Assembly (NCBI GenBank): GCA_017502085.1
Contig: JAFVVQ010000029.1
Coordinates: forward strand, 1 to 64,000
Direction of reading: 5' to 3'
Origin: Clostridia bacterium
Lineage (GTDB): Bacteria; Bacillota; Clostridia; Oscillospirales; Acutalibacteraceae
Length of the DNA stretch: 64,000 nucleotides
A model generated the notes under the pieces. The model ran no database searches. It was not told the origin of the DNA and saw only the letters and a program-made list of their open reading frames with translations. Positions 1-64,000 of this stretch are shown piece by piece. The position numbers were made by a program, and so were the translations under genes. How positions within the stretch are numbered: position 1 is the first letter of the stretch; every line of letters starts with the position of its first letter.

Positions 1-1
1 A

Positions 2-220
2 ACAAAATGGTGGATTTTCGCTCTCGGTACAGGCGTTCCCATCATCACGGGTGCTCTCGGTATCATTCCCAAGCTTTTCTATCCCATTACGGCTGAAAAG
101 CGTGACATTATGTATGCTGAACTCCGTGACAGAAGAAGCAAAGTTGCTGATAAGATGAACAAGGCAACCACCGCAGAAGAAATTGCAGAAATCGCGGATT
201 CACAGTTCATCACCCAATAA
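2..220 (+). CDS. GPH-family sugar:cation symporter, C-terminal fragment
   Basis: Only the last 72 residues are inside the window. A hydrophobic final helix (IFALGTGVPIITGALGII) is followed by a cytoplasmic tail with YPIT, an alternating charged stretch (YAELRDRRSK) and a short acidic helix. This tail pattern is typical of glycoside-pentoside-hexuronide symporters of the MelB type, which import sugars with Na+ or H+ at the cytoplasmic membrane. The substrate cannot be told from this piece. A strong terminator follows 12 bases after the stop, so the gene ends its transcription unit and is unrelated to the helicase operon downstream. The family call is moderately sure because it rests on the tail alone. 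Confidence 0.6.
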   Translation, partial: TKWWIFALGTGVPIITGALGIIPKLFYPITAEKRDIMYAELRDRRSKVADKMNKATTAEEIAEIADSQFITQ

Positions 221-232
221 TCAAAAACATAT

Positions 233-267
233 AAAGACTGTAATCGTTCGGGTTGCAGTCTTTTTTG
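233..267 (+). terminator. Rho-independent terminator after the sugar symporter
   Basis: AAGACTGTAA pairs with TTGCAGTCTT around a 9-base loop (one G-U pair), followed at once by a run of six T. It is a classical intrinsic terminator placed just after the symporter stop codon. Confidence 0.85.
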
Positions 268-301
268 TTTTGTAAAGTTACTGAAAAAATCAGAAAACTC
301 A

Positions 302-330
302 TTGACAAATATGATTTGATATGCCATAAT
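302..330 (+). promoter_or_regulatory. Sigma-A promoter ahead of the helicase operon
   Basis: A perfect -35 box TTGACA (302-307) is separated by 17 bases from CATAAT (325-330). Transcription would start near 337 and leave about 340 bases of untranslated leader before the helicase start at 676. No other good promoter was seen between here and the gene, so this is the likely promoter of the helicase/MoxR/VWA operon. Confidence 0.6.
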
Positions 331-470
331 ATATATTGCAAAAATTTAAAATCGTGCTTTAACCCAAGGCAAAGAGGAAAATCCTTTGTCTGCACGCTTA
401 TGGAAAATACATTGCCGAGACAAAGTGCATACATGCGGCAAGCCATATTCTGAACGGTTAAAATTAAAAA

Positions 471-516
471 AATCATCCCGTATATGCAGGTAAAAACTGC
501 AAAATACGGGGTGATT
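471..516 (+). other. Long imperfect hairpin in the helicase leader
   Basis: In the 455-base gap between symporter and helicase there is no convincing gene. An inverted repeat, AATCATCCCGTAT-ATGCAG against CTGCA-AAATACGGGGTGATT, can form a stem of about 18 pairs with small bulges and a 7-base loop. It is followed by TTCGGCGTTTTTGGGG, only a weak T tract, so it could be an inefficient terminator (attenuator) or an RNA-stabilising stem. It does not match a riboswitch family I recognise. Confidence 0.4.
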
Positions 517-675
517 TCGGCGTTTTTGGGGTAAAAAGTATTTTTATGTTATGTTTTTGTTATTTTTTTACCCCCTTTTTTGAGGAGTCAGTTAAACACG
601 GTAACATTATTGAGGAGTTTTGTTGCCGTTAACCGTAATTGTTAAATAACTATAAATGGAAAGGAAGGAAGAATT

Positions 676-3600
676 TTGACATCGACAACTGTACATGAAG
701 TGCCTGCGGGTTGGGAGGCGTTCGACGCCCCTGTGGAGGATTTGGATCCCGTATTGGTAAAAGAGGGTTTCACAGAGACTATGACAATCGGAAGAGCGCT
801 TGTTATGAGTCTCAGAAGGCACGCGGATGTGGACATTCATTACATTTCCGAACTTGCTGGAATCGACAAGGATGAAGTCATTGAAAAACTCAGAGGCGTA
901 ATCTATCAGAATCCCGAAAAGTGGAACGGAAACGTATATGAAGGCTGGGAGCTTTCAAACGAATATATCTCGGGCAATCTTTTTGACAAGCACAAGAAAG
1001 CACGTGCAGCATCTGCACTTTACTCAAAGCGTTTTGCAGCAAACATTGAGGCGCTTGAGAACTATATGAATCTCGCGATCTATTTCGATGACGTCAGTCT
1101 TTATCCGGGAATTCCTTTTATTCCCACAGAGGTTATTGACGATTTTATCGAGCATCTTTTCGGCAAATATATCTCATCGCCCGATTTCAGAGGCGATAAG
1201 AGAGAATATCTTGTCAGACGTGATCCGATAACGGGCTCATGGGAAATCCCCAACAAAAAGCGCTACCGTGGTTGGATTACCAATATTTCAACATACGGTA
1301 CACTTGACAAAGAGGGCATCTCGATTCTTGACGATATTCTCAACAACAGAGACATTGTTGTCTATAAATACGGATACAGTACTTACAGTAAGAGACCTGT
1401 CAATAAGACCGCGACGGCAAAGGCACTTGAAAAGCGCGACCTTATTATCAGCGAATTCGATCGCTGGGTCAAGAATACTCCACGCATCAGACAGATTGCG
1501 GAAGCCTGTTATATCCGCAACTACGGCTATATCAGAAAACGTGTTTTCAACGGTAACTTTCTTGATAAGCAGTGGGGAGACATTGTTCTTCGTGATTATC
1601 AGCGCAATGCCGTTGCAAGAATTCTTTTCACAATGAACTGTCTTCTCGCTCTTCCCGTGGGCAGAGGCAAAACTTATATTATGCTTGTTTCAGCACTTGA
1701 ATCAATCAGAATGAAACTTGCAAAGAAGATTATCATCACACCTCCCAACAACGTTTTCGTTCAGTTTGAGGAGGCGGCACGCAAGCTGGGTTGCCTTGAT
1801 GAAATCACCTTCATCGGCACGAAGGATTTCACACCCGTAAAGAGACAGAAACTGCTCGGCAAAATCCGCGATGCGGAAACGGGGATTTACGTTATTCCTC
1901 AGAGCAGCTTCGATATCATTCCTCTTTCCGAGGAACATTATAAAGAAGAACTCAGGGAAGAGCTTGAGAAGGTTATTCAGGCAAGAGGCAATTTTCTCAA
2001 AAGCACTCCCGCCCTTAAGCGCAAGGAGAAGGATCTCAAAAAGGCGCTTCTTGAGATTGATGGCAAATCATCCGATAAGAACAAGGTTTATTTCGATAAT
2101 CTCGGGATCGATATGCTCTATGTCGATGAAGTTCAGGCATATAAGAACATCACTATTGAAAGTTCAAGCTTTGCAAGAGGTATCAACAAAAAAGGTTCTG
2201 CAAAGGCGAATAAGATGCTTGATAAGATTCATTTTGTTCAGAAGAATAACGGCGGCAGAGGTGTAATCCTCTCAACAGGTACACCAATCACCAACTCGAT
2301 GACAGATATCTTCGTGTGGCAGAAGATGCTTCAGAGCGGTGAACTTGCCGTAAACGGTCTCAGCAACTTTGATTCATGGGCAGCTGAATTCTGTGAGAAA
2401 TCAACCGAGTTTGAAATCGATGTTGATTCCACCAATTACCGCCTTGTTACCAGATATTCAAAATTCGTCAATCTTCCTGAGCTTACTGCTCTGCTTTCAT
2501 CCGTAGCCGAATTCTACACACCCGAGGAATCCGAGGGTCTTCCCGAATTCAGAGGCTATACTGACGTTGTTGTTCCTCAGACGGCTTTCTTCAAGCTCTT
2601 TCTTGAGGAACTTTCAAGTCGCTGTGATGCAATCAGAAACGGCAATGTTGATCCCAAGATTGACAATATGCTCAAGATAACGTCAGACGGCAGGGCTGCG
2701 GCGGCAGATATCAGACTTGTCTGTCCCGATGCACCTTTCACCGAGCACTGCAAGGTCGCTTTCTGTGCAAACAAGGTTTATGAAGTATATGTCAGGACTA
2801 TGGATAAAAAATGCACTCAGCTTGTTTTCAGTGATCTTTCAACGCCTAAGGATAGCTTCAATCTTTATGATGAGCTCAAGCGTCTGCTTGTTATGATGGG
2901 CATTCCTGAAGAAGAAATCGCATTCATCCACGATGCAACCGATGACAGAAAACGTGAAAAGCTTTTCGAGATGACAAGAAAAGGCGAAATCCGTGTGCTT
3001 ATCGGCTCAACAATGAAGCTTGGCACAGGTGTCAACGTTCAGGATAAATGCATTGCTGTTCACCATCTTTCATTGCCTTGGAGGCCTTCCGATATGATGC
3101 AGCGCGAGGGCAGAATATTGCGTCAAGGGAATTCTAATAAAGAAATATATATCTTCCGCTATGTCACCCAGGGCAGCTTTGATGCATATTCTTATCAGAT
3201 TCTCGAGAACAAGCAGAGAGTCATTTCTCAGATTCTCAAGGGTGTAACAACCGTCAGAAGCGTGTCGGAAGTCGACGATGCTGTGCTCTCATACGGTGAA
3301 GTAAAGGCGCTTGCGGTCGGAAATCCTCTCATCAAGGAGCGTGTTGAGGCATATAACGAGCTTTCACGCTACAGAGCGCTCAGAAGCAAGAGTGAGGAAA
3401 CGAGAATCGCTCTTCGCAGACAGCTCAAGGAAATCCCTGACCTTGTCGATAAGGAAAATGATATGATCCGCAACTGCTCGCTGGACTGTGTTTATATCAG
3501 TAATAAGATGAAAACAGCCGATTCCGAAGAGCGTAAGAATGTTCGTGCCAAGGTTGCCGATGCAATCAGAAACGTTGTTACCGAAAGAGAAGAGTACGTC

Positions 3601-3918
3601 ATCGTGGATGATTACTGCGGATTCAGGATTATTTATCCTGCGTATATGACTGCAGACAAGCCCTATGTTTATCTTGAGAGAAACGGCAGATACACAGTTG
3701 AAATGGGTGATGCCGACAGAGGTATCGTTGCCCGAATCGATAACGTTATTTCACGTATCCATGAGTTCCGTGATGCTTATGTGAGAAGCCGCAATGCGCT
3801 CGAAAAGAAGCAGGCAGATATCATCGTTGAACTCGAAAACATCAAATTCTATAACGAGGAGATTTCTTTCTACAGAGACCTTCTCGCCGATATTGACAGA
3901 AAGCTGGAGGTGGCATAA
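676..3918 (+). CDS. Large SNF2-like superfamily 2 helicase
   Basis: This 1080-residue cytoplasmic protein is a DNA- or RNA-dependent ATPase/translocase. Residues 300-560 hold helicase motif Q-like LRDYQRNAV, Walker A LPVGRGKT (near 329), motif II DEVQ (near 482) and motif III STGTPITN (near 535). The second RecA domain has GTGVNVQD and the arginine-finger motif LPWRPSDMMQREGRILRQGN (near 785-820), then FDAYSYQILENKQ. This second half closely matches the helicase half of giant methylase-helicase proteins found on clostridial conjugative elements, but no methylase motif (NPPY/DPPY) is present here. The first 300 residues and the coiled-coil-rich 850-1080 region are unassigned. The start is TTG with a GGAAGGAAG ribosome site. 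The MoxR gene begins directly after the stop codon, so the two are translationally coupled. Confidence 0.85.
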   Translation: MTSTTVHEVPAGWEAFDAPVEDLDPVLVKEGFTETMTIGRALVMSLRRHADVDIHYISELAGIDKDEVIEKLRGVIYQNPEKWNGNVYEGWELSNEYISGNLFDKHKKARAASALYSKRFAANIEALENYMNLAIYFDDVSLYPGIPFIPTEVIDDFIEHLFGKYISSPDFRGDKREYLVRRDPITGSWEIPNKKRYRGWITNISTYGTLDKEGISILDDILNNRDIVVYKYGYSTYSKRPVNKTATAKALEKRDLIISEFDRWVKNTPRIRQIAEACYIRNYGYIRKRVFNGNFLDKQWGDIVLRDYQRNAVARILFTMNCLLALPVGRGKTYIMLVSALESIRMKLAKKIIITPPNNVFVQFEEAARKLGCLDEITFIGTKDFTPVKRQKLLGKIRDAETGIYVIPQSSFDIIPLSEEHYKEELREELEKVIQARGNFLKSTPALKRKEKDLKKALLEIDGKSSDKNKVYFDNLGIDMLYVDEVQAYKNITIESSSFARGINKKGSAKANKMLDKIHFVQKNNGGRGVILSTGTPITNSMTDIFVWQKMLQSGELAVNGLSNFDSWAAEFCEKSTEFEIDVDSTNYRLVTRYSKFVNLPELTALLSSVAEFYTPEESEGLPEFRGYTDVVVPQTAFFKLFLEELSSRCDAIRNGNVDPKIDNMLKITSDGRAAAADIRLVCPDAPFTEHCKVAFCANKVYEVYVRTMDKKCTQLVFSDLSTPKDSFNLYDELKRLLVMMGIPEEEIAFIHDATDDRKREKLFEMTRKGEIRVLIGSTMKLGTGVNVQDKCIAVHHLSLPWRPSDMMQREGRILRQGNSNKEIYIFRYVTQGSFDAYSYQILENKQRVISQILKGVTTVRSVSEVDDAVLSYGEVKALAVGNPLIKERVEAYNELSRYRALRSKSEETRIALRRQLKEIPDLVDKENDMIRNCSLDCVYISNKMKTADSEERKNVRAKVADAIRNVVTEREEYVIVDDYCGFRIIYPAYMTADKPYVYLERNGRYTVEMGDADRGIVARIDNVISRIHEFRDAYVRSRNALEKKQADIIVELENIKFYNEEISFYRDLLADIDRKLEVA

Positions 3919-5037
3919 TTGAAAGAAGTATTCGAAGGACAGAACATCACTTCTCTTAGCGTTTCAAAGGCAGTCGAATCCCTTGCAAAGGCTTATTGTG
4001 AGCTTATAAGGAAGGGCTTGAAAATGAATTATCTTCCCGCACTGATGCTTTGGGGTCCTCCCGGTGTCGGTAAGTCTGATTTTGCCCGTCAGCTTGCGGC
4101 AAGAATAGAAGAAGAAACAGGCAAAACCGTCAACCTTGTTGACGTGCGCCTTCTTCTCTTCAATCCCATTGACCTCAGGGGTATCCCTACTGCCAACGAG
4201 GACAAGACAGCGGCTGTATGGCTCAAGCCCAAGATCTTTGATATGGATGAAAGTGATGCTGTCATCAACATTCTTTTCCTCGATGAACTTTCATCCTGTT
4301 CGCCTTCCGTTCAGGCAGCGGCATATCAGATTACTCTCGACAGAATTATCGGTGAACACCGTCTGCCTGATAATTGCATCGTTATTGCCGCAGGTAACAG
4401 AATAACCGATAAGTGCGTTACTTACAAGATGGCAAAGGCACTTGCCAACCGTCTTTGCCACGTTGAAATCAAAGCAAACTTTACTTCATGGGTTACATGG
4501 GCAAAGGCAAACGGAATCCACTATAAGGTTATCGATTTTCTTACCGCCCGCCGTGATTTCTTTATGGCATTCGATCCGCAGAAGGATGAACTCGCTTTCC
4601 CTACACCCCGTACGTGGGAGATGGTCAGCAATATTCTCAATGTTTATGACGGGGATGAGAATGCGGCACATCCGATGGTTTCGGGTTGTATTGGTGAGGC
4701 GGTTGCTTCAGAATTCCGTATGTTTTGTGCGGTTTACAGAACGTTGCCCTCTGTTGAAGAGATTTTTGACGGCGGCAACCCTGCTCTTCCTAAAGAAACC
4801 GACGCTCTTTTTGCGCTTATTTCATCTATGACGGCACACGCCCGCGAGAATAAGGATGATATGAGAAAAATCGGCAATGCAATTAAGTATTCAGAGAAAC
4901 TTGCACCCGATTTCAGCGTTGCGTTTATGAAGGAACTTATCAACCTTGAGCCTGAATATCGCAAGAAGCTCATTATGGTCCCTGAATATACAAGGTGGAT
5001 GGACAGGAGAGGAAGGATGCTCAATGGCATTATCTGA
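3919..5037 (+). CDS. MoxR-type AAA+ ATPase
   Basis: The 372-residue protein is a cytoplasmic AAA+ ATPase of the MoxR group, which usually acts as a chaperone-like remodeller paired with a VWA-domain partner. Walker A is GPPGVGKS (residues about 45-52) and Walker B is ILFLDELSS (about 118-126), followed by the QAAAYQITLDRIIGEHRLP region typical of MoxR proteins and a sensor-1 AAGNR. It starts with TTG immediately after the helicase stop; GGAGG 8 bases upstream lies inside the helicase gene. Its own end overlaps the next gene by 14 bases. The MoxR plus metallopeptidase-like/VWA pair is a known recurrent unit; attachment to a helicase suggests that the pair regulates or loads the helicase, which is inference. 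Confidence 0.88.
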   Translation: MKEVFEGQNITSLSVSKAVESLAKAYCELIRKGLKMNYLPALMLWGPPGVGKSDFARQLAARIEEETGKTVNLVDVRLLLFNPIDLRGIPTANEDKTAAVWLKPKIFDMDESDAVINILFLDELSSCSPSVQAAAYQITLDRIIGEHRLPDNCIVIAAGNRITDKCVTYKMAKALANRLCHVEIKANFTSWVTWAKANGIHYKVIDFLTARRDFFMAFDPQKDELAFPTPRTWEMVSNILNVYDGDENAAHPMVSGCIGEAVASEFRMFCAVYRTLPSVEEIFDGGNPALPKETDALFALISSMTAHARENKDDMRKIGNAIKYSEKLAPDFSVAFMKELINLEPEYRKKLIMVPEYTRWMDRRGRMLNGII

Positions 5038-6229
5038 TGCTGAACTCAAGGTTTTTTATCAGAAGCTTCTGACAGCCAGAATGAGACTTGTTATGACTCA
5101 TCCGTTTTATGGCGCGTTGCTGATGCACGTCAGACTTGCCATTGATGAAAAGTGCGAAAGCGCATTCACCGATAATGAATGCATCTGTTTCGGCGCGGAG
5201 TTTCTCTCAAATCTCTCCTCTCAGGAGGTTGAGTTTGTTATGCTCCATGAGATATTGCATATCGTTCTTCGACATTGTAAGAGAGGTTTAGGGTATAATC
5301 AGTTCATCTTTAACGTCGCCTGCGATATCGTTGTCAATTCGACGATTCTTGAAGCATTTGACGATGACGTTTCAAAGATTACTCTTTCGAAATACGGTGA
5401 GTCAATGCATCTGACTCCTGACGGCAAGGAGGGCAGGGGATACACCGCCGACGAAGTTTATGCGATGCTGATGAAGAATCAGAACAGAACAAAGGCTATG
5501 GCACTTTCCGCCTTCTGCGATGATCATTCGCAGTGGAAGGACGAAGAAGGCTTGGCGGATGAACAGGCGGACTGGATTCAGAGGATAATCAACGCCGCGG
5601 AAACCGCATCGAAGATGGCGGGGAAAAATGCGGGTAATCTGCCGAGATTTGCCGAGGAAATTCTCAACAGAAACAGAAACCGTGCACTCGATTGGAGAAC
5701 ACTGCTGCGCACGTTTGTCGAGGAGGATGTTTGTGATTATTCCTTTAATCCGCCCGACAGACGGTTTGCAGATTCGGATTTTTTCCTTCCCGATTATAAC
5801 GGATGTATAAGCAGTGAAAAGGTGAAAAAGGTTCTCTTTATGATTGATACCTCGGGATCAATAGGCACAAAGACAATCCATGCGGCGTATGATGAGATCG
5901 AATCAGCGCTTGAAATGTTTGAAGGCGGAGTCGAGGGCTGGCTCGGATTCTTTGATTGGGAGGTAAAACCGCCCGTACCGTTTGAAAATTCCGATGAACT
6001 CAAGCAGATACGTGCTGTCGGCGGCGGTGGAACAAGTTTCCGCAATCTTTTCAGATATATAAGGAAAGAAATGAAAGAAGATCCGCCTGAAAGTATCGTG
6101 ATTTTCACTGACGGATACGACAAATTTCCCGAGGAAGAGGTTGCGGGCGGCATCCCTGTTTTGTGGATTATCTGCGGCACAAATGTTGTCCCGCCCTGGG
6201 GCGCCGTCGCCAGAATACCGAGGGAATAA
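5024..6229 (+). CDS. Metallopeptidase-like/VWA protein (DUF2201 type), MoxR partner
   Basis: This 401-residue protein has an N-terminal zinc-peptidase-like domain with HEILH (near residue 74) and a C-terminal VWA domain whose MIDAS motif is DTSGS (near 275) and whose later metal-site segment is FTDGY (near 362). This arrangement is that of the DUF2201 family, commonly encoded next to MoxR ATPases. The ATG at 5024 is chosen because GGAAGG lies 7 bases upstream; an in-frame start at 4946 would overlap the MoxR gene by 92 bases without a good site. Whether the HExxH site is active is unknown. It probably forms a complex with the preceding MoxR protein. A bidirectional terminator follows. Confidence 0.85.
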   Translation: MALSDAELKVFYQKLLTARMRLVMTHPFYGALLMHVRLAIDEKCESAFTDNECICFGAEFLSNLSSQEVEFVMLHEILHIVLRHCKRGLGYNQFIFNVACDIVVNSTILEAFDDDVSKITLSKYGESMHLTPDGKEGRGYTADEVYAMLMKNQNRTKAMALSAFCDDHSQWKDEEGLADEQADWIQRIINAAETASKMAGKNAGNLPRFAEEILNRNRNRALDWRTLLRTFVEEDVCDYSFNPPDRRFADSDFFLPDYNGCISSEKVKKVLFMIDTSGSIGTKTIHAAYDEIESALEMFEGGVEGWLGFFDWEVKPPVPFENSDELKQIRAVGGGGTSFRNLFRYIRKEMKEDPPESIVIFTDGYDKFPEEEVAGGIPVLWIICGTNVVPPWGAVARIPRE

Positions 6230-6245
6230 GCAACATAATGAAGAG

Positions 6246-6284
6246 AAAGAGGATTGCTCACATCGGTGAGTAATCCTCTTTTTT
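6246..6284. terminator. Bidirectional terminator between convergent operons
   Basis: AAAGAGGATTGCTCAC pairs with GTGAGTAATCCTCTT around a 4-base loop and ends in a T run on the plus strand; the minus strand also reads a T-rich tail. It separates the helicase operon from the eight-gene minus-strand operon that ends at 6357. Confidence 0.85.
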
Positions 6285-6356
6285 ATCGGTGCCTTTAGGT
6301 GTGGGAAATACCCACTGAATCTGTTGATGGGATGGTTGTGATATTGTTTTTTTCAA

Positions 6357-6686
6357 TTAAGTGACAGAAAAAGAAATGATTAAAAAAAATATAAATACAA
6401 CAAGTGTAATGCCCAAAACCTTATAGAACGTTTTGATATTCTTAAGTTTCTTTGTTGTTGTGGTATGCCTTCCGCCGCACCTAGGACAATTGCAAACAAT
6501 TTTTCCACTTTCAGAATCTTTAAATACTCCGATTCTTTTGGAAAAGAAAGGTGTCTTACAGTATTTACAAAAACTTATTGCCGGAAAACCAAGTTTGTAC
6601 TGGTGAGGACGAAAAAAACCACTTTTATTAAGATTATTAATTTCATTAGGCAATTCGCTAAGCTTTATTTTTTTATCTTTCTTCAA
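6357..6686 (-). CDS. Small zinc-ribbon membrane protein
   Basis: This 109-residue protein has an N-terminal cytoplasmic zinc ribbon (FCKYC about residue 39, then CNCPRCGGRH about 65-75) and one C-terminal membrane helix (VLGITLVVFIFFLIISFSV). No family is recognised. It is the last gene of the minus-strand operon and overlaps the stop of the preceding gene by four bases, which indicates tight coupling. A tail-anchored zinc ribbon could dock cytoplasmic operon products to the membrane; this is inference. The GTPase three positions upstream also carries zinc ribbons. Confidence 0.75.
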   Translation of the reverse strand: MKKDKKIKLSELPNEINNLNKSGFFRPHQYKLGFPAISFCKYCKTPFFSKRIGVFKDSESGKIVCNCPRCGGRHTTTTKKLKNIKTFYKVLGITLVVFIFFLIISFSVT

Positions 6687-7591
6687 GGGATGTGCACTTC
6701 CTTTAACAGAGATTTAATTTCTTCTTTTTCGCGGGGTGTCATAGAGATTTCAAAAATATCTGAACGGAAATTCTTATATGCCATTAATAGACATAATGTA
6801 TTATAATAGATGCGCATATTATTTTTGTTCAACGGTAATCTGATCAATTCTTCGATCGAATAGTATACGTTTTCAAAATTGTATTTGGAAAACAGTTTTA
6901 ATAAACATAGCTGTGCGTAACTAGGCTCATTTAAGCATATATGAATTGTCGGAGTGGAATCTGAAAAGTCAATAAGAATATAATTTTCATCGCATTGGGC
7001 TTCGCTTAAAAAATTAACTTTATCGTTTGACAAAATACATCTACAAATAGCAACCGACTTTTTAACCGGCGGGATCTTACCTATTATCTCTATGCAAGAA
7101 TTTAATTTTAAAATATCTGAAGATATTTCTGAGATAATTCTTCTAATAAGATTTATATCGCTTTCTCTTTCAGCAACACAGTAAAGAACGGTGTCATCCG
7201 AAAACAAAGACAGTAATAATGACTCATGTAACTTGTTGACAAAAAAGTCATCGTATCCACAAAATTCAGTCATAGTATCTAAAAATTCAGAAAAATCGAT
7301 ATTGTCGTATTTTGATTCAATTGTCACTTTGCTTTCGAGGAAGACGCGGCCATCATTTCTTGGGTATGATTCAATAAGAACAATGTTTTCATCAGCATTA
7401 AAGAAAGATTTTGTGGTGACCGGTGCGGATGCATATCCGGGAACAGAAGCATATTCTGTTAACATTGAGATATATGATTTAACCCACATTTGCGCAGAAT
7501 TCTCGGGAATAAGATTGTCTATATTACCTCTGAAATCATATCCTCCGCTGCTATGTGACAAAAAGAAAGTCTTATTTGGAGTATCATTCAT
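6683..7591 (-). CDS. Unknown protein, likely GTPase partner
   Basis: This 302-residue soluble protein is not recognised. It begins MNDTPNKTFFLSHSSGGYDFRG and contains mixed alpha/beta segments with an acidic C-terminal helix, no membrane helix and no clear catalytic motif. The ATG at 7591 is preferred to a TTG-type start at 7669 because GAGG sits 7 bases upstream and because the longer form would overlap the GTPase gene by 65 bases. Its place directly after the P-loop GTPase suggests an adaptor or regulator of that enzyme. In predicted GTPase-centred conflict systems such adaptors are common, but no homology to them can be shown by eye. Confidence 0.7.
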   Translation of the reverse strand: MNDTPNKTFFLSHSSGGYDFRGNIDNLIPENSAQMWVKSYISMLTEYASVPGYASAPVTTKSFFNADENIVLIESYPRNDGRVFLESKVTIESKYDNIDFSEFLDTMTEFCGYDDFFVNKLHESLLLSLFSDDTVLYCVAERESDINLIRRIISEISSDILKLNSCIEIIGKIPPVKKSVAICRCILSNDKVNFLSEAQCDENYILIDFSDSTPTIHICLNEPSYAQLCLLKLFSKYNFENVYYSIEELIRLPLNKNNMRIYYNTLCLLMAYKNFRSDIFEISMTPREKEEIKSLLKEVHIP

Positions 7592-7604
7592 ATTGTTACC
7601 TCGT

Positions 7605-8861
7605 TCATTTTTTAGCTTTTGGATACACTCCGATTTCAGAGAGAAGCCATAAAAATGGAGTTTCAGCACCTACGCTGTTAAAATGATCATTAATGATGAG
7701 TCGAGTAGCAAAAACTCTGGTGTTTTTTTCTCCAAAGGAATCGTTAATGCTTCGCATATATTTTTGTAATGATTCTTGTTCCTTTGTTAAATTTGTTGCA
7801 TTCTCACCTAGAAGATGTGATTTTATGGTGTCTGACAAACTATCTATAACTGACATATCGACAGGGCCTTTTGTTTCTTTCGTGAACTCACCTATTTTTA
7901 TTTCGTCCTGAATTAGATCAAGTTTATTAAAGATAATAGCGGTTTTTTTCTTGTTGATAATATTTGTCTGGCTGAAAGCTTGAAGAATATCATCAACCCT
8001 GACCATCTGGGGCAAAATCCCATCAGACAGGCCTTGCATCGTGTTTTGCTCATCTAGTTCAGGTGCTTCTTTATCAAACAGCTTTTTTATTAGTTCTCTA
8101 TGTTCATATTCTTCTGCTGCGTTAACAATGAATATAATACCGTCTGCGTTTATGAGAAATTGCGAAAGAGACTTAGAAATCTTATCTGCGCTAGTATAAA
8201 ATTCGCCTGGAACATCAAAGAAAACAAGGTGGCATTTGTCGTTGCTTTCTGTCTGTCCATTTAAATATTTCAACTCATAAAAATAAGGTCCCATTATAGA
8301 TTTTGTGGCAATTTTTGCCTTATCGATTTTGCTTTTGTCTGGGGTAGAATAAGTGGTTGATATACCATAGGATAATCGCTCGTTGCAATACAAATCAGTA
8401 ACGTTATCAAGAGGGGAACTCTTATCTTTGTTAAGCGAGTACCAGGTGGTGTTGGGAAGATTTCTCATCCTGTCATTTAAAGCTGCGAGATATGTAGTCT
8501 TGCCACTATTGGGAACGCCGATAACCGCAATATAACGTGTTTTCTCTTTGCCGAAATTTATGAGAAGGTTGTTGTGGCAATAGGGACAAAGTCTTTGCTG
8601 TAAAGGTAAACTGGTTGCAGGATTTGGATCTTCAACTCCAGTGATATAATTATTCTCCGTTTCAATCTGATTTGTTTTCAAATCAGCAGGGTCAACATAA
8701 CCATAATCGTATTTAGCGTAAGCAGAGTTTCCTTTATCGATGTGATATGAACGAAGATATTCATCTACAGAACGCATACCGGATGCACAACGGAATACGG
8801 CATTATTGTACTTGAACGGAATAAAACAATAAGGGCATTTTACCAAAGGGATTTTTTTCAT
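7605..8861 (-). CDS. Zinc-ribbon P-loop GTPase (TRAFAC-like)
   Basis: A 418-residue cytoplasmic GTPase. Residues 1-110 carry two cysteine pairs (CPYC near 9 and CPYC near 92) expected to form a zinc ribbon. The GTPase domain has Walker A GVPNSGKTTY (near 113), switch II DVPGE (near 215) and the guanine-specificity motif NKLD (near 310). The layout resembles bacterial TRAFAC 'double-GTPase' proteins, although a second GTPase domain is not evident. The ATG at 8861 is chosen over an upstream TTG (8879), with a GGAG site 10 bases ahead. It sits between a membrane-spanning sensor-like gene and an unknown partner, so a switch relaying a membrane signal is plausible but inferred. Confidence 0.85.
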   Translation of the reverse strand: MKKIPLVKCPYCFIPFKYNNAVFRCASGMRSVDEYLRSYHIDKGNSAYAKYDYGYVDPADLKTNQIETENNYITGVEDPNPATSLPLQQRLCPYCHNNLLINFGKEKTRYIAVIGVPNSGKTTYLAALNDRMRNLPNTTWYSLNKDKSSPLDNVTDLYCNERLSYGISTTYSTPDKSKIDKAKIATKSIMGPYFYELKYLNGQTESNDKCHLVFFDVPGEFYTSADKISKSLSQFLINADGIIFIVNAAEEYEHRELIKKLFDKEAPELDEQNTMQGLSDGILPQMVRVDDILQAFSQTNIINKKKTAIIFNKLDLIQDEIKIGEFTKETKGPVDMSVIDSLSDTIKSHLLGENATNLTKEQESLQKYMRSINDSFGEKNTRVFATRLIINDHFNSVGAETPFLWLLSEIGVYPKAKK

Positions 8862-8868
8862 AAAACAA

Positions 8869-10134
8869 TCACTCCACAATTATTATACCTTTTTTTAGGA
8901 GAACGAATTCATGATTTCTGAGCTCCAAAATGCCAGGTTTAATAGATATAATTTTTTGACCTAAAGGTTTAACTTCCTGACCATTGTTATTTTTTATGAT
9001 AAAACATTCGGAAAGTGCATGAATATCTGAATATGTCTTGAATTTGTTTGAGTTAAATTTGACAGGATTCAACATCAAATGCTTATTCTTGAAAACAATA
9101 TAGTCTGATTTGATTTGGTTGCCGGTTGCAGAAAAAACAGGAGTGTCATCAAACCCTAAATTAAGATTATAACTATTCTCTAATGTCAGAAATGAGCTGC
9201 TCAGCAATAAAGATGAGCATGCATCTGGGGTGGTGTAAAAGTCAGCTGCAACAATTTTTTCTTTGGGATTATTTGATGCCGCAGCTTCTGTGCCGAGTGA
9301 AGATGTGTCCTTTTTGATTAATTGGGCAGTATATGTTTGTTTTATTGGAGTAGGATTTGCACATGGAATTCTAGAAAGATCGATGCTTGACGAAGCAGAA
9401 GTGTTCTCAGGCTGTATACTATCAGATTTATTACTATTTTCTTTTTGTTTGTTGGTTTTTTTCTTGTTAATTGTAACTATACCTTTTTTGATCAAAACCC
9501 AAAAAACAATTATCGCTGAAATGATAACAACTAACATTACTATACACAAAATAACTATAGGCAGAGCTTTTTCCAAGTTGGCTTCCTCCTTTACCTCTGT
9601 TTTTGTAAATTGGTTGATTTTTATGGGTGTTATACCGCTTATTAGATTGGCATTTTTAATTATTGTTATATCATTAACCTTAAGTGACGTTTGGTCAAAC
9701 GTCACCTTAAAGTAATTATTTTCGTCATTAATTGATACAGGTATTCTGTCCTTCTTCAATTGTTTGAAGGTCTTTTTTGTTGCATTGTTTTGATGATTAT
9801 CAACGAAAAATAACTCTGCGGAGTCTGAAGATGATTTATCGATCCAAATGGAAATTTGCTGGGTTTGATTATCGGTTTTAACGGTGAAGGAAATGCATTT
9901 TTCATAAAAACGAGGTTTGGAATTTACTGACTCGGCACCGAAAACTTTAATGACATAAGTTCCGTACGAGGATTCCCCCGAGAACGCACCGGCGTTCTCA
10001 GGGGAGGTGACGGAGTTGCTGTATGTATATTCGGATTCATTTGAAGGAGAATCTGCAGCGGCGAAAACACCAATATTAAACGTCGCAACAATAAGCAACG
10101 CACATATTATCGCAGAAATCTTCTTGAATAACAT
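8869..10134 (-). CDS. Single-pass membrane protein with outside and inside domains
   Basis: This 421-residue protein starts with a signal peptide (hydrophobic IICALLIVATFNIGVFA, cleavage near residue 26). It continues with an exported beta-rich domain of about 160 residues, a membrane helix near 190-214 (IVILCIVMLVVIISAIIVFWVLI), a Lys-rich stop-transfer stretch, a Ser/Thr/Asn-rich linker and a C-terminal cytoplasmic domain of about 130 residues. The type I layout suits a sensor that passes information from the cell surface to cytoplasmic partners. The C-terminal domain has short beta strands and might be FHA-like, but no diagnostic residues are clear. Its end overlaps a possible longer GTPase start, so it is cotranscribed with the GTPase. 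Confidence 0.75.
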   Translation of the reverse strand: MLFKKISAIICALLIVATFNIGVFAAADSPSNESEYTYSNSVTSPENAGAFSGESSYGTYVIKVFGAESVNSKPRFYEKCISFTVKTDNQTQQISIWIDKSSSDSAELFFVDNHQNNATKKTFKQLKKDRIPVSINDENNYFKVTFDQTSLKVNDITIIKNANLISGITPIKINQFTKTEVKEEANLEKALPIVILCIVMLVVIISAIIVFWVLIKKGIVTINKKKTNKQKENSNKSDSIQPENTSASSSIDLSRIPCANPTPIKQTYTAQLIKKDTSSLGTEAAASNNPKEKIVAADFYTTPDACSSLLLSSSFLTLENSYNLNLGFDDTPVFSATGNQIKSDYIVFKNKHLMLNPVKFNSNKFKTYSDIHALSECFIIKNNNGQEVKPLGQKIISIKPGILELRNHEFVLLKKGIIIVE

Positions 10135-10151
10135 ACAGCAACCTCCATTGG

Positions 10152-13100
10152 TTAGATAAGTTTTTCGATCATTTTTTCGAGCATCATAAGTGAGAAGAAC
10201 TCTTTATAAGTGCCGGGATCATAGTTGACGTCTTCCATATCTGCAACTAATGTTGAGAATTCGTCTAAAAATACGTTGCAAGCTTTAGGTGACTCTTCAA
10301 CGTTTAAAGCTTTGAGATTCATTCCCAATGCAGTAAGGAATTTAATTAAAACTGTGTATGATTTTTTGAGTGTTTCTCTGTCCGGAATCGAGAAATTAAT
10401 GGCAGGAATTGTGGTATCTACTTCTTCACCTTCTGGATCTGTTGATTCCGGTTCAATTGACGTTATATCAACTGATACTGAATCATCAGCCATAATCTTT
10501 TCCAGATCAGCATATACCGGGTCTACAGCATGGTCTGGAGCATCGTCACCGAACAATGTCATTTCATTCTTACTGAGCAAGGTTAAACCGATTACGACCT
10601 CTTCTTTGTCATCAGAAGTGGATGAAGTGATGTGGAAGTTAAGATTTTTATCCAGCTTCAAAATAGTTTTAAAGAGAACTTCTATGTTTCGGTTAATATT
10701 TGATGTCTTAGCAGCAAGAGAAATACCTTTTGCACCGCATCCGGCCATACAGATTCTGAAGGTATAGGGGGAAAGCTCAAATTCTTTTTTATCAAGCTTG
10801 TTCTTCATATAGGAAGCAATGAGGTAGAAAAGACCGCAATATTTTGCATTTACAACAAGACAGAGTTTTTTGAATTCATCGTCAGCAAGTCTGTCATAAT
10901 TGATACCTTTGTTTTCAAGCAAGAAATCGATAATTGCAATCTTACGGTAGGGATGATTACTCCTGATGTAATTTTTAGCAGCTTCAATTTCTGAGTTGTT
11001 TATTGCTTCATCAGAAATGTCCCAGAGTTTCTTGAATGAGGTCAAATCTTTGACAGTCTGGATAATTGATTTTTCAACAAGATAGTTACCTGCATATCCA
11101 AATGAATGTTCGGCTTTTAATTCAGGGATGTTATTGCCCTTCCAGAACGAGAAGTCGGTTGTTCCGCCGCCGATATCAATGATTGCATAGCCGTCATTGG
11201 GAGTGGGTCTGTGCTGAACCGTGGGATGCTTTTCGAAATATTTGCCGGCAGCTTTCGCCTCGGTCTGACCGAGGATTTCAATATTTTCTATGCCGCTGAT
11301 TTCAGCAAGAGTTTTCTTGTATTCAGCCGAAGCATCCAAGGCTATGTTTCCAAATTCTTCACCGGGATAAGAAATTCTGATTTCAACTCTGTTTGCACCT
11401 TCTGTTTTAGCCTCAAGGACACCGTATGTCAAAGCATTGAGTATAAAGTTTTTGGCGGCTTTTTCTCTTTCTCTGTCAATGAAATCGTTGTTGTCTCTCA
11501 CTTTCGGCCATTTAAGGTTGGTCAAGATCCTGGATTCATTTTCAAACAAATTGGTTGAATCAGAGATAAAATCCTTATCTATTTCGATAAGTCTGCCTGT
11601 AACATTGGAGATTGTAAGATGAGAGCAATCTCTGTTTTCGAGTTTGGCATCGAAATTCTGACCATAGGTAAAAATTTTGCCGAGAAGCTCTGAAGAATCA
11701 GAGAACAGATAATATTTCTGAATAAATTTACGCTTTTCTTTGCTGAGAGGGCAGTAAATGTCATGTACATATTTTCCGGGCGAATAAACAGATCTTTGAA
11801 GGTATTGCTGGTTTACGTTTGCAATGGGATTGTCAGCAATATAAATGTTTGTGCTTGTTGTACCGAAGTCCATTGCAACAGTCTTTGGTGCATTGCCTAT
11901 ACCGGAAAATGTAGGTGCGTGATCTCTCTTGACTGTCCACGTACCGAGTGTATGCTTGCTGCCCATAGAGTCGGTGTAGAAGAATTCAAGTGCATAAGGT
12001 GTTGATGTGCTTGAAAGCAGTGTAAATTCTTGTGCTTGCTTGTTTCTTTCTGCTCTATCTACAGGATTTACGTATTTTGAGAGGGAGTCATAAGCCTTGA
12101 TTTCAGCTTCGGATGATTTGGCGACAAGAGCGAACTCGATTCTTTGGTCGGTGACGAGTGTGCGACGTCTGAGATGTTTAAATCTGCTATCAAAGAAGAA
12201 TCTGAAATCATCATACACCATTGTACCCTGATTAAGATTAGCATCTTCGCTTTCATCATTGGCAACAATTGCAACATAGTGCTGTTTCCATGAGTCATTT
12301 TCAAAGTTAACAAAAGGCCACATGGAAATGTAGGGCATACATTCTGTATATGTAATCTCCGCTTCGTTGAATGTATGTGATTTTGTTACAATGTCACCGC
12401 CGGGAAGATTTTTCACTTTTATTTCGCAAAGGTAGCTCGATATTTTATTTGTTTCATCCTTGTTAACACTTATATTCAAGGTGTCGATTTCAGCATTTCC
12501 GTCTCTTATTTCACAAACAAGATCATTGTGAATGGGGGGGACAATGTAATACTCTTTGCCGTTTTCTGCAACTTTTATCAAAGCGTCGCCGATCTGATTG
12601 CCGTTAAATCCACTGGGCGGAATGATGGCGAGCAAAGCGTCGGAGAAAAACCTGACCCTTCTATGGTCTATTTTTTTTGTGATAGAAGGCAATAATTCGT
12701 TGACAGCGGAGTAAGACGTGTTTGTAAGATTAACTGCAATGCCAGGGTTGAAAGGCTTATTATTTTTAAGATCCTTTTCGAAACGTCCTAAAATATCTCT
12801 TAAATCGGGAGCAGCAACATTGGCAACTACGCTTTGTATCCACGTAATAAGTCCGATAGCGGTTCTTGTCAGATTGGCGGTTCCGTCATCTATGATTCTG
12901 CAAGTGGTGAGAGGCTTCCATGTAGCCTTCGGGTCTTTATTGGGATCGTCAAATACAGCAGTGCTGCTGTCATACCATTCAATGCCGTCAAAAATATCAA
13001 GAGGATATGATTTGAAGGGGCATATAAGCATAGATGGCATATACATTGCAAACGGAATTTCTCTGTTGTTTTTCTTTACACAGAAAACATTCAGGTGTTC

Positions 13101-13580
13101 GCAATTCGGCTGGGGAGGCTGTGCGTTTGCATCTAACCTATAACCGGTTATGTGGCTGTTGGCAATAAGCTCGTTATAAAAAGCCTGTCCCAGTGATGAG
13201 GAATTTTGCTGATTATAAATCGGAATCTGTTTAACGGTAATATCGAGAGCCAGAATATCCTGCATAGCAAGAATGGCAAGCATACCGCACCATTCATTGA
13301 AAGCGGCCTGTGATGCCTCTTTCATTTTAACTTCTGCGGGTGTAGGATTAGCGGGATTGGCTGCGACGCGTGTTATTGCAAAAAGTCTGCTTTTAAAGTG
13401 TTTTACGTGAGCGATGGGAGAGGGGATGGCGTAGTCTTCAGACAAGGGAGCATTGGCTGCGATAACAATATCTTCAGCTATATTGCCGAGAGAGCCCCCA
13501 ATAGGTGACCAGTTGTTGTTGGCTGAGTTGCCATATCCCTTAGTGTTTTTGATAGGTAAAAGAACTTTGTTAGTAGGCAT
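10152..13580 (-). CDS. Actin/Hsp70-fold ATPase with large N-terminal extension (SrfB-like)
   Basis: A 1142-residue cytoplasmic protein. The second half is an ASKHA-fold ATPase: phosphate-1 motif MDFGTTSTN (near 571), phosphate-2 IIDIGGGTTDFS (near 800) and adenosine motif AGCGAKG (near 945). The first 560 residues and the acidic segment 1020-1070 match nothing I recognise. Size and motif spacing recall the SrfB 'virulence factor' group of Hsp70-like proteins, but the assignment is by motif only. It lies 14 bases after the tubulin-like gene, so one transcript encodes both cytoskeletal NTPase folds. AAGGTG precedes the ATG. Polymer formation is possible for both proteins but not shown by sequence. 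Confidence 0.8.
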   Translation of the reverse strand: MPTNKVLLPIKNTKGYGNSANNNWSPIGGSLGNIAEDIVIAANAPLSEDYAIPSPIAHVKHFKSRLFAITRVAANPANPTPAEVKMKEASQAAFNEWCGMLAILAMQDILALDITVKQIPIYNQQNSSSLGQAFYNELIANSHITGYRLDANAQPPQPNCEHLNVFCVKKNNREIPFAMYMPSMLICPFKSYPLDIFDGIEWYDSSTAVFDDPNKDPKATWKPLTTCRIIDDGTANLTRTAIGLITWIQSVVANVAAPDLRDILGRFEKDLKNNKPFNPGIAVNLTNTSYSAVNELLPSITKKIDHRRVRFFSDALLAIIPPSGFNGNQIGDALIKVAENGKEYYIVPPIHNDLVCEIRDGNAEIDTLNISVNKDETNKISSYLCEIKVKNLPGGDIVTKSHTFNEAEITYTECMPYISMWPFVNFENDSWKQHYVAIVANDESEDANLNQGTMVYDDFRFFFDSRFKHLRRRTLVTDQRIEFALVAKSSEAEIKAYDSLSKYVNPVDRAERNKQAQEFTLLSSTSTPYALEFFYTDSMGSKHTLGTWTVKRDHAPTFSGIGNAPKTVAMDFGTTSTNIYIADNPIANVNQQYLQRSVYSPGKYVHDIYCPLSKEKRKFIQKYYLFSDSSELLGKIFTYGQNFDAKLENRDCSHLTISNVTGRLIEIDKDFISDSTNLFENESRILTNLKWPKVRDNNDFIDREREKAAKNFILNALTYGVLEAKTEGANRVEIRISYPGEEFGNIALDASAEYKKTLAEISGIENIEILGQTEAKAAGKYFEKHPTVQHRPTPNDGYAIIDIGGGTTDFSFWKGNNIPELKAEHSFGYAGNYLVEKSIIQTVKDLTSFKKLWDISDEAINNSEIEAAKNYIRSNHPYRKIAIIDFLLENKGINYDRLADDEFKKLCLVVNAKYCGLFYLIASYMKNKLDKKEFELSPYTFRICMAGCGAKGISLAAKTSNINRNIEVLFKTILKLDKNLNFHITSSTSDDKEEVVIGLTLLSKNEMTLFGDDAPDHAVDPVYADLEKIMADDSVSVDITSIEPESTDPEGEEVDTTIPAINFSIPDRETLKKSYTVLIKFLTALGMNLKALNVEESPKACNVFLDEFSTLVADMEDVNYDPGTYKEFFSLMMLEKMIEKLI

Positions 13581-13594
13581 AATATTTCACCTTC

Positions 13595-15334
13595 TTATTT
13601 GTTTGAATTGTCTTTTGTTATCTCAGTATAGATAAAGCCGAATGTTTCGTGAACAAAGTCACCGACTCTGTTACGGATATCGATTTGATTAGCCTCATAA
13701 GTTTTCTTTCTTTTGTCAAAAATATTTTTGAGATGCTCTTCAACGTCATTAGCCTTAAGACCCTTGGTATCGGACATATAATAATTAGAAACCTGATCAC
13801 GTTTTTTAGTGTTGACGAATGTTTTGTTTACTGAGTTTGCAGCGTTGGTATAATTACCGTTTCCTATATCTATGATAACGTTGTTAAGTTTATCATAGTA
13901 TTCTTTGTTGAATATGCTGTAGTTGCTTTCGTATGAAGCTTTTGATTTATCGTTGCTGTGGTCCTTTCCGTTTGTGGAAATGTCCATCATAAGATTTACA
14001 AAACTGGAGCAATAGTTATATACTCTGTCGAGGATTTCTGTGACTTGTGTGGCGTAAGCCTTTTCGTAATTTTTTATTTCATTTTTTGTGAGCAGTCTTT
14101 CCTTGATAAATACGCCCTCTTTGGTTTTTTCATCAAGATAAACACGGCAGATGAAATAAGCTGAGAATACCGACATTGCAGCCAGTCTGCGATGAAGGTC
14201 ATCGGGTAGGTTTTCGTATTTTACAACAGGAATATCGGTAGGGTTATCGCCTGTTGCATAACGGTATTCGTATATTCCGTTTTGGTATCTAGCAGGAAGT
14301 GAATACTTTCTGGTTGCTGTGTCGAACTGAAGCTCAACGTTCATAAACTCGGTCATTGCATATGCTGCTGCAAGATCAACAAAATCAAAGTGATTGTGCT
14401 GATTTTCACCGCCTTCACTGTAATTTCCGATACAGTGGAGAGGTTCCTGTCCGCATACGTAGAGTGTGTCAAAACTGCCGTCCGAATTCGTATCAGTCTT
14501 CATAAGGTTCTCGTCGGCATCGTATTGCTCAAGAGCAATTTTTGTTTTGGAATAAAAGCTCTGGGAATCGATCATACCGCCGCCGCCTTTTTTATCGCCG
14601 AAAGTAAAATACGGGAGAAGAAGAGCGCCGGAGATGAAAACACGGTCTTTGTTTCCGTCACCTACGGATGTTCTGATATGACGGGCGAGGTTCGAGAAAA
14701 TGGATGCACCCGTTCCGCCAAAAATCGATCCAACAATGAATACCTTGACAGGATTGTTGTTATTGGTTGCAAGCGCGTTTTTAACAGGGGAGGCAATATC
14801 GCTGCTCTGAATGACACCGCTATTATCCCATTTACCTTCTTTGATCATATACTTGAAAATCAAGGCGCCGATGGAGGGGTGACCGTAGAAACCCTGGTCG
14901 GTATTTTTGCTTTGTTCTTTTTCTGAATAGAAAGCATCAAAAAGAATACCGTCATTTGATGCAAAAGCTGTGTTTGCACTGGTTAAAGAGGTTTCGAGAG
15001 GCGCTGCGGCATAGTTTGCGTTGCTGAGGGATTTCATAGTGCTTGAAAAATCCCAAGTGTCAATATGGAGCTTGGTCTTGCAGAAATGCTTTTCATTATC
15101 GCCTGATGTAATTAGTGCAGTGGCGGAATGTTTGTTTTCATCAGAAAGGCAGTTGACGTTGTTGAGCAGCTGCCTTGCGCTGCTCGTGCCACCGTTTTTA
15201 TCGTCCTTATCAACGATAATGAACGTAATACCTTCATTTTCTTCAATGAGATTAGCGGCACAAAGATGACCTGCAACTTCGGCGATGCGAGTTCCGACAC
15301 CGCCGATGCAGTAACAAAAATTCTTTGTAGACAT
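13595..15334 (-). CDS. Tubulin-like GTPase-fold protein
   Basis: This 579-residue protein has the hallmarks of the bacterial tubulin-like (Tubulin_2, PF13809) family. An N-terminal nucleotide-binding loop GGVGTR (residues 11-16) follows the first beta strand, and the tubulin/FtsZ signature region appears as IFGGTGASIF (near 200-212). The C-terminal 250 residues are charged and helix-rich. It is not FtsZ: the length, the divergent T4 loop and the absence of a cell-division cluster argue against it. AGGAGG lies upstream of the ATG. Co-transcription with the actin/Hsp70-like ATPase is its most informative context. Confidence 0.82.
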   Translation of the reverse strand: MSTKNFCYCIGGVGTRIAEVAGHLCAANLIEENEGITFIIVDKDDKNGGTSSARQLLNNVNCLSDENKHSATALITSGDNEKHFCKTKLHIDTWDFSSTMKSLSNANYAAAPLETSLTSANTAFASNDGILFDAFYSEKEQSKNTDQGFYGHPSIGALIFKYMIKEGKWDNSGVIQSSDIASPVKNALATNNNNPVKVFIVGSIFGGTGASIFSNLARHIRTSVGDGNKDRVFISGALLLPYFTFGDKKGGGGMIDSQSFYSKTKIALEQYDADENLMKTDTNSDGSFDTLYVCGQEPLHCIGNYSEGGENQHNHFDFVDLAAAYAMTEFMNVELQFDTATRKYSLPARYQNGIYEYRYATGDNPTDIPVVKYENLPDDLHRRLAAMSVFSAYFICRVYLDEKTKEGVFIKERLLTKNEIKNYEKAYATQVTEILDRVYNYCSSFVNLMMDISTNGKDHSNDKSKASYESNYSIFNKEYYDKLNNVIIDIGNGNYTNAANSVNKTFVNTKKRDQVSNYYMSDTKGLKANDVEEHLKNIFDKRKKTYEANQIDIRNRVGDFVHETFGFIYTEITKDNSNK

Positions 15335-15354
15335 TGTTGAGTCCTCCTATATAA

Positions 15355-15738
15355 TTAAGGTTTGCAAGTGAGATACGAAACGAGAGAACCGATAATAGCG
15401 ATTACGGATGTTGCAATTGCAAATGCGATAGCTTTCGGGAAAAGGAAAATACCAACAACGGGAATTACAAGTGTAGCGATAGCGCCGCCAAGGAAATAGG
15501 GAAGCATTGAGGGTGCGGGCTTGCCAACCATAGCTTTGTTTTTTTTGCCTCTTGTGAACCAGAAAACAAAGGCAACAACAACGGGGAAAATGGCCGAAAT
15601 CATAGCAGTGCTGGCGATATCTCTGACACTGCTTTTCATACTGACGGAATCCTGGAAAAGAACCCAGAAGATGAAACCTGCGATGCCGGAAATGATGTTG
15701 ATGAATGTACCGAGTAAGAGTTTGGTTTTCTGTGACAT
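15355..15738 (-). CDS. Small four-helix membrane protein
   Basis: A 127-residue integral membrane protein with four predicted helices (around residues 8-26, 44-62, 79-98 and 101-122) and a short basic loop TRGKKNK after helix two. No family is recognised. It lies between the VWA-like lipoprotein and the tubulin-like gene with 15-40 base gaps, so it belongs to the same operon and may be the membrane anchor or channel component of the system. Confidence 0.75.
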   Translation of the reverse strand: MSQKTKLLLGTFINIISGIAGFIFWVLFQDSVSMKSSVRDIASTAMISAIFPVVVAFVFWFTRGKKNKAMVGKPAPSMLPYFLGGAIATLVIPVVGIFLFPKAIAFAIATSVIAIIGSLVSYLTCKP

Positions 15739-15778
15739 GTTTTAATCCTCCATATAGTTAAATGTATGTTAAGTGAGC

Positions 15779-17578
15779 TTAATATTCAAGCTTCACTGCA
15801 ACAACAACGTCAGAAACGTTTTTGGTCATCTGTTTTTCAAATTCTGCTCTTTCTGATGACGAAGATCTTTCACCGATAAGGAATTTGTAGAAAGAAAGAA
15901 GACCGGCTGTTTTTTGATAGATGTTTGCGTTGTCAGGGGAAGGAACCTCTGAATCCATAAGGTTGAATTCATTGATCCAATCAGGAATGTTTGTATCAAG
16001 AGTCTTGGTGGCATCAATGTTGAATGCAACAGTAAGGTATGTAAAATCATTATCTTCGACGAGTTTGTCAAGATTGTTGAATTCAAGTCTTACTCTCAAT
16101 GCACCATTCTCATTGTCAACCGTATAGAACTTAAGCTTTTCTCTGGGATATTCGTTATCTTCTGACCTGAGTTCTTCGTTGGTAGCAAAATCGGTTGCTC
16201 TTTCGAGTGAATCTCCGTTATTCAGTAATTCGCAAACAGGCAACTCCATATATTTGTCGTTACTGTCGAAGAGATCGTGATTGCTGATTTCTACCCACTG
16301 CCAGAGCGTTTCGGATTCCTCAATGCCGTGTTCATCGGTGGAAGAAACTTCAACCTGTTTCCAGCCGTACACCTTGATCATATCTCTTGTTAAAGTGTAT
16401 TTGACGTTTTCAGCCGCAGTACCGTCTGAAAGCGAGGAAAGGGGAAGTGCAAAGTTGATTACAGCTTTGCCTTTGGTTGAATTGTCAAGGGAACCTAAAT
16501 CGTCGGGATTGAACTGGTAGTAAAGACCGTAATACTTTTCAGAAACCGGGCCGTAAATATCTTCATAATGGACCTTTTCAACATTGAAGTTAAGGTTTGA
16601 GTTAGAATATGTAAAGCCGGGATATTCACCATAATCGTGATCGCTGTTTTCTTCATCGATATAGATGTTGTCAAAAACGAGGGATTCGGCGTTAGTTATC
16701 GGTGAATACTGAAGTCCTCTCTTGGAAAGAACCTTTGCGGAGAAGAAATCTCGGTTTTCAGCAAGGCCGGAATCTTTGAACGTATTGGTAAGAGAATCGC
16801 AAAGTGCAACAACCTCAATTGTAGGACCGACAATAACACAGTAGAATGGTCTTTCACCAACAAAGTTGTCATTGTTTATCATTTCAACGTGACCTCTGTC
16901 TGTTATACCGCTTGCAGGAACAGATGCATATCCCATGAAATTAGACTTGACACAGAAAAGGGCGACGGAATGATCTTCTCTGTCAAGAACTATATCGCTG
17001 ATTCTTTCTGCAAGAAGCTTGTTATTAAGATCCTGTTCGGCGAGATCTGTTACGAATACGTTAAGTTCGTCAAAATTAACGGGAGATTCTTTTGAATTGA
17101 ACAACATCTGAAGGGGACCGGTTTCACCCTTATCTCTGTTGAAACTGCCCTTGTGACTTGTGTTATCAAACGTATAGAAATCTTTGCTGATGAATTTCGA
17201 GAACTCAAACGGATCGGTATCGGTCCATTTAAGATACTCTGTCTCGCTGCCGTCGACAGGTTCTCCGTCGAGCGAATACAGAGCGAAACTGTTATATCCT
17301 TTTATGACGTCAGCCAACGCATTGCAAACTATAGTGAAATTGCTTTTAACAAGAGGTGTGTTAGGGGTTACACTTTCGCAAACATAACCGTACATCGACA
17401 TTGTATTATCGAAGTAAAGGTTCGCTTTGGTTGAACCGGCTTTTTCAGATAATGCATTAATCGCTGAAATCAAATCCTTTTCACTCTGGTGAGGGGTGAT
17501 GCCAGGAGGAGGCGGACAACCCGTGAACAAGACGCTGATTGCGACAACAAATGCAAGTACCGTAATGAATTTTTTCAT
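15779..17578 (-). CDS. Lipoprotein with VWA-like domain
   Basis: This 599-residue protein begins with a lipoprotein signal (VLFTGC, Cys21) followed by a proline-rich spacer, so it should be anchored outside the membrane. The chain then shows a VWA-like Rossmann pattern: YFDNTMS (Asp57-x-Thr-x-Ser61), a DxTxS variant of the MIDAS DxSxS, and later VFVTDLAEQ (near 175-182). The C-terminal 250 residues are beta-rich and unassigned. It is the first gene of the eight-gene operon, with AAAGGAG upstream of its ATG and a promoter about 55-80 bases further up. An exported metal-dependent binding protein is the likely role; the ligand is unknown. Confidence 0.78.
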   Translation of the reverse strand: MKKFITVLAFVVAISVLFTGCPPPPGITPHQSEKDLISAINALSEKAGSTKANLYFDNTMSMYGYVCESVTPNTPLVKSNFTIVCNALADVIKGYNSFALYSLDGEPVDGSETEYLKWTDTDPFEFSKFISKDFYTFDNTSHKGSFNRDKGETGPLQMLFNSKESPVNFDELNVFVTDLAEQDLNNKLLAERISDIVLDREDHSVALFCVKSNFMGYASVPASGITDRGHVEMINNDNFVGERPFYCVIVGPTIEVVALCDSLTNTFKDSGLAENRDFFSAKVLSKRGLQYSPITNAESLVFDNIYIDEENSDHDYGEYPGFTYSNSNLNFNVEKVHYEDIYGPVSEKYYGLYYQFNPDDLGSLDNSTKGKAVINFALPLSSLSDGTAAENVKYTLTRDMIKVYGWKQVEVSSTDEHGIEESETLWQWVEISNHDLFDSNDKYMELPVCELLNNGDSLERATDFATNEELRSEDNEYPREKLKFYTVDNENGALRVRLEFNNLDKLVEDNDFTYLTVAFNIDATKTLDTNIPDWINEFNLMDSEVPSPDNANIYQKTAGLLSFYKFLIGERSSSSERAEFEKQMTKNVSDVVVAVKLEY

Positions 17579-17629
17579 AATATAGCAACATCTCCTTTAT
17601 TATACATTATAAATAGTGTATATATCGTA

Positions 17630-17658
17630 ATGTTATCACAGTTTTATCTAAAATGCAA
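17630..17658 (-). promoter_or_regulatory. Promoter of the tubulin/actin-like operon
   Basis: On the minus strand TTGCAT (17653-17658) and TAACAT (17630-17635) are 17 bases apart. The boxes are imperfect but are the best pair in the AT-rich 265-base gap between the lipoprotein gene and the divergent macrodomain gene. Confidence 0.45.
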
Positions 17659-17786
17659 CAATTTTCAAGTTTTTTTTTCAAATATTACAAAATTGTAATC
17701 AACATATTTTTTAGACCATTAATTCGTTTGAAGAATCAAAATCCATATGCATTAAAATATGCCCCCTTTATTTTTCTGAAAGTTTG

Positions 17787-17795
17787 TGATAGAAT
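17787..17795 (+). promoter_or_regulatory. Extended -10 promoter of the macrodomain gene
   Basis: TG-A-TAGAAT lies about 50 bases before the macrodomain start. There is no good -35 box, which fits an extended -10 promoter. Confidence 0.4.
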
Positions 17796-17843
17796 GTTTT
17801 CAGATGAATCGGGTATTCCGAATTAACCGAAAGAGGTGAGCTT

Positions 17844-18932
17844 ATGCCACTGAAAATAATCCGTCAGGATATCACAAAAATGAAGGTTGATGCGATTGTC
17901 AACACCACCAACGAAGAAATGGTGGGTTACAGCGGAGTCGACCTTGCTGTGCACACTGCCGCAGGTCCGATGCTCGATGCCGAATGCGAAAGAATCAGAC
18001 CGCTCGGACTCGGCACTGCGAAGATTACGGGTGCATACAATCTTGATGCAAAATACGTTATCCATACTTCAGGTCCCGTCTGGCACGGGGGACTTGTGGG
18101 AGAGAGCATTATTCTCAAATCGTGCTATGTTGAATCTCTCAAACTTGCAGTTGCAAACGGTTGCGAATCCGTTGCGTTTCCGCTTATCTCCGCAGGTACT
18201 TACGGTTATCCGAAAGATCAGGTGCTGAAATTCGCAATTCAGGTTATCACAGAATTTCTTTTTGAACACGAGCTTAACGTTTATTTATGTGTTTTTGACC
18301 GCACCTCGTATGAGTTCAGCAAAAAGCTTTTTGATGAAATCAGCGAGATAATCGGTGACGGTTACGTTGCGGCAAGCAGATTGCCGTTCGGCAGAGAAAT
18401 TGATGAGTCTGAAGCGACGTTTTGCGCAACAGATGCGTCTGTATGCGAATCCGTTGACTGCGCCGCAGAGCCGATTGACGAAGGTGTAAAAGAGTGTTTG
18501 CCCAAACCGATAAATGCGCTGTATTCAAAGAAGAAAAAGGCGGTAAACTCCACGGCGGCGAATTCTCTTGAAGAATATATGAAATCAATGGATAAATCCT
18601 TTGCGTACAAGCTTTTTGACCTGATTGATTCAAAGGGAATGACCGACGTTGAATGCTATAAAAAAGCCAATGTTGATAAGAAAACGTTCTCCAAAATCAA
18701 GTGCAATCCCGATACTTACAAGCCGTCCAAACAGACTGCCGTTGCATTTGCAATAGCACTTGAACTGACCCTTGACGAAACACAGGATTTGCTCGCATCC
18801 GCAGGTCTGACACTCTCACGCAGTTTCACTTTTGATAAGATAATCAGATTTTTCCTCCAAAAGGGTGTCTACGATATTTTTGAGATAAACGAAGCACTGT
18901 TTGAGTTCGACCAGGTGCTGTTGGGTTGCTGA
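17844..18932 (+). CDS. Macrodomain protein fused to an HTH-like domain
   Basis: A 362-residue cytoplasmic protein. Residues 1-165 form a macrodomain: GDI-like QDITKMKVDAIVN, NxxN-type binding loop (VNTTNEEM), GGVD-like YSGVDLAVH and the PLISAGTYGYP loop, all part of the ADP-ribose pocket. Such domains bind or hydrolyse ADP-ribose groups or O-acetyl-ADP-ribose. After a variable linker (about 170-245), residues 245-362 form an all-helical HTH-like domain (LIDSKGMTDVECYKKAN, then DETQDLLASAGL) that is commonly fused to macrodomains in Bacillota. AGAGGTGAG precedes the ATG. It begins a plus-strand cluster that also contains an ADP-ribosylglycohydrolase, so reversal of ADP-ribosylation is a coherent theme. 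Confidence 0.88.
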   Translation: MPLKIIRQDITKMKVDAIVNTTNEEMVGYSGVDLAVHTAAGPMLDAECERIRPLGLGTAKITGAYNLDAKYVIHTSGPVWHGGLVGESIILKSCYVESLKLAVANGCESVAFPLISAGTYGYPKDQVLKFAIQVITEFLFEHELNVYLCVFDRTSYEFSKKLFDEISEIIGDGYVAASRLPFGREIDESEATFCATDASVCESVDCAAEPIDEGVKECLPKPINALYSKKKKAVNSTAANSLEEYMKSMDKSFAYKLFDLIDSKGMTDVECYKKANVDKKTFSKIKCNPDTYKPSKQTAVAFAIALELTLDETQDLLASAGLTLSRSFTFDKIIRFFLQKGVYDIFEINEALFEFDQVLLGC

Positions 18933-18945
18933 TACGGAGAATGAT

Positions 18946-19671
18946 ATGCTGAAAAAACTTTTTGAAAAACACGAAACTCTGATGTGCATACTGATGATTA
19001 TTCTGTATGTAATAATAAATTCATATTGCGTACAGAATTTCGGCGTGACAGATTACAGAAGTGCTGTTATAAATACCGTGTTTTCGGTTGCTCTGATAAT
19101 TCTGACAATCGCTCTTAAAAGGGCACCGTATTACGGATTGACAAAAGCAGAAAATCCGAAGAAATTTTTATATTATCTGCCCCTTGTTATGATAATATCC
19201 GTAAATCTCTGGTCGGGAATCAACATCAATAATACACCGAAAGAGATTGTGTTTCATATTCTGACAATGCTCAACGTAGGTTTTATTGAAGAAATAATTT
19301 TTCGCGGTTATCTGTTCAGAATGATGGAAAAGGATAATGTGAAAGTTGCAACAGCGGTCAGTTCAATAACTTTCGGAATAGGTCATATCGTGAATCTTTT
19401 CAACGGTGCGGAGCTTGTTCCGACCCTGCTTCAGATATGCTATGCAATGGCGGTCGGCTATTTGTTCGTTGTCATATTCCGCAAGAGCAAATCAATTGTT
19501 CCGTGTATAATTGCACATTCCGTGAACAACGCATTGTCAATATTCAATGAAGATAACACCGTGTCTTTGTATTTTGCGCCTGTTTTTCTTATTGTTGTTC
19601 CGCTTGTGTATGCTGTATATATCAACAAAACAGTAAAAGAAGTAAAAGTCTCCCGTCAGGCGACCAATTAA
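18946..19671 (+). CDS. CPBP family intramembrane metalloprotease
   Basis: A 241-residue membrane protein with about seven helices and the CPBP (CAAX protease and bacteriocin-processing) motifs EEIIFRGYLF (near 111), FGIGHI (near 144) and HSVNN (near 193). These carry the catalytic glutamates and histidines of a zinc- or glutamate-type intramembrane protease. Bacterial members serve in peptide maturation or bacteriocin self-immunity. The ATG at 18946 is preferred, with GGAG 6 bases upstream; an in-frame TTG at 18901 would overlap the macrodomain gene. It follows that gene by 13 bases and is ended by a terminator. Confidence 0.88.
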   Translation: MLKKLFEKHETLMCILMIILYVIINSYCVQNFGVTDYRSAVINTVFSVALIILTIALKRAPYYGLTKAENPKKFLYYLPLVMIISVNLWSGININNTPKEIVFHILTMLNVGFIEEIIFRGYLFRMMEKDNVKVATAVSSITFGIGHIVNLFNGAELVPTLLQICYAMAVGYLFVVIFRKSKSIVPCIIAHSVNNALSIFNEDNTVSLYFAPVFLIVVPLVYAVYINKTVKEVKVSRQATN

Positions 19672-19688
19672 ATAAACAAACTCGCTAT

Positions 19689-19735
19689 AATGTGGTTGTA
19701 AGGTTGAGAAACCAAGCAACCACATTTTTATTTTT
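19689..19735 (+). terminator. Terminator after the CPBP protease gene
   Basis: AATGTGGTTG pairs perfectly with CAACCACATT around an 18-base loop and is followed by TTTATTTTT. The ribosome site of the next gene begins directly after the T tract, so this element may also set the expression of the glycohydrolase by readthrough. Confidence 0.75.
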
Positions 19736-19748
19736 GGAGGAGAAAACG

Positions 19749-20540
19749 ATGACAGGTGCAATTATCGGCGACGTTGTCGGCTCAAGATTTGAGTTTGACA
19801 ATTTCAAATCAAAGGATTTCGAAATGTTCCATACGGAATGCGATTTTACCGACGATTCGGTTATGACTCTCGCTATCGCAAAAGCACTCACTCAGCACGA
19901 AACAATAACGGATTACGAAACGTTCAAAACCGAGCTTGTTGAAGTTATGCACGAGGTTGGCAAAAGATATCCGCAGTGCGGTTACGGCGGAAGATTTTTG
20001 AAATGGATGATGTATGACTGCACAGAGCCCTATAACAGCTACGGTAACGGCTCTGCGATGAGAGTTTCGCCCGTCGGCTGGTTTGCAAAGTCGCTTTCAG
20101 AATGCGAAGAACTTGCTCAGACGACTGCCGTAGTTACCCACAATCATCCCGAAGGAATCAAAGGTGCGGTATCAGTTGCAGGTGCGGTTTATCTTGCAAG
20201 AACGGGTCACACAATGGATGAAATCAAAGAGTATGTCAGCAAATTCTATACAATCGATTTCACTCTTGATGAAATCCGTGAGGACTACGATTTCTATGAG
20301 ATTTGTCAGAAATCCGTGCCTCAGGCATTCGAAGCATTCTTTGAGTCAACAAGTTTTGAGGACACAATCAGAAATGCAATTTCCATCGGCGGTGACAGTG
20401 ACACAATTGCCGCAATTGCAGGCTCAATTGCTGAAGCATACTACGGCGTAAACGAGGATATGAAAGAAACGGCGCTCTCATATCTCGATGATTATCTTCT
20501 TGAAATTGCCGAAAACTTTATCGAAAAATTTATGAAATAA
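19749..20540 (+). CDS. ADP-ribosylglycohydrolase family protein
   Basis: This 263-residue cytoplasmic enzyme matches the ARH/DraG fold. It begins GAIIGDVVGSRFE, has the first metal-binding cluster FTDDSVM (Asp near 34-36), the substrate loop GNGSAMRVSPVGW and the second metal cluster GGDSDTIAAIAG (near 214). These are the two di-magnesium sites needed to remove ADP-ribose from proteins or small molecules. GGAGG lies 8 bases before the ATG. The downstream VWA gene follows after 12 bases, a pairing seen in other Bacillota, and the macrodomain gene lies upstream. Substrate is unknown. Confidence 0.9.
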   Translation: MTGAIIGDVVGSRFEFDNFKSKDFEMFHTECDFTDDSVMTLAIAKALTQHETITDYETFKTELVEVMHEVGKRYPQCGYGGRFLKWMMYDCTEPYNSYGNGSAMRVSPVGWFAKSLSECEELAQTTAVVTHNHPEGIKGAVSVAGAVYLARTGHTMDEIKEYVSKFYTIDFTLDEIREDYDFYEICQKSVPQAFEAFFESTSFEDTIRNAISIGGDSDTIAAIAGSIAEAYYGVNEDMKETALSYLDDYLLEIAENFIEKFMK

Positions 20541-20552
20541 GGAGACAGAACA

Positions 20553-21227
20553 ATGAAAAACAACATCACAGAACTCGTATTTATCCTTGACAGAAGCGGC
20601 TCAATGGCAGGTCTTGAGAGCGACACAATCGGCGGATTCAACGCTATGATTGAAAAACAGAAAAAGCAGGACGGCGAATGCTACGTTTCAACGGTGCTTT
20701 TCGATAACGTATCCGAAGTGCTTCACGACAGAGTGAAGCTCAGCGAAATCAAGCCTATGACAGACAAAGATTACACCGTCAGAGGATGCACCGCACTCAT
20801 CGATGCAATCGGCGGAGCAATTCACCACATCGGAAACGTTCACAAGTATGCCAGACCCGAAGACGTACCTGAAAACACAATGTTTATCATTACAACAGAC
20901 GGTATGGAGAATGCAAGTCACAGATATTCAAGTGACAGGGTCAAGGCGATGATTGAAAGGCAGAAAGAAAAATACGGCTGGGAATTCCTTTTCATCGGCG
21001 CAAATATCGATGCGGTTGAAACCGCCGCAAGATACGGTATCGGCGCAGACAGAGCCGTAAACTACAACGCTGACCCTATGGGCACAAGCATCGTTTATGA
21101 GTCTGTTTCAAGAGCCGTCTGCAATGTCAGGGCAAAGGCTTGTGTTGACGAAAACTGGTGCAACGATATCAATGCCGATTACTTGCGCAGAGGCAAAAGA
21201 AAGCCTGACGGCGATGAAGCTGACTGA
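20553..21227 (+). CDS. VWA-domain protein (TerY-like)
   Basis: A 224-residue soluble protein that is essentially one VWA domain: MIDAS LDRSGSM (Asp13 to Ser17), a conserved GGFNAMIEKQK helix, the middle Thr loop (RGCTALIDAIGG) and TTDGMENAS (near 113). TerY-like VWA proteins bind partners through a metal ion and often occur with ADP-ribosylglycohydrolases, phosphatases or kinases. Here it follows the glycohydrolase by 12 bases with an AAGGAGA site. It is the third distinct VWA-type gene within 16 kb, after those at 5024 and 15779. Confidence 0.9.
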   Translation: MKNNITELVFILDRSGSMAGLESDTIGGFNAMIEKQKKQDGECYVSTVLFDNVSEVLHDRVKLSEIKPMTDKDYTVRGCTALIDAIGGAIHHIGNVHKYARPEDVPENTMFIITTDGMENASHRYSSDRVKAMIERQKEKYGWEFLFIGANIDAVETAARYGIGADRAVNYNADPMGTSIVYESVSRAVCNVRAKACVDENWCNDINADYLRRGKRKPDGDEAD

Positions 21228-21295
21228 TAATCAACTCTGATTTTCTCTCTTGCAATCCGTGTTTCCGGTGTGTTGCAAAATGTTTATAAAGATTA

Positions 21296-21324
21296 TTTAC
21301 TTTTTGTTAAAGTAATGCTAAAAT
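21296..21324 (+). promoter_or_regulatory. Probable promoter of the ceramidase-like gene
   Basis: TTTACT (21296-21301) and TAAAAT (21319-21324) are 17 bases apart in an AT-rich gap, 47 bases before the start codon. Confidence 0.4.
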
Positions 21325-21370
21325 AAAATAAAACACAACATAACGTAACGCGGTAAAGGAGAGAAAATAA

Positions 21371-23128
21371 ATGAACAACAATCTGAAAAAAGCAGTTGCC
21401 GTCATTCTGACAGTCAGTCTGATTTTCGGCTCATCAACTTTTGCGTTTGCCGAAGGCGACGTCGCGACGGATAACAGAGGTATAATTACTGTCACAAACA
21501 TTGTCAACGGTTTGCTCAATGCGGTGTTCAAGGGCTTTGGTTCTCTCTTTCCCAAGGGTTTTGAAAAGCTGGAAAATTACGATTTAGGTAACGGCGAAAA
21601 CTTCTATGAGGGCACAGAGACTTTTATCGATGAACCGTCCGAGGGTGCAAAATGGAATCTCGGATTCGGTAAGGCGAGTATGGTTCCCGAAAATCTCAGA
21701 AACGGCACGAAAGAATACTATACGGGCGGATATTTTACGCAGAAAATCAACGGCGTATTCGATGATCAGGGCGCGAATGCCGTTGCAATAAACGATAATT
21801 CCGGCAGAGGCACTGTCGTTATGGTGTCGGTTGACGGCATCGGTGTATGCAATGCCGATGTACGTGAGATGCGTGCTCAGGCGGAACGCAAACTCAGTGA
21901 ACGGGGTGTGACAAGCGATATTGTTGCAATCAATATCGGCAGTACGCACTGTCATACCGTTCCAGATACACAGGGTTTCGGTCTTGAACCGCTTCTCAAG
22001 TCGATTTTTCAGAATCTTTTCTCGTTCCTTCCTTTTGTTGAAAAAACAAGGAGCATTGACCCCGAGTTCTATGAACTTATGATTGACGGTGCTTCCGATG
22101 CGATCGTTCAGGCGTATCTCAATATGGAATCGGGTGAACTTTATTATTTTGAAACTGTCGGTATCGGCAGAAGCGAAAGAAATAACAACTATCTCGATGA
22201 CGAATACGGGTATATTTTCAATAAAAGATATGATATGGAGGGCTATCAGCACGTTATCGCCTGTTTCAAGTTTGTGCCTGATAACGAATCATCAAAGCCC
22301 ACCGTTCTTGCAAATCTCGGCGGTCATCCCACGACCATCAACAGAGCAACGAAACTGCTTTCGGCGGATTATCCGCACTATATGGAAACGAAAATCAATG
22401 ATGCGGGTATGAATTTTGCATTCATTCAGGGTGCGCAGTCACCGATTTCTGTCAATGACGGCGGTGTTGAAACTCCCGAAATTCTTGAAGAGATCAATGC
22501 GGAAATTGCGGCTGATCCCAGAGTTGCGGATTATCAGCGATCCAAAAAACTCGGCTATGAATTTGCAAGACTCATCCTTGAAGCGGAGAAAAATGCAAAG
22601 CCCGTAGCTCCCGTAATCAACGTCAGAATGGAAGAAATTGTCATTCCGCTTGAATACGGTCTGATGCAGCTTGGTGCGGTATCGGGTCTGCTCGGTATGA
22701 CGGTTGTACGTGATAAGAATTCACCCAGCAAGTATTCGATTATCAGTGAAGTCGGTTATCTTGAATTCGGCACTGATATCGTTATGCTCACTGTACCGGG
22801 TGAACTTATTCCGCAGCTTGTTTACGGCAACGTTGTTGACAAAACACAGTCATATCTCGGTGAGGACTGGGAATTGGAATATACATCCGAACTTGTCGGA
22901 GAGGATAAAACCGTTCTTGTTATGGGACTTTGCAATGATGCAATCGGATATATAATTCCCGATAACGACTATGCGCCTTTTATTGCAGATTCACTCTGGA
23001 ATACCGATCTCGGCGAAAAGCTTTTCGGTAAACCGCAGAGACATTATGAGGAAATGCTTTCAGCGGGCAGTAAGGCGGGATCAACCGTCATCGGTGCGCT
23101 GAACGGAGTTGTAAAAGAGGTTAAGTAA
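21371..23128 (+). CDS. Secreted neutral/alkaline ceramidase-like hydrolase
   Basis: A 585-residue protein with a signal peptide (AVAVILTVSLIFGSSTFAFA, cleavage near 27). The body shows neutral ceramidase-family landmarks: the zinc-ligand motif HCHTVPDT (near 193), matching the family's H-x-H-S/T-GP site, and NLGGHPTTINR (near 316), matching the family's HPT site, with NDAIGYIIPD near the end. Neutral ceramidases cleave the amide bond of ceramides; bacterial relatives may act on other amides. There is no membrane or cell-wall anchor, so the protein is probably released or held by a non-obvious route. GGAG lies upstream of the ATG. Family identification is fairly sure, substrate is not. Confidence 0.78.
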   Translation: MNNNLKKAVAVILTVSLIFGSSTFAFAEGDVATDNRGIITVTNIVNGLLNAVFKGFGSLFPKGFEKLENYDLGNGENFYEGTETFIDEPSEGAKWNLGFGKASMVPENLRNGTKEYYTGGYFTQKINGVFDDQGANAVAINDNSGRGTVVMVSVDGIGVCNADVREMRAQAERKLSERGVTSDIVAINIGSTHCHTVPDTQGFGLEPLLKSIFQNLFSFLPFVEKTRSIDPEFYELMIDGASDAIVQAYLNMESGELYYFETVGIGRSERNNNYLDDEYGYIFNKRYDMEGYQHVIACFKFVPDNESSKPTVLANLGGHPTTINRATKLLSADYPHYMETKINDAGMNFAFIQGAQSPISVNDGGVETPEILEEINAEIAADPRVADYQRSKKLGYEFARLILEAEKNAKPVAPVINVRMEEIVIPLEYGLMQLGAVSGLLGMTVVRDKNSPSKYSIISEVGYLEFGTDIVMLTVPGELIPQLVYGNVVDKTQSYLGEDWELEYTSELVGEDKTVLVMGLCNDAIGYIIPDNDYAPFIADSLWNTDLGEKLFGKPQRHYEEMLSAGSKAGSTVIGALNGVVKEVK

Positions 23129-23149
23129 GTCTCTGCAGAGGAGAAAATT

Positions 23150-24310
23150 ATGGAAGTAAGATATATTAAACCCGAGGAAGCGGCGGATTTTCAGAAGGTA
23201 TCCGCAGCATCTTTTATCTGGAAATTCAACGCAGAAGAGGACAGTACGGTCAAAGTTCCTGTTCTTGCAGCTTTCGATGAGGAAAAACTCATTGCGGGTG
23301 TTGAAATCCTTGATTATAAGGTGAATTATTGCGGAAAGTTCATTGGTGCGGTTGAAATTGACGGAGTATGCAGTCAGCCCGAATGCCGCAGAATGGGCGG
23401 CGTCAGAGCGATATTCGATAGAATCGGCGAAATTGCCGAAGAAAATGACTGGATACTCGGATTTCTGCATCCGTTTTCAATTGAATATTACGGCAAATTC
23501 GGTTATGCAAATCTTAACCGTATGTTTGAAGTGAAAGTTCCTTTTGAGAAACTCGGTCATATTCCGCGCAATACGGATGTTATTCTCTATACGGGCGAAC
23601 AGTTCGAAGAACTCAGTTCACTTCACGAAAAATGTGCACTGCGTGAGAACCTGATGACTCTGCGTGATGAGAAAAAGCATTTCTGCAATAAGCCGCTTGA
23701 GAATGCGGATTATACGTATTTCCGCCGTAACGCAGACGGTAATGCCGACGGCTATGTGCGTTTCAAAGTCAACAGACCGAATGACGTTGTGGTTGAGGAG
23801 TTTTTTGTGCTTTCTCCCGAGGCGCTTATCGGTCTGGTCGGATTTCTCCGTAACTATGACGGTATTGCAAAAAATCTTGTTGTTTCAAAGCAATATCAGG
23901 GCTCGGATTTCGCTTGCCTGGCTGACGGCATTGACGGTGTAAGATATGAATTCAGCGGCAGCACGGCGGCAAGAATCTATAACCTGAAAGGGCTTCTTGA
24001 AAGCAATGAATATCCCTGTGAAAGCGGCAGATTCAGTCTTCTCAGTCTGGATGAAATTGAACGCAATAAGGGTATATTTGATGTTGAGTATGCAAACGGC
24101 AAAGCCATTGTCACACAAAGAAATGACGGCGATTATGATATCGCACTGACCGCATCTGCCGCCGCAAGGCTTATGCTTGCGGGTGAGGGTCATACCGCTG
24201 ATACCGCCGCCTACATAAAAGGTGTGGAAATTAAGGGCAACGCTGACGGCTTTTTTAAAGCTTTTCCAAAAAGAGCAACAAGATTTGCGGACAATAACTG
24301 GTCTGAATAA
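23150..24310 (+). CDS. Eis-like GNAT N-acetyltransferase
   Basis: This 386-residue protein has an N-terminal GNAT domain (residues 1-150: VEIDGVCSQPECRRMGGVRAIF is the acetyl-CoA-binding region, then FLHPFSIEYYGKFGY) followed by a second GNAT-like region and a C-terminal SCP2-like domain ending LMLAGEGHT. This three-part layout and length match the Eis family, which acetylates amines such as aminoglycosides or host protein lysines. It is cytoplasmic, with no signal peptide. It follows the ceramidase-like gene by 21 bases (GAGGAG site) and is ended by a terminator. The natural substrate is unknown. Confidence 0.85.
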   Translation: MEVRYIKPEEAADFQKVSAASFIWKFNAEEDSTVKVPVLAAFDEEKLIAGVEILDYKVNYCGKFIGAVEIDGVCSQPECRRMGGVRAIFDRIGEIAEENDWILGFLHPFSIEYYGKFGYANLNRMFEVKVPFEKLGHIPRNTDVILYTGEQFEELSSLHEKCALRENLMTLRDEKKHFCNKPLENADYTYFRRNADGNADGYVRFKVNRPNDVVVEEFFVLSPEALIGLVGFLRNYDGIAKNLVVSKQYQGSDFACLADGIDGVRYEFSGSTAARIYNLKGLLESNEYPCESGRFSLLSLDEIERNKGIFDVEYANGKAIVTQRNDGDYDIALTASAAARLMLAGEGHTADTAAYIKGVEIKGNADGFFKAFPKRATRFADNNWSE

Positions 24311-24317
24311 TTTGTTT

Positions 24318-24347
24318 GAGGGTGGTGAAAACTGCCCTCTTTTTTAT
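24318..24347 (+). terminator. Terminator after the Eis-like gene
   Basis: GAGGGTGGT pairs with ACTGCCCTC (two wobble pairs) around a GAAA loop, followed by seven T. Confidence 0.85.
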
Positions 24348-24365
24348 TCCGGGCAGTTTATTTTA

Positions 24366-24394
24366 TTGACTTTAATACTGATTTTTCTTATTAT
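24366..24394 (+). promoter_or_regulatory. Promoter of sbcDC
   Basis: TTGACT (24366-24371), 17-base spacer, TATTAT (24389-24394); a shifted TATAAT three bases further on could serve instead. The start codon of sbcD is about 70 bases downstream. Confidence 0.55.
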
Positions 24395-24462
24395 AATATG
24401 GTGTAATTATATCAAGGAGATTGTCCGGTACGGCGATCAGCTGACAATAACGGAGGTTTATA

Positions 24463-25599
24463 ATGAAAATCATTCACTTATCCGATTTGCATATCGGTAA
24501 ACGGTTTGGTGAATTTTCGATGATTGAGGATCAGAAATTCATTCTTACTAGAATAATTGATATTATTGATACTGAAAAGCCTGATGCAGTTATCATTGCG
24601 GGCGACGTTTACGATAAATCCGTGCCGTCTGCCGAGGCAGTGCAGCTTTTTGACGATTTCCTTTGCAGACTGGCAAAGAGAAAACTGCAGGTGCTTGTTA
24701 TCAGCGGCAACCATGATTCGCCCGAGAGAATGGCTTTCGGCGGCAGACTGATGGATATCAGCGGCGTGCATATGGCACCTGTTTATAACGGAAAAGTCGA
24801 TGCAATCAGCCTTGAGGATGAATTCGGCAGGGTGAATTTCTATATGCTTCCGTTTGTCAAGCCTGTCAATGTGCGAAGATTTTTTGAAGAAGAAAACATC
24901 GAAAGCTATACCGACGCTGTGCGTGTCGCGATTAAAAATATGAATGTCAACCCCGATGAAAGGAACGTTATTGTCACCCATCAGTTTGTGACGGGTGCTG
25001 AAAAATGTGATTCGGAAGAAATTTCGGTCGGAGGTACGGATAATGTTGCCGCAGACGTATTTGACGGTTTCGATTATGTTGCTCTCGGCCATATTCACGG
25101 ACCGCAGAATATCGGCAGTGAGAGAATCAGGTATTGCGGCACACCGCTGAAATACTCTTTCTCCGAGGTCGGGCATAACAAATCCGTCACCGTTGTTGAG
25201 TTGGCTGAAAAGGGCAGTCTCGGTGTGCGCACCGTTTCGCTTGAACCGCTCAGGGATATGCGTGAAATCAGGGGTACGTACGAAGAAATAACCTGCAAGG
25301 AAAACTATGAGAATACCGATACGAATGACTATATGCATATCACACTTACTGATGAGGATGATATTCCCGAGGTTATCAGTCTGCTCCGTGTAATCTATCC
25401 CAACCTGATGAAGCTTGATTACGATAATACCCGCACAAGAAATGCCGCAAAACTCGAAATCATAAACGATATCGAAAAAAAGTCTGAATTCGAGCTTTTT
25501 ACGGAGTTTTATGAAAAGCAGAACGGAATGCCTTTGACCGAGGAACAGACGGCATTGGTGCAGCAGCTTATTGAAGAAATCAAGGAGGGGAAGGTATGA
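24463..25599 (+). CDS. sbcD: Exonuclease SbcCD, nuclease subunit SbcD
   Basis: A 378-residue Mre11-type metallophosphoesterase nuclease. Visible metal-site motifs are SDLHIG (residue 6 on), IAGDVYD, SGNHDS and GHIHGP in the expected order. With SbcC it forms the complex that cleaves DNA hairpins and processes blocked ends. GGAGG precedes the ATG, and its stop overlaps the sbcC start by four bases (ATGA), the usual coupling. Confidence 0.97.
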   Translation: MKIIHLSDLHIGKRFGEFSMIEDQKFILTRIIDIIDTEKPDAVIIAGDVYDKSVPSAEAVQLFDDFLCRLAKRKLQVLVISGNHDSPERMAFGGRLMDISGVHMAPVYNGKVDAISLEDEFGRVNFYMLPFVKPVNVRRFFEEENIESYTDAVRVAIKNMNVNPDERNVIVTHQFVTGAEKCDSEEISVGGTDNVAADVFDGFDYVALGHIHGPQNIGSERIRYCGTPLKYSFSEVGHNKSVTVVELAEKGSLGVRTVSLEPLRDMREIRGTYEEITCKENYENTDTNDYMHITLTDEDDIPEVISLLRVIYPNLMKLDYDNTRTRNAAKLEIINDIEKKSEFELFTEFYEKQNGMPLTEEQTALVQQLIEEIKEGKV

Positions 25600-28355
25600 T
25601 ACCGATAAAGCTTGTTATGTCGGCTTTCGGACCGTATGCGGGGGTTGCCGAGGTCGATTTTGAAAAGCTCGGCACCAACGGACTGTATCTCATAACGGGT
25701 GATACGGGTGCGGGTAAAACTACAATTTTTGATGCCATAATATTTGCTCTTTACGGTGAAAACGGAAGCGGTTCCGACAGAAAGGCTTCATCGTTCCGTT
25801 CAAAGTATGCGGATAACAGCACTCCCACCTTCGTTGAACTCGATTTTGTATACCGCGATAAGACTTATAAAATCAGAAGAAGCCCGAAATATACTTTTAA
25901 AAAGGAAGACGGAAAGGAAAAGGAACAGTCCGCCAAAGCAACGCTGATTTATCCCGACGGTACCGTCGTTGACGGAATAAAAGATGTCAAGGAAGCGGTT
26001 GTCGGCATCACGGGTATTGATGATAAACAGTTTTCGCAGATTGCGATGATTGCTCAGGGGGAATTCCGAAAGCTCCTTCTTGCAAAAACAGAAGACCGTC
26101 AGAGGATATTCAGAAAAATATTTCAAACAGACTGCTACGAGGTTCTTCAGAGAAAAATTTCTGATGCCAACAAAAAAGTCAAGAACGAATATGCACTTGC
26201 CGAAAACAGTGTCAAGCAGTATATTTCGGGTATCAAATGTGATGAAAATCATCCGTTGAGCATTGAGGCTGAAAAGGCAAAAAGCGGCTTGATGATGGTG
26301 GAGGATGTTGACACACTCGTTGAAAAAATCCTCGCTTTTGATAAAGAATCCGAGTCGGAGATTACGAAAAAAATCGCAGAAACCGAAAAATCACTTGAGA
26401 GCGTTGCCGGTATACTTGCAAAAGCTGATGCCTATGAAAAGGCTGCAAAAGATCTTGCTCATTCAGAAACCGAGCGTAAAGAAATGCTCGTCAAATCCGC
26501 TGAACTCAAAAAGCATCTTGAAAATGAGAGGGCGAAAGTTCCCGAGCAGGAAACTGTCAGAAGGCAGATTGCCGCTATTGATGCGGAATTACCGAAATAT
26601 GATGAACTTGAAAACAAAAAATCCGAGGCTTCAAGCTATGCCAATGATCTGAAAGAGTGTAACTCAAAACTTGAAATCTATATAAAATCCGCAAAACAGA
26701 TATCTGAAAACGTTGAAAAAATGAAGGCGGAACACAAAGAACTTGAGAAAGTGCCTGCAGAAACCGAAAAGCTTCTGCGTGAAAAGGAACAGGTGCATTC
26801 TCGCAAAGCGGCACTTGAAGTGTTTGTCAGAAAACTGAGTGCTCTCAGCTTCTGTGAAGAAAGATATGCAGAGGCGCAAAAACTGTATACCGATACACGT
26901 TTCAAGGCTGAAACGGCAAAAAACGCTTATGAAACAAGCTATAAAGCCTTCCTTGACGAACAGGCGGGTATTCTGGCGGATGAACTTGTGCAAGGTACTC
27001 CTTGTCCCGTTTGCGGCTCAACGGATCATCCTTCACCTGCAAAAAAATCCATCTCCGCCCCGACGGAAGCGGAGGTCAATGAGCTGAAAACCGTCTTTGA
27101 AAAAGCCCGTAAAAAAGCGGAGGAAGCAAGTGCTGAAGCGGGCGAGATCAAAGGCAAGCTTGATGCACAGAGGGATGAGGCTGAAAAACTGACGGCAGAG
27201 CTTTTACCTGATTGCGAAATCCCGGAAGCGAGTGAAACCGCAAACAGAATCGTTCGTGAAATGACGCTCAGACTTGCCGAAATAGAAAAGGAAATTGCTG
27301 AAAGCGAAAAGAAATCCAAACGCAGAGCCGAACTTGTTGAAAAGATTCCGAATGAAGAAAACAGAATCAGAAAAGCGGAAGAAACCATCTCTCAATTCCG
27401 TGAAAAATCATCGGCTCTAGCGGCATCGCTTGAGGCGTCTGAAAAACAGTGTAAAGAACTTGCGGAGAGTCTGAAATTTGAGAGCAGGGCAGATGCGGTT
27501 TCAAAGAAAAAAACCGCGGAAGGCACACTTGCAGCTATGCAGAAAGCACTTGAAGAAGCTGAAAAGAAGTTTGCTGATTCCGAAAAATTTATTACGGGTC
27601 TTGAAGGCAAAATCAAGCAACTGAAGAAACAGATTTCCGAGTCTGAAATTGTTGACAGAGAATCAGCAGAAACGAAAAGGGCAGAGCTTTTGCAGGAAAA
27701 GGATTCACTCACAAAGCATCAGAAAGAAATCGGGGTACGTATTGTCTCAAATACCGAATGCCTCGGCAATATCAGACTGAAATCTGCCGAGCTTTCCGAA
27801 ATCGGAAAGAGAAGAGCGAGCATCAAGGCTCTCGACGATACCGCAAACGGTAATATCCACGGCAGAAAGATTACTCTTGAAACCTTTGTCCAGATGACCT
27901 ATTTTGACAGAATCATTTCCCGTGCAAATCTGAGGCTTGATAAAATGTCCGGCGGTCAGTATACGCTTAAAAGAAGCGAGTCTGCAGAAAGCGGTGGTAA
28001 GGTTGGTCTGGACCTCTCGGTCGTCGACCATTATAACGGCTCCGAGAGAGGCGTGGGAACACTTTCGGGCGGTGAGCAGTTTAAAGCATCGCTTTCACTC
28101 GCTCTCGGTCTTTCCGATGAGATTCAGTCATCAGCAAGCGGAATCAAACTTGATACAATGTTTGTCGACGAAGGATTTGGATCACTTGACCCGGATTCGC
28201 TTTCACAGGCATACAGGGCTCTTGCCGACCTGAGTGACGGCAACCGTCTTGTGGGTATTATCTCCCACGTTGCCGAACTCAAGGAGAAAATCGATAAACA
28301 GATTATCATCACCAAGGATAACTCAAACGGCAGCAAAATTAAAATAGTGGTATAA
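25596..28355 (+). CDS. sbcC: Exonuclease SbcCD, ATPase subunit SbcC
   Basis: A 919-residue SMC-like ATPase. Walker A is GDTGAGKTT (near 35), two long coiled-coil arms flank a zinc hook CPVCG (near 470), and the C-terminal half has the ABC signature LSGGEQF (near 823) and Walker B FVDEGFGSLD (near 855). Together with SbcD it is complete and apparently functional. The length is somewhat below the E. coli protein because of shorter coiled coils. A terminator follows directly after the stop. Confidence 0.97.
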   Translation: MIPIKLVMSAFGPYAGVAEVDFEKLGTNGLYLITGDTGAGKTTIFDAIIFALYGENGSGSDRKASSFRSKYADNSTPTFVELDFVYRDKTYKIRRSPKYTFKKEDGKEKEQSAKATLIYPDGTVVDGIKDVKEAVVGITGIDDKQFSQIAMIAQGEFRKLLLAKTEDRQRIFRKIFQTDCYEVLQRKISDANKKVKNEYALAENSVKQYISGIKCDENHPLSIEAEKAKSGLMMVEDVDTLVEKILAFDKESESEITKKIAETEKSLESVAGILAKADAYEKAAKDLAHSETERKEMLVKSAELKKHLENERAKVPEQETVRRQIAAIDAELPKYDELENKKSEASSYANDLKECNSKLEIYIKSAKQISENVEKMKAEHKELEKVPAETEKLLREKEQVHSRKAALEVFVRKLSALSFCEERYAEAQKLYTDTRFKAETAKNAYETSYKAFLDEQAGILADELVQGTPCPVCGSTDHPSPAKKSISAPTEAEVNELKTVFEKARKKAEEASAEAGEIKGKLDAQRDEAEKLTAELLPDCEIPEASETANRIVREMTLRLAEIEKEIAESEKKSKRRAELVEKIPNEENRIRKAEETISQFREKSSALAASLEASEKQCKELAESLKFESRADAVSKKKTAEGTLAAMQKALEEAEKKFADSEKFITGLEGKIKQLKKQISESEIVDRESAETKRAELLQEKDSLTKHQKEIGVRIVSNTECLGNIRLKSAELSEIGKRRASIKALDDTANGNIHGRKITLETFVQMTYFDRIISRANLRLDKMSGGQYTLKRSESAESGGKVGLDLSVVDHYNGSERGVGTLSGGEQFKASLSLALGLSDEIQSSASGIKLDTMFVDEGFGSLDPDSLSQAYRALADLSDGNRLVGIISHVAELKEKIDKQIIITKDNSNGSKIKIVV

Positions 28356-28397
28356 AAAAGTCTCCTCTCCGGCTAAAATGTCAGGGAGGAGACTTTT
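28356..28397 (+). terminator. Terminator after sbcC
   Basis: AAAAGTCTCCTC pairs with GAGGAGACTTTT around a loop of about 18 bases. It lies immediately after the sbcC stop codon. Confidence 0.8.
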
Positions 28398-28427
28398 GCG
28401 TTTGAAAATGATGTAAAAATTTGTGAT

Positions 28428-28475
28428 AAAAAGCGACTGCAATATTACCGTTTCGGCAGGCTTGTAGTCGCTTTT
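28428..28475 (-). terminator. Terminator after the STAND-associated operon
   Basis: AAAAGCGACTGCAA and TTGTAGTCGCTTTT form a near-perfect 14-pair stem; on the minus strand it ends in a T run. It lies 17 bases after the stop of the 349-residue gene and may work in both directions. Confidence 0.7.
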
Positions 28476-28491
28476 CGGTTTTTGAGATTCT

Positions 28492-29541
28492 TTAAAAGAG
28501 ATTACAAACGTATTCTATTTGTTCTTTTTCAAGAATTTTGTTGTGTGCAAGAGAGTTTCGAATATCCTTTAACGTATCGAAACAGAGTTTTTTTTCATAT
28601 GAGAGACCGATTCTCTGAGATAAATACAATATATCTCGTATTTCAAGCTCGTAAGGATCTTTTTTTATGTTTCCGTAATCATCCTTCCACGGGAGCAGTC
28701 TTTTGATATCAAAGTAGAGCTTTTCGATTGTGGAAGTGCGGTACATTTCCAACAACGGAAAAAGTGATTTGAGTTGTGCCAAAAATATAAACTTGTTGAT
28801 ATCTTTAATGAAAGAAATTCCAACGGCACTATATGCATCGTTTACGCAAATATTGGGAGTGTCAATCAATTTTGTGCTGTAGGTCAGAAGCTTTTCTGCG
28901 ATTGCAACATTTCCGTCAGAAGCGATGGATACTAACTCAGAGATGTATCTGCTGAGATGATAGGATTCCGTCATCATCTGAGAGGCAATTATAACGCAGA
29001 ATGAATAGATGTCTATTTCGGTCTGATCATAATCTATAACTTTGATTTTCTTGAAATTTGAATAGTCAACCTTTGCAGAGGATTCGATTATGAAAATAGC
29101 CTTGTTTTCAACTTTACCGAGTTTTTTGATTTCGGTTTCGTATTCGTTTATAAAGTCGACCCAAGAGCTTAACTCTTCTTCGTTGCTTACGTTTGAAACA
29201 ACGATGAATCTCTGACTTAGCAGAGTATCCTCTGCTCTTGCAAGAAACGAGCCGTAAGACTCTTCAAACCAATATTGGGAAATGATTCTGGGAGGGCAAA
29301 AAGCATCCAAAATCTGTCTTCCCGGTTTAGCTGAAGAATCTGATTCCAGATATTCAAATGAGCGCGCGGAATTGATGTCGGATATTTCTTCCTCGACCAA
29401 ATTATAAAATGTGGATTTCCACGGGATGTTGGTGAGGTGTGAAATAATGAAACTGTTTTCATTGCAAAGCTCACGTGACACTCTTTCGAGCAGGTAGCTT
29501 CCGCAACGGATCTGATTCCACCACAAACGACTGTTATCCAT
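28492..29541 (-). CDS. Unknown protein with C-terminal HEPN-like motif, STAND ATPase partner
   Basis: A 349-residue soluble protein. The first 200 residues contain alternating strands and helices (RFIVVSNVSNEEEL, KAIFIIESSA) like a P-loop or Rossmann fold but without a Walker A site. The last 130 residues are helical and end with RNSLAHN (Arg328 to His333), the R-x4-H motif of HEPN domains, many of which are RNases or RNA-binding parts of defence and toxin systems. The ATG at 29541 has AAGGGG 8 bases upstream; a GTG at 29550 overlapping the previous stop is an alternative. It lies five bases after the 1914-residue ATPase gene, so they form a two-gene operon. A STAND-like sensor with an inactive P-loop-like/HEPN partner is the working reading. 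Confidence 0.7.
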   Translation of the reverse strand: MDNSRLWWNQIRCGSYLLERVSRELCNENSFIISHLTNIPWKSTFYNLVEEEISDINSARSFEYLESDSSAKPGRQILDAFCPPRIISQYWFEESYGSFLARAEDTLLSQRFIVVSNVSNEEELSSWVDFINEYETEIKKLGKVENKAIFIIESSAKVDYSNFKKIKVIDYDQTEIDIYSFCVIIASQMMTESYHLSRYISELVSIASDGNVAIAEKLLTYSTKLIDTPNICVNDAYSAVGISFIKDINKFIFLAQLKSLFPLLEMYRTSTIEKLYFDIKRLLPWKDDYGNIKKDPYELEIRDILYLSQRIGLSYEKKLCFDTLKDIRNSLAHNKILEKEQIEYVCNLF

Positions 29542-29546
29542 CTTAA

Positions 29547-32500
29547 TCACCCCTTGTTTTCCGGATCGATTATTGCAAGGATATCTTCAAGAAGCTTTTC
29601 TTTGGGACCGAGCAGATTTCTGAAGTTTTTGGTACGGAACGTGTAAAACTCACCGATTTTCTTGAGGATGTTAAGATCACAAAGTTCTTCAAGAAGTGCT
29701 GAAAGATGTTCCTTGGAAACAATATCAATAAGGTTGAAGCCGATGCTGTCAGCCATACTGATAATATCGTCAACGTTATATCCTTCTGCAGATTCGTCAT
29801 AAGCGAAACGCAGAGCAAGAAGCAGAGCGATGATATAGTAGTGGTTACCCTCACCGAGTCTGAGCGTAATCTCAAACTTATCTTTGATTTCGTCGAGAAG
29901 GTGTCTGTCTGCAAGAACCTTATTGATGTGGTTGGCAGTGACCAGATAACCGGGTGTGTTGGTCTCAGAGTATCCAGCATAGTTGACTTTCATACTCTCG
30001 ACCATCTTGTGGCAGTAGAGTTGAATAAGGCCGGGGAAGTAGTTGGTTGCGGAAAGAATCTGCATAAATGCTGTTTCGTCTGAACCAAAATCAAAGCCGA
30101 GATAACCGAGGGGTTCAGTCAGAAGCTGACAGGCGTCCTTATAGTTGAAGGGCTTGACATTGATGGACGAAAGGTGAGTGATAACCGAGTTCTGACCAAG
30201 CGCAACGGATCTTTTGAACTTGATTACGTTGTGCAGACCTGCGAGAACGAATTTGAAGCGTCCGTTCATAGTCTGCTGAATATCCTTAAGGCAACCGATT
30301 GGCTGGAAGTTGACGTCCTGGCAGGATTCGATGAAGCAGTCTGCTTCGTCGAGCATCAACAGAAGATAGGATATCTTTTTGTTGAGAATATTACGCTTGA
30401 TGTTGAATGCGAGGTCTTCCCAATCCTCGGTTATTTCATCTTCAGTGAGAACACCGTCCATAAACAACTCTCTGGAGATCTTTTTTGCTGCTTTTGCATA
30501 ATCATGATCCTTGATGTCGATGAACGAAGCGATTCGGCCGCTTTCTCTGTTGTCGACCTCAACCTTTGCTTTCTTGAGAATAGCAGATTTACCGAGTTGT
30601 CGGCCGCCGTAGAGAAGATTTGCGCCGGTGGGTGATTCAATGGAAAGCAGTTCATCTCTTCGACCAATAAACATTTCGGGAGCAATAGATGAAGATGATC
30701 CGAGTGTATAGGGCTGATAATAAGTGAAAGGAATAGAAGTAGCCAGCAACGTTCTGTTGTTGTCGTCACCGCCACTACCACGGTAGTGGTTTGCCATATA
30801 AATAAGGCTTACACGGTCAACAAACATATATGTGTTAAGGAAGGATTGTTGCTTGATCAGCTTTGCAAGTTTTCTTCTGTCGCTTGAAGTCAGTGCATAG
30901 TCGAGGAAAAGAATTTTGTTGCCCTTATAAGTGTCAAGTCTGCGGCAGAAATCAATGAGTCTCTCTGCGTTGATATAACCGAAAACACAGATGGCATAGA
31001 AGCCGTCCTCATATGCCTGCGTACCGAAAGCTGCGATAGAGTGGGCGTACTGTCTCTTGTTATAGATGTTTGCACTTTCGTTGACAAGGAAAGCGGTTTC
31101 TGCTTCATCAAGAGGAGCCTTTTTAACGGTTATGCTTTCTGACCAGCCAAGAAGTACCAGCAGATTTTTGATCTGTTCTGTGCTGGTGTATCTGCTGTCT
31201 GAGGGCCAGCTGTCAACAAGCAGCTGACCGCCTTTACGGTCCTTTGCTGCCATGCTTGCGGAAACAAGTCTTCTTAGGTTTGTACCCGAATTGGAAACGA
31301 TTCTGAAATTATGCTCAAACTCAGACCAGAATTGGGTGATGTAGTCCGTAATCTTTTCGGGCAACTCTTCGGTGCTGTAGAAGTCACCTTTTGAGGTTCT
31401 GTACATCATTTCTTCTGCAACGGTGAATAATTGATCTTCAATGTGTTTGGCAATAGTTTCGTAAATTTCCTGGTCTATGCCTTCCGATTCTTTGAGAATA
31501 TCCAGCTGTTTCTTGAGGACATTTTCGTATTCTTTTGCATCTTCGTGAATCTTTTCTTTGCAGCTTTCGACGAATCTCAGGAAGAAACCGTAGTTAGACG
31601 TATCAAGGCAGAACTGATACCAGTACTGAGCAACGTCGTCAATGCCCTCCATAAACTTATCGGACATCTGAATTCTGCCCATAATGACAGCAGAACACAT
31701 ATCAAGAGTGAACACGTCATAGAATTCGCGCAGCTGCTTTTTCGCTTGTTCGTCGTATTCGCTGTGGTTTTCCGGCAATTTCCAGCCATCATCTCCAATG
31801 AATTCAAGATAAGCGGCAATTTTTGTTGCTGTTCCGAAATCGTGCTTTGTTGGTTCTTTAGAATAGATTTCTTCAGCGTGTTCAACAAAAGTCTTGTGCG
31901 GAGAATCAACATGAGCTCTGATTCTGGAGAGAACGTTGAAAGATGGCAGATCGCAGAACGTTGACGAAAGCTCGGGAAAGAAGCTTTCATCAAGAAGAAT
32001 GTGATCAGTGCGAAGGAAGTCTGCGAAGAAATACTTTCTGTAATTTTCTGACCATTCACCGCGGATTTTCTTGATAAATTCTCTTGAAACGGCACGGATA
32101 ACGTAGCAACCGAGAACTTCCTCGGGATCAGTGTATTCTGCGGTTTCGCAATCATACTTAAGACTTTCGAGAGAGGCGAGGAGATCTTCTCTTATTGTGT
32201 TGTAGAGGTTGATGTTGTCATACTGAAGAACTTCTTGTCTGGTATTGATAAGATCATAATACTGGCAGTAGATTTCAACTGCGTTTCTGACGGGAATCTT
32301 CAGATTGTTTCTGAGGCTTCCCATAAGCTGGGAAGACTTTCTTTCGTGGATGGATGGATCTCTGCCTGCTTCATCCCAGAAGCTGTCGATGAATTCGTCC
32401 AGCTTGTTTGCGTCGATGTTTGCGGTTGAAATAACCGTACCTGCACGCATAAAGTTTTCGAGAATGATATGAGAAAGATTTCTGCAATCAGCTTCGTTGT

Positions 32501-35291
32501 TTTCTTTGACACAGGTAAGAATCTGATCAACGAGTCTTCCCTTGGCGAAAAGAAGATTTTTAGTGAGCTTGAATCTTTTTTGGTTGATGTTCTCGTTGAA
32601 AACTCTGCCGAAATATCTGGTGTGCATTTCAGATGCCGCATTCTGAATCGTTTCGGACAAAGCCTTATTGTTTTCAGCACCTGCAGTTCTGTAGTCAGCG
32701 TAGAGATCAATACCCTTACCTGTTTTGGTTCTGAATTGTTCAATAAATTCAAAAGCATCAGCCAGTGAGGGAAGTTCGGCTATAATGTCACTGTCAATCT
32801 GTGAAGAAGCAACGAAAAAGTCGTTATCCTTAACATGATAGAAAGATGCTCTGAGGATAGCTGCAGCCTTGGCAAATTTTTTGAACTTCAGCGAATAGGG
32901 AACGTTGAAGTTTTCAAAAACGGTTACAACGTTAGCAAGCGAATAATCCAGGTTTTCCATTGGGTTATCAGCAGCGTATGAATACATTGTGTAGAGGTCA
33001 GTGAAATTGTCGTTTAACAACGAGAGTGCCTTAAGGTATGTAAGACCGCAGGGGATTCTTGAATGGGCTTTCAAACTGAAAAGATATTCGGTTGCATCGT
33101 CTTCGTGGATGTTCAGACCGTCCCAACCGGTAATATCTGTGTATTCATATACCTGAGCGACAGATTCTTCTTCGATTTCTTCTTCAATCAACCAGTCATT
33201 GTTTTTTGTTGTTTCGTCGGTGACGGCTGTTTCGGTTGTTTCGGTATCGGTATCTGCCTGGGTCTTTTCGATAACTTCATCAAGGAGATACTTGGCGATT
33301 TCATTCGAAGAGTCAAAGTTTATAATTGTTCTGAGTGTTTTTTCAGCTTCTTCATATTCCTGACCCTCTATAAAGCATTTTGCCATACACATAAGAACGG
33401 TGTTGTAATAGATCTTCTTATAGTTGGATTTGATGCGTATTTCGGGACGCTCCAGGAATCTCTGCTCCCAATCACGGTAAGTGGTTTTTGCTGATTCAAG
33501 ATTTTCGGCAAAAGCCTCGGGATTTTCATCCTTTGTTTTTTCAGCCAGCGAGAAGAGAATATTAGCTCTGTGGAGGATATAGTTCAATCTCGCTTCAAGT
33601 GAAAGCTTGGGGTCAGCAAGTATTCTGTCAACGAAAGGCAGTGCTTCTTCCTTTTTATCCATTTTGAGAAGAAGATCGAGTATTGTTGAGTTTCCTGAAA
33701 GACCAACAACAGGCTTGTAGAAGTTTTTATAAACGTTGTACGCTTTTTCCAGATAGCTGATATCTTGAGTGCTGTTATATAGGGTCAAAGAACAGTTGGT
33801 AAACTCAGAAACACCCATTTCGCCATTGGAAAGCTCAATAGCTTTTTCGTAATATTTATAAGCCTTGGAGAATCTGTTGTCGTCATAACTGTTGGCAATT
33901 GCAAGACGACCGAGGTTGACATAGCTTTCAGCTGAATATTCAGTGGGTGAGGATTGTGTTTTGCGGGACTCCGATATTGTCGGAACAACGGCGGGCTTGG
34001 GTGCCTTGTAGGGAGTGATTTTAACCGCTCTGTCACCGAGAATTTCAAATGAAACCTTAAATTCTTTGTTTATTGCCTTCAGGTCTCTCTGATAAAGTCT
34101 TTCGACAGCGAGTTTCAATGCCTTGTCCGAAATATCTTCATATTTGAACTTGAAGTTTCCGTCATCAGAGATGATTGTACCTGTGGCGGTGCTCCACGAC
34201 AAAATGGAAATCTTACCTGAAGAGGTTTGTCCGTAATGTGCAACTTCCGATGCATCGTCGGATTTTTCTTTCGTTGACTTTGAAACAGGCAAGTTCATAC
34301 TTGCTAAAACGGTTGAGATCTCCTGCTTTTCATAGCGAGCTTTAATGAAATCAATTACCTTGGTTGCACTGATGCTTCTGGGCAACACCTCGGAATGAAG
34401 CGAATAAATATACTTAATCAAAGCATACATATTTGCATCAACAAGAATGTCGGGAGAACTTTTAATTGTGTAGCACAGACCGCTCATATCGTTCAAGGCT
34501 AAAGAACCCTGTGCGGCGATTGTGTAAACCTTGTTTTTGTAATCTGATGTGAAATCGTTAACAGTTATAGCCGCACAAGCATAAGCTGTTGATTTTTCAA
34601 TGTTTCCTTGCTTATAGAGGCTGATAGCCTGAAGGTCATACTTCTTGGCCATTCCGTAAAATTCAGCATCGTTTTTATTGCCGCATCTTGTAGCCATAAG
34701 ACCTGCAAGTAACCAGGACTTATCAGATATAGCAAATCTTTCAGCAGCATCGTCAAGGTCGTCGGCAAATCTGTCAGTTGTTCCGATGCAAGTTTTCAGT
34801 TCGTTGCCTTTGAGCTTTGACATATAGCTCTGGAACGTGCGGTTAGCAATTTTTTTATCTGCCGAAGGAAGACTCTTGAAAAGGGTTTCCAGTTCTTTGT
34901 TTGTGGGCTTGACCATTTCAATATCACAAACAAAGGGAAGAACAGAAAATGAATTGTTGATTGTGGGTTTCATCATATACGCCGTCGGAGATACAATACC
35001 TGCAGGTACCGTCGGGGCACTGACGGGGTTGGATGGGGTAGTGGGAACGGCAGTTGCAGCGGGTGTGGAAGCTGGACGTGACTGATCGGGAAGGGAGTCA
35101 AGAATCTTGACGGATTTGATCTGGTCATAGCTCAGAATAAGTGTTTCTGAATTTCCGATGATTTCAAGACTTTCGGTATAATCGTTTTCATTGACTTTGC
35201 CGACAAAGGATGAGTGATCGGCATCGCTTCTGATGATCTCGATTATTGCGCCTGGCTGAAGCCCCATAAGACGCTTGGTTATAAGACTCAT
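29547..35291 (-). CDS. Giant TPR/STAND-like AAA ATPase
   Basis: A 1914-residue cytoplasmic protein. Residues 1-60 look like a small Sm/SH3-like barrel, 65-105 are a Pro/Ala/Thr linker, about 355-420 resemble a cold-shock-type OB fold (SWSTATGTIISDDGNFKF), 440-680 hold TPR-like helix pairs (AYKYYEKAIELSNG), and 685-730 are a Thr/Glu-rich linker. A long helical region follows to about 1440, then an alpha/beta domain (KILFLDYALTSSDRRK). The C-terminal ATPase begins at MFIGRRDELLSI, with Walker A YGGRQLGKSAIL (near 1560), Walker B LLLMLDEADC (near 1645) and a winged-helix-like end. This is the build of a STAND-type signal ATPase with an N-terminal sensor. GGAGGT precedes the ATG. A role in immunity is inferred. 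Confidence 0.8.
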   Translation of the reverse strand: MSLITKRLMGLQPGAIIEIIRSDADHSSFVGKVNENDYTESLEIIGNSETLILSYDQIKSVKILDSLPDQSRPASTPAATAVPTTPSNPVSAPTVPAGIVSPTAYMMKPTINNSFSVLPFVCDIEMVKPTNKELETLFKSLPSADKKIANRTFQSYMSKLKGNELKTCIGTTDRFADDLDDAAERFAISDKSWLLAGLMATRCGNKNDAEFYGMAKKYDLQAISLYKQGNIEKSTAYACAAITVNDFTSDYKNKVYTIAAQGSLALNDMSGLCYTIKSSPDILVDANMYALIKYIYSLHSEVLPRSISATKVIDFIKARYEKQEISTVLASMNLPVSKSTKEKSDDASEVAHYGQTSSGKISILSWSTATGTIISDDGNFKFKYEDISDKALKLAVERLYQRDLKAINKEFKVSFEILGDRAVKITPYKAPKPAVVPTISESRKTQSSPTEYSAESYVNLGRLAIANSYDDNRFSKAYKYYEKAIELSNGEMGVSEFTNCSLTLYNSTQDISYLEKAYNVYKNFYKPVVGLSGNSTILDLLLKMDKKEEALPFVDRILADPKLSLEARLNYILHRANILFSLAEKTKDENPEAFAENLESAKTTYRDWEQRFLERPEIRIKSNYKKIYYNTVLMCMAKCFIEGQEYEEAEKTLRTIINFDSSNEIAKYLLDEVIEKTQADTDTETTETAVTDETTKNNDWLIEEEIEEESVAQVYEYTDITGWDGLNIHEDDATEYLFSLKAHSRIPCGLTYLKALSLLNDNFTDLYTMYSYAADNPMENLDYSLANVVTVFENFNVPYSLKFKKFAKAAAILRASFYHVKDNDFFVASSQIDSDIIAELPSLADAFEFIEQFRTKTGKGIDLYADYRTAGAENNKALSETIQNAASEMHTRYFGRVFNENINQKRFKLTKNLLFAKGRLVDQILTCVKENNEADCRNLSHIILENFMRAGTVISTANIDANKLDEFIDSFWDEAGRDPSIHERKSSQLMGSLRNNLKIPVRNAVEIYCQYYDLINTRQEVLQYDNINLYNTIREDLLASLESLKYDCETAEYTDPEEVLGCYVIRAVSREFIKKIRGEWSENYRKYFFADFLRTDHILLDESFFPELSSTFCDLPSFNVLSRIRAHVDSPHKTFVEHAEEIYSKEPTKHDFGTATKIAAYLEFIGDDGWKLPENHSEYDEQAKKQLREFYDVFTLDMCSAVIMGRIQMSDKFMEGIDDVAQYWYQFCLDTSNYGFFLRFVESCKEKIHEDAKEYENVLKKQLDILKESEGIDQEIYETIAKHIEDQLFTVAEEMMYRTSKGDFYSTEELPEKITDYITQFWSEFEHNFRIVSNSGTNLRRLVSASMAAKDRKGGQLLVDSWPSDSRYTSTEQIKNLLVLLGWSESITVKKAPLDEAETAFLVNESANIYNKRQYAHSIAAFGTQAYEDGFYAICVFGYINAERLIDFCRRLDTYKGNKILFLDYALTSSDRRKLAKLIKQQSFLNTYMFVDRVSLIYMANHYRGSGGDDNNRTLLATSIPFTYYQPYTLGSSSSIAPEMFIGRRDELLSIESPTGANLLYGGRQLGKSAILKKAKVEVDNRESGRIASFIDIKDHDYAKAAKKISRELFMDGVLTEDEITEDWEDLAFNIKRNILNKKISYLLLMLDEADCFIESCQDVNFQPIGCLKDIQQTMNGRFKFVLAGLHNVIKFKRSVALGQNSVITHLSSINVKPFNYKDACQLLTEPLGYLGFDFGSDETAFMQILSATNYFPGLIQLYCHKMVESMKVNYAGYSETNTPGYLVTANHINKVLADRHLLDEIKDKFEITLRLGEGNHYYIIALLLALRFAYDESAEGYNVDDIISMADSIGFNLIDIVSKEHLSALLEELCDLNILKKIGEFYTFRTKNFRNLLGPKEKLLEDILAIIDPENKG

Positions 35292-35372
35292 ATGATATAC
35301 CTCCTCAATGGTTTTTTGTGGTTTTTATTAATAATTTTCTTAAAATACAGGAAAAATTATTAATTTAGACAT

Positions 35373-35402
35373 ATTATAACATAATATTACAGAGATTTTC
35401 AA
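35373..35402 (-). promoter_or_regulatory. Promoter of the STAND-like ATPase operon
   Basis: On the minus strand TTGAAA (35397-35402), an 18-base spacer and a perfect TATAAT (35373-35378) lie about 80 bases before the ATG, in a very AT-rich stretch. Confidence 0.6.
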
Positions 35403-35471
35403 TGTAAATTATATTTTTTTTAAATATATGAGAGTGAATTTTTTTGTGTAAAAAACACCATTTTGACAAAC

Positions 35472-35955
35472 TGAACTGCGTCATATTATGCGGACAGTAA
35501 AAAACACCCCCTATGACAAAAAATAATAAATTGAGTGACATACCGACTTCGTTTTTTAGCGGAGTCAGCTTGGTGTTTTAGTGTGTTACTTCATTGTTTT
35601 AAAAGTGTATGTATTCGCTTATGAGTATGCTGGCATCATAACAAATCCCTTGCGGGCATTTCTGTTCTTTTGAGATAATAATAGTAACAGCTCATTTCCC
35701 AATTTTAAAGATTATATCTTTGTCTCTTTTGAACGATGAGATATTTTGATTCATTGATTTTATTTTGAGTAAAACCTGATCGGTATTCAATTTCTCTGTG
35801 CGTTAAACCTTCTTCTTTTAATTTCAGAATTTTTCTATAGACTAATATCTAATTATGTCTGATTTATCCGGAAATAACAAAACCCCTATGGCAGTTTCTT
35901 TATTTCTACCATAGGGGGCTCTTTCTTTTATTGTACGTTTTTTCAGACCTGTTCA
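35472..35955 (-). mobile_element. IS3-family insertion sequence remnant
   Basis: The 748-base gap between 35291 and 36040 has no intact gene. On the minus strand, 35831-35710 reads through an HTH typical of IS3 OrfA (KLKEEGLTHREIEYRSGFTQ), then stops. Further on, 35577-35550 reads TKLTPL, like the end of an OrfB integrase. The ends are imperfect inverted repeats: TGAACTGCG...CGGACA...CCCCCTATG on the left, and CATAGGGGG...TGTACG...CTGTTCA on the right, so the element spans about 484 bases. A CCCCTATGG/CCATAGGGG hairpin lies at 35883-35919. Most of OrfB is missing, so it is an internally deleted, inactive copy or a MITE-like derivative. No clear target duplication is seen. Confidence 0.55.
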
Positions 35956-36039
35956 CTTTTTACACTGAATCAGCAATTGTTGATGCAACAGGGGTGTGCG
36001 TTTGGTTTGTTGCAATGAGTTGTTCAGCCGTGTTGTTTT

Positions 36040-36558
36040 TTATTCGACGGTATTTTTGTTTTTTCGGAACCTGTAAAGAGCAATCAGTGATGAGATAACA
36101 CCGGCAATTTGTGCGAATACGGCGGTTGAACCCAGGATTGCGTGGTAAACCGTCCAGGTTGAAAGGTTGATAAGAAGCATAAGCCTGATATTCTGCTCTT
36201 TTTTCTGAAAAACGGCAAGCATATAGAATAATGCCGCAACCGTTGAAAGAATATCGAGCGGCACTTTTATGCCGATAACGCCGCCTGCAACGTAGAGGAT
36301 GAGAAAGATAACCTTTTCGGCAAGACCGACCTCGGTCTGCTTGATTTCGTGCCCAATAGAGAAAAGAAGCTGAAGCACGGCAACGAGGCAGACGATAACG
36401 CCCGAATTGAAGCCGTCAAGCAGAAGAATGTTTGCGGCTGAAAACAGATTTACCGCAACCGAAAGAATCAGCATCTGTTTTTTCTTTTTCATCTGCAGGG
36501 TAATGATAACCCCGATGGTAACGAGGATTCCGAGAACCTGTGCGATATAATATTCCAT
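36040..36558 (-). CDS. YgjV family inner-membrane protein
   Basis: A 172-residue integral membrane protein with about six helices, beginning MEYYIAQVLGILVTIGVIIT, followed by the KKKKQM turn and a second helix FSAANILLLDGF. The helix lengths and the short basic turns match the YgjV family (PF10688), of unknown function. The ATG at 36558 has GGAGG 5 bases upstream; the nine extra residues of a longer frame would include that ribosome site. It is divergent from the TetR gene. Confidence 0.75.
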   Translation of the reverse strand: MEYYIAQVLGILVTIGVIITLQMKKKKQMLILSVAVNLFSAANILLLDGFNSGVIVCLVAVLQLLFSIGHEIKQTEVGLAEKVIFLILYVAGGVIGIKVPLDILSTVAALFYMLAVFQKKEQNIRLMLLINLSTWTVYHAILGSTAVFAQIAGVISSLIALYRFRKNKNTVE

Positions 36559-36588
36559 AATGACCTCCGTCAGAACATGTTTCATCCC

Positions 36589-36617
36589 ATTCTAGCATAT
36601 GAAAAACCAAAATACAA
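36589..36617 (-). promoter_or_regulatory. Promoter of the YgjV gene
   Basis: On the minus strand TTGTAT (36612-36617), 17 bases, then an extended -10 TG-C-TAGAAT (36589-36594). Confidence 0.6.
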
Positions 36618-36650
36618 TTATAAATTTTGATCTTTAAACCGTATTTTGAG

Positions 36651-36679
36651 TTGACACTTGCTTGTACGTGTGCTATGAT
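36651..36679 (+). promoter_or_regulatory. Promoter of the TetR operon
   Basis: Perfect TTGACA (36651-36656), 17-base spacer, TATGAT (36674-36679); start of transcription near 36686, about 45 bases before the ATG. Confidence 0.75.
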
Positions 36680-36698
36680 GTGAATAGTACACATACAA
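36662..36698 (+). promoter_or_regulatory. Palindromic operator over the TetR promoter
   Basis: TTGTACGTGTGCTAT and ATAGTACACATACAA form an inverted repeat matching at 13 of 15 positions around a 7-base centre. It covers the spacer and -10 box of the TetR promoter, the expected position for a self-repressing TetR-family operator. Confidence 0.7.
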
Positions 36699-36729
36699 CT
36701 CTTGCAGAAACGTTTTTCAGGGAGGTTAT

Positions 36730-37398
36730 ATGGCAAAAAAAGAAAACACCAAAGACAAAATAATCCGCGTATCAACCCGTATGTTCCTCGAAAACGGATA
36801 TTCGACAACAACTGTCAAGGCGGTTTGCGACGAGCTGAAAATCAGCAAAGGCAATTTCACCTTCTATTTTCCATCAAAAGAAGATGTTCTTGCAGTGCTG
36901 ACCGATTGGCTTTGTAAGTTTCAGTGGGAAATGATTAATGCAGAGGTTGACGACGGAACAAGCAGTCTGCTTGCAGTTTGTTATGAACTTATGACTATGG
37001 CATCGGCATGTGAAGAAAACAGCGTGGCAAAGGATTTCTTCATTTCGACTTATCAGAGTCAGAAATGTCTGGAAATAATTCACAACAACGATACAGCCAG
37101 AGCAAAATCGGTTTTTGCGGATTATTGTTCGGGGTGGAGCGACGAGCAGTTCCGGGAAGCGGAAATTCTTGTTGCGGGTATTGAACACGCAACACTGAAT
37201 GCGATTGATAAAACCGTATCGCTTGAAACCCGCATTTCGGGAGCATTGAATACGGTTATGACAATCTATAACGTGCCCGAAGAAATCCGCAGAAGAAAGA
37301 TTGAAAATGCTCTTGCGCTTGATTACCGTTCGCTCGGTGAACGCATTTTCAAAGAATTCAAAGAATATGTTGAAAAGAAAACGAGGTGGTCGGAATGA
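36730..37398 (+). CDS. TetR/AcrR family transcriptional regulator
   Basis: A 222-residue repressor. The N-terminal HTH reads KIIRVSTRMFLENGYSTTTV, then ELKISKGNFTFYFPSKEDVL, the canonical TetR DNA-binding pattern. The remaining 160 residues form the variable ligand-binding helical domain. GGGAGG precedes the ATG. Its stop overlaps the start of the next gene (ATGA), so the membrane protein downstream is co-expressed and possibly also the nucleotidase and CstA genes. The palindrome at 36662-36698 suggests autoregulation. Confidence 0.92.
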   Translation: MAKKENTKDKIIRVSTRMFLENGYSTTTVKAVCDELKISKGNFTFYFPSKEDVLAVLTDWLCKFQWEMINAEVDDGTSSLLAVCYELMTMASACEENSVAKDFFISTYQSQKCLEIIHNNDTARAKSVFADYCSGWSDEQFREAEILVAGIEHATLNAIDKTVSLETRISGALNTVMTIYNVPEEIRRRKIENALALDYRSLGERIFKEFKEYVEKKTRWSE

Positions 37399-37877
37399 GC
37401 GAAAAACTCAAAAAAACAATTGCAGTCGTCGGTGCATTTCTCCTTGTTGCGGTGGCGGCGGTGTGGTTTATGAGCAGCGATCTTAAACACATCGAGGATA
37501 CCAACGGTGCGGATAATTATTCGTTGCAGACAATCAACGACAGTAATATCATCAACCGTGACGTCGGAGCGATGGGGCTGAATACTCACAAGAGTTCCGT
37601 TTCGGGTGTGACAACGTACTCTTCAAAAAAATTCACAGGTGTTGAGGAAATTTACGGCAACAACATCTGGGGCAACCGTTTCGAGATAACCGTCAACCAT
37701 GCAAGGGTTGATTCGGGTAATTTCAGAATCGTTCTTCTTGAGAATGAACGCATTGTTCACGAATTCAAACTCAACGAACTGATGCAGACTTACGTGCTTG
37801 AAAACCCGAGCGGATATATATCGCTCCGTATAGCGGGAGAAAGTGCGGATTTTCAGCTTGACTATCATATTTATTAA
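37395..37877 (+). CDS. Membrane-anchored small exported protein
   Basis: A 160-residue protein with one N-terminal membrane helix (TIAVVGAFLLVAVAAVWFM) and an exported domain of about 130 residues rich in beta strands (FEITVNHARVDSGNFRIVLLENERIVHEF). No family is recognised. The ATG at 37395 overlaps the TetR stop by four bases; a GTG nine bases earlier is less likely. Because it is the direct partner of the regulator, it may be part of what the regulator senses or controls. Confidence 0.7.
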   Translation: MSEKLKKTIAVVGAFLLVAVAAVWFMSSDLKHIEDTNGADNYSLQTINDSNIINRDVGAMGLNTHKSSVSGVTTYSSKKFTGVEEIYGNNIWGNRFEITVNHARVDSGNFRIVLLENERIVHEFKLNELMQTYVLENPSGYISLRIAGESADFQLDYHIY

Positions 37878-37897
37878 CAAAAGCGAAAGGAGAAATA

Positions 37898-40639
37898 ATG
37901 ATGAAGAAGACTTTATCAGTTATTATTGCAATTCTTATGCTTGTTTCTGCTGTGCCGACAGCTTTTGCGGCAGAGACCGAAACAGTCATTATTTACACTA
38001 ACGACGTGCATTGCGCAATCGATGATTATCCCGTAATTGCCGCATACAAAACTGAGCTTATCGCACAGGGCAAGAACGTCATCGTTGTTGATGCGGGTGA
38101 TGCCATTCAGGGCGAGATCATCGGTGCAATTACCGAGGGCGAGGCGGTTGTCGATATTATGAACACAATCGGATATGACTACGCAATCCCCGGCAATCAT
38201 GAGTTCGATTACGGTGTTGAAGTTTTCCTTGACCTGGCTCAGAACAAGGCGAAATATGAATATCTCAGTTCCAATTTCTATGATCTGACGTCAGTTGAAT
38301 CCGTGTTTGCTCCTTACGCAATTGAGGATATCGGTGATTATCAGATTGCTTTTGTCGGCATTTCAACCCCTGAAACGGTTTCAAAATCAAATCCCGATTA
38401 TTTCAAAAATGAAGACGGCAATTTCATTTACGGTTTCCCTGTATATCCGGGTGGAATGACAAATGAAATTCTTTATGAACACGTTCAGAACAGCATAGAT
38501 GCTGCTGTTGGCAAGGGTGCGGATATTGTTGTTGCACTCGGTCATATGGGTATCACTGAAACAACTGAGGGCTGGAAATCAATTGACGTCATCGCAAACA
38601 CAAACGGCATAGATTACTTCATTGATGCGCATTCTGAAGAAGTTATCGAAAATGATGTTTATAAGAACAAAGATAACGAAGACGTTGTTCTCACTTCGAC
38701 AGGCACAAAACTCGCATATTTCGGTGTGATGACAATCAGCGGAGGCAACGCGGATTTCGAGCTGATAAATCCCGATGATGTTGAGATTGAAACTATGTCA
38801 GAAAGCGCAAAAACGGCTTACGATAACGTGAAGGCAAAGGTTGACGGTTATTACGAAGATATTGCATATCTTTTTGAGAATATCGGCACTTCCGAGGTTG
38901 AGCTTCATACCCGCGACGAGGATTTCAGCTGGGCAGTCCGAGAAAGAGAAACAAATGCAGGTGACTTCGTTGCCGATGCTTACCGTGCCGTAACCGGTGC
39001 CGACGTTGCGATTGCAAACGGCGGCGGAATCAGGGAAAAAATCGGTGTCGGTAACGTTTCAAGAAAGATGCTTATGGATATGAACCCCTTCGGCAATTCA
39101 ATGTGCGTTGTTGAAGTGACGGGTCAGCAGCTTGTTGATGTGCTTGAACACGGTGCACGTGCTTGTCCCGAATCGCTCGGCGGCTTCTTCCAGGTTTCAG
39201 GTGTGACGTTTGAAATTCATACCTACAGAGAATCTCCCGTCATATGCGACCAGCTTGATAATTTTATCGGAATAAATGAAGAAATGGAACGCAGGGTTCA
39301 GAACGTTTTTGTAGGTGACGAACCCGTTGACCTTGGGGAAAAATATACTCTTGCGGGCAGCACCTACGTTATCTTAAGCGGCGGTGACGGACTTTCAATG
39401 CTTGAAGGCTCAACCGTTGTTCAGCAGGAAGGTTTGCCTTGTGATAACGGAATGCTTATCGAATATTTTACCGAACACCTTGACGGTGTTATTTCTGCTG
39501 ATGTCTATGGCAATCCCGAGGGTGACGGCAGAATTACAATTGTTGAGAGCAGTTTCGAAGCTCCCGAATGCGATTATGAAATGGAATACGGTGAAACAAA
39601 AACCGTTACCGTCGGAAGCGGAGAAGAAATTGTTGTTAAGTTTGTTCCCGAGAAGAGCGGAAAATACATTTTCAGAACGGAATCCGAATGGGTAGATACG
39701 TGCGCCTCAATGGTTGATTCAAACGGTAACGACATCTGTACCGAATATGAGGACGATACTATAGAAAGCAACGATTTCAGACTGTTATGTGAACTTGAAG
39801 CGGGCGAAGAATATTATCTGTATGTCAGCGCCTATTCTGATAATTCCGAAACTTTCGACCTTGTTATTGACTGCGGTCATAATTTTGAAGACGAGTCCTG
39901 TATAGTATGCGGTAAGGTCTGCGACCATACAGAAGACGATTTCCTCGGTTTCTGTGTGTGCGGAAAAATCTTCCTTGGCAAAGAAATAGCTGACGGAGAT
40001 GAACTTGACGTTGAAACCGAATCAGATTCTGATTATGTCTGGTTCAGATTTATCCCTGAAGAAAGCGGACTGTATTCGTTTAAATCGGCACTCGGTGAGA
40101 GGGACCCTGACTGCGACCTTTATGATTCTGAAGGCGAATGGCTTGCGGGCAGCACGGACGTTAACGGTACGGATTTTGATCTTATTCATTATTTTGAGGC
40201 AGGGGAAACCTATTATTTCGAAACTCACAACTGCATGGGTTCAGGTACGTTTAGTGTTTCGCTTAACCGCGTGAAACACGTCGCGGATGACGGCAGTGAG
40301 CATACAGATATCGAGTTTGTGGAAGAAACGTATTCCAATTGTACAGAGGCGGGTCACACTGAAGGTCTCTATTGCAACGAGTGTGAAGAATTTATTTCAG
40401 GCAACGAAGAAAAAGAACTTGATAAGGACTATCATATCGACGAAAATTTCGATGAAACCTGCGACCTCTGCGGCAAAGAGAATATCTGGGAGAATGATTG
40501 CGGTCACATCTGCCACAGTGAAAATTTCTTCCTGAAGGTTATCTGGAGAATCCTCAACTTCTTCAATAAGCTTTTCGGTCTTTCTCCCGATTGTGAATGC
40601 GGTGAAGCACATTATTTCTATATTGATTATGACGTATAA
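37898..40639 (+). CDS. Secreted 5'-nucleotidase / cyclic phosphodiesterase
   Basis: A 913-residue exported enzyme of the UshA/5'-nucleotidase type. It has a signal peptide (ending AFAAE, near residue 26), a metallophosphatase domain (YTNDVHC, VDAGDAIQG, GNHEFDYG near 98, ALGHMG) and the C-terminal nucleotide-binding domain (IANGGGIRE, DMNPFGNSM). The second metal-site histidine motif reads DAHSEE instead of GHTH. Two bacterial pre-peptidase-like beta domains follow, each after a Cys/His cluster, and the tail ends with ICHSENFFLKVIWRILNFF then CECGEAHY. Such enzymes release phosphate and nucleosides from extracellular nucleotides. AAAGGAG precedes the ATG; it lies 20 bases after the preceding gene. 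Confidence 0.88.
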   Translation: MMKKTLSVIIAILMLVSAVPTAFAAETETVIIYTNDVHCAIDDYPVIAAYKTELIAQGKNVIVVDAGDAIQGEIIGAITEGEAVVDIMNTIGYDYAIPGNHEFDYGVEVFLDLAQNKAKYEYLSSNFYDLTSVESVFAPYAIEDIGDYQIAFVGISTPETVSKSNPDYFKNEDGNFIYGFPVYPGGMTNEILYEHVQNSIDAAVGKGADIVVALGHMGITETTEGWKSIDVIANTNGIDYFIDAHSEEVIENDVYKNKDNEDVVLTSTGTKLAYFGVMTISGGNADFELINPDDVEIETMSESAKTAYDNVKAKVDGYYEDIAYLFENIGTSEVELHTRDEDFSWAVRERETNAGDFVADAYRAVTGADVAIANGGGIREKIGVGNVSRKMLMDMNPFGNSMCVVEVTGQQLVDVLEHGARACPESLGGFFQVSGVTFEIHTYRESPVICDQLDNFIGINEEMERRVQNVFVGDEPVDLGEKYTLAGSTYVILSGGDGLSMLEGSTVVQQEGLPCDNGMLIEYFTEHLDGVISADVYGNPEGDGRITIVESSFEAPECDYEMEYGETKTVTVGSGEEIVVKFVPEKSGKYIFRTESEWVDTCASMVDSNGNDICTEYEDDTIESNDFRLLCELEAGEEYYLYVSAYSDNSETFDLVIDCGHNFEDESCIVCGKVCDHTEDDFLGFCVCGKIFLGKEIADGDELDVETESDSDYVWFRFIPEESGLYSFKSALGERDPDCDLYDSEGEWLAGSTDVNGTDFDLIHYFEAGETYYFETHNCMGSGTFSVSLNRVKHVADDGSEHTDIEFVEETYSNCTEAGHTEGLYCNECEEFISGNEEKELDKDYHIDENFDETCDLCGKENIWENDCGHICHSENFFLKVIWRILNFFNKLFGLSPDCECGEAHYFYIDYDV

Positions 40640-40680
40640 ATAATAATCGCATAATAATATTCTCTTTTCAGGAGGTAAAT

Positions 40681-42375
40681 ATGAACGGTGTTACGATAAT
40701 GATTATTTCACTGGCCGTTTTGCTTCTGGCATACATATTATACGGCAGGTGGATTGCGAAAAAATGGGGAGTTGACCCGAAAAGAAAAACCCCCGCTTAT
40801 GAACAGCGTGACGGTGTAGATTATGAGCCTGCGCATAAGAGCATTGTTTTCGGTCATCAGTTTGCTTCGATTGCAGGTGCGGGACCCATCAACGGCCCCG
40901 TTCAGGCGGCGATTTTTGGATGGGTACCCGTTCTTCTGTGGGTACTCATCGGCGGTGTTTTCTTCGGCGCGGTGCAGGATTTTTCCGCTATGTATGCATC
41001 TGTGCGGAATAAGGGCAGAAGCGTAGGATACATAATCGAAAAATATATCGGCAAAACAGGCAAGAAGATGTTTCTTCTTTTCTGCTGGCTTTTCTACATC
41101 CTTGTTGTTGCTGCTTTTGCGGATATCGTTGCAGGAACTTTTATGGGCTTCACCGTAACCGATGGTGTTAAGAGTGCGAACATTACCGCCAACGGTGCCG
41201 TTGCCACGACCTCGATAATGTTTATTGTTTTTGCGGTTGTGTTGGGTCTGATTCTCAAATACAAAAAAATGCCGACGGCGGTGAATACGGTAATTGCGGT
41301 CGTTATGCTTGTCTCGTCAATAGTCATTGGTCTGAAATTCCCGATGTTCCTTTCTCTTGATATATGGCATGTTCTGGTTTTTGTTTATATTTTTATTGCC
41401 TCAATAATGCCTGTATGGATTCTTCTCCAGCCGAGAGATTATCTCAACAGTTATCTGCTTGTTGCGATGATTGTTGCGGCGGTAGTCGGTGTTTTTGTTG
41501 CGAATCCTCAGGTCAGGATTCCCGCATTCGTCGGCTTTGAGGTTGACGGAAATTATCTTTTTCCCATCCTTTTTGTAACGATTGCCTGCGGTGCTGTTTC
41601 GGGTTTCCATTCTCTTGTTTCCTCGGGTACAGCATCAAAACAAATCAAAAATGAAAAGGATATGCTTCCTGTTTCGTTCGGTGCAATGCTTCTTGAAAGT
41701 ATGCTTGCGGTGGTTGCTCTTATTGCGGTTGCTTCTTTTGCAAGCGGCGAAGCGGCGGCGCAGGGCTGGAATACTCCCGCCCAGGTGTTTGCGGGTGCGG
41801 TGTCGGGATTCCTGACAACTCTCGGTCTGCCGGAAAACATAGTCTATACACTTATTACTTTGTCAATTTCAGCTTTTGCAATGACGTCTCTCGACTCCGT
41901 TGCACGAGTCGGCAGACTTTCATTCCAGGAACTTTTCCTTGATGATTCAATCACTGATGAGAATATGGGCAAGATCAGAAAAGTTCTCACGAACAAGTAT
42001 TTTGCAACGGTCATAACACTCGTTCTCGCATACGGACTTACGCTTGTCGGATACAAAAATATCTGGGCGCTTTTCGGTGCATCGAATCAGCTTCTGTCCG
42101 TGTTTGCTTTTCTTGCGTGTTCGGTATTTCTTAAGAGAAGCAAGAAGGTACGCTGGTTTATGTATATTCCCCTCGGCGCTATGCTTGCAGTAACGTTTAC
42201 TGCCCTGGGAATGACAATTTACAACAAAGCAAGTGCGCTTATAACCTCAGCGAGTGCCGATATCTTCGGCGATACGCTTCAGCTTGTTTTTGCAACGTTG
42301 ATTATCATTCTCGGCGTATGCGTTGTTGTCGAAGGCTTCAGAAAGCTTTTCTGCAAGGAAACTGAAAAAGCATAA
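40681..42375 (+). CDS. cstA: CstA family carbon-starvation/peptide transporter
   Basis: A 564-residue integral membrane protein with about 15 helices. Family landmarks are GHQFASIAGAGPINGPVQAA near residue 58, GAVQDFSAMYAS near 100 and FHSLVSSGTASKQI near 317. CstA proteins import peptides or pyruvate during carbon limitation. The protein is of the shorter (about 560 residue) form found in anaerobes, compared with about 700 in E. coli. AGGAGG lies 5 bases before the ATG. It is followed by a strong terminator shared with the convergent ATP synthase operon. Confidence 0.95.
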   Translation: MNGVTIMIISLAVLLLAYILYGRWIAKKWGVDPKRKTPAYEQRDGVDYEPAHKSIVFGHQFASIAGAGPINGPVQAAIFGWVPVLLWVLIGGVFFGAVQDFSAMYASVRNKGRSVGYIIEKYIGKTGKKMFLLFCWLFYILVVAAFADIVAGTFMGFTVTDGVKSANITANGAVATTSIMFIVFAVVLGLILKYKKMPTAVNTVIAVVMLVSSIVIGLKFPMFLSLDIWHVLVFVYIFIASIMPVWILLQPRDYLNSYLLVAMIVAAVVGVFVANPQVRIPAFVGFEVDGNYLFPILFVTIACGAVSGFHSLVSSGTASKQIKNEKDMLPVSFGAMLLESMLAVVALIAVASFASGEAAAQGWNTPAQVFAGAVSGFLTTLGLPENIVYTLITLSISAFAMTSLDSVARVGRLSFQELFLDDSITDENMGKIRKVLTNKYFATVITLVLAYGLTLVGYKNIWALFGASNQLLSVFAFLACSVFLKRSKKVRWFMYIPLGAMLAVTFTALGMTIYNKASALITSASADIFGDTLQLVFATLIIILGVCVVVEGFRKLFCKETEKA

Positions 42376-42396
42376 TACATCCGAATAAATATAATA

Positions 42397-42440
42397 AAAA
42401 ACCCCACGGAAACCAAAGCGATCTTTGACTTTCCGTGGGG
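42397..42440. terminator. Bidirectional terminator between cstA and atpC
   Basis: AAAACCCCACGGAAA pairs with TTTCCGTGGGGTTTT, with A/T runs on both sides, so it can terminate both convergent units. Confidence 0.9.
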
Positions 42441-42451
42441 TTTTTGTGTGA

Positions 42452-42733
42452 TTATTCTTTTATGCTGTTGACGGTTATGCAGACCGCGTTGTTTTCGACC
42501 GTTGCAAAGCCGTCTGAAATATCTGCCTCAAAAACGGTTTTTCCGTTGGAAGAAAGGGTTACCTTTCCCGCCTTAAGCGAAAAAACGGCATTTGCGTGAC
42601 CCTTTCTGATTCCGTAAGAGCCTGAAAATTCCCCCTTGATATTATCTGAAACCGGCAGACAGATACTGTCACATTCCATATCGGGGAGATGGCGGTCAAC
42701 GCTGAAGAATTTAACGGTAAGAACGTCTTTCAT
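42452..42733 (-). CDS. atpC: F-type ATP synthase epsilon subunit, short form
   Basis: The 93-residue protein has the N-terminal beta-sandwich of epsilon (LTVKFFSVDRHL, then GSYGIRKGHANAVFSLKAG). The usual C-terminal helical hairpin (about 45 residues) is missing; in other species this part inhibits ATP hydrolysis. It is the last gene of the operon, four bases after atpD. Confidence 0.85.
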   Translation of the reverse strand: MKDVLTVKFFSVDRHLPDMECDSICLPVSDNIKGEFSGSYGIRKGHANAVFSLKAGKVTLSSNGKTVFEADISDGFATVENNAVCITVNSIKE

Positions 42734-42737
42734 AATG

Positions 42738-44141
<1,404 letters not shown>

Positions 44142-44978
44142 TTACACTTCCCCTTTCTTTGAATAATCTGCCGAAACCTCCAGGACGTCGGCGGTAACCT
44201 GACTCTGACGCTTGCGGTTTATTTCTGTTTCCAGCTGAATGCTGTATTCGCAGGCGGTATCGTACGCACTGCGCATCGTTGTAAGTGTTGCCGCCTGGGC
44301 GCCCAGGGCAGTTTCGAGTATTTTTTTATATAGGATTGAAATCAGTATTTTTTCGGCGGTATTTACCATTACCGTTTGTCTGTCGGGGACAAACAAAGGC
44401 TCTTCGGACTCCGCCGTATCTTCGCCAAACGAGAACAAACCGTCACATACGGGCTTTTGCTTCATCATATTCTGATATCGGGGATAGACGATTTTTACAG
44501 ACGATATCTTTCCGCTTTCCGTCATCGCTCTGATATCTTCTAAGAGCGCGCAGGCGTCGGAATATAACGGTATATCCGAAAAAATATAAGACTTGTCGTA
44601 ACGTATTTTTTTACCGTCCAGATAATCTTTACCTTTTTTGCCGCAACAAATGATAACGGGTTCAGATTCCGGCTCACGAAGGATGTTCTCAAAAAACGAG
44701 ATCAGCTCCGTGTTGAAGCTTCCGCACATACCCTTGTTTGATGTCAGAACAATATATAAAGAGGGTGCCTCAGGGTTGCTTACCGAAAAAAACGAGTTGA
44801 AATCTTTTCTGTAATAGTGGTACATTCTGTCACACTGCTCTGCATATTTTTCATAATCCGAATAGAGGGCTGAAAGCTTGGAGTATTTGACCGTAGAGGC
44901 GGTTTTCATAGCCTGAGTCAGCTTCTTTGTTGAAAGAATAACCTGAAGCTTCTTTTTTAGATTTTGTATGGTAGGCAT
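44142..44978 (-). CDS. atpG: F-type ATP synthase gamma subunit
   Basis: A 278-residue central-stalk subunit. The N-terminal helix has LKKKLQVILSTKKLTQAMKT and the C-terminal helix ends MRSAYDTACEYSIQLETEIN, with the conserved SNKGMCGSFN in the middle. Slightly shorter than the usual 285-290 residues. It follows the fused alpha gene by two bases. Confidence 0.95.
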   Translation of the reverse strand: MPTIQNLKKKLQVILSTKKLTQAMKTASTVKYSKLSALYSDYEKYAEQCDRMYHYYRKDFNSFFSVSNPEAPSLYIVLTSNKGMCGSFNTELISFFENILREPESEPVIICCGKKGKDYLDGKKIRYDKSYIFSDIPLYSDACALLEDIRAMTESGKISSVKIVYPRYQNMMKQKPVCDGLFSFGEDTAESEEPLFVPDRQTVMVNTAEKILISILYKKILETALGAQAATLTTMRSAYDTACEYSIQLETEINRKRQSQVTADVLEVSADYSKKGEV

Positions 44979-44980
44979 AA

Positions 44981-47191
44981 TCAGAACCTCTCGGCAAACT
45001 CTGTCAGAGCCTTGTCAAGCTCTTCTCTGAGCGCATTATCAAGTTTCTTTGAATTTCCGACTTTGAGAAGAACGGAAGATTTTTCCGTCTCAAAGAATTT
45101 GTAAAGTTCTTTCTCGAATCTTTCCATATCCTCAACGTCAACGTTTTTTGCATACCCCTCGCTGACTGCGTAGATAAGAACGGTCTGGAGTTCATCGGCA
45201 ACGGGAGCGTATCTGCCTTGCTTGAGTGCTTCGGTAAGGCGTCTGCCCGATTCGAGAGTTGTTTTTGTCGCATCGTCAACGTCAGAGCCGAACTGCATAA
45301 ACTCTGCAAGTTCTCTGTACTGCGCAAGTCTTGTGCGAAGGCTTGCGGAGATCTTTTTCATAACGGGTTTCTGTGCGGCACCGCCGACACGGGAAACCGA
45401 AAGACCGACGTTGACTGCGGGGCGCTGACCTTCGTTAAAGAGCTCAGCATCAAGGAAGATTTGTCCGTCGGTGATTGAAATAACATTCGTGGGGATATAC
45501 GCGGAGATGTCGCCCGCGAGCGTTTCAACTATGGGAAGGGCGGTGATTGAGCCGCCGCCGAGTTCATCGGAAAGATGAGCCGCTCTCTCAAGAAGTCTTG
45601 AATGGAGATAGAAAATATCGCCCGGATAAGCCTCTCTGCCTGAAGGGCGGTGAAGCAGAAGCGAAAGCTCACGGTATGCAACTGCGTGTTTAGAAAGGTC
45701 ATCGTAAACTATGAGAACGTCTTTTCCCTCGTACATAAAGTATTCTGCCATTGCCGATCCCGAGAATGGCGCAATGTACTGAAGCGCCGCCGAAGAAGAA
45801 GCGGGCACCGCAATGATGGTTGTGTATTCCATAGCTCCTTTTGACTGAAGCTTTTCTTTGATTTCGGCAACGAGGGTTTCTTTCTGACCGATAGCAACGT
45901 AAATGCAGATTGTGTTTTTGCCCTTCTGGTTGATTATTGTATCAATTGCAATGGCGGTTTTACCCGTCTGTCTGTCGCCTATGATAAGTTCTCTCTGACC
46001 CTTGCCGATGGGAACAAGTGCGTCGATTGCCTTGATACCCGTATGCATAGGAGCGTTGACAGGGGCGCGGTCAAGGATTGCGGGAGCCTTATATTCGATG
46101 GGTCTTGTTTTTTCGTAGGGAAGATAACCCATTGCATCGATAGGATTACCGAGTGCATCAACGACTCTGCCGAGAAGACATTCGCCAACGGGAACGGATG
46201 CAATCGTGCCGACTCTTCTTACACGGCTGCCCGATTCGATGTTGGAGAATTCGCCGAAAATAACGCAGCCGATTCTGTTTTGCTGAATATCCAGAACCAT
46301 ACCGGTTTCGCCGCATTCGAACTCAACAACCTCACCGTACATAATATCGGCAAGACCGTCCATCCAGCAAATGCCGTCAGAAACAGTCATAACTCTGCCG
46401 AGCTGATATTTGTGAAGTCGGGGCTTGAATTCTTCCGCTTTCTGAGTGAATTCCTGAATGAGCAGACCGACTGTATCATCGTCCATAATCGGCTCGTGAT
46501 TCATATTTTTTTCAAAATGGTATAGTTCTTCGCTGACTGTACCGTCGTAAACGGTATCACCTATACGAAGCTTGAGACCGCCGATAAGGGAGCTGTCTTC
46601 AAGTACCCACAGAGATGTTTTGCCGCCCACGCTTTCAAGAAGCTCAGTTGTTGCCTTGTCAACCTTTTCGACGAGTTCTTTTTCGAGAGGAAATGCCGAG
46701 GTGAGGGTGACGTAAAGCACGTCGTGATGCTTGAGATAAGCCATATCACCGGGAGTGAGGCAGATTTCCGAAAGAATGGCATCGATTACCTGACCGTCAA
46801 GAGATCTGATTTCTTCGGCATATTTTTCATAGGAGAAAAGACTGATAATGTTCTCTTTCATAACCGAGAAAAGCTCTTTTCGTGCATCCTCGATCATTTG
46901 ACGGTGGATTTCGCTGAATTCTCTTTCGCCGAAAGCTTTTATGGAAGAAATTTTTTCCTCCGTATGTTCCTTGACTTTGAGAATTTCATCGCTGAAGGCA
47001 TCTTCGCAGAAATCTTCAGCAACGGGCTCAAAAACGGGCATTGAGAGTTTTTCGATTTCTTCGGCTTCATCAAGTTCTTTGTTGATTTTTTCGAGTCGTC
47101 CGCCAAAAATGCGCCTGACGGTTTTTTTGCCGACAAGAATGAGAATCACAAGAAGAATGATAAAGTTAATTATTACGTACTGAATTTGCAT
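44981..47191 (-). CDS. atpA: Fused b'-delta-alpha subunit of F-type ATP synthase
   Basis: A 736-residue protein, about 230 longer than a normal alpha subunit. Residues 5-21 form a membrane helix, then come an acidic coiled coil (about 30-110) and a segment like the delta subunit (SAFPLEKELVEKVDKATTEL near 165, LIGGLKLRIGDTVYDG near 205). The alpha part begins near 235 and is complete, with Walker A GDRQTGKT (near 401) and the conserved VGLSVSRVGGAAQ. No separate delta gene exists in the operon, and the fusion sits exactly where delta and alpha normally lie, so it replaces both and adds a second stalk helix beside the separate b subunit. The frame is uninterrupted with no sign of assembly error. 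Confidence 0.9.
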   Translation of the reverse strand: MQIQYVIINFIILLVILILVGKKTVRRIFGGRLEKINKELDEAEEIEKLSMPVFEPVAEDFCEDAFSDEILKVKEHTEEKISSIKAFGEREFSEIHRQMIEDARKELFSVMKENIISLFSYEKYAEEIRSLDGQVIDAILSEICLTPGDMAYLKHHDVLYVTLTSAFPLEKELVEKVDKATTELLESVGGKTSLWVLEDSSLIGGLKLRIGDTVYDGTVSEELYHFEKNMNHEPIMDDDTVGLLIQEFTQKAEEFKPRLHKYQLGRVMTVSDGICWMDGLADIMYGEVVEFECGETGMVLDIQQNRIGCVIFGEFSNIESGSRVRRVGTIASVPVGECLLGRVVDALGNPIDAMGYLPYEKTRPIEYKAPAILDRAPVNAPMHTGIKAIDALVPIGKGQRELIIGDRQTGKTAIAIDTIINQKGKNTICIYVAIGQKETLVAEIKEKLQSKGAMEYTTIIAVPASSSAALQYIAPFSGSAMAEYFMYEGKDVLIVYDDLSKHAVAYRELSLLLHRPSGREAYPGDIFYLHSRLLERAAHLSDELGGGSITALPIVETLAGDISAYIPTNVISITDGQIFLDAELFNEGQRPAVNVGLSVSRVGGAAQKPVMKKISASLRTRLAQYRELAEFMQFGSDVDDATKTTLESGRRLTEALKQGRYAPVADELQTVLIYAVSEGYAKNVDVEDMERFEKELYKFFETEKSSVLLKVGNSKKLDNALREELDKALTEFAERF

Positions 47192-47197
47192 AACACA

Positions 47198-47623
47198 TCA
47201 TATCCTATGCGAGATAATATTTTTCGCAAACAAAGCCGCTGCCGTTTCCATTTTCGGGGCGACGGAATCAACGATTTTATTATGTTCGTCGGTAATGCCT
47301 TCCTTGTATTTCTGAACGTCTGCAAGGCACTGTCTTTGTGCGGCTTCGATTTCTTTTTTGCTCTGAAGCTGTAACTGCTCAAGTTTTTGCTTTGTTTCTT
47401 TTCTGTGTTTTTCCTCAGCAAGAACCTTTTCTTTTTCAGCCTGAATTTTGTGTTCAACAACAAGCTTTTCTATATCTTCCTTCTTTTTTGCAGCAGCCTC
47501 AATTTTTTCTCGGCGGCTGTCAATTATTTTCAGGACTGGGGTGAAAAGCAGGTTTTTGAGGATTATCATCAGAAGCAGAAAGCAGATTACGGTCCAGACC
47601 ATAACTGATGGCTGAATGTTCAT
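47198..47623 (-). CDS. atpF: F-type ATP synthase b subunit
   Basis: A 141-residue stalk subunit: one N-terminal membrane helix (VWTVICFLLLMIILKNLLFT) with the conserved PVLKIIDSRREKIE start of the long coiled coil (50-135). It is a little shorter than the usual 160 residues. With the b'-like helix of the alpha fusion it probably makes a heterodimeric stalk. Confidence 0.92.
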   Translation of the reverse strand: MNIQPSVMVWTVICFLLLMIILKNLLFTPVLKIIDSRREKIEAAAKKKEDIEKLVVEHKIQAEKEKVLAEEKHRKETKQKLEQLQLQSKKEIEAAQRQCLADVQKYKEGITDEHNKIVDSVAPKMETAAALFAKNIISHRI

Positions 47624-47633
47624 AATTTACTCC

Positions 47634-47864
47634 TCAGATTTTTGCGCTGAGCATGAAAGCAATAAGAAGACCGTAGATGGAGAGAGCTTCCATAAGTGCA
47701 AGAGAAACGATAAGGGTTGAACGGATATCCTTTGCCGCATCGGGCTGACGTGCGATGCTTTCCATTGCGGCTTTTGCAGTCATACCCTGACCGATTGAAG
47801 GTCCGATTGTGCTGATAGCGATTGCGAGAGCAGCTGCGATTGCGATGATTGCTGAATTAGTCAT
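47634..47864 (-). CDS. atpE: F-type ATP synthase c subunit
   Basis: A 76-residue two-helix proteolipid with the polar loop [11 protein letters not shown]. Helix 1 has IGQG, and helix 2 has LMEALSIYG with the ion-carrying Glu. The Gln and Tyr that line the sodium site of Na+ synthases are present, but the Ser after Glu is Ala, so the coupling ion cannot be decided from the sequence. Confidence 0.95.
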
Positions 47865-47890
47865 TTTGATTACTCCTTAATATTAATGTT

Positions 47891-48559
47891 TTATTCTGTA
47901 ACCTCGTCGAGATAAATCGAAACGAGCATTGTGAACACCATTGCCTGTAAAGCGCAGAACAGCAGGGAGAGTACCATCATTATTACGGGTGCGCCGATGG
48001 GGAATATGTGATAAAGTTCCTCCGTAACCGTTTCTTCGCCGAAAATATTGCCGTAAAGTCTCAGAGCAAGGGATGCGGGCTTGATGATTTCGTCAAGCAG
48101 AAGAAGCGGCAGCATAAAAAACATCGGCTTGACAAAATGCATGAAATAATGCTTTGCGTTATGTCTGATACCCGAAATCTGAAGGAAAAGGAAAGTAACA
48201 ACGCCGAGTGCCGCAGTAACAGAAAGCGATGCGGTCGGAGCTTTCACGTAATCCGTCAGACCAACGCCCGGAATCAATCCCGAATAGTTCGAGAAAATGA
48301 TAAAAATAAAGAGTGAGGCAAGGAAGGTGAAATACTTTCTTGATTTCGTTTTTCCGAGAATATCCGCAAAGAAATTGTCGAGATATTCGACACCCGTTTC
48401 GATTATATTCTGTAGTTTTCCGGGTCTTTCTTTGAGATTCTTTTTCACAATCAGCGAAAGCAATGCAATAATCAGCAGCATTATCCACATTGTTACCACT
48501 TCGCCGGTTACGTCAAGGATTCCGAAAAGACTGATAATAACCTCTGATTTTTCACCCAT
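47891..48559 (-). CDS. atpB: F-type ATP synthase a subunit
   Basis: A 222-residue membrane subunit, about five helices, with the essential Arg in SLALRLYGNIFGEE and the final LLFCALQAMVFTMLVSIYLDE. It forms the ion path with the c ring. It overlaps the preceding small membrane gene by eight bases with GGAGG upstream. Confidence 0.95.
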   Translation of the reverse strand: MGEKSEVIISLFGILDVTGEVVTMWIMLLIIALLSLIVKKNLKERPGKLQNIIETGVEYLDNFFADILGKTKSRKYFTFLASLFIFIIFSNYSGLIPGVGLTDYVKAPTASLSVTAALGVVTFLFLQISGIRHNAKHYFMHFVKPMFFMLPLLLLDEIIKPASLALRLYGNIFGEETVTEELYHIFPIGAPVIMMVLSLLFCALQAMVFTMLVSIYLDEVTE

Positions 48560-48881
48560 CGGTTTCGTCCTCCTTTTTTGTTTTGTTTGTTTTTATTGCA
48601 TCATTGACAGATAAAAGCTTTTTCGTAAAGAAAAACATCGGAATCGTCATTCCCGCAACCGCACCGACAAGAAGAAAGGTGAGGTCGGCAATCTGTGTTT
48701 TCGAGCCGACGAAATAAACCAGAACGAGATACGCAACCTGGAGAATCTGACGGATAACAAAAGAGCCTGAATACTTTTCAGGGGCTTTTAAAAGCATTCT
48801 TTTTGAAAAAGTGTAATTAATAAATGCTATCAAAAAACCGATTGCCGCCGCAATAACGGCACCGATAATATCAGCAGTCAT
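48552..48881 (-). CDS. AtpI-like small membrane protein
   Basis: A 109-residue protein with four predicted membrane helices and a Lys-rich C-terminal tail. It is the first gene of the ATP synthase operon, the usual place of the assembly factor AtpI, but sequence similarity cannot be judged by eye, so the name is given by position and topology. Confidence 0.6.
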   Translation of the reverse strand: MTADIIGAVIAAAIGFLIAFINYTFSKRMLLKAPEKYSGSFVIRQILQVAYLVLVYFVGSKTQIADLTFLLVGAVAGMTIPMFFFTKKLLSVNDAIKTNKTKKEDETDG

Positions 48882-48915
48882 AAAGTCACCAACTTACATC
48901 TGTTTTTTCAAGGTT

Positions 48916-48943
48916 ATTATAGCACTTTAACTTCTTTTTTCAA
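48916..48943 (-). promoter_or_regulatory. Promoter of the F-type ATP synthase operon
   Basis: On the minus strand TTGAAA (48938-48943), 16 bases, then TG-C-TATAAT (-10 at 48916-48921), a strong extended -10 promoter 35 bases before the first gene. Confidence 0.75.
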
Positions 48944-48985
48944 TAGTGATTTTAAACATTGTTTGAACTATTTTTTTCGAATGCA

Positions 48986-49014
48986 TTTACAACCTGATCG
49001 GTTTTTGATATTAT
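48986..49014 (+). promoter_or_regulatory. Promoter of the sialidase gene
   Basis: TTTACA (48986-48991), 17 bases, TATTAT (49009-49014) with an upstream TG; about 36 bases before the start codon. It is divergent from the ATP synthase promoter. Confidence 0.6.
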
Positions 49015-49049
49015 AGAAACAAACAATCCTGAAAATCAAGGAGATCGTT

Positions 49050-50546
49050 ATGGCTTCGAAAATCTTATATGAGCAAATTTTTGCTGACAAAGAATACGGA
49101 TCTGAACGCAACCGAATTCCCGCTCTTTATACTCTGAATGACGGCAGTGTTATGGCGGGCGCCGATATACGTTACGGTCACGGCTCGGATTCTCCCAACA
49201 ATATTGATATTGCGGTTGCAATTTCGGAGAATGGATATAACGGCTGGGAATATATAATGGTCAATCATTTTGATGATTATGCAGATACCGTTACGTCAAA
49301 AGACAGTGCATCATTTATTGACTCGGTTATAGCGCAGTCAGGTACGGGCAGGATATTTATGCTTGCGGATGCTCAACCGTCGGAATGCGGCTATCTTCAA
49401 TGTAAAACAGGTACAGGTTACTGTGAAATCGACGGAAAAAGGCATCTGGCTTTGACGACGGGTAAAAACGGTGACAGATTAAGTACCTTCGGATATTTTA
49501 TCGGTGATTTTGATGGCGGTTTTGCTTCCGTTTTCACAAGGAAAGACAGAAGAAAGACGGAGTATTCCGTTGACCGTGAATTCCGTCTTTATAAAAACGG
49601 TGAACCGCTTTACGCAGATCAGAAAGGTGCGCAAGGTGTTAAAATTCACCAGAATATTTTTTACAGCTGCGCAGAACTGAAATGCTATAAAACAACGTAT
49701 ATCTGGATGAGATACAGTGACGATAACGGAAAAACCTGGAGTCATCCTGAAATTCTTTCGGAACAGGTCAAGAAAGAAAAAGAATCGTTTCTGGGTGTCG
49801 GTCCGGGCAGAGGTACCGTTATAAATCATAACGGAAAAGAAAGAATTCTTTTCTGCGTTTATGATAACAACGGTCTTTTCAAGGATCCGATATTTGAAAA
49901 CGCGAGTGTTATCTATACCGATGATAACGGTAAAACGTGGCACAGAAGCAACAAAATAAGAATTAAGCCGGGTCTGAGGAAAACAAGCGAAGCACAGCTT
50001 GTGAAAATTGAGGGTGAAAATTATAAAGCACTTCGCATATATGCGAGAAACCTGAGCAATTATATCGCATATGCCGACAGTACGGATGGCGGCGAAACGT
50101 GGAGTGAGTTCCGTGCGGACCGTTCGCTCGAGGGAACAAAAAACTGTATGGTTTCACTTGTTGAAACAAGCAAAAAAATAGACGGCAAACAAGTCGTTCT
50201 CTGCTCTGCGGGCGGAAGCCTTCTGGCAAGAGCTGACGGTGTGCTTCGTGTCGGACTCACGGAAGGTAACGGGGATATTAACTGGATAAGTACATATCAC
50301 CTGACTCAGGGGTTCTACGGCTATTCTTGTCTCACCGAGCTCTCGGACGGCAATTTTGCGGTGTTCTGGGAGGATGAAGCCGCACATCTCCGATACACCG
50401 TGTTCAGCGTGTCGGACAGCGGTGAAATAAGCGAAATCAACGGAGATAATTTTGATTTCAAACCTGATTTATCAACCAAAATCCAAAAGTCAGTTAAAAC
50501 CAAAAAGAGAATTGCGAAAATCAAATTCAGATTGGGACTGATGTGA
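49050..50546 (+). CDS. Sialidase-like BNR-repeat protein, cytoplasmic
   Basis: A 498-residue six-bladed propeller enzyme of the exo-alpha-sialidase (GH33) type. It has the N-terminal RIP motif (Arg22) followed by a GADIRYGHGSD loop and three Asp boxes (SDDNGKTW near 222, TDDNGKTW near 290, STDGGETW near 344). Sialidases release terminal sialic acids from glycans. There is no signal peptide or anchor, so it would act inside the cell on imported oligosaccharides, or leave by a non-classical route. AAGGAGA precedes the ATG. No sialic acid catabolic genes are in the window, so another glycosidase activity within the fold remains possible. Confidence 0.82.
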   Translation: MASKILYEQIFADKEYGSERNRIPALYTLNDGSVMAGADIRYGHGSDSPNNIDIAVAISENGYNGWEYIMVNHFDDYADTVTSKDSASFIDSVIAQSGTGRIFMLADAQPSECGYLQCKTGTGYCEIDGKRHLALTTGKNGDRLSTFGYFIGDFDGGFASVFTRKDRRKTEYSVDREFRLYKNGEPLYADQKGAQGVKIHQNIFYSCAELKCYKTTYIWMRYSDDNGKTWSHPEILSEQVKKEKESFLGVGPGRGTVINHNGKERILFCVYDNNGLFKDPIFENASVIYTDDNGKTWHRSNKIRIKPGLRKTSEAQLVKIEGENYKALRIYARNLSNYIAYADSTDGGETWSEFRADRSLEGTKNCMVSLVETSKKIDGKQVVLCSAGGSLLARADGVLRVGLTEGNGDINWISTYHLTQGFYGYSCLTELSDGNFAVFWEDEAAHLRYTVFSVSDSGEISEINGDNFDFKPDLSTKIQKSVKTKKRIAKIKFRLGLM

Positions 50547-50629
50547 TTTATATAAATCAGTATCAGAGACAACGGATGGTGCAACCACGTTTTTTTACCC
50601 CGGAAGGAAACACAGTTAAATCAGGAGTC

Positions 50630-50657
50630 TTGACAAAACCGGTGTTTGTGGTATAAT
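50630..50657 (+). promoter_or_regulatory. Promoter of the V/A-type ATPase operon
   Basis: Perfect TTGACA (50630-50635), 16 bases, perfect TATAAT (50652-50657); transcription would start near 50664. Confidence 0.85.
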
Positions 50658-50679
50658 AGTCGAAATGAATACTGAATTT

Positions 50680-50727
50680 AAAGGAACCAGCTGACTGCAG
50701 AGGATGTTGGTTCCTTTATGTTTTTTT
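50680..50727 (+). terminator. Hairpin with T run in the V/A-ATPase leader (possible attenuator)
   Basis: AAAGGAACCA pairs perfectly with TGGTTCCTTT around an 18-base loop and is followed by ATGTTTTTTT. It lies between the promoter and the first gene of the V/A-type operon, so it has the shape of a leader terminator that could control readthrough, or a 5' stabilising stem. Confidence 0.6.
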
Positions 50728-50774
50728 GCAGGAAATCAAAAACAATATACATTTATCATAAAGGAGACTGCGTT

Positions 50775-51383
50775 ATGGAAATTCAACTTCAGGAACTCAT
50801 TGAGCAGATAAAGAAAGACGGTGTTGATGCTGCTGAAATTCAGGCTGCTGCAATACTTGAATCTGCAAAGGCAGAGGCTGAAAAAATCGTTGCCGAGGCA
50901 AAGTCACAGGCTGATAAGATTATGGCTGAAGCAAAAAACGAGAACGCAAAGGTTGTTAAATCGGGCGAAGATGCGCTTCGTCAGGCGGGAAGGAATCTGC
51001 TCATCTCATTCAGAGAAAGCGTTACGAGAGAGCTCAGGGCAATTGTGAGCGATAACGTAAATGCGGTTTATTCATCCGATGCGTTTGCGAAGCTTGTTAT
51101 CAATGCGGTTGAATGTTGGGCGGGCAAACCCGAAGCTGATGATATATCCGTGATTCTTAACGGCAGTGACCTTGCAAAGCTTGAAGATGCTCTTTTTGCT
51201 GAGCTTAAAGAGAAAATGCTTGGCGGCGTAACTCTTAAAGCAAACGATAATTTTGACGGAGGGTTCCGTGTTGCGGTCAATAACGGTGCGGTTTATTACG
51301 ATTATTCCGCTGAAGCCGTTACGGATATGCTGTCAGACTATCTCAGTCCCAAGGTAACCGCACTTCTGAAAGAGGCTGAATAA
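50775..51383 (+). CDS. V/A-type ATPase subunit E
   Basis: A 202-residue peripheral-stalk subunit. The N-terminal half is an Ala/Glu/Lys-rich coiled coil (AAAILESAKAEAEKIVAEAK) and the C-terminal half is the globular domain ending in a DNFDGGFRVAVNNGAVYYDYS stretch typical of E subunits. The ATG at 50775 has AAGGAG 8 bases upstream. First gene of the E-DUF2764-A-B-D-I-K operon. Confidence 0.88.
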   Translation: MEIQLQELIEQIKKDGVDAAEIQAAAILESAKAEAEKIVAEAKSQADKIMAEAKNENAKVVKSGEDALRQAGRNLLISFRESVTRELRAIVSDNVNAVYSSDAFAKLVINAVECWAGKPEADDISVILNGSDLAKLEDALFAELKEKMLGGVTLKANDNFDGGFRVAVNNGAVYYDYSAEAVTDMLSDYLSPKVTALLKEAE

Positions 51384-51384
51384 T

Positions 51385-51942
51385 ATGGCTGAATATTATC
51401 TGATATCCCAATTGCCGTCGCTTGACGGAATTAACGAAAATTCACCGCTTCCCATAACATCGGATAGATTTGAGGAGCTTTGTCACAGATTTCTGAGCAA
51501 AAAAGCGCAGAATGTGTTGGATAAATTAACTCTTGCACCGCCGAGAGATTCTGAAACAGTGTCATCGTCACTTGTTGAAAAATGGAACGAGGGCGAACGC
51601 AATCTTCGTCTTGCTCTTGCAAAGCTTCGTGCGGATAAAATGGATAAGATTTTTGCTGATGCCGACAAATCTTTCTCTCCCGTGCTTCTGCAAGCGGTAC
51701 GGACTGCGGTTGAAATCGAAAGCCCGATGGAGGCAGAAAAATTCCTCAACAAATACCGCCTTGATTTTCTTGAAACGCTCAGACCGACGGATTCATTTTC
51801 GGAAGAATTTGTGTTCTATTACGGTATCAAACTGAAACTTATTGAGCGAATCAGAAAATTCGATTCGGAAAGCGGAGAAACCGCATACAGAAATATCTAT
51901 AACTCCATTATCAATGGGGAAAAATCGGAGGTTATAAAATGA
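51385..51942 (+). CDS. DUF2764 protein of the V/A-type ATPase
   Basis: A 185-residue helical protein beginning MAEYYLISQLPSLDG, a start typical of DUF2764. This family is found in the V/A-ATPase operons of Bacteroidetes, spirochaetes and some Clostridia between subunits E and A, and probably takes the place of subunit C as the collar between rotor and stalk; that role is inferred from position. One base separates it from subunit E, and it overlaps subunit A by four bases. Confidence 0.85.
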   Translation: MAEYYLISQLPSLDGINENSPLPITSDRFEELCHRFLSKKAQNVLDKLTLAPPRDSETVSSSLVEKWNEGERNLRLALAKLRADKMDKIFADADKSFSPVLLQAVRTAVEIESPMEAEKFLNKYRLDFLETLRPTDSFSEEFVFYYGIKLKLIERIRKFDSESGETAYRNIYNSIINGEKSEVIK

Positions 51943-53708
51943 CCGCAAACAAAGGTAAGGTAGTAAGCATTAACGGTAACCTTGTGTCGGTAAGGTTTGA
52001 CGGCAACGTTTCGATGAACGAAATCTGCTATGTTAATGTTGATAATACAAAACTCAAAAGCGAGGTTATCCGTATCAAAGGTGACGTCGCACAGATTCAG
52101 GTTTATGAAATGACCAATGGCATAAAATGCGGCGATGAAGTTGAGTTTACCGGCGATATGCTTTCAGCTCAGCTTGGTCCCGGTCTTCTCGGTCAGGTTT
52201 ATGACGGACTGCAGAATCCTCTGCCCGTTCTTGCCGAACAGGCGGGTTGGTTCCTTGAAAGGGGAATTTATGCCGACGGACTCAATGCCGAAAAGAAATG
52301 GGAGTTTACGCCCACTGCAAAAATCGGCGATACTCTGCGTGCGGGTGAATATATAGGCACCGTTCCCGAAGGTCCTTTCACTCACAAAATCTTTGTTCCG
52401 TTCTATCTTCTCGGCAACTATACTCTCAAATCGATTGCAGATAAGGGCGAATATACCGTCAGCGAAACGGTTGCCGTTCTCACAGACGAAAGGGGCAGAG
52501 AAGTTCCCGTTTCAATGTCGTTCAGATGGCCCGTCAAGAGAGCGGTCAAGTGCTATACCGAAAGACTCGCTCCCGTTGAGACGATGGAAACAAAGGTGCG
52601 TCTGATCGACTCATTCTTCCCCGTTGCAAAAGGCGGAACCTACTGTACACCCGGTCCTTTCGGAGCAGGTAAAACAGTTCTTCAGCACACAACGTCAAAA
52701 TATGCGGACGTTGATATCGTTATCATTGCAGCTTGCGGTGAACGTGCGGGTGAAGTTGTTGAAACTCTGACAGAGTTCCCTGAGCTTACCGACCCCAGAA
52801 CGGGACGTTCTCTTATGGAACGAACAATCATTATTTGTAATACGTCATCAATGCCCGTTGCTTCCCGTGAAGCATCGGTTTACACTTCGGTAACCCTTGC
52901 CGAATATTACCGTCAGATGGGTCTTAACGTTCTTCTTCTTGCCGATTCAACGTCACGTTGGGCGCAGGCTCTGCGTGAAATGTCGGGCAGACTTGAAGAA
53001 ATCCCCGGTGAAGAAGCATTCCCAGCATATCTCGAATCATATATCGCCGCGTTCTATGAAAGAGCGGGTTACGTTCTTCTTCCCGACGGAAGCAAAGGCT
53101 CCGTCACAATCGGGGGAACGGTTTCTCCCGCAGGCGGTAACTTTGAAGAGCCCGTTACCCAGGCGACTCTCAAGGTTGTCGGAGCATTCCACGGACTTTC
53201 ACGTGAACGTTCCGATGCAAGAAAATATCCCGCTATCGATCCGCTTATCTCGTGGTCAAAATATAAGACGGTTACAGATTCCGCAAAGTCAGGCTTCTGC
53301 AAAAAACTTCTTTTTGACGGCAACGAAATCGGTTCAATGATGAAGGTTGTCGGTGAAGAAGGCACAAGCCTTGAGGATTACACCGTATATCTCAAGTCCG
53401 AAATGCTTGATTCGGTTTATCTTCAGCAGAACTCATTCGATCTGACAGATGCAAACTGCACAAAAGAGCGTCAGAGATATGTTACCGATAAGCTGATTTA
53501 TGTTCTCGGCAGTGATTATACACTTGAAAATAAAGATGACGCACGAAGCTTTTTCAACCGTATGCGTCAGAAGTTTATTGACTGGAACTATACCGAATTT
53601 GAAAGCGAAGCTTTTGCAAGGGCAGAGGCTGAAATCGACGCAATGTATGCTGAAGGTCAGGGCAGAACAACCGCCAAGGCAGAGCTTTTGTTAAAGGACG
53701 GTGAGTGA
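51939..53708 (+). CDS. V/A-type ATPase catalytic subunit A
   Basis: A 589-residue catalytic subunit, full length. Walker A is [10 protein letters not shown], the catalytic Glu lies in [11 protein letters not shown], and the A-specific insertion (the stretch around [20 protein letters not shown]) is present. Conserved [20 protein letters not shown] follows. It hydrolyses or makes ATP in the V1/A1 head. Confidence 0.98.
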
Positions 53709-53710
53709 TA

Positions 53711-55006
53711 ATGAATAAAGTTTTCAACAGAATCGAATCCATTACGGGCAATGTTATCACCGTCAGGGCAGATGGTGTTCGCTACAATGAACTTGCACAG
53801 ATAAATACCCGTTTCGGCAAATCACTTGCACAGGTCAATAAGATTGACGGTGATATTGTTTCGCTTCAGGTTTTTGCGGGCGGCCAGGGTGTTTCGACGG
53901 GTGACGAGGTTCGTTTTCTCGGCCACGAAATGCGTGTTTCATTCAGTGAAGACCTGCTCGGCAGAATTTTCAACGGTTCGGGTGATCCGAGAGACAAAGG
54001 TCCCGCACTCACAGAAAATATGAAGCCCATCGGCGGACCTTCCGTCAACCCCACCAAGCGTATTCTTGCAAACCGCATGATGAGAACAAACATCCCGATG
54101 ATTGATATGTTCAACACTCTCGTTGTTTCGCAGAAGCTTCCGATATTCTCCATTTCGGGTGAACCCTATAATCAGCTTCTTGCAAGAATTGCCCTTCAGG
54201 CTGAAGCAGACGTTATCATCCTCGGCGGTATGGGTCTCAAATATGACGACTTCCTTTATTTTAAAGAAGAACTTTCAAACGGCGGGGCACTCAGCAAAAC
54301 CGTTATGTTCATTCATACCGCATCCGATCCTACCGTTGAATGTATGATGATTCCCGATATGGTACTTGCCGTTGCGGAACAGTTTGCATTGCAGAACAAG
54401 GACGTTCTTGTTCTTCTTACCGATATGACAAACTATGCCGATGCAATGAAAGAAATTGCCATCACTCAGGAACAGGTTCCCTCAAACCGAGGTTATCCGG
54501 GTGACCTTTATTCTCAGCTTGCCGCCCGATATGAAAAGGCTGTTGACTTTGCCGATTCGGGTTCCGTTACCGTTCTTGCGGTTACAACAATGCCCGGTGA
54601 CGACGTTACTCATCCCGTACCCGACAACACGGGTTACATCACGGAGGGTCAGTATTATCTCAAGGGTGGCAGAATCGAGCCTTTCGGTTCGCTTTCACGA
54701 CTCAAGCAGAACGTCAACGGTAAAACACGTAAAGACCACCGTGCACTTATGGATGCAATGATCCGTATGTATTCTTCGTATAAAGAAACCCTTGAAAAGA
54801 AGAATATGGGCTTTGCAATGTCACGCTGGGATGGAAAACTTCTTAAATACGGTCAGCTTTTTGAAAACAAACTTATGGATCTTTCAGTTAATCTTTCCCT
54901 TGAAGAAGCTCTTGACCTCGGCTGGAAAATTCTTTCAGAATGCTTCGAAAAGGACGAAACGGGCATAAAATCCGACCTTACAGACGAGTTCTGGCCCGTC
55001 AGATAA
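53711..55006 (+). CDS. V/A-type ATPase subunit B
   Basis: A 431-residue non-catalytic subunit. It begins [16 protein letters not shown], has the [15 protein letters not shown] stretch in place of a working P-loop, and the conserved [25 protein letters not shown]. The ATG at 53711 has GGTGAG 5 bases upstream; a GTG at 53705 overlapping subunit A is an alternative start. Confidence 0.97.
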
Positions 55007-55017
55007 GGAGGATTGAA

Positions 55018-55650
55018 GTGGCAAAAATCAAACTGACTAAAAATGAGTTGAAGATACAGAAGGATGCCCTCAAAATGTATCGGAGATATTTGCCTACTCT
55101 GACACTCAAAAAACAACAGCTTCAGGCTGAAATCCGCACGATTGAAGCAAAAGCGGAAACGGTAAGAAAGAAAAAAGAAGACCTTGAAAGAGGCTTCGGT
55201 TCGTGGATTGCCGTTTTCAGCGAAACGGAGGCATTCCCCGAAGGAATAATCACCGTAAGCAACATCCGTAAAGGTACGGGTAATATTGCGGGTGTTTCAA
55301 TTCCCGTGTATGAGGGTGCGGATTTCTCCAGGGCAGACTATGATTTATATGAAACTCCGCTGTGGGTCGATTTAGCCGCAAATCATATGGAAAAGGCTAT
55401 GTCACTCGATCTGGAAGCGGAAGTGTTGGAGGAGCAGGTCAGACTTCTCGAAGAGGAGCTTCGTGCAACCTCGCAGAGAGTAAATCTGTTTGAAAAAGTC
55501 AAAATCCCCGAAACAGAGGCAAACATCAAAAAAATCTCAATTTATATGGCGGATCAGCAGGTGAGTGCCGTTGTCCGCTCCAAGATTTCAAAACGCAAAA
55601 TTGCGGCACGCAATGAAACATCTTCGGAAACGGAGGTATGGTCATTATGA
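55018..55650 (+). CDS. V/A-type ATPase subunit D
   Basis: A 210-residue central-shaft subunit with two long coiled-coil helices (TKNELKIQKDALKMYRRYLP at the start, RVNLFEKVKIPETEANIKKI near the end). The GTG at 55018 is the start, with AAGGAGG 6 bases upstream; the frame extends further up only into subunit B. No subunit F gene follows. Confidence 0.92.
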   Translation: MAKIKLTKNELKIQKDALKMYRRYLPTLTLKKQQLQAEIRTIEAKAETVRKKKEDLERGFGSWIAVFSETEAFPEGIITVSNIRKGTGNIAGVSIPVYEGADFSRADYDLYETPLWVDLAANHMEKAMSLDLEAEVLEEQVRLLEEELRATSQRVNLFEKVKIPETEANIKKISIYMADQQVSAVVRSKISKRKIAARNETSSETEVWSL

Positions 55651-57569
55651 TAGTGCCTATGAAAAAGGTTTCTCTCATAATTATGGGAGATAAAAAATCC
55701 GAAACACTCAGCAAACTCCGTAAGCTCGGTATTCTTCATATCGAATCAGTTGAGGGATCCGGCAAGAAACTCGAGGAACTTAAAGAGGCGGTATCGCTCC
55801 TTGAAAGCGCACTTTTCAGCGTTTCGGAAAAGAAAAACAAAAAGATAAAGCAAGAAAACGTTGACAGTGAAAAAGCATTTTCCGTTGCGAAACAGATAAT
55901 TTCTCTTGAAGAAGAAAAGAAGCTTTGTTCGGCTGAAAAGATTACTCTTTCCGCAGAACTTGACCGCATTGCCGCCTGGGGCGAAATCGACCCCGCAGAG
56001 TTCGGCGGACTGAAAGAAAAAGGCATCGGTATTTCGCTGTATGAAATGCCGCTTAAAGAATACGGCAATCTCGGTGAGAATGTAAAAACTCTGTCGATAG
56101 AGAAAACAAAATCTTCCGTGAAGTTTTTGCTGATTGAATCGGGAACAGAGGAAGAAACGGAAATTGTCAATTCCTTAAAGACATACCGATTTGAAATGCC
56201 CGCAACTTCGACGGCTGAAATCAAAGAAAAACTCGGTAACACAAATAGTCGCATTGAAGAGATTGACGAAAAGATTTCATCATTCGCAGGGGTTGCCGAC
56301 AGCATAAAAACGGCAATCAGAGCTTATGAAAAAGAAATTGAGTTCGAGGTATATGAGACGGGCATGGCAAACGAAACCTTGTCCGCTGACGGAAAATCCG
56401 TTGCTTATTTTACGGGATATGTTGAAGAAGAAAATCTTGAAAAGCTCAAAAGCACGGCAAAAGAGAATTCGTGGGGTCTTCTCGTTGAAGAACCTACCGA
56501 AGAGGACAACGTTCCCACCAAACTGAAAAACAACAAGTTTGTCAGTCTCATTTATCCGCTGACCGATTTCCTCGGCACCGTTCCCGGTTACTTTGAATAT
56601 GATATTTCCGGCTGGTTTCTCGGATTTATCCTCATTTTCTTCGGAATTATTTTCGGAGATGGTGGTTACGGACTTCTTATCACCGGGGTTACGGGAATTC
56701 TGATTGCAAAAACACTTGCGGCAAAGAAAAAAGTTTCCCCCGCATTCTTATTGGTAGGCTTGTTTGGTTTGTCAACAATCCTTTGGGGAACGCTGACCTG
56801 CACGTGGTTCGGCCTTTCTCCCGAACAGATTCCCGAATGGCTTCAGAAACTGTCAGTTCCCGTTATTTCAAACGTTTATGCTGACAGAATCTGGTGTCCT
56901 CCGTGGACAAACGGCGAATACGGTCTTACAACCGCACAGAATCTGCAGATATTCTGCTTCTCGCTGGCTCTTGTTCAGCTTACCGTTGCGCACCTGAAAG
57001 TGGCGGCACGCAACAGAAAATCAATAAAGATTCTCGGAGATATCGGAGCAATTATGCAGCTTGTCGGCATTTTTTATGTGGTGCTCAGCTTTGTTGTCAA
57101 TGCTCAGGTTTTCCCGTTCGGTCTTGTGATAAGCGGCATTCCCGTGGGCACGGTTGCACTCGTGCTTGTTATAGTTGGCTTTGTTATGAGCTTCGTGTTC
57201 TCAAACTATAACGGAAGCATCGGCAAATCAATTCTTGAAAGTCTCAAGAATATCGTTTCCGTTCTGCTCGGCGTTGTCAACGTTTTTTCGGATATTGTTT
57301 CGTATATCCGTCTGTGGGCTGTCGGTCTTGCGGGCGCAGCGATATCTGCAACGGTCAATGAACTTGCAAGTCCCTTGCTCGGTAATTTCTTATTTATGAT
57401 TATTGCAATAGTACTTCTTGTGTTCGGTCACGGACTGAATATGATTCTGAACGTGCTTTCGGTTATCGTTCACGGAATCAGACTCAACACATTGGAGTTC
57501 TCATCGCATCTTGATATGTCCTGGAGCGGACATAAATTCAGACCATTTGAAGAACAAATTGAAAATTAA
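55647..57569 (+). CDS. V/A-type ATPase subunit I (a)
   Basis: A 640-residue membrane subunit. The N-terminal cytoplasmic half (about 310 residues) contains coiled-coil arms. The C-terminal half has about seven or eight helices and the ion-path Arg in SYIRLWAVGLAGAAIS, with GDGGYGL and GHGLNMILN nearby. The ATG at 55647 overlaps the D stop (ATGA); the ATG at 55638 is possible but is only one base from the GGAGG. Confidence 0.95.
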   Translation: MIVPMKKVSLIIMGDKKSETLSKLRKLGILHIESVEGSGKKLEELKEAVSLLESALFSVSEKKNKKIKQENVDSEKAFSVAKQIISLEEEKKLCSAEKITLSAELDRIAAWGEIDPAEFGGLKEKGIGISLYEMPLKEYGNLGENVKTLSIEKTKSSVKFLLIESGTEEETEIVNSLKTYRFEMPATSTAEIKEKLGNTNSRIEEIDEKISSFAGVADSIKTAIRAYEKEIEFEVYETGMANETLSADGKSVAYFTGYVEEENLEKLKSTAKENSWGLLVEEPTEEDNVPTKLKNNKFVSLIYPLTDFLGTVPGYFEYDISGWFLGFILIFFGIIFGDGGYGLLITGVTGILIAKTLAAKKKVSPAFLLVGLFGLSTILWGTLTCTWFGLSPEQIPEWLQKLSVPVISNVYADRIWCPPWTNGEYGLTTAQNLQIFCFSLALVQLTVAHLKVAARNRKSIKILGDIGAIMQLVGIFYVVLSFVVNAQVFPFGLVISGIPVGTVALVLVIVGFVMSFVFSNYNGSIGKSILESLKNIVSVLLGVVNVFSDIVSYIRLWAVGLAGAAISATVNELASPLLGNFLFMIIAIVLLVFGHGLNMILNVLSVIVHGIRLNTLEFSSHLDMSWSGHKFRPFEEQIEN

Positions 57570-57580
57570 GGAGAATTATT

Positions 57581-58006
57581 ATGAATTTCGGACAGTTAGC
57601 AACAGCTCTGGCAATGGGTATTGCCGCAATCGGTTCTGCAATAGGTATCGGCATCGCAGGTCAGGCATCAATCGGCGCATGGAAAAAGTGCTATATGAGC
57701 AATAAGGCTGCGCCTTTCATCCTTACGGTTTTTGCCGGTGCACCTCTTACACAGACTATCTACGGCTTCCTTCTTATGCAGCAGATGAGTTCGGCGGATG
57801 CAGACCCCTCATTCCTTTTCGGTCTCGGTATTGCATCAGGCGTTGCAATGGCAGTTTCCGCTGTTGTTCAGGGTAAAGCCGGTGCCGCTGGTGCAGATGC
57901 TCTTGCAGAAACAGGCAAAGGCTTCTCGCAGTATATCACCGTTGTCGGTCTTTGCGAAACAGTTGCTCTTTTTGCACTCGTTTTCAGCATGGTCGCACTT
58001 GGATAA
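57581..58006 (+). CDS. V/A-type ATPase subunit K (proteolipid)
   Basis: A 141-residue four-helix proteolipid, the duplicated V-type form with one ionisable Glu (LCETVALFALV in helix 4). Helix 2 has PLTQTIYG and helix 3 VVQGKAGAAG. These match four of the five sodium ligands known from Enterococcus hirae NtpK (Thr64, Gln65, Gln110, Glu139), so sodium coupling is plausible. GGAG precedes the ATG, and a terminator follows. Confidence 0.95.
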   Translation: MNFGQLATALAMGIAAIGSAIGIGIAGQASIGAWKKCYMSNKAAPFILTVFAGAPLTQTIYGFLLMQQMSSADADPSFLFGLGIASGVAMAVSAVVQGKAGAAGADALAETGKGFSQYITVVGLCETVALFALVFSMVALG

Positions 58007-58018
58007 TAACAATTAATC

Positions 58019-58058
58019 AACACAAAAAGCCGACGGTAATCCGTCGGCTTTTTGTGTT
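58019..58058. terminator. Terminator after the V/A-type ATPase operon
   Basis: AACACAAAAAGCCGACGG pairs with CCGTCGGCTTTTTGTGTT around a TAAT loop. It can act in both directions and would also end the minus-strand ACT/ligase transcript. Confidence 0.9.
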
Positions 58059-58182
58059 CATAAAACTGTCCGAACTTCAGCCTCGCTTTTTGACAATCTG
58101 CGGTAGCGTGATTCGGATAAACAAGAGTCTGAAAGTGGGGGGCTGTGATGCTGCCCTGATTCGATAACGGATGCCCCTGTGC

Positions 58183-58614
58183 TTACAACTTGCAGATATC
58201 CTCGTTGGTTATAAGATGAAGACCGGCGTTTTCCAGTGCTGATTCAACAGCGTCGTTATCCTCAACGCGAAGAACAACGTAGGCGTGTTTTTCCGTTCTT
58301 GCCATAAATGCATAGAGATATTCAACGTTTATGTTTGCCTTGTCGAGAACGTTGAGTGCTGCAGTGAGTGCACCGGGTTTGTCGCCGATTTTAACACCCA
58401 CAACATTGATTATTTTGATAAGATATCCGTTTTCTTCGAGGATTTTTGTTGCGGCAGTTTCGTTATCAACAATAAGACGAAGAATACCGAAGTCCTCTGT
58501 TTCGGCAATTGAAAGAGCACGGATATTTATGTTATTCTTTGCAAGAATATCTGTAACCGAAACAACTGTTCCTTTTCTGTTCTGAACGAAAACCGTTAAC
58601 TGTCTGATAGCCAT
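58183..58614 (-). CDS. Double-ACT-domain protein
   Basis: A 143-residue protein made of two ACT domains (residues 1-65: LTVFVQNRKGTVVSVTDIL; residues 70-140: VVGVKIGDKPGALTAALNVL), which bind amino acids. It is the regular neighbour of phenylacetate-CoA ligases in anaerobes and probably senses an aromatic amino acid. It lies 15 bases after the ligase gene and shares its T-box-controlled transcript. Confidence 0.9.
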   Translation of the reverse strand: MAIRQLTVFVQNRKGTVVSVTDILAKNNINIRALSIAETEDFGILRLIVDNETAATKILEENGYLIKIINVVGVKIGDKPGALTAALNVLDKANINVEYLYAFMARTEKHAYVVLRVEDNDAVESALENAGLHLITNEDICKL

Positions 58615-58629
58615 TTTTTATTTCTCCTC

Positions 58630-59937
58630 TCAGATTAATTTGCGTTTGTCAATAACACGGACTGCTTTGCCTTCGCTTCGTGCAATGCTCTTTGGAGCAA
58701 CAAGGTGAACTGTAGGATTGATGCCGAGCATTGTTTTCATTGCCCCTGCAAGAGATTTTTCCATTGCGATTATTTCGCTGACCTTGTCGGTGAACTTATC
58801 GGAAGTCATCTCAACATTAACATCAAACGTATCGTTGTTTTTTACGCGGTCAACGATAATCTGATAATTGGGTTCATATCCTTCGTTGAGAAGAACGGTT
58901 TCAATCTGGCTAGGGAATACGTTTACACCTCTGATGATGAGCATATCGTCTGTTCTGCCCATCGGTTTTGCCATCTTGATAAGAGTTCTTCCGCAGGAGC
59001 ATTTCTTGCGTGAAAGAACGCATATGTCACGGGTACGGTAACGCAGAAGCGGGAACGCTTCTTTGTCAAGAGAAGTGAAAACAAGTTCACCCTTACTTCC
59101 CTCGGGAAGAACTTCGCCGGTTTCGGGGTCGATGATTTCGGCGTAGAAGTGGTCTTCGTTAACGTGCATACCGGTCTGTTCTTCGCATTCGAATGCTACA
59201 CCGGGTCCCGAAGTTTCGGTTAGACCGTAAATATCATATGCCTTGATGCCGAGTGTCTTTTCGATTCCTCTGCGCATTTCTTCTGTCCAGGGCTCCGCAC
59301 CGAAGATACCTGCTTTCAGAGGAATATCTTCAGGCTTATATCCTTGTTCTTTGAGTGTTTCGCCGATGTATGCGGCATAAGACGGGGTGCAACAAAGAAT
59401 GGTTGCGTTAAGATCGGTCATGAACTGAATTTGTCTTTCAGTGTTGCCCGATGACATCGGAAGAGTAAGACAGCCTACCTTATGTGAACCTCCGTTGAGA
59501 CCCGGACCGCCTGTGAAAAGTCCGTAGCCGTAAGCTACCTGGCAAACGTCTTTCTTTGTTCCGCCGACCGCTGTAATGGCTCTTGCACAGCAATCTTCCC
59601 ACAAATCAACGTCATGCTGAGTGTAGAATGCAACTACACGGCGACCTGTTGTGCCGGATGTTGACTGAATGCGGACACACTCATCAAGAGGCTTTGCAAG
59701 AAGTCCGTAGGGGTAAGCATCGCGAAGGTCGGCTTTTGTGAGGAAGGGGAGTTTGTGCAAATCTTCGATTCCGTTGATATCTTCAGGTTTAACGCCTTTT
59801 TCATCCATAAGATTGCGGTAATAGGGTACGTTTTCGTAAACGTGTTTTACCTGCCTGATGAGTTTTTCCGACTGGAGCTTTCTCATTTCTTCAAGAGGCA
59901 TCGTTTCAATTTCTTTCTGATAGTAATTCTGCGACAT
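58630..59937 (-). CDS. paaK: Phenylacetate-CoA ligase
   Basis: A 435-residue adenylate-forming enzyme that activates phenylacetate (or a related aryl acid from amino-acid fermentation) with ATP and CoA. Motifs: QSTSGTTGRRV (P-loop-like), YGLTETSGPG, and the C-terminal RTRDICV and GRTDDMLIIRGVNVFPSQIE. A Cys pair in SRKKCSCG is typical of anaerobe ligases. The ATG at 59937 (MSQNYYQKE) is preferred to a TTG nine bases earlier that touches the ribosome site. A phenylalanine-type T-box leader controls it. Confidence 0.93.
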   Translation of the reverse strand: MSQNYYQKEIETMPLEEMRKLQSEKLIRQVKHVYENVPYYRNLMDEKGVKPEDINGIEDLHKLPFLTKADLRDAYPYGLLAKPLDECVRIQSTSGTTGRRVVAFYTQHDVDLWEDCCARAITAVGGTKKDVCQVAYGYGLFTGGPGLNGGSHKVGCLTLPMSSGNTERQIQFMTDLNATILCCTPSYAAYIGETLKEQGYKPEDIPLKAGIFGAEPWTEEMRRGIEKTLGIKAYDIYGLTETSGPGVAFECEEQTGMHVNEDHFYAEIIDPETGEVLPEGSKGELVFTSLDKEAFPLLRYRTRDICVLSRKKCSCGRTLIKMAKPMGRTDDMLIIRGVNVFPSQIETVLLNEGYEPNYQIIVDRVKNNDTFDVNVEMTSDKFTDKVSEIIAMEKSLAGAMKTMLGINPTVHLVAPKSIARSEGKAVRVIDKRKLI

Positions 59938-59987
59938 TTTTGACAACCCTTTCTGGTTTTTGGATTTCGGATTGTGAAGTCGGCGAA

Positions 59988-60030
59988 TAAAAAAACGCCC
60001 TCCGCATTCCGATAAAGAATACAGAGGACG
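59988..60030 (-). terminator. T-box-controlled terminator
   Basis: A 14-pair stem (with a few G-U pairs), loop TTTATCG, then a run of seven T on the minus strand, just before the ligase gene. Confidence 0.88.
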
Positions 60031-60272
60031 AGAAAATTTTAATCCCGTGGTACCACCTCAGTTCGTTGCCATCTCACGGTAGCAACCTTGTCGGGTACTG
60101 ACATACCCTAGTTCTGTAACGGGAACTCCCGTTGCGTCCTACTAAAGATTACTCTTATTCAGCGCACTGCTAACAGAATGAATTCGAGAAGGACTCCCTC
60201 ATTGCCTCGCACCACCCGGCAACTCTCTCCAGATTCTTTCCGACCTACTGGTTTCTGCTCATCGCATTTATT
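59988..60272 (-). promoter_or_regulatory. T-box leader, probably phenylalanine-specific
   Basis: On the minus strand the leader contains the T-box antiterminator motif AGGTGGTACCACGGG (within 60041-60065) and a Stem I with an AGTA loop-E motif (60246-60249) opposite CGAA. The three bases after CGAA are UUC (60180-60182), followed by A, where the specifier codon should be, so tRNA-Phe is the best guess. The terminator at 59988-60030 (CGTCCTCTGTATTC against GAATGCGGAGGGCG, then seven T) is exclusive with the antiterminator. Uncharged tRNA would switch on the ligase/ACT operon. Confidence 0.92.
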
Positions 60273-60278
60273 GACTTG

Positions 60279-60307
60279 AATATAGCACTCGAAAAAGCTT
60301 TTGTCAA
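60279..60307 (-). promoter_or_regulatory. Promoter of the T-box operon
   Basis: On the minus strand perfect TTGACA (60302-60307), 17 bases, TATATT (60279-60284). Confidence 0.8.
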
Positions 60308-60402
60308 CACTTTTTTTGAAATTTTTCCGAAAAAATTCTGCCTTTATTTTATAAAGATTTTTTAAAATATTTTGCAAAAACAAGACCTTGTTTTCTTTGG
60401 AA

Positions 60403-61959
60403 TTATGTTTCTTTATAGCATTCAAAGATTTCTTCAATGCGTTCCGATTCAGCTTTTTTGTTTTTCGTGAAAGCACTTACAAGAGGAACGATTATCATTG
60501 AAACAGCCATTGCAGTAACACCCATTTCAGGTGATTTTGCTGCTGCGGCGGAGAATCCCGATTGCAGGGAAATCACGAGTGTTGCACCGCCAACGGTGAT
60601 AAGACCCGAAAGAACACCTGCAAATGCACCGACTTTTGTGATATTCTTTGAGAATAATCCCCAGATGTAAGGACCTATGAAGCAACCTGAAACAACACCC
60701 CAGGAAAAAGACATAAGGCTGACAATAATGGGAATGTTACGGGTTGCAAAGATGAATGAACAAATAACAAATGCAAGGCAAAGAACTCTTGTCAAAAGCA
60801 TTTGATTTTCAGGTTTTGTTTCCTTTTTCCTTAAAGCGGGGATGAGATCAACCGCAACTGCCGAAGCAGATGTGAGAACAACTGACTGAAGTGTTGACAT
60901 TGAAGCCGAAAGAAGAAGAATCATTATAATGGCAAGAAGAATATTTCCCAATGTTCCGTTGCCGAGAACTTCCGTAAGAAGAGTGGGGATAACGGCATCA
61001 ATACCGCCTTTGGGAAGCTTACCGCCAAGAACGAGTCTTGAGGTTGAACCGATAAGATATGCGCCGCAACCGATAACAGTACAGAAAATTGTTGAAATAA
61101 TTGTACCTCTCTTAATGGCAGCGGTATCTTTGATTGCGTAGAATTTGCCTATCATCTGAGGAAGTCCCCATGTACCGAAGCTGGTAAGCATAATGTTGAA
61201 GCAAAGGAATTTGAATGAAGAACCGCCGAATATATTTGTCAGCTGATCGCCTGTTACGGGATTGGGATCATCGGGGAGTGGCTTGAAGTTAGAAAGATTA
61301 TCTATAAGACTGCTGATTCCTTCAACACTTCCGTGACGAAGAACAGCAATAACAAGCAAAATAACACCTGCAATCATAATAATACCTTGCACAAGGTCGG
61401 TATAGGAGGTTGCAATGTATCCGCCCGCAACAAGATAAACAGCCGTAAGGCAAGCAATCAGAAGCATCCAGACCCAGGTTTCAACGCCGGGAAAAACAGA
61501 GCTGAAAAGCGAACCGAGACCCTTGTAAACAGCAGCTGAGTACGGGACAAGAAAAACAAAGATAATAACTGAGGCAAGAATTTTCATACCTTTTGAGTTG
61601 TATCGTTTTTCAAAGTAGTCGGGCATGGTTCGTGCGTTCAGTTTTTTTGTCATTTTTCTTGTGCGGTTAGCGAAAAGAAGCCATGAAAGCAAACAACCGA
61701 GAACAGCGTTTCCGACACCGATCCATATTGCACCAATGCCGATGTTCCAACCGTGCTGACCCGCATAACCGACAAAAACAACAGCTGAAAAATATGTGGT
61801 TCCGTAAGCGAATGCAGTTGCCCATGCACCGATATTTCTGCCTCCGATAAGGAATCCGTCAAGTGTTTTTGATTTTCCGTAGCTGAAGCAGCCGATAAGA
61901 ATCATAATGATTGCATACGCGGCAAGAGCAACGATGGTAAAAACCTGTGTGTCTGTCAT
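60403..61959 (-). CDS. Sodium:solute symporter (SSS family)
   Basis: A 518-residue membrane protein with 13 helices and the SSS/SLC5 pattern: YGKSKTLDGFLIGGRNIG near the start, AFAYGTTYFSAVVFVGYAG, and the helix-5 region YLVAGGYIATSYTDLVQGI, which lines the sodium site. Such symporters import pantothenate, proline, sugars or organic acids; the substrate is not evident. The ATG at 61959 has AGGAGG 7 bases upstream; an in-frame start 39 bases earlier has none. It is divergent from a LysR gene, its likely regulator. Confidence 0.9.
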   Translation of the reverse strand: MTDTQVFTIVALAAYAIIMILIGCFSYGKSKTLDGFLIGGRNIGAWATAFAYGTTYFSAVVFVGYAGQHGWNIGIGAIWIGVGNAVLGCLLSWLLFANRTRKMTKKLNARTMPDYFEKRYNSKGMKILASVIIFVFLVPYSAAVYKGLGSLFSSVFPGVETWVWMLLIACLTAVYLVAGGYIATSYTDLVQGIIMIAGVILLVIAVLRHGSVEGISSLIDNLSNFKPLPDDPNPVTGDQLTNIFGGSSFKFLCFNIMLTSFGTWGLPQMIGKFYAIKDTAAIKRGTIISTIFCTVIGCGAYLIGSTSRLVLGGKLPKGGIDAVIPTLLTEVLGNGTLGNILLAIIMILLLSASMSTLQSVVLTSASAVAVDLIPALRKKETKPENQMLLTRVLCLAFVICSFIFATRNIPIIVSLMSFSWGVVSGCFIGPYIWGLFSKNITKVGAFAGVLSGLITVGGATLVISLQSGFSAAAAKSPEMGVTAMAVSMIIVPLVSAFTKNKKAESERIEEIFECYKET

Positions 61960-62024
61960 TTTTGTTACCTCCTGTCTTAAAACCTGAAAAATCGTCATTT
62001 AAGACTTGATTTTGTCCGGTTTTG

Positions 62025-62053
62025 ATTATATAATGAGTTTTGCTATCGGTCAA
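62025..62053 (-). promoter_or_regulatory. Promoter of the sodium symporter gene
   Basis: On the minus strand TTGACC (62048-62053), 17 bases, perfect TATAAT (62025-62030) in the 148-base divergent gap with the LysR gene. The -10 box sits in the palindrome ATTATATAAT. Confidence 0.75.
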
Positions 62054-62107
62054 ACAAATAGTTTTAATGGTTACTATTAATATTTTCGATGTCAGGAGGC
62101 GGATAAA

Positions 62108-62998
62108 ATGGAATTGCGTAATCTTACTACTTTTATCCATGTTGCGGAACTGGGAAGTTTTACAAAAGCTGCCGAGTTGCTCGGGTATTCGCAGTCAACG
62201 GTCTCATTTCAGATCAAACAGCTTGAAGAAGAACTGGGTTGTCTTTTGTTCGAAAGAATCAATCACACAATCACGTTAACCGAGCGCGGTCACGAGCTTG
62301 TATCATATGCACATCGGATTTGTGCTCTGACCGATGAATTCAAAGAAAGCATCGCTGTGGAAGAAGCTCTCAGCGGTCATATAAATCTTGTAACACCTGA
62401 TTCTGTGTGCGAGGAAATGATTAATTCTCATTATATAGAATTTCATAATAAATATCCCGACATTTCGATCAAATTCACCACCGCTGATACTCATGTTATG
62501 TTTGATATGCTTGACCATAACGAAGCAGACTTGATTATTACTCTTGACAGTCATTCTTATCATAAAGATTATATCATTGCAAAAGAAGAATTAATTTCCA
62601 TGCATATGGTTGCAAGTTCAAAATCAAAGTTTGCGGGTGTCAAAGGTCTTATGATGAAAAATATAATCAACGAACCGTTTATACTGACCGAATACGGTCA
62701 GGGATACCGACGGGTATTTGATAAAGAACTTGCCAGGAAATCTCTGTTTATTACGCCTGTTCTTGAAATCGGAAGAACGGATATTATAACGTCAATGGTT
62801 TCACAAAGCGAAATGATTTCTTATCTTCCCGATTTTGTAACAAAGCCTTTTCTTGATTCGGGAGAACTGTGTTATCTCGATGTTTGCGACGTAAATATTG
62901 ACATTTGGAAACAGCTTATTTATCACAAAAACAAATGGCTTTCCAAAAGCATGAAAACCGTCATTGAATATATAAAATCAAAGGAATTTTCAGATTAA
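62108..62998 (+). CDS. LysR-family transcriptional regulator
   Basis: A 296-residue regulator. The N-terminal winged HTH reads NLTTFIHVAELGSFTKAAEL then SQSTVSFQIKQLEEELG, the standard LysR pattern; residues 90-290 form the periplasmic-binding-like effector domain. AGGAGG precedes the ATG. Divergence from the sodium symporter suggests it controls that gene, and the thioesterase 25 bases downstream is likely in its own operon. Confidence 0.93.
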   Translation: MELRNLTTFIHVAELGSFTKAAELLGYSQSTVSFQIKQLEEELGCLLFERINHTITLTERGHELVSYAHRICALTDEFKESIAVEEALSGHINLVTPDSVCEEMINSHYIEFHNKYPDISIKFTTADTHVMFDMLDHNEADLIITLDSHSYHKDYIIAKEELISMHMVASSKSKFAGVKGLMMKNIINEPFILTEYGQGYRRVFDKELARKSLFITPVLEIGRTDIITSMVSQSEMISYLPDFVTKPFLDSGELCYLDVCDVNIDIWKQLIYHKNKWLSKSMKTVIEYIKSKEFSD

Positions 62999-63023
62999 TT
63001 CAGTTAAGGAGAAAGTGATACAA

Positions 63024-63425
63024 ATGGAAAACAAGAAATCTCTGGAAGAAGTAAGAAAGATATTTGAAGGGGACAGATTCGCAACGGAAAACGGAGCTGT
63101 GATAGAAGAAATCGGAGAACGCAGTGCTGTCTGCAGTCTGATCATTACGGATTCTCACCGCAATGCAATGGGTGCTGTGATGGGTGGAACATATTTTATG
63201 TTAGCGGATTTTGCCTTTGCGGTTGCGGCGAACTGGGAAAAGATGGGGTGTGTGTCATTGCGTTCGGATATTTCTTTTCTCGGAGCTGCCAAAGGCGAAA
63301 AACTGATTGCAAAAGCAGTTTGCATAAAAGACGGAAGAACAACGGCGTGTTATCGTGTTGATGTGACAGATAATCTGGGAAATCTGACAGCCGTAGTGAC
63401 AGTGACCGGATGTCATGTCGGCTAA
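63024..63425 (+). CDS. PaaI-type hotdog thioesterase
   Basis: A 133-residue hotdog-fold acyl-CoA thioesterase. The conserved region NAMGAVMGGTYFMLADFAFA has the active-site Asp of the PaaI group, and a final TVTGCHVG strand is typical. It would hydrolyse aryl- or acyl-CoA, fitting the phenylacetate-CoA ligase 3 kb away. AAGGAG is 12 bases before this ATG and 3 bases before an in-frame GTG at 63015, so the exact start is open. Confidence 0.87.
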   Translation: MENKKSLEEVRKIFEGDRFATENGAVIEEIGERSAVCSLIITDSHRNAMGAVMGGTYFMLADFAFAVAANWEKMGCVSLRSDISFLGAAKGEKLIAKAVCIKDGRTTACYRVDVTDNLGNLTAVVTVTGCHVG

Positions 63426-63458
63426 GGCAGGTTGTTGAAAAAAAGTAAGCATAAAGAT

Positions 63459-63524
63459 AACCCTTTGAGGGATAGCCGAAAAAGGAATGCGGTTCGCAGC
63501 CGTTTCCTCTCTCCTCAAAGGGTT
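63459..63524 (+). repeat. Perfect 12-base inverted repeat with inner hairpin
   Basis: AACCCTTTGAGG (63459-63470) is exactly repeated in inverted form as CCTCAAAGGGTT (63513-63524). Between them a smaller TGCG-GTT-CGCA hairpin can form. Only a short TTT follows, so it may be a weak terminator for the thioesterase transcript or another structured element. Nothing else is seen in this 226-base gap except the next promoter. Confidence 0.6.
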
Positions 63525-63585
63525 TCGTCCGTATAATGTCCTTTCAGGTCTCAGCCTGATATCCTGACAAATATAAAATTATTTA

Positions 63586-63614
63586 TTGAAACAGAAATGT
63601 GCTTGTGGTATACT
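63586..63614 (+). promoter_or_regulatory. Promoter of the alkyl-sulfatase-like gene
   Basis: TTGAAA (63586-63591), 17 bases, TATACT (63609-63614), 37 bases before the start codon. Confidence 0.65.
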
Positions 63615-63651
63615 GAATCTGTTAAAGCGATTATAAAAAGGAGTGGTTCTG

Positions 63652-64000
63652 ATGAAAAAAACTTTATCAATAGTTCTGGCAGTTGTGTTTTTGCTTTCGT
63701 TTTCCGCGTGTGGCAATAAGGACACCGATATGGTTGCGGAGTTGGGTCTGAATGCTGAAACAAAAGAGGCAACCGAATATACCGTCGAGGTTAATTCTGC
63801 CGTTTATTCCTCGCTTGATTTTAATGATAAAACGGAATATGAATTTGCAACAAAAGGGCTTATAGATGCACCTGAAGAGCTTGAACTCAAGGATGCTGAA
63901 GGAAATGTTATCTGGAGCCAGAAAGCATACAGCTTTGTTGATAATTATGAAAAATGTCCCGATACCGTAAACCCGAGCCTCTGGGAAAACACTAAAAACA
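63652..64000 (+). CDS. Alkyl/aryl-sulfatase-like lipoprotein, N-terminal fragment
   Basis: The first 116 codons are inside the window; the gene runs off the end. It starts with a lipoprotein signal (FLLSFSAC, Cys19). After a short spacer come YEFATKGLIDAPE, GNVIWSQKAYSFV and PDTVNPSLW, the N-terminal pattern of metallo-beta-lactamase-fold alkyl sulfatases (SdsA1/BDS1 type). Those enzymes cleave alkyl sulfate esters using two zinc ions; the metal motifs would lie beyond the window. AAGGAG is 8 bases upstream of the ATG. Confidence 0.75.
   Translation, partial: MKKTLSIVLAVVFLLSFSACGNKDTDMVAELGLNAETKEATEYTVEVNSAVYSSLDFNDKTEYEFATKGLIDAPEELELKDAEGNVIWSQKAYSFVDNYEKCPDTVNPSLWENTKN

Follow-up and report, generated by a model that had tools for sequence, protein, structure and literature searches.

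Gene content of the operon

All eight open reading frames of the tubulin-actin operon were confirmed on the minus strand at positions 6357..17578 of the window, the whole 64,000-nt stretch of DNA that was analysed. Coordinates, strand and spacing agree with the original prediction of one minus-strand operon with short or overlapping gaps: genes 1-2, 2-3, 3-4 and 4-5 are separated by 40, 20, 14 and 17 nt, and genes 5-6, 6-7 and 7-8 overlap by 11, 65 and 4 nt. The start codon is ATG in genes 1-5; the listed starts of genes 6, 7 and 8 are TTG, GTG and TTG, and their exact positions are uncertain. The GC content is 31-37% in genes 5-8, 40-44% in genes 1-4 and 38-47% in 14 other genes of the window. 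The host of the operon is a gut bacterium.

Gene 1 (15779..17578, 599 aa) is the first of four core genes and encodes a putative exported VWA-like lipoprotein. A signal peptide with a lipobox-like LFTGC can be read from its N-terminal sequence, and alignment with 51 relatives places MIDAS-like DNTMS and VTDL motifs in the protein. The MIDAS DxSxS pattern is found in 43 of the 52 rows of the family alignment and a loose TD-type pattern in all 52. Searches against Pfam returned no VWA match, and integrin alpha-1 matched weakly (E 0.74). The small multi-TM protein encoded by core gene 2 (15355..15738, 127 aa) had been described as having four TM segments; three hydrophobic segments are present in the window protein and four in 41 of 51 family members. 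A profile search found this TM gene in 62 of 80 relatives.

Core gene 3 (13595..15334, 579 aa) encodes a predicted tubulin-superfamily GTPase with a helical C-terminal half. The protein matches Pfam Tubulin_2 (PF13809; E 4.6e-10, 39.7 bits against a cut-off of 27, best stretch 60 residues), and this match together with a structure model supports the tubulin GTPase-domain fold that had been proposed. The T4 glycine-rich signature GGTGA lies at residue 206, and GGTG[AS] occurs in 53/53 family rows, a count not independent of the selection of the relatives' loci, which were chosen by the GGTG stretch. Past residue 302 the model contains no strands, so it does not show the C-terminal domain typical of FtsZ; nor is a long coiled coil visible. 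The PF13809 match is absent at the core tubulin in four of six genomes carrying the core. Identification as a plain FtsZ was rejected, as hhalign gave a probability of 0.6% to seven FtsZ proteins versus 95.3% to three canonical Tubulin_2 proteins.

The last core gene, gene 4 (10152..13580, 1142 aa), encodes an N-terminal region of ~550 residues and a predicted actin/MreB-fold ATPase domain (residues about 563-1017). Phosphate-1 (DFGTT, 571), phosphate-2 (DIGGGTTD, 802) and adenosine (GCGAK, 947) motifs were identified, simple patterns for which match 50, 44 and 34 of the 51 family rows, respectively. These motifs and a structure model support an actin/MreB/FtsA (ASKHA) fold. The earlier label of "actin/Hsp70-like" holds on its actin side, with the model leaning to MreB/FtsA/actin; an Hsp70 chaperone is not favoured, as Pfam returned no HSP70 match, Hsp70 chains match gene 4 only at E 0.0035 or weaker, and none is among the 50 fold matches listed.

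Gene 5 (8869..10134, 421 aa) has two hydrophobic segments, an N-terminal signal and one central TM, followed by a predicted cytoplasmic C-terminal domain. It matches the fifth gene of relatives in place and layout, and homology between them is only suggested by profile comparison (hhalign E 0.0016, probability 16%). The predicted outside/membrane/inside arrangement agrees with this gene content, with an exported gene 1 product, a 4-TM gene 2 product, soluble products of genes 3 and 4, and a TM protein from gene 5.

The window-specific GTPase module

Genes 6-8 form a module specific to the window, of which gene 6 (7605..8879, 424 aa) would be the output component. Its product, a zinc-ribbon DO-GTPase, matches the Pfam DO-GTPase2 (E 2.8e-11) and DO-GTPase1 (E 8.8e-11) families, with 44 bits to PF19993 against a cut-off of 27, and contains G1 (GVPNSGKT), G3 (DVPG) and G4 (NKLD) motifs and two CPYC knuckles. 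The gene 7 product (6683..7669, 328 aa) is an orphan with no family above cut-off in family-profile searches, and gene 8 (6357..6686, 109 aa) encodes a zinc-ribbon protein with CKYC and CPRC motifs and one C-terminal TM. No relative of genes 6-8 was found in the other loci examined, including by phmmer for gene 6, and a search of 290 further genomes from the class yielded a single weak match for gene 7, interrupted by in-frame stops. Conservation of all eight genes as one set is thereby not supported, and was rejected for genes 6-8 on the loci examined.

Genes 6-8 could conceivably be a GTPase cassette with no relation to the tubulin-actin core that landed behind it by chance, as their GC content below that of the core and the lack of such a module in other loci examined would suggest. 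The overlaps that link genes 5 through 8 argue against this, as does the AT-richness of gene 5 itself, and GTPases adjoining tubulin/VWA genes are described in the texts of both Makarova and Koonin (PMC2875224) and Kaur et al. (PMC7159879); we consider a chance landing very improbable. The GTPase module occurs once, and it is therefore assigned to the machine on the strength of operon packing.

Conservation and distribution of the core

The four-gene core (genes 1-4) is shared by many and distant bacterial phyla, and because of this recurrence the operon is more than a chance arrangement. Among 80 loci selected by their tubulin gene, 76 have an actin-like gene downstream of it, at a distance of no more than 400 nt in 68 loci, and 64 have a VWA gene, which shares the strand in 34 loci and is divergently oriented in 30. 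These loci, ordered by their similarity to a cyanobacterial query, are not independent: L073 and L010 are on one contig, and L075/L076 and some cyanobacterial pairs are near-duplicates. One further tubulin match (G241) lies in a locus lacking the core and was left out of the count. Neighbourhood co-occurrence had been set in advance as the test by which the prediction could fail, and genes 1-4 passed it. In a non-redundant subset (51 actin-like, 50 tubulin, 46 VWA and 45 TM proteins, without L029), tree distances of the tubulin and actin-like proteins correlate at r 0.973 (n = 50; best of 1000 shuffles, 0.356), a correlation to which shared descent contributes. In the tree, the branch leading to the window appears to be the longest.

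The distribution of the core is patchy. It was found in 0/59 near relatives, as strong matches in 21/242 genomes from the class to which a Calothrix genome, picked because it has the core, belongs, and in 1/397 other genomes of a phylum draw; weak actin-like profile matches (E about 1e-3 to 1e-8) are uncounted in the class and phylum draws, and most appear to be confined to the short phosphate-2 stretch of proteins whose length, ~350-450 aa, is that of MreB or FtsA. Relatives in Gloeothece and Picosynechococcus are located on plasmids, and cyanobacterial plasmids carry distant tubulin relatives. As for the operon being phage or plasmid cargo, this was rejected on the sets searched: no near DNA match and no match to gene 7 was found in plasmids, no match to gene 4 in phages, and no relative in viral contigs searched with a single tubulin sequence.

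Exchangeable downstream modules

The module that follows the core varies by lineage: cyanobacteria have coiled-coil membrane proteins, Bacteroidota and others have a motor-like pair that includes a ZorB-like subunit, and still others have HSP70. In 17 of the 80 relatives the core is followed by a ZorA/MotA-like and then a ZorB-like gene. ZorB matches reach 2.7e-19 and a ZorA match reaches 2.9e-11 in L010; the ZorA-like call in 13 Bacteroidota is based on position and reading by eye, and L086, the one tested, gave no PADLOC match. PADLOC identified no ZorA or ZorB in the window, where gene 2 has one NCBIfam ZorA match (E 0.029) far below its cut-off.

These modules bear on whether the operon is an anti-phage or other biological-conflict system, in which envelope damage or a phage component would be detected on the outside, with the downstream module (GTPase, motor or HSP70) serving as a regulated effector arm. 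The same outside-sensing, effector-arm scheme is known from Zorya. A regulated effector arm has also been proposed for DO-GTPase systems (PMC7159879). The DO-GTPase of the window, the ZorB-like and in part ZorA-like output genes of relatives, the patchy distribution and the plasmid locations are all consistent with such a role. Against it, the window proteins match PADLOC only weakly, the window module contains no nuclease or recognisable toxin, and motility is the sole mutant phenotype known to us. The cyanobacterial flanks also lack clear defence enrichment: 139 flank proteins sampled from 169 matched 64 PADLOC families and 140 control proteins sampled from 241 matched 49, a weak test made without L026, L032 and L048 and with controls from other genomes, in which nearly all of the first 25 families listed for each set were hit by one protein. 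On balance, a conflict role seems rather unlikely.

Proposed function

Gene content and order, folds as modelled, co-divergence and module exchange are the established elements on which an interpretation can be built. We tentatively favour a tubulin-actin assembly that is anchored in the envelope, is driven by nucleotides and has an exchangeable output. Outside the membrane, the VWA lipoprotein would bind a ligand, either of the envelope or external, via its metal site, and that state would be relayed across the membrane by the 4-TM protein together with the gene 5 product and its single TM. At the inner face, the tubulin-like GTPase may co-assemble with the MreB/FtsA-like ATPase into a scaffold and switch that drives the downstream output, be it coiled-coil membrane proteins, a motor pair with a ZorB-like subunit, HSP70, or, in the window, a zinc-ribbon DO-GTPase and its two small partners. 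Such a machine would be accessory and patchily distributed, and not a general component of cell division.

Mutants of Synechocystis sll0445 (Tubulin_2), sll0446 (FtsA domain) and sll0447 are impaired in phototaxis (PMC9880817); probable relatives have thus already been studied by experiment, where the original prediction could name no experimentally described system with this set. They also raise the prospect of a surface-motility, pilus or membrane-remodelling machine, in which the tubulin- and actin-like proteins would position or power envelope structures, as Makarova and Koonin proposed for FtsZl1. The phototaxis defect could be indirect, however, given photosystem effects in the same mutants (PMC9880817), and the window lacks the motor-like module, of which none was found downstream of the cyanobacterial loci either. 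In the draft window genome no T2SSE/pilus ATPase was above cut-off. Because this genome, 84.5% complete, yielded just two sub-threshold pilus-type ATPase matches, the Synechocystis phenotype is not transferable as such, and a pilus function in the window host is not favoured. We regard a motility, pilus or remodelling role as improbable.

In its broader form, the envelope-anchored assembly may represent an unnamed and ancient class of machine, a suggestion we advance with the same reserve: a tubulin-family GTPase and an actin-family ATPase, an obligate and co-evolving pair located at the membrane beneath a VWA receptor, would form a general envelope-to-cytoplasm relay that different lineages re-tool, its output being interchangeably a ZorAB-like motor, HSP70, coiled-coil arms or a DO-GTPase. 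To our knowledge, it is uncommon outside cell division for one bacterial operon to contain homologues of tubulin and actin as obligate partners. If true, a core spanning distant phyla, with tightly correlated divergence and exchangeable outputs including ZorAB-like motors, would join the FtsZl1/vWA, DO-GTPase/GAP1 and motor-based systems, groups so far predicted or studied apart.

Comparison with known systems

The FtsZl1 (Pfam Tubulin_2)/vWA systems described in the text of Makarova and Koonin (2010, PMC2875224) are predicted membrane-remodelling systems that, as here, pair a divergent FtsZ/tubulin protein with an adjoining VWA gene, and often include a GTPase, OmpA-like proteins and small membrane proteins. 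Most FtsZl1 proteins consist of an FtsZ-like domain, a long coiled coil and a helical C-terminal domain, an architecture that gene 3 lacks; canonical FtsZl1 proteins are 912-1106 aa in three genomes, compared to 579 aa for gene 3 and about 480-560 aa for its relatives. In three core-bearing cyanobacterial genomes canonical FtsZl1 is encoded by a separate gene, with no actin-like gene in its 20-kb surroundings (3/3). Gene 3 was therefore not accepted as a canonical FtsZl1. An actin-like partner is present here and none is named for FtsZl1/vWA in the main text of that work.

In the DO-GTPase/GAP1-N2 systems (Kaur et al. 2020, PMC7159879), tubulin and VWA proteins likewise accompany a zinc-ribbon DO-GTPase, with a predicted location near the membrane. 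They differ in that neither GAP1 nor FNIII had a Pfam match at E up to 1 in the eight window proteins. GAP1 models are included in Pfam, and orphan gene 7 could be a diverged GAP1. The FNIII repeats of GAP1-N2 type systems are fast-evolving, and tubulin and HSP70/GrpE are separate themes there (PMC7159879), compared with the large actin-fold protein here, which is not recognisably Hsp70. The suspected kinship to systems of the Aravind group is thus borne out by gene 6 and is incomplete in the missing GAP1 and FNIII matches. The likeness to Zorya lies in the ZorA/MotA-like and ZorB-like pair of the relatives, which stands behind a VWA/4-TM/tubulin/actin core; the window itself has neither Zor gene.

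In Synechocystis PCC 6803, sll0445-sll0447 encode Tubulin_2, FtsA-domain and DivIC-domain proteins in the order of the operon. From these labels, the gene order and a same-genus locus, rather than the PCC 6803 sequence, this is probably the same core; that locus, L064 of Synechocystis salina, has the core with two ORFs between the tubulin and actin-like genes. Downstream of the PCC 6803 genes is a coiled-coil type gene and no GTPase module. With mutants of the probable orthologues already published, Synechocystis offers a tractable model for the tubulin-actin assembly.

Operon layout and domain content

The window ORF coordinates bore out the original prediction of eight minus-strand ORFs at 6357–17578, giving both the parts of the operon and their order: gaps of 40, 20, 14 and 17 nt separate genes 1 to 5, followed by overlaps of 11, 65 and 4 nt. 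Genes 1 to 4 form the core (VWA-like lipoprotein, small TM protein, tubulin-like protein and actin-like/ASKHA protein), gene 5 encodes a signal/TM protein, and genes 6 to 8 encode the window module (zinc-ribbon DO-GTPase, orphan and zinc-ribbon TM protein). Gene 3 scored 39.7 bits against Pfam Tubulin_2 (cut-off 27) and gene 6 exceeded the Pfam cut-offs for DO-GTPase2, DO-GTPase1 and MMR_HSR1; none of the other six proteins rose above its cut-off in Pfam or in NCBIfam, and for the eight PADLOC returned weak matches only (E 0.0068 and 0.0081). Three ASKHA motifs were located in gene 4 (DFGTT at 571, DIGGGTTD at 802 and GCGAK at 947), gene 6 carries G1, G3 and G4 motifs with two CPYC knuckles, and gene 1, in alignment with 51 relatives, displays a MIDAS-type motif (DNTMS in the window) and VTDL. 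Structural models support the tubulin fold of gene 3 and the actin-like fold of gene 4.

The 3' end of the operon is met convergently by a tight plus-strand group (676–6229) encoding a helicase (DEAD/Helicase_C), a MoxR-type AAA+ protein and a DUF2201 metallopeptidase/VWA protein, and this MoxR-VWA pair adjoins the DO-GTPase operon. Diverging from the 5' end, consecutively on the plus strand (17844–21227), are genes for a macro-domain protein, a CAAX protease (Rce1-like), an ADP-ribosylglycohydrolase and a weakly VWA-like protein, a row that looks like an ADP-ribose cassette. A 1914-aa ORF and an adjoining 352-aa ORF (29547–35291, minus strand) have no Pfam match at E 0.001. The window genome, a 2.63-Mb draft (84.5% complete), contains one Pfam Tubulin (FtsZ) gene, on a separate contig from the operon.

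Conservation and distribution of the core

A scan of genome_contigs (one genome per species, 84,980 species) with a tubulin alignment and one peptide pattern yielded 382 relatives, the best 80 of which were retained. Profiles located the actin-like gene in 76 of these best 80 of 382 loci, a figure that describes this tubulin family rather than all bacterial tubulins, since iteration of the profiles drew on these very loci and their ranking reflected similarity to a cyanobacterial tubulin. The VWA gene was found in 64/80 and the TM gene in 62/80. In 68 of the best 80 loci, no more than 400 nt separate the tubulin gene from the start of the actin-like gene. The VWA gene is at most 2 kb away in 62; it shares the strand in 34 and is divergent in 30 (cyanobacteria). 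The TM profile missed loci L080–L092, and in 12 of these 13 the slot holds another gene of 133–152 aa. Among the four loci without an actin-like gene, the contig of L066 ends 110 nt past the tubulin gene, and L054, L057 and L077 have 1.7 kb, 2.5 kb and almost 10 kb of room, respectively. Four cyanobacterial loci (L019, L021, L035 and L037) carry a second, shorter actin-like copy (730–994 aa) downstream of the first.

Record titles of core loci, many of them MAGs or single-cell genomes, name Cyanobacteria, Bacteroidota genera, KSB1, Nitrospirae, Aminicenantes, Poribacteria, Pyrinomonadaceae, Ignavibacteriaceae, Alphaproteobacteria and Clostridiales. Three core-bearing records titled Pelagibacteraceae/Alphaproteobacteria (L069, L075 and L076) are surprising for streamlined marine genomes and may reflect contamination. 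L048, a 4-kb contig titled Chloroflexaceae whose tubulin is 59% identical to that of Gloeothece, is probably cyanobacterial and mis-binned. Among plasmids, tblastn detected distant tubulin relatives in six records; in the two annotated cyanobacterial ones the product of the following gene, 1118 or 1100 aa long, aligns end to end with gene 4 at about 20% identity, the pairwise significance lying mostly in the ASKHA half (Gloeothece, 8e-9).

Tubulin tree distances correlate with those of the actin-like protein (r 0.973, 50 loci; shuffles at most 0.356), the VWA protein (r 0.909, 45 loci) and the TM protein (r 0.879, 44 loci). These correlations show co-inheritance, to which shared vertical descent contributes, and not contact. 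The core is patchy and accessory in the sampled groups: the window tubulin had no match in 59 near relatives, including 36 same-genus genomes, and matched 3/390 other genomes in the class draw, one of which (G241) is without the core. In the phylum draw, G934 gave the sole strong actin-like match among 397 others. A Calothrix genome was picked for having the core; in a draw from its class, 21/242 genomes, that genome counted, had strong actin-like matches (E below 1e-30, read from individual rows), some of them fragments.

Exchange of the downstream module

The genes 3' of the core vary with lineage. In 17 of the best 80 loci (L055, L058, L061, L073 and L080–L092) the core is followed by a ZorA/MotA-like and then a ZorB-like gene, and in six (L067, L068, L070, L071, L072 and L079) by HSP70-cluster genes, of which the L071 gene, the sole one Pfam-checked, matched at 3.4e-76. 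In two Gloeobacterales loci a repeat-protein cluster follows (L063, 7731–9185; L065, 15981–20180), resembling beta-propeller sensors by eye. In L010, a Clostridiales relative, the core is succeeded by ZorA-like and ZorB-like genes and then by a 1133-aa ORF (region 12584–19372), the last with no Pfam match at E 0.05.

Three ZorB-like proteins matched ZorB in PADLOC (E 4.9e-19, 2.7e-19 and 1.8e-10). The ZorA-like label has weaker support: the L010 protein matched at 2.9e-11 with the channel region covered and fell slightly below the Pfam MotA_ExbB cut-off, the L055 and L061 matches (8.3e-8 and 4.2e-6) are partly or mainly coiled coil, and the Bacteroidota-type L086 protein had no PADLOC match, so that its label rests on its ZorB-like neighbour and on reading by eye. 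None of the ZorA- or ZorB-like proteins tested exceeded an NCBIfam Zor cut-off.

With phmmer, no match to the window module turned up elsewhere among the loci. DO-GTPase2 occurs in 3/15 core-bearing genomes; in G448 it and the core are 4.7 Mb apart, and the core loci of the other two had no gene 6 relative by phmmer. GC content is 31–37% in genes 5–8, 40–44% in genes 1–4 and 38–47% in 14 other window genes; the lower values are compatible with separate acquisition of the module, and are no proof of it.

Proposed function and relation to described systems

The favoured reading, at somewhat under even chances, is that the operon encodes an envelope-anchored tubulin-actin assembly through which a VWA protein on the outside would be linked to an output that can be exchanged. 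The VWA protein would bind a ligand outside, the signal would be relayed through the membrane, and the tubulin-like and actin-like NTPases would co-assemble to control the downstream output. The output may serve defence or biological conflict, or else surface behaviour or motility, each with low confidence and the second with somewhat less. The motor-like and DO-GTPase modules point towards conflict systems; a neighbour test of cyanobacterial core loci gave no clear defence enrichment. Motility is suggested by mutants of the probable Synechocystis core relatives sll0445–sll0447: interruption of each of the three genes is reported to impair phototaxis (PMC9880817). The same study assigns Tubulin_2 to Sll0445, an FtsA domain to Sll0446 and a DivIC domain to Sll0447, and lists pilus assembly and photosystem proteins as putative interaction partners; genes in this cluster are reported under LexA or CRP-type control (PMC12313861, PMC4759255, PMC2633013).

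No description of the four-gene core as one system was found in the open-access literature, among the matches listed, nor any paper there combining "tubulin-like" with "ASKHA". A canonical Tubulin_2/FtsZl1 gene occurs elsewhere in 3/6 core-bearing genomes, all three cyanobacterial (912–1106 aa, E 2.3e-63 to 3.3e-109), and PF13809 picks up the core tubulin in at most 2/6, with one clear case (L097, E 1.3e-6). The four core profiles had no match (E up to 0.01) in the 20-kb surroundings of the three canonical genes. FtsZl1 itself has been described alongside genes for VWA, GTPase, kinase and OmpA-like proteins, with no actin-like partner named in the text consulted, and membrane remodelling was proposed (Makarova and Koonin, PMC2875224). 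Tubulin and HSP70 themes are reported for the DO-GTPase/GAP1 systems of Kaur et al. (PMC7159879).
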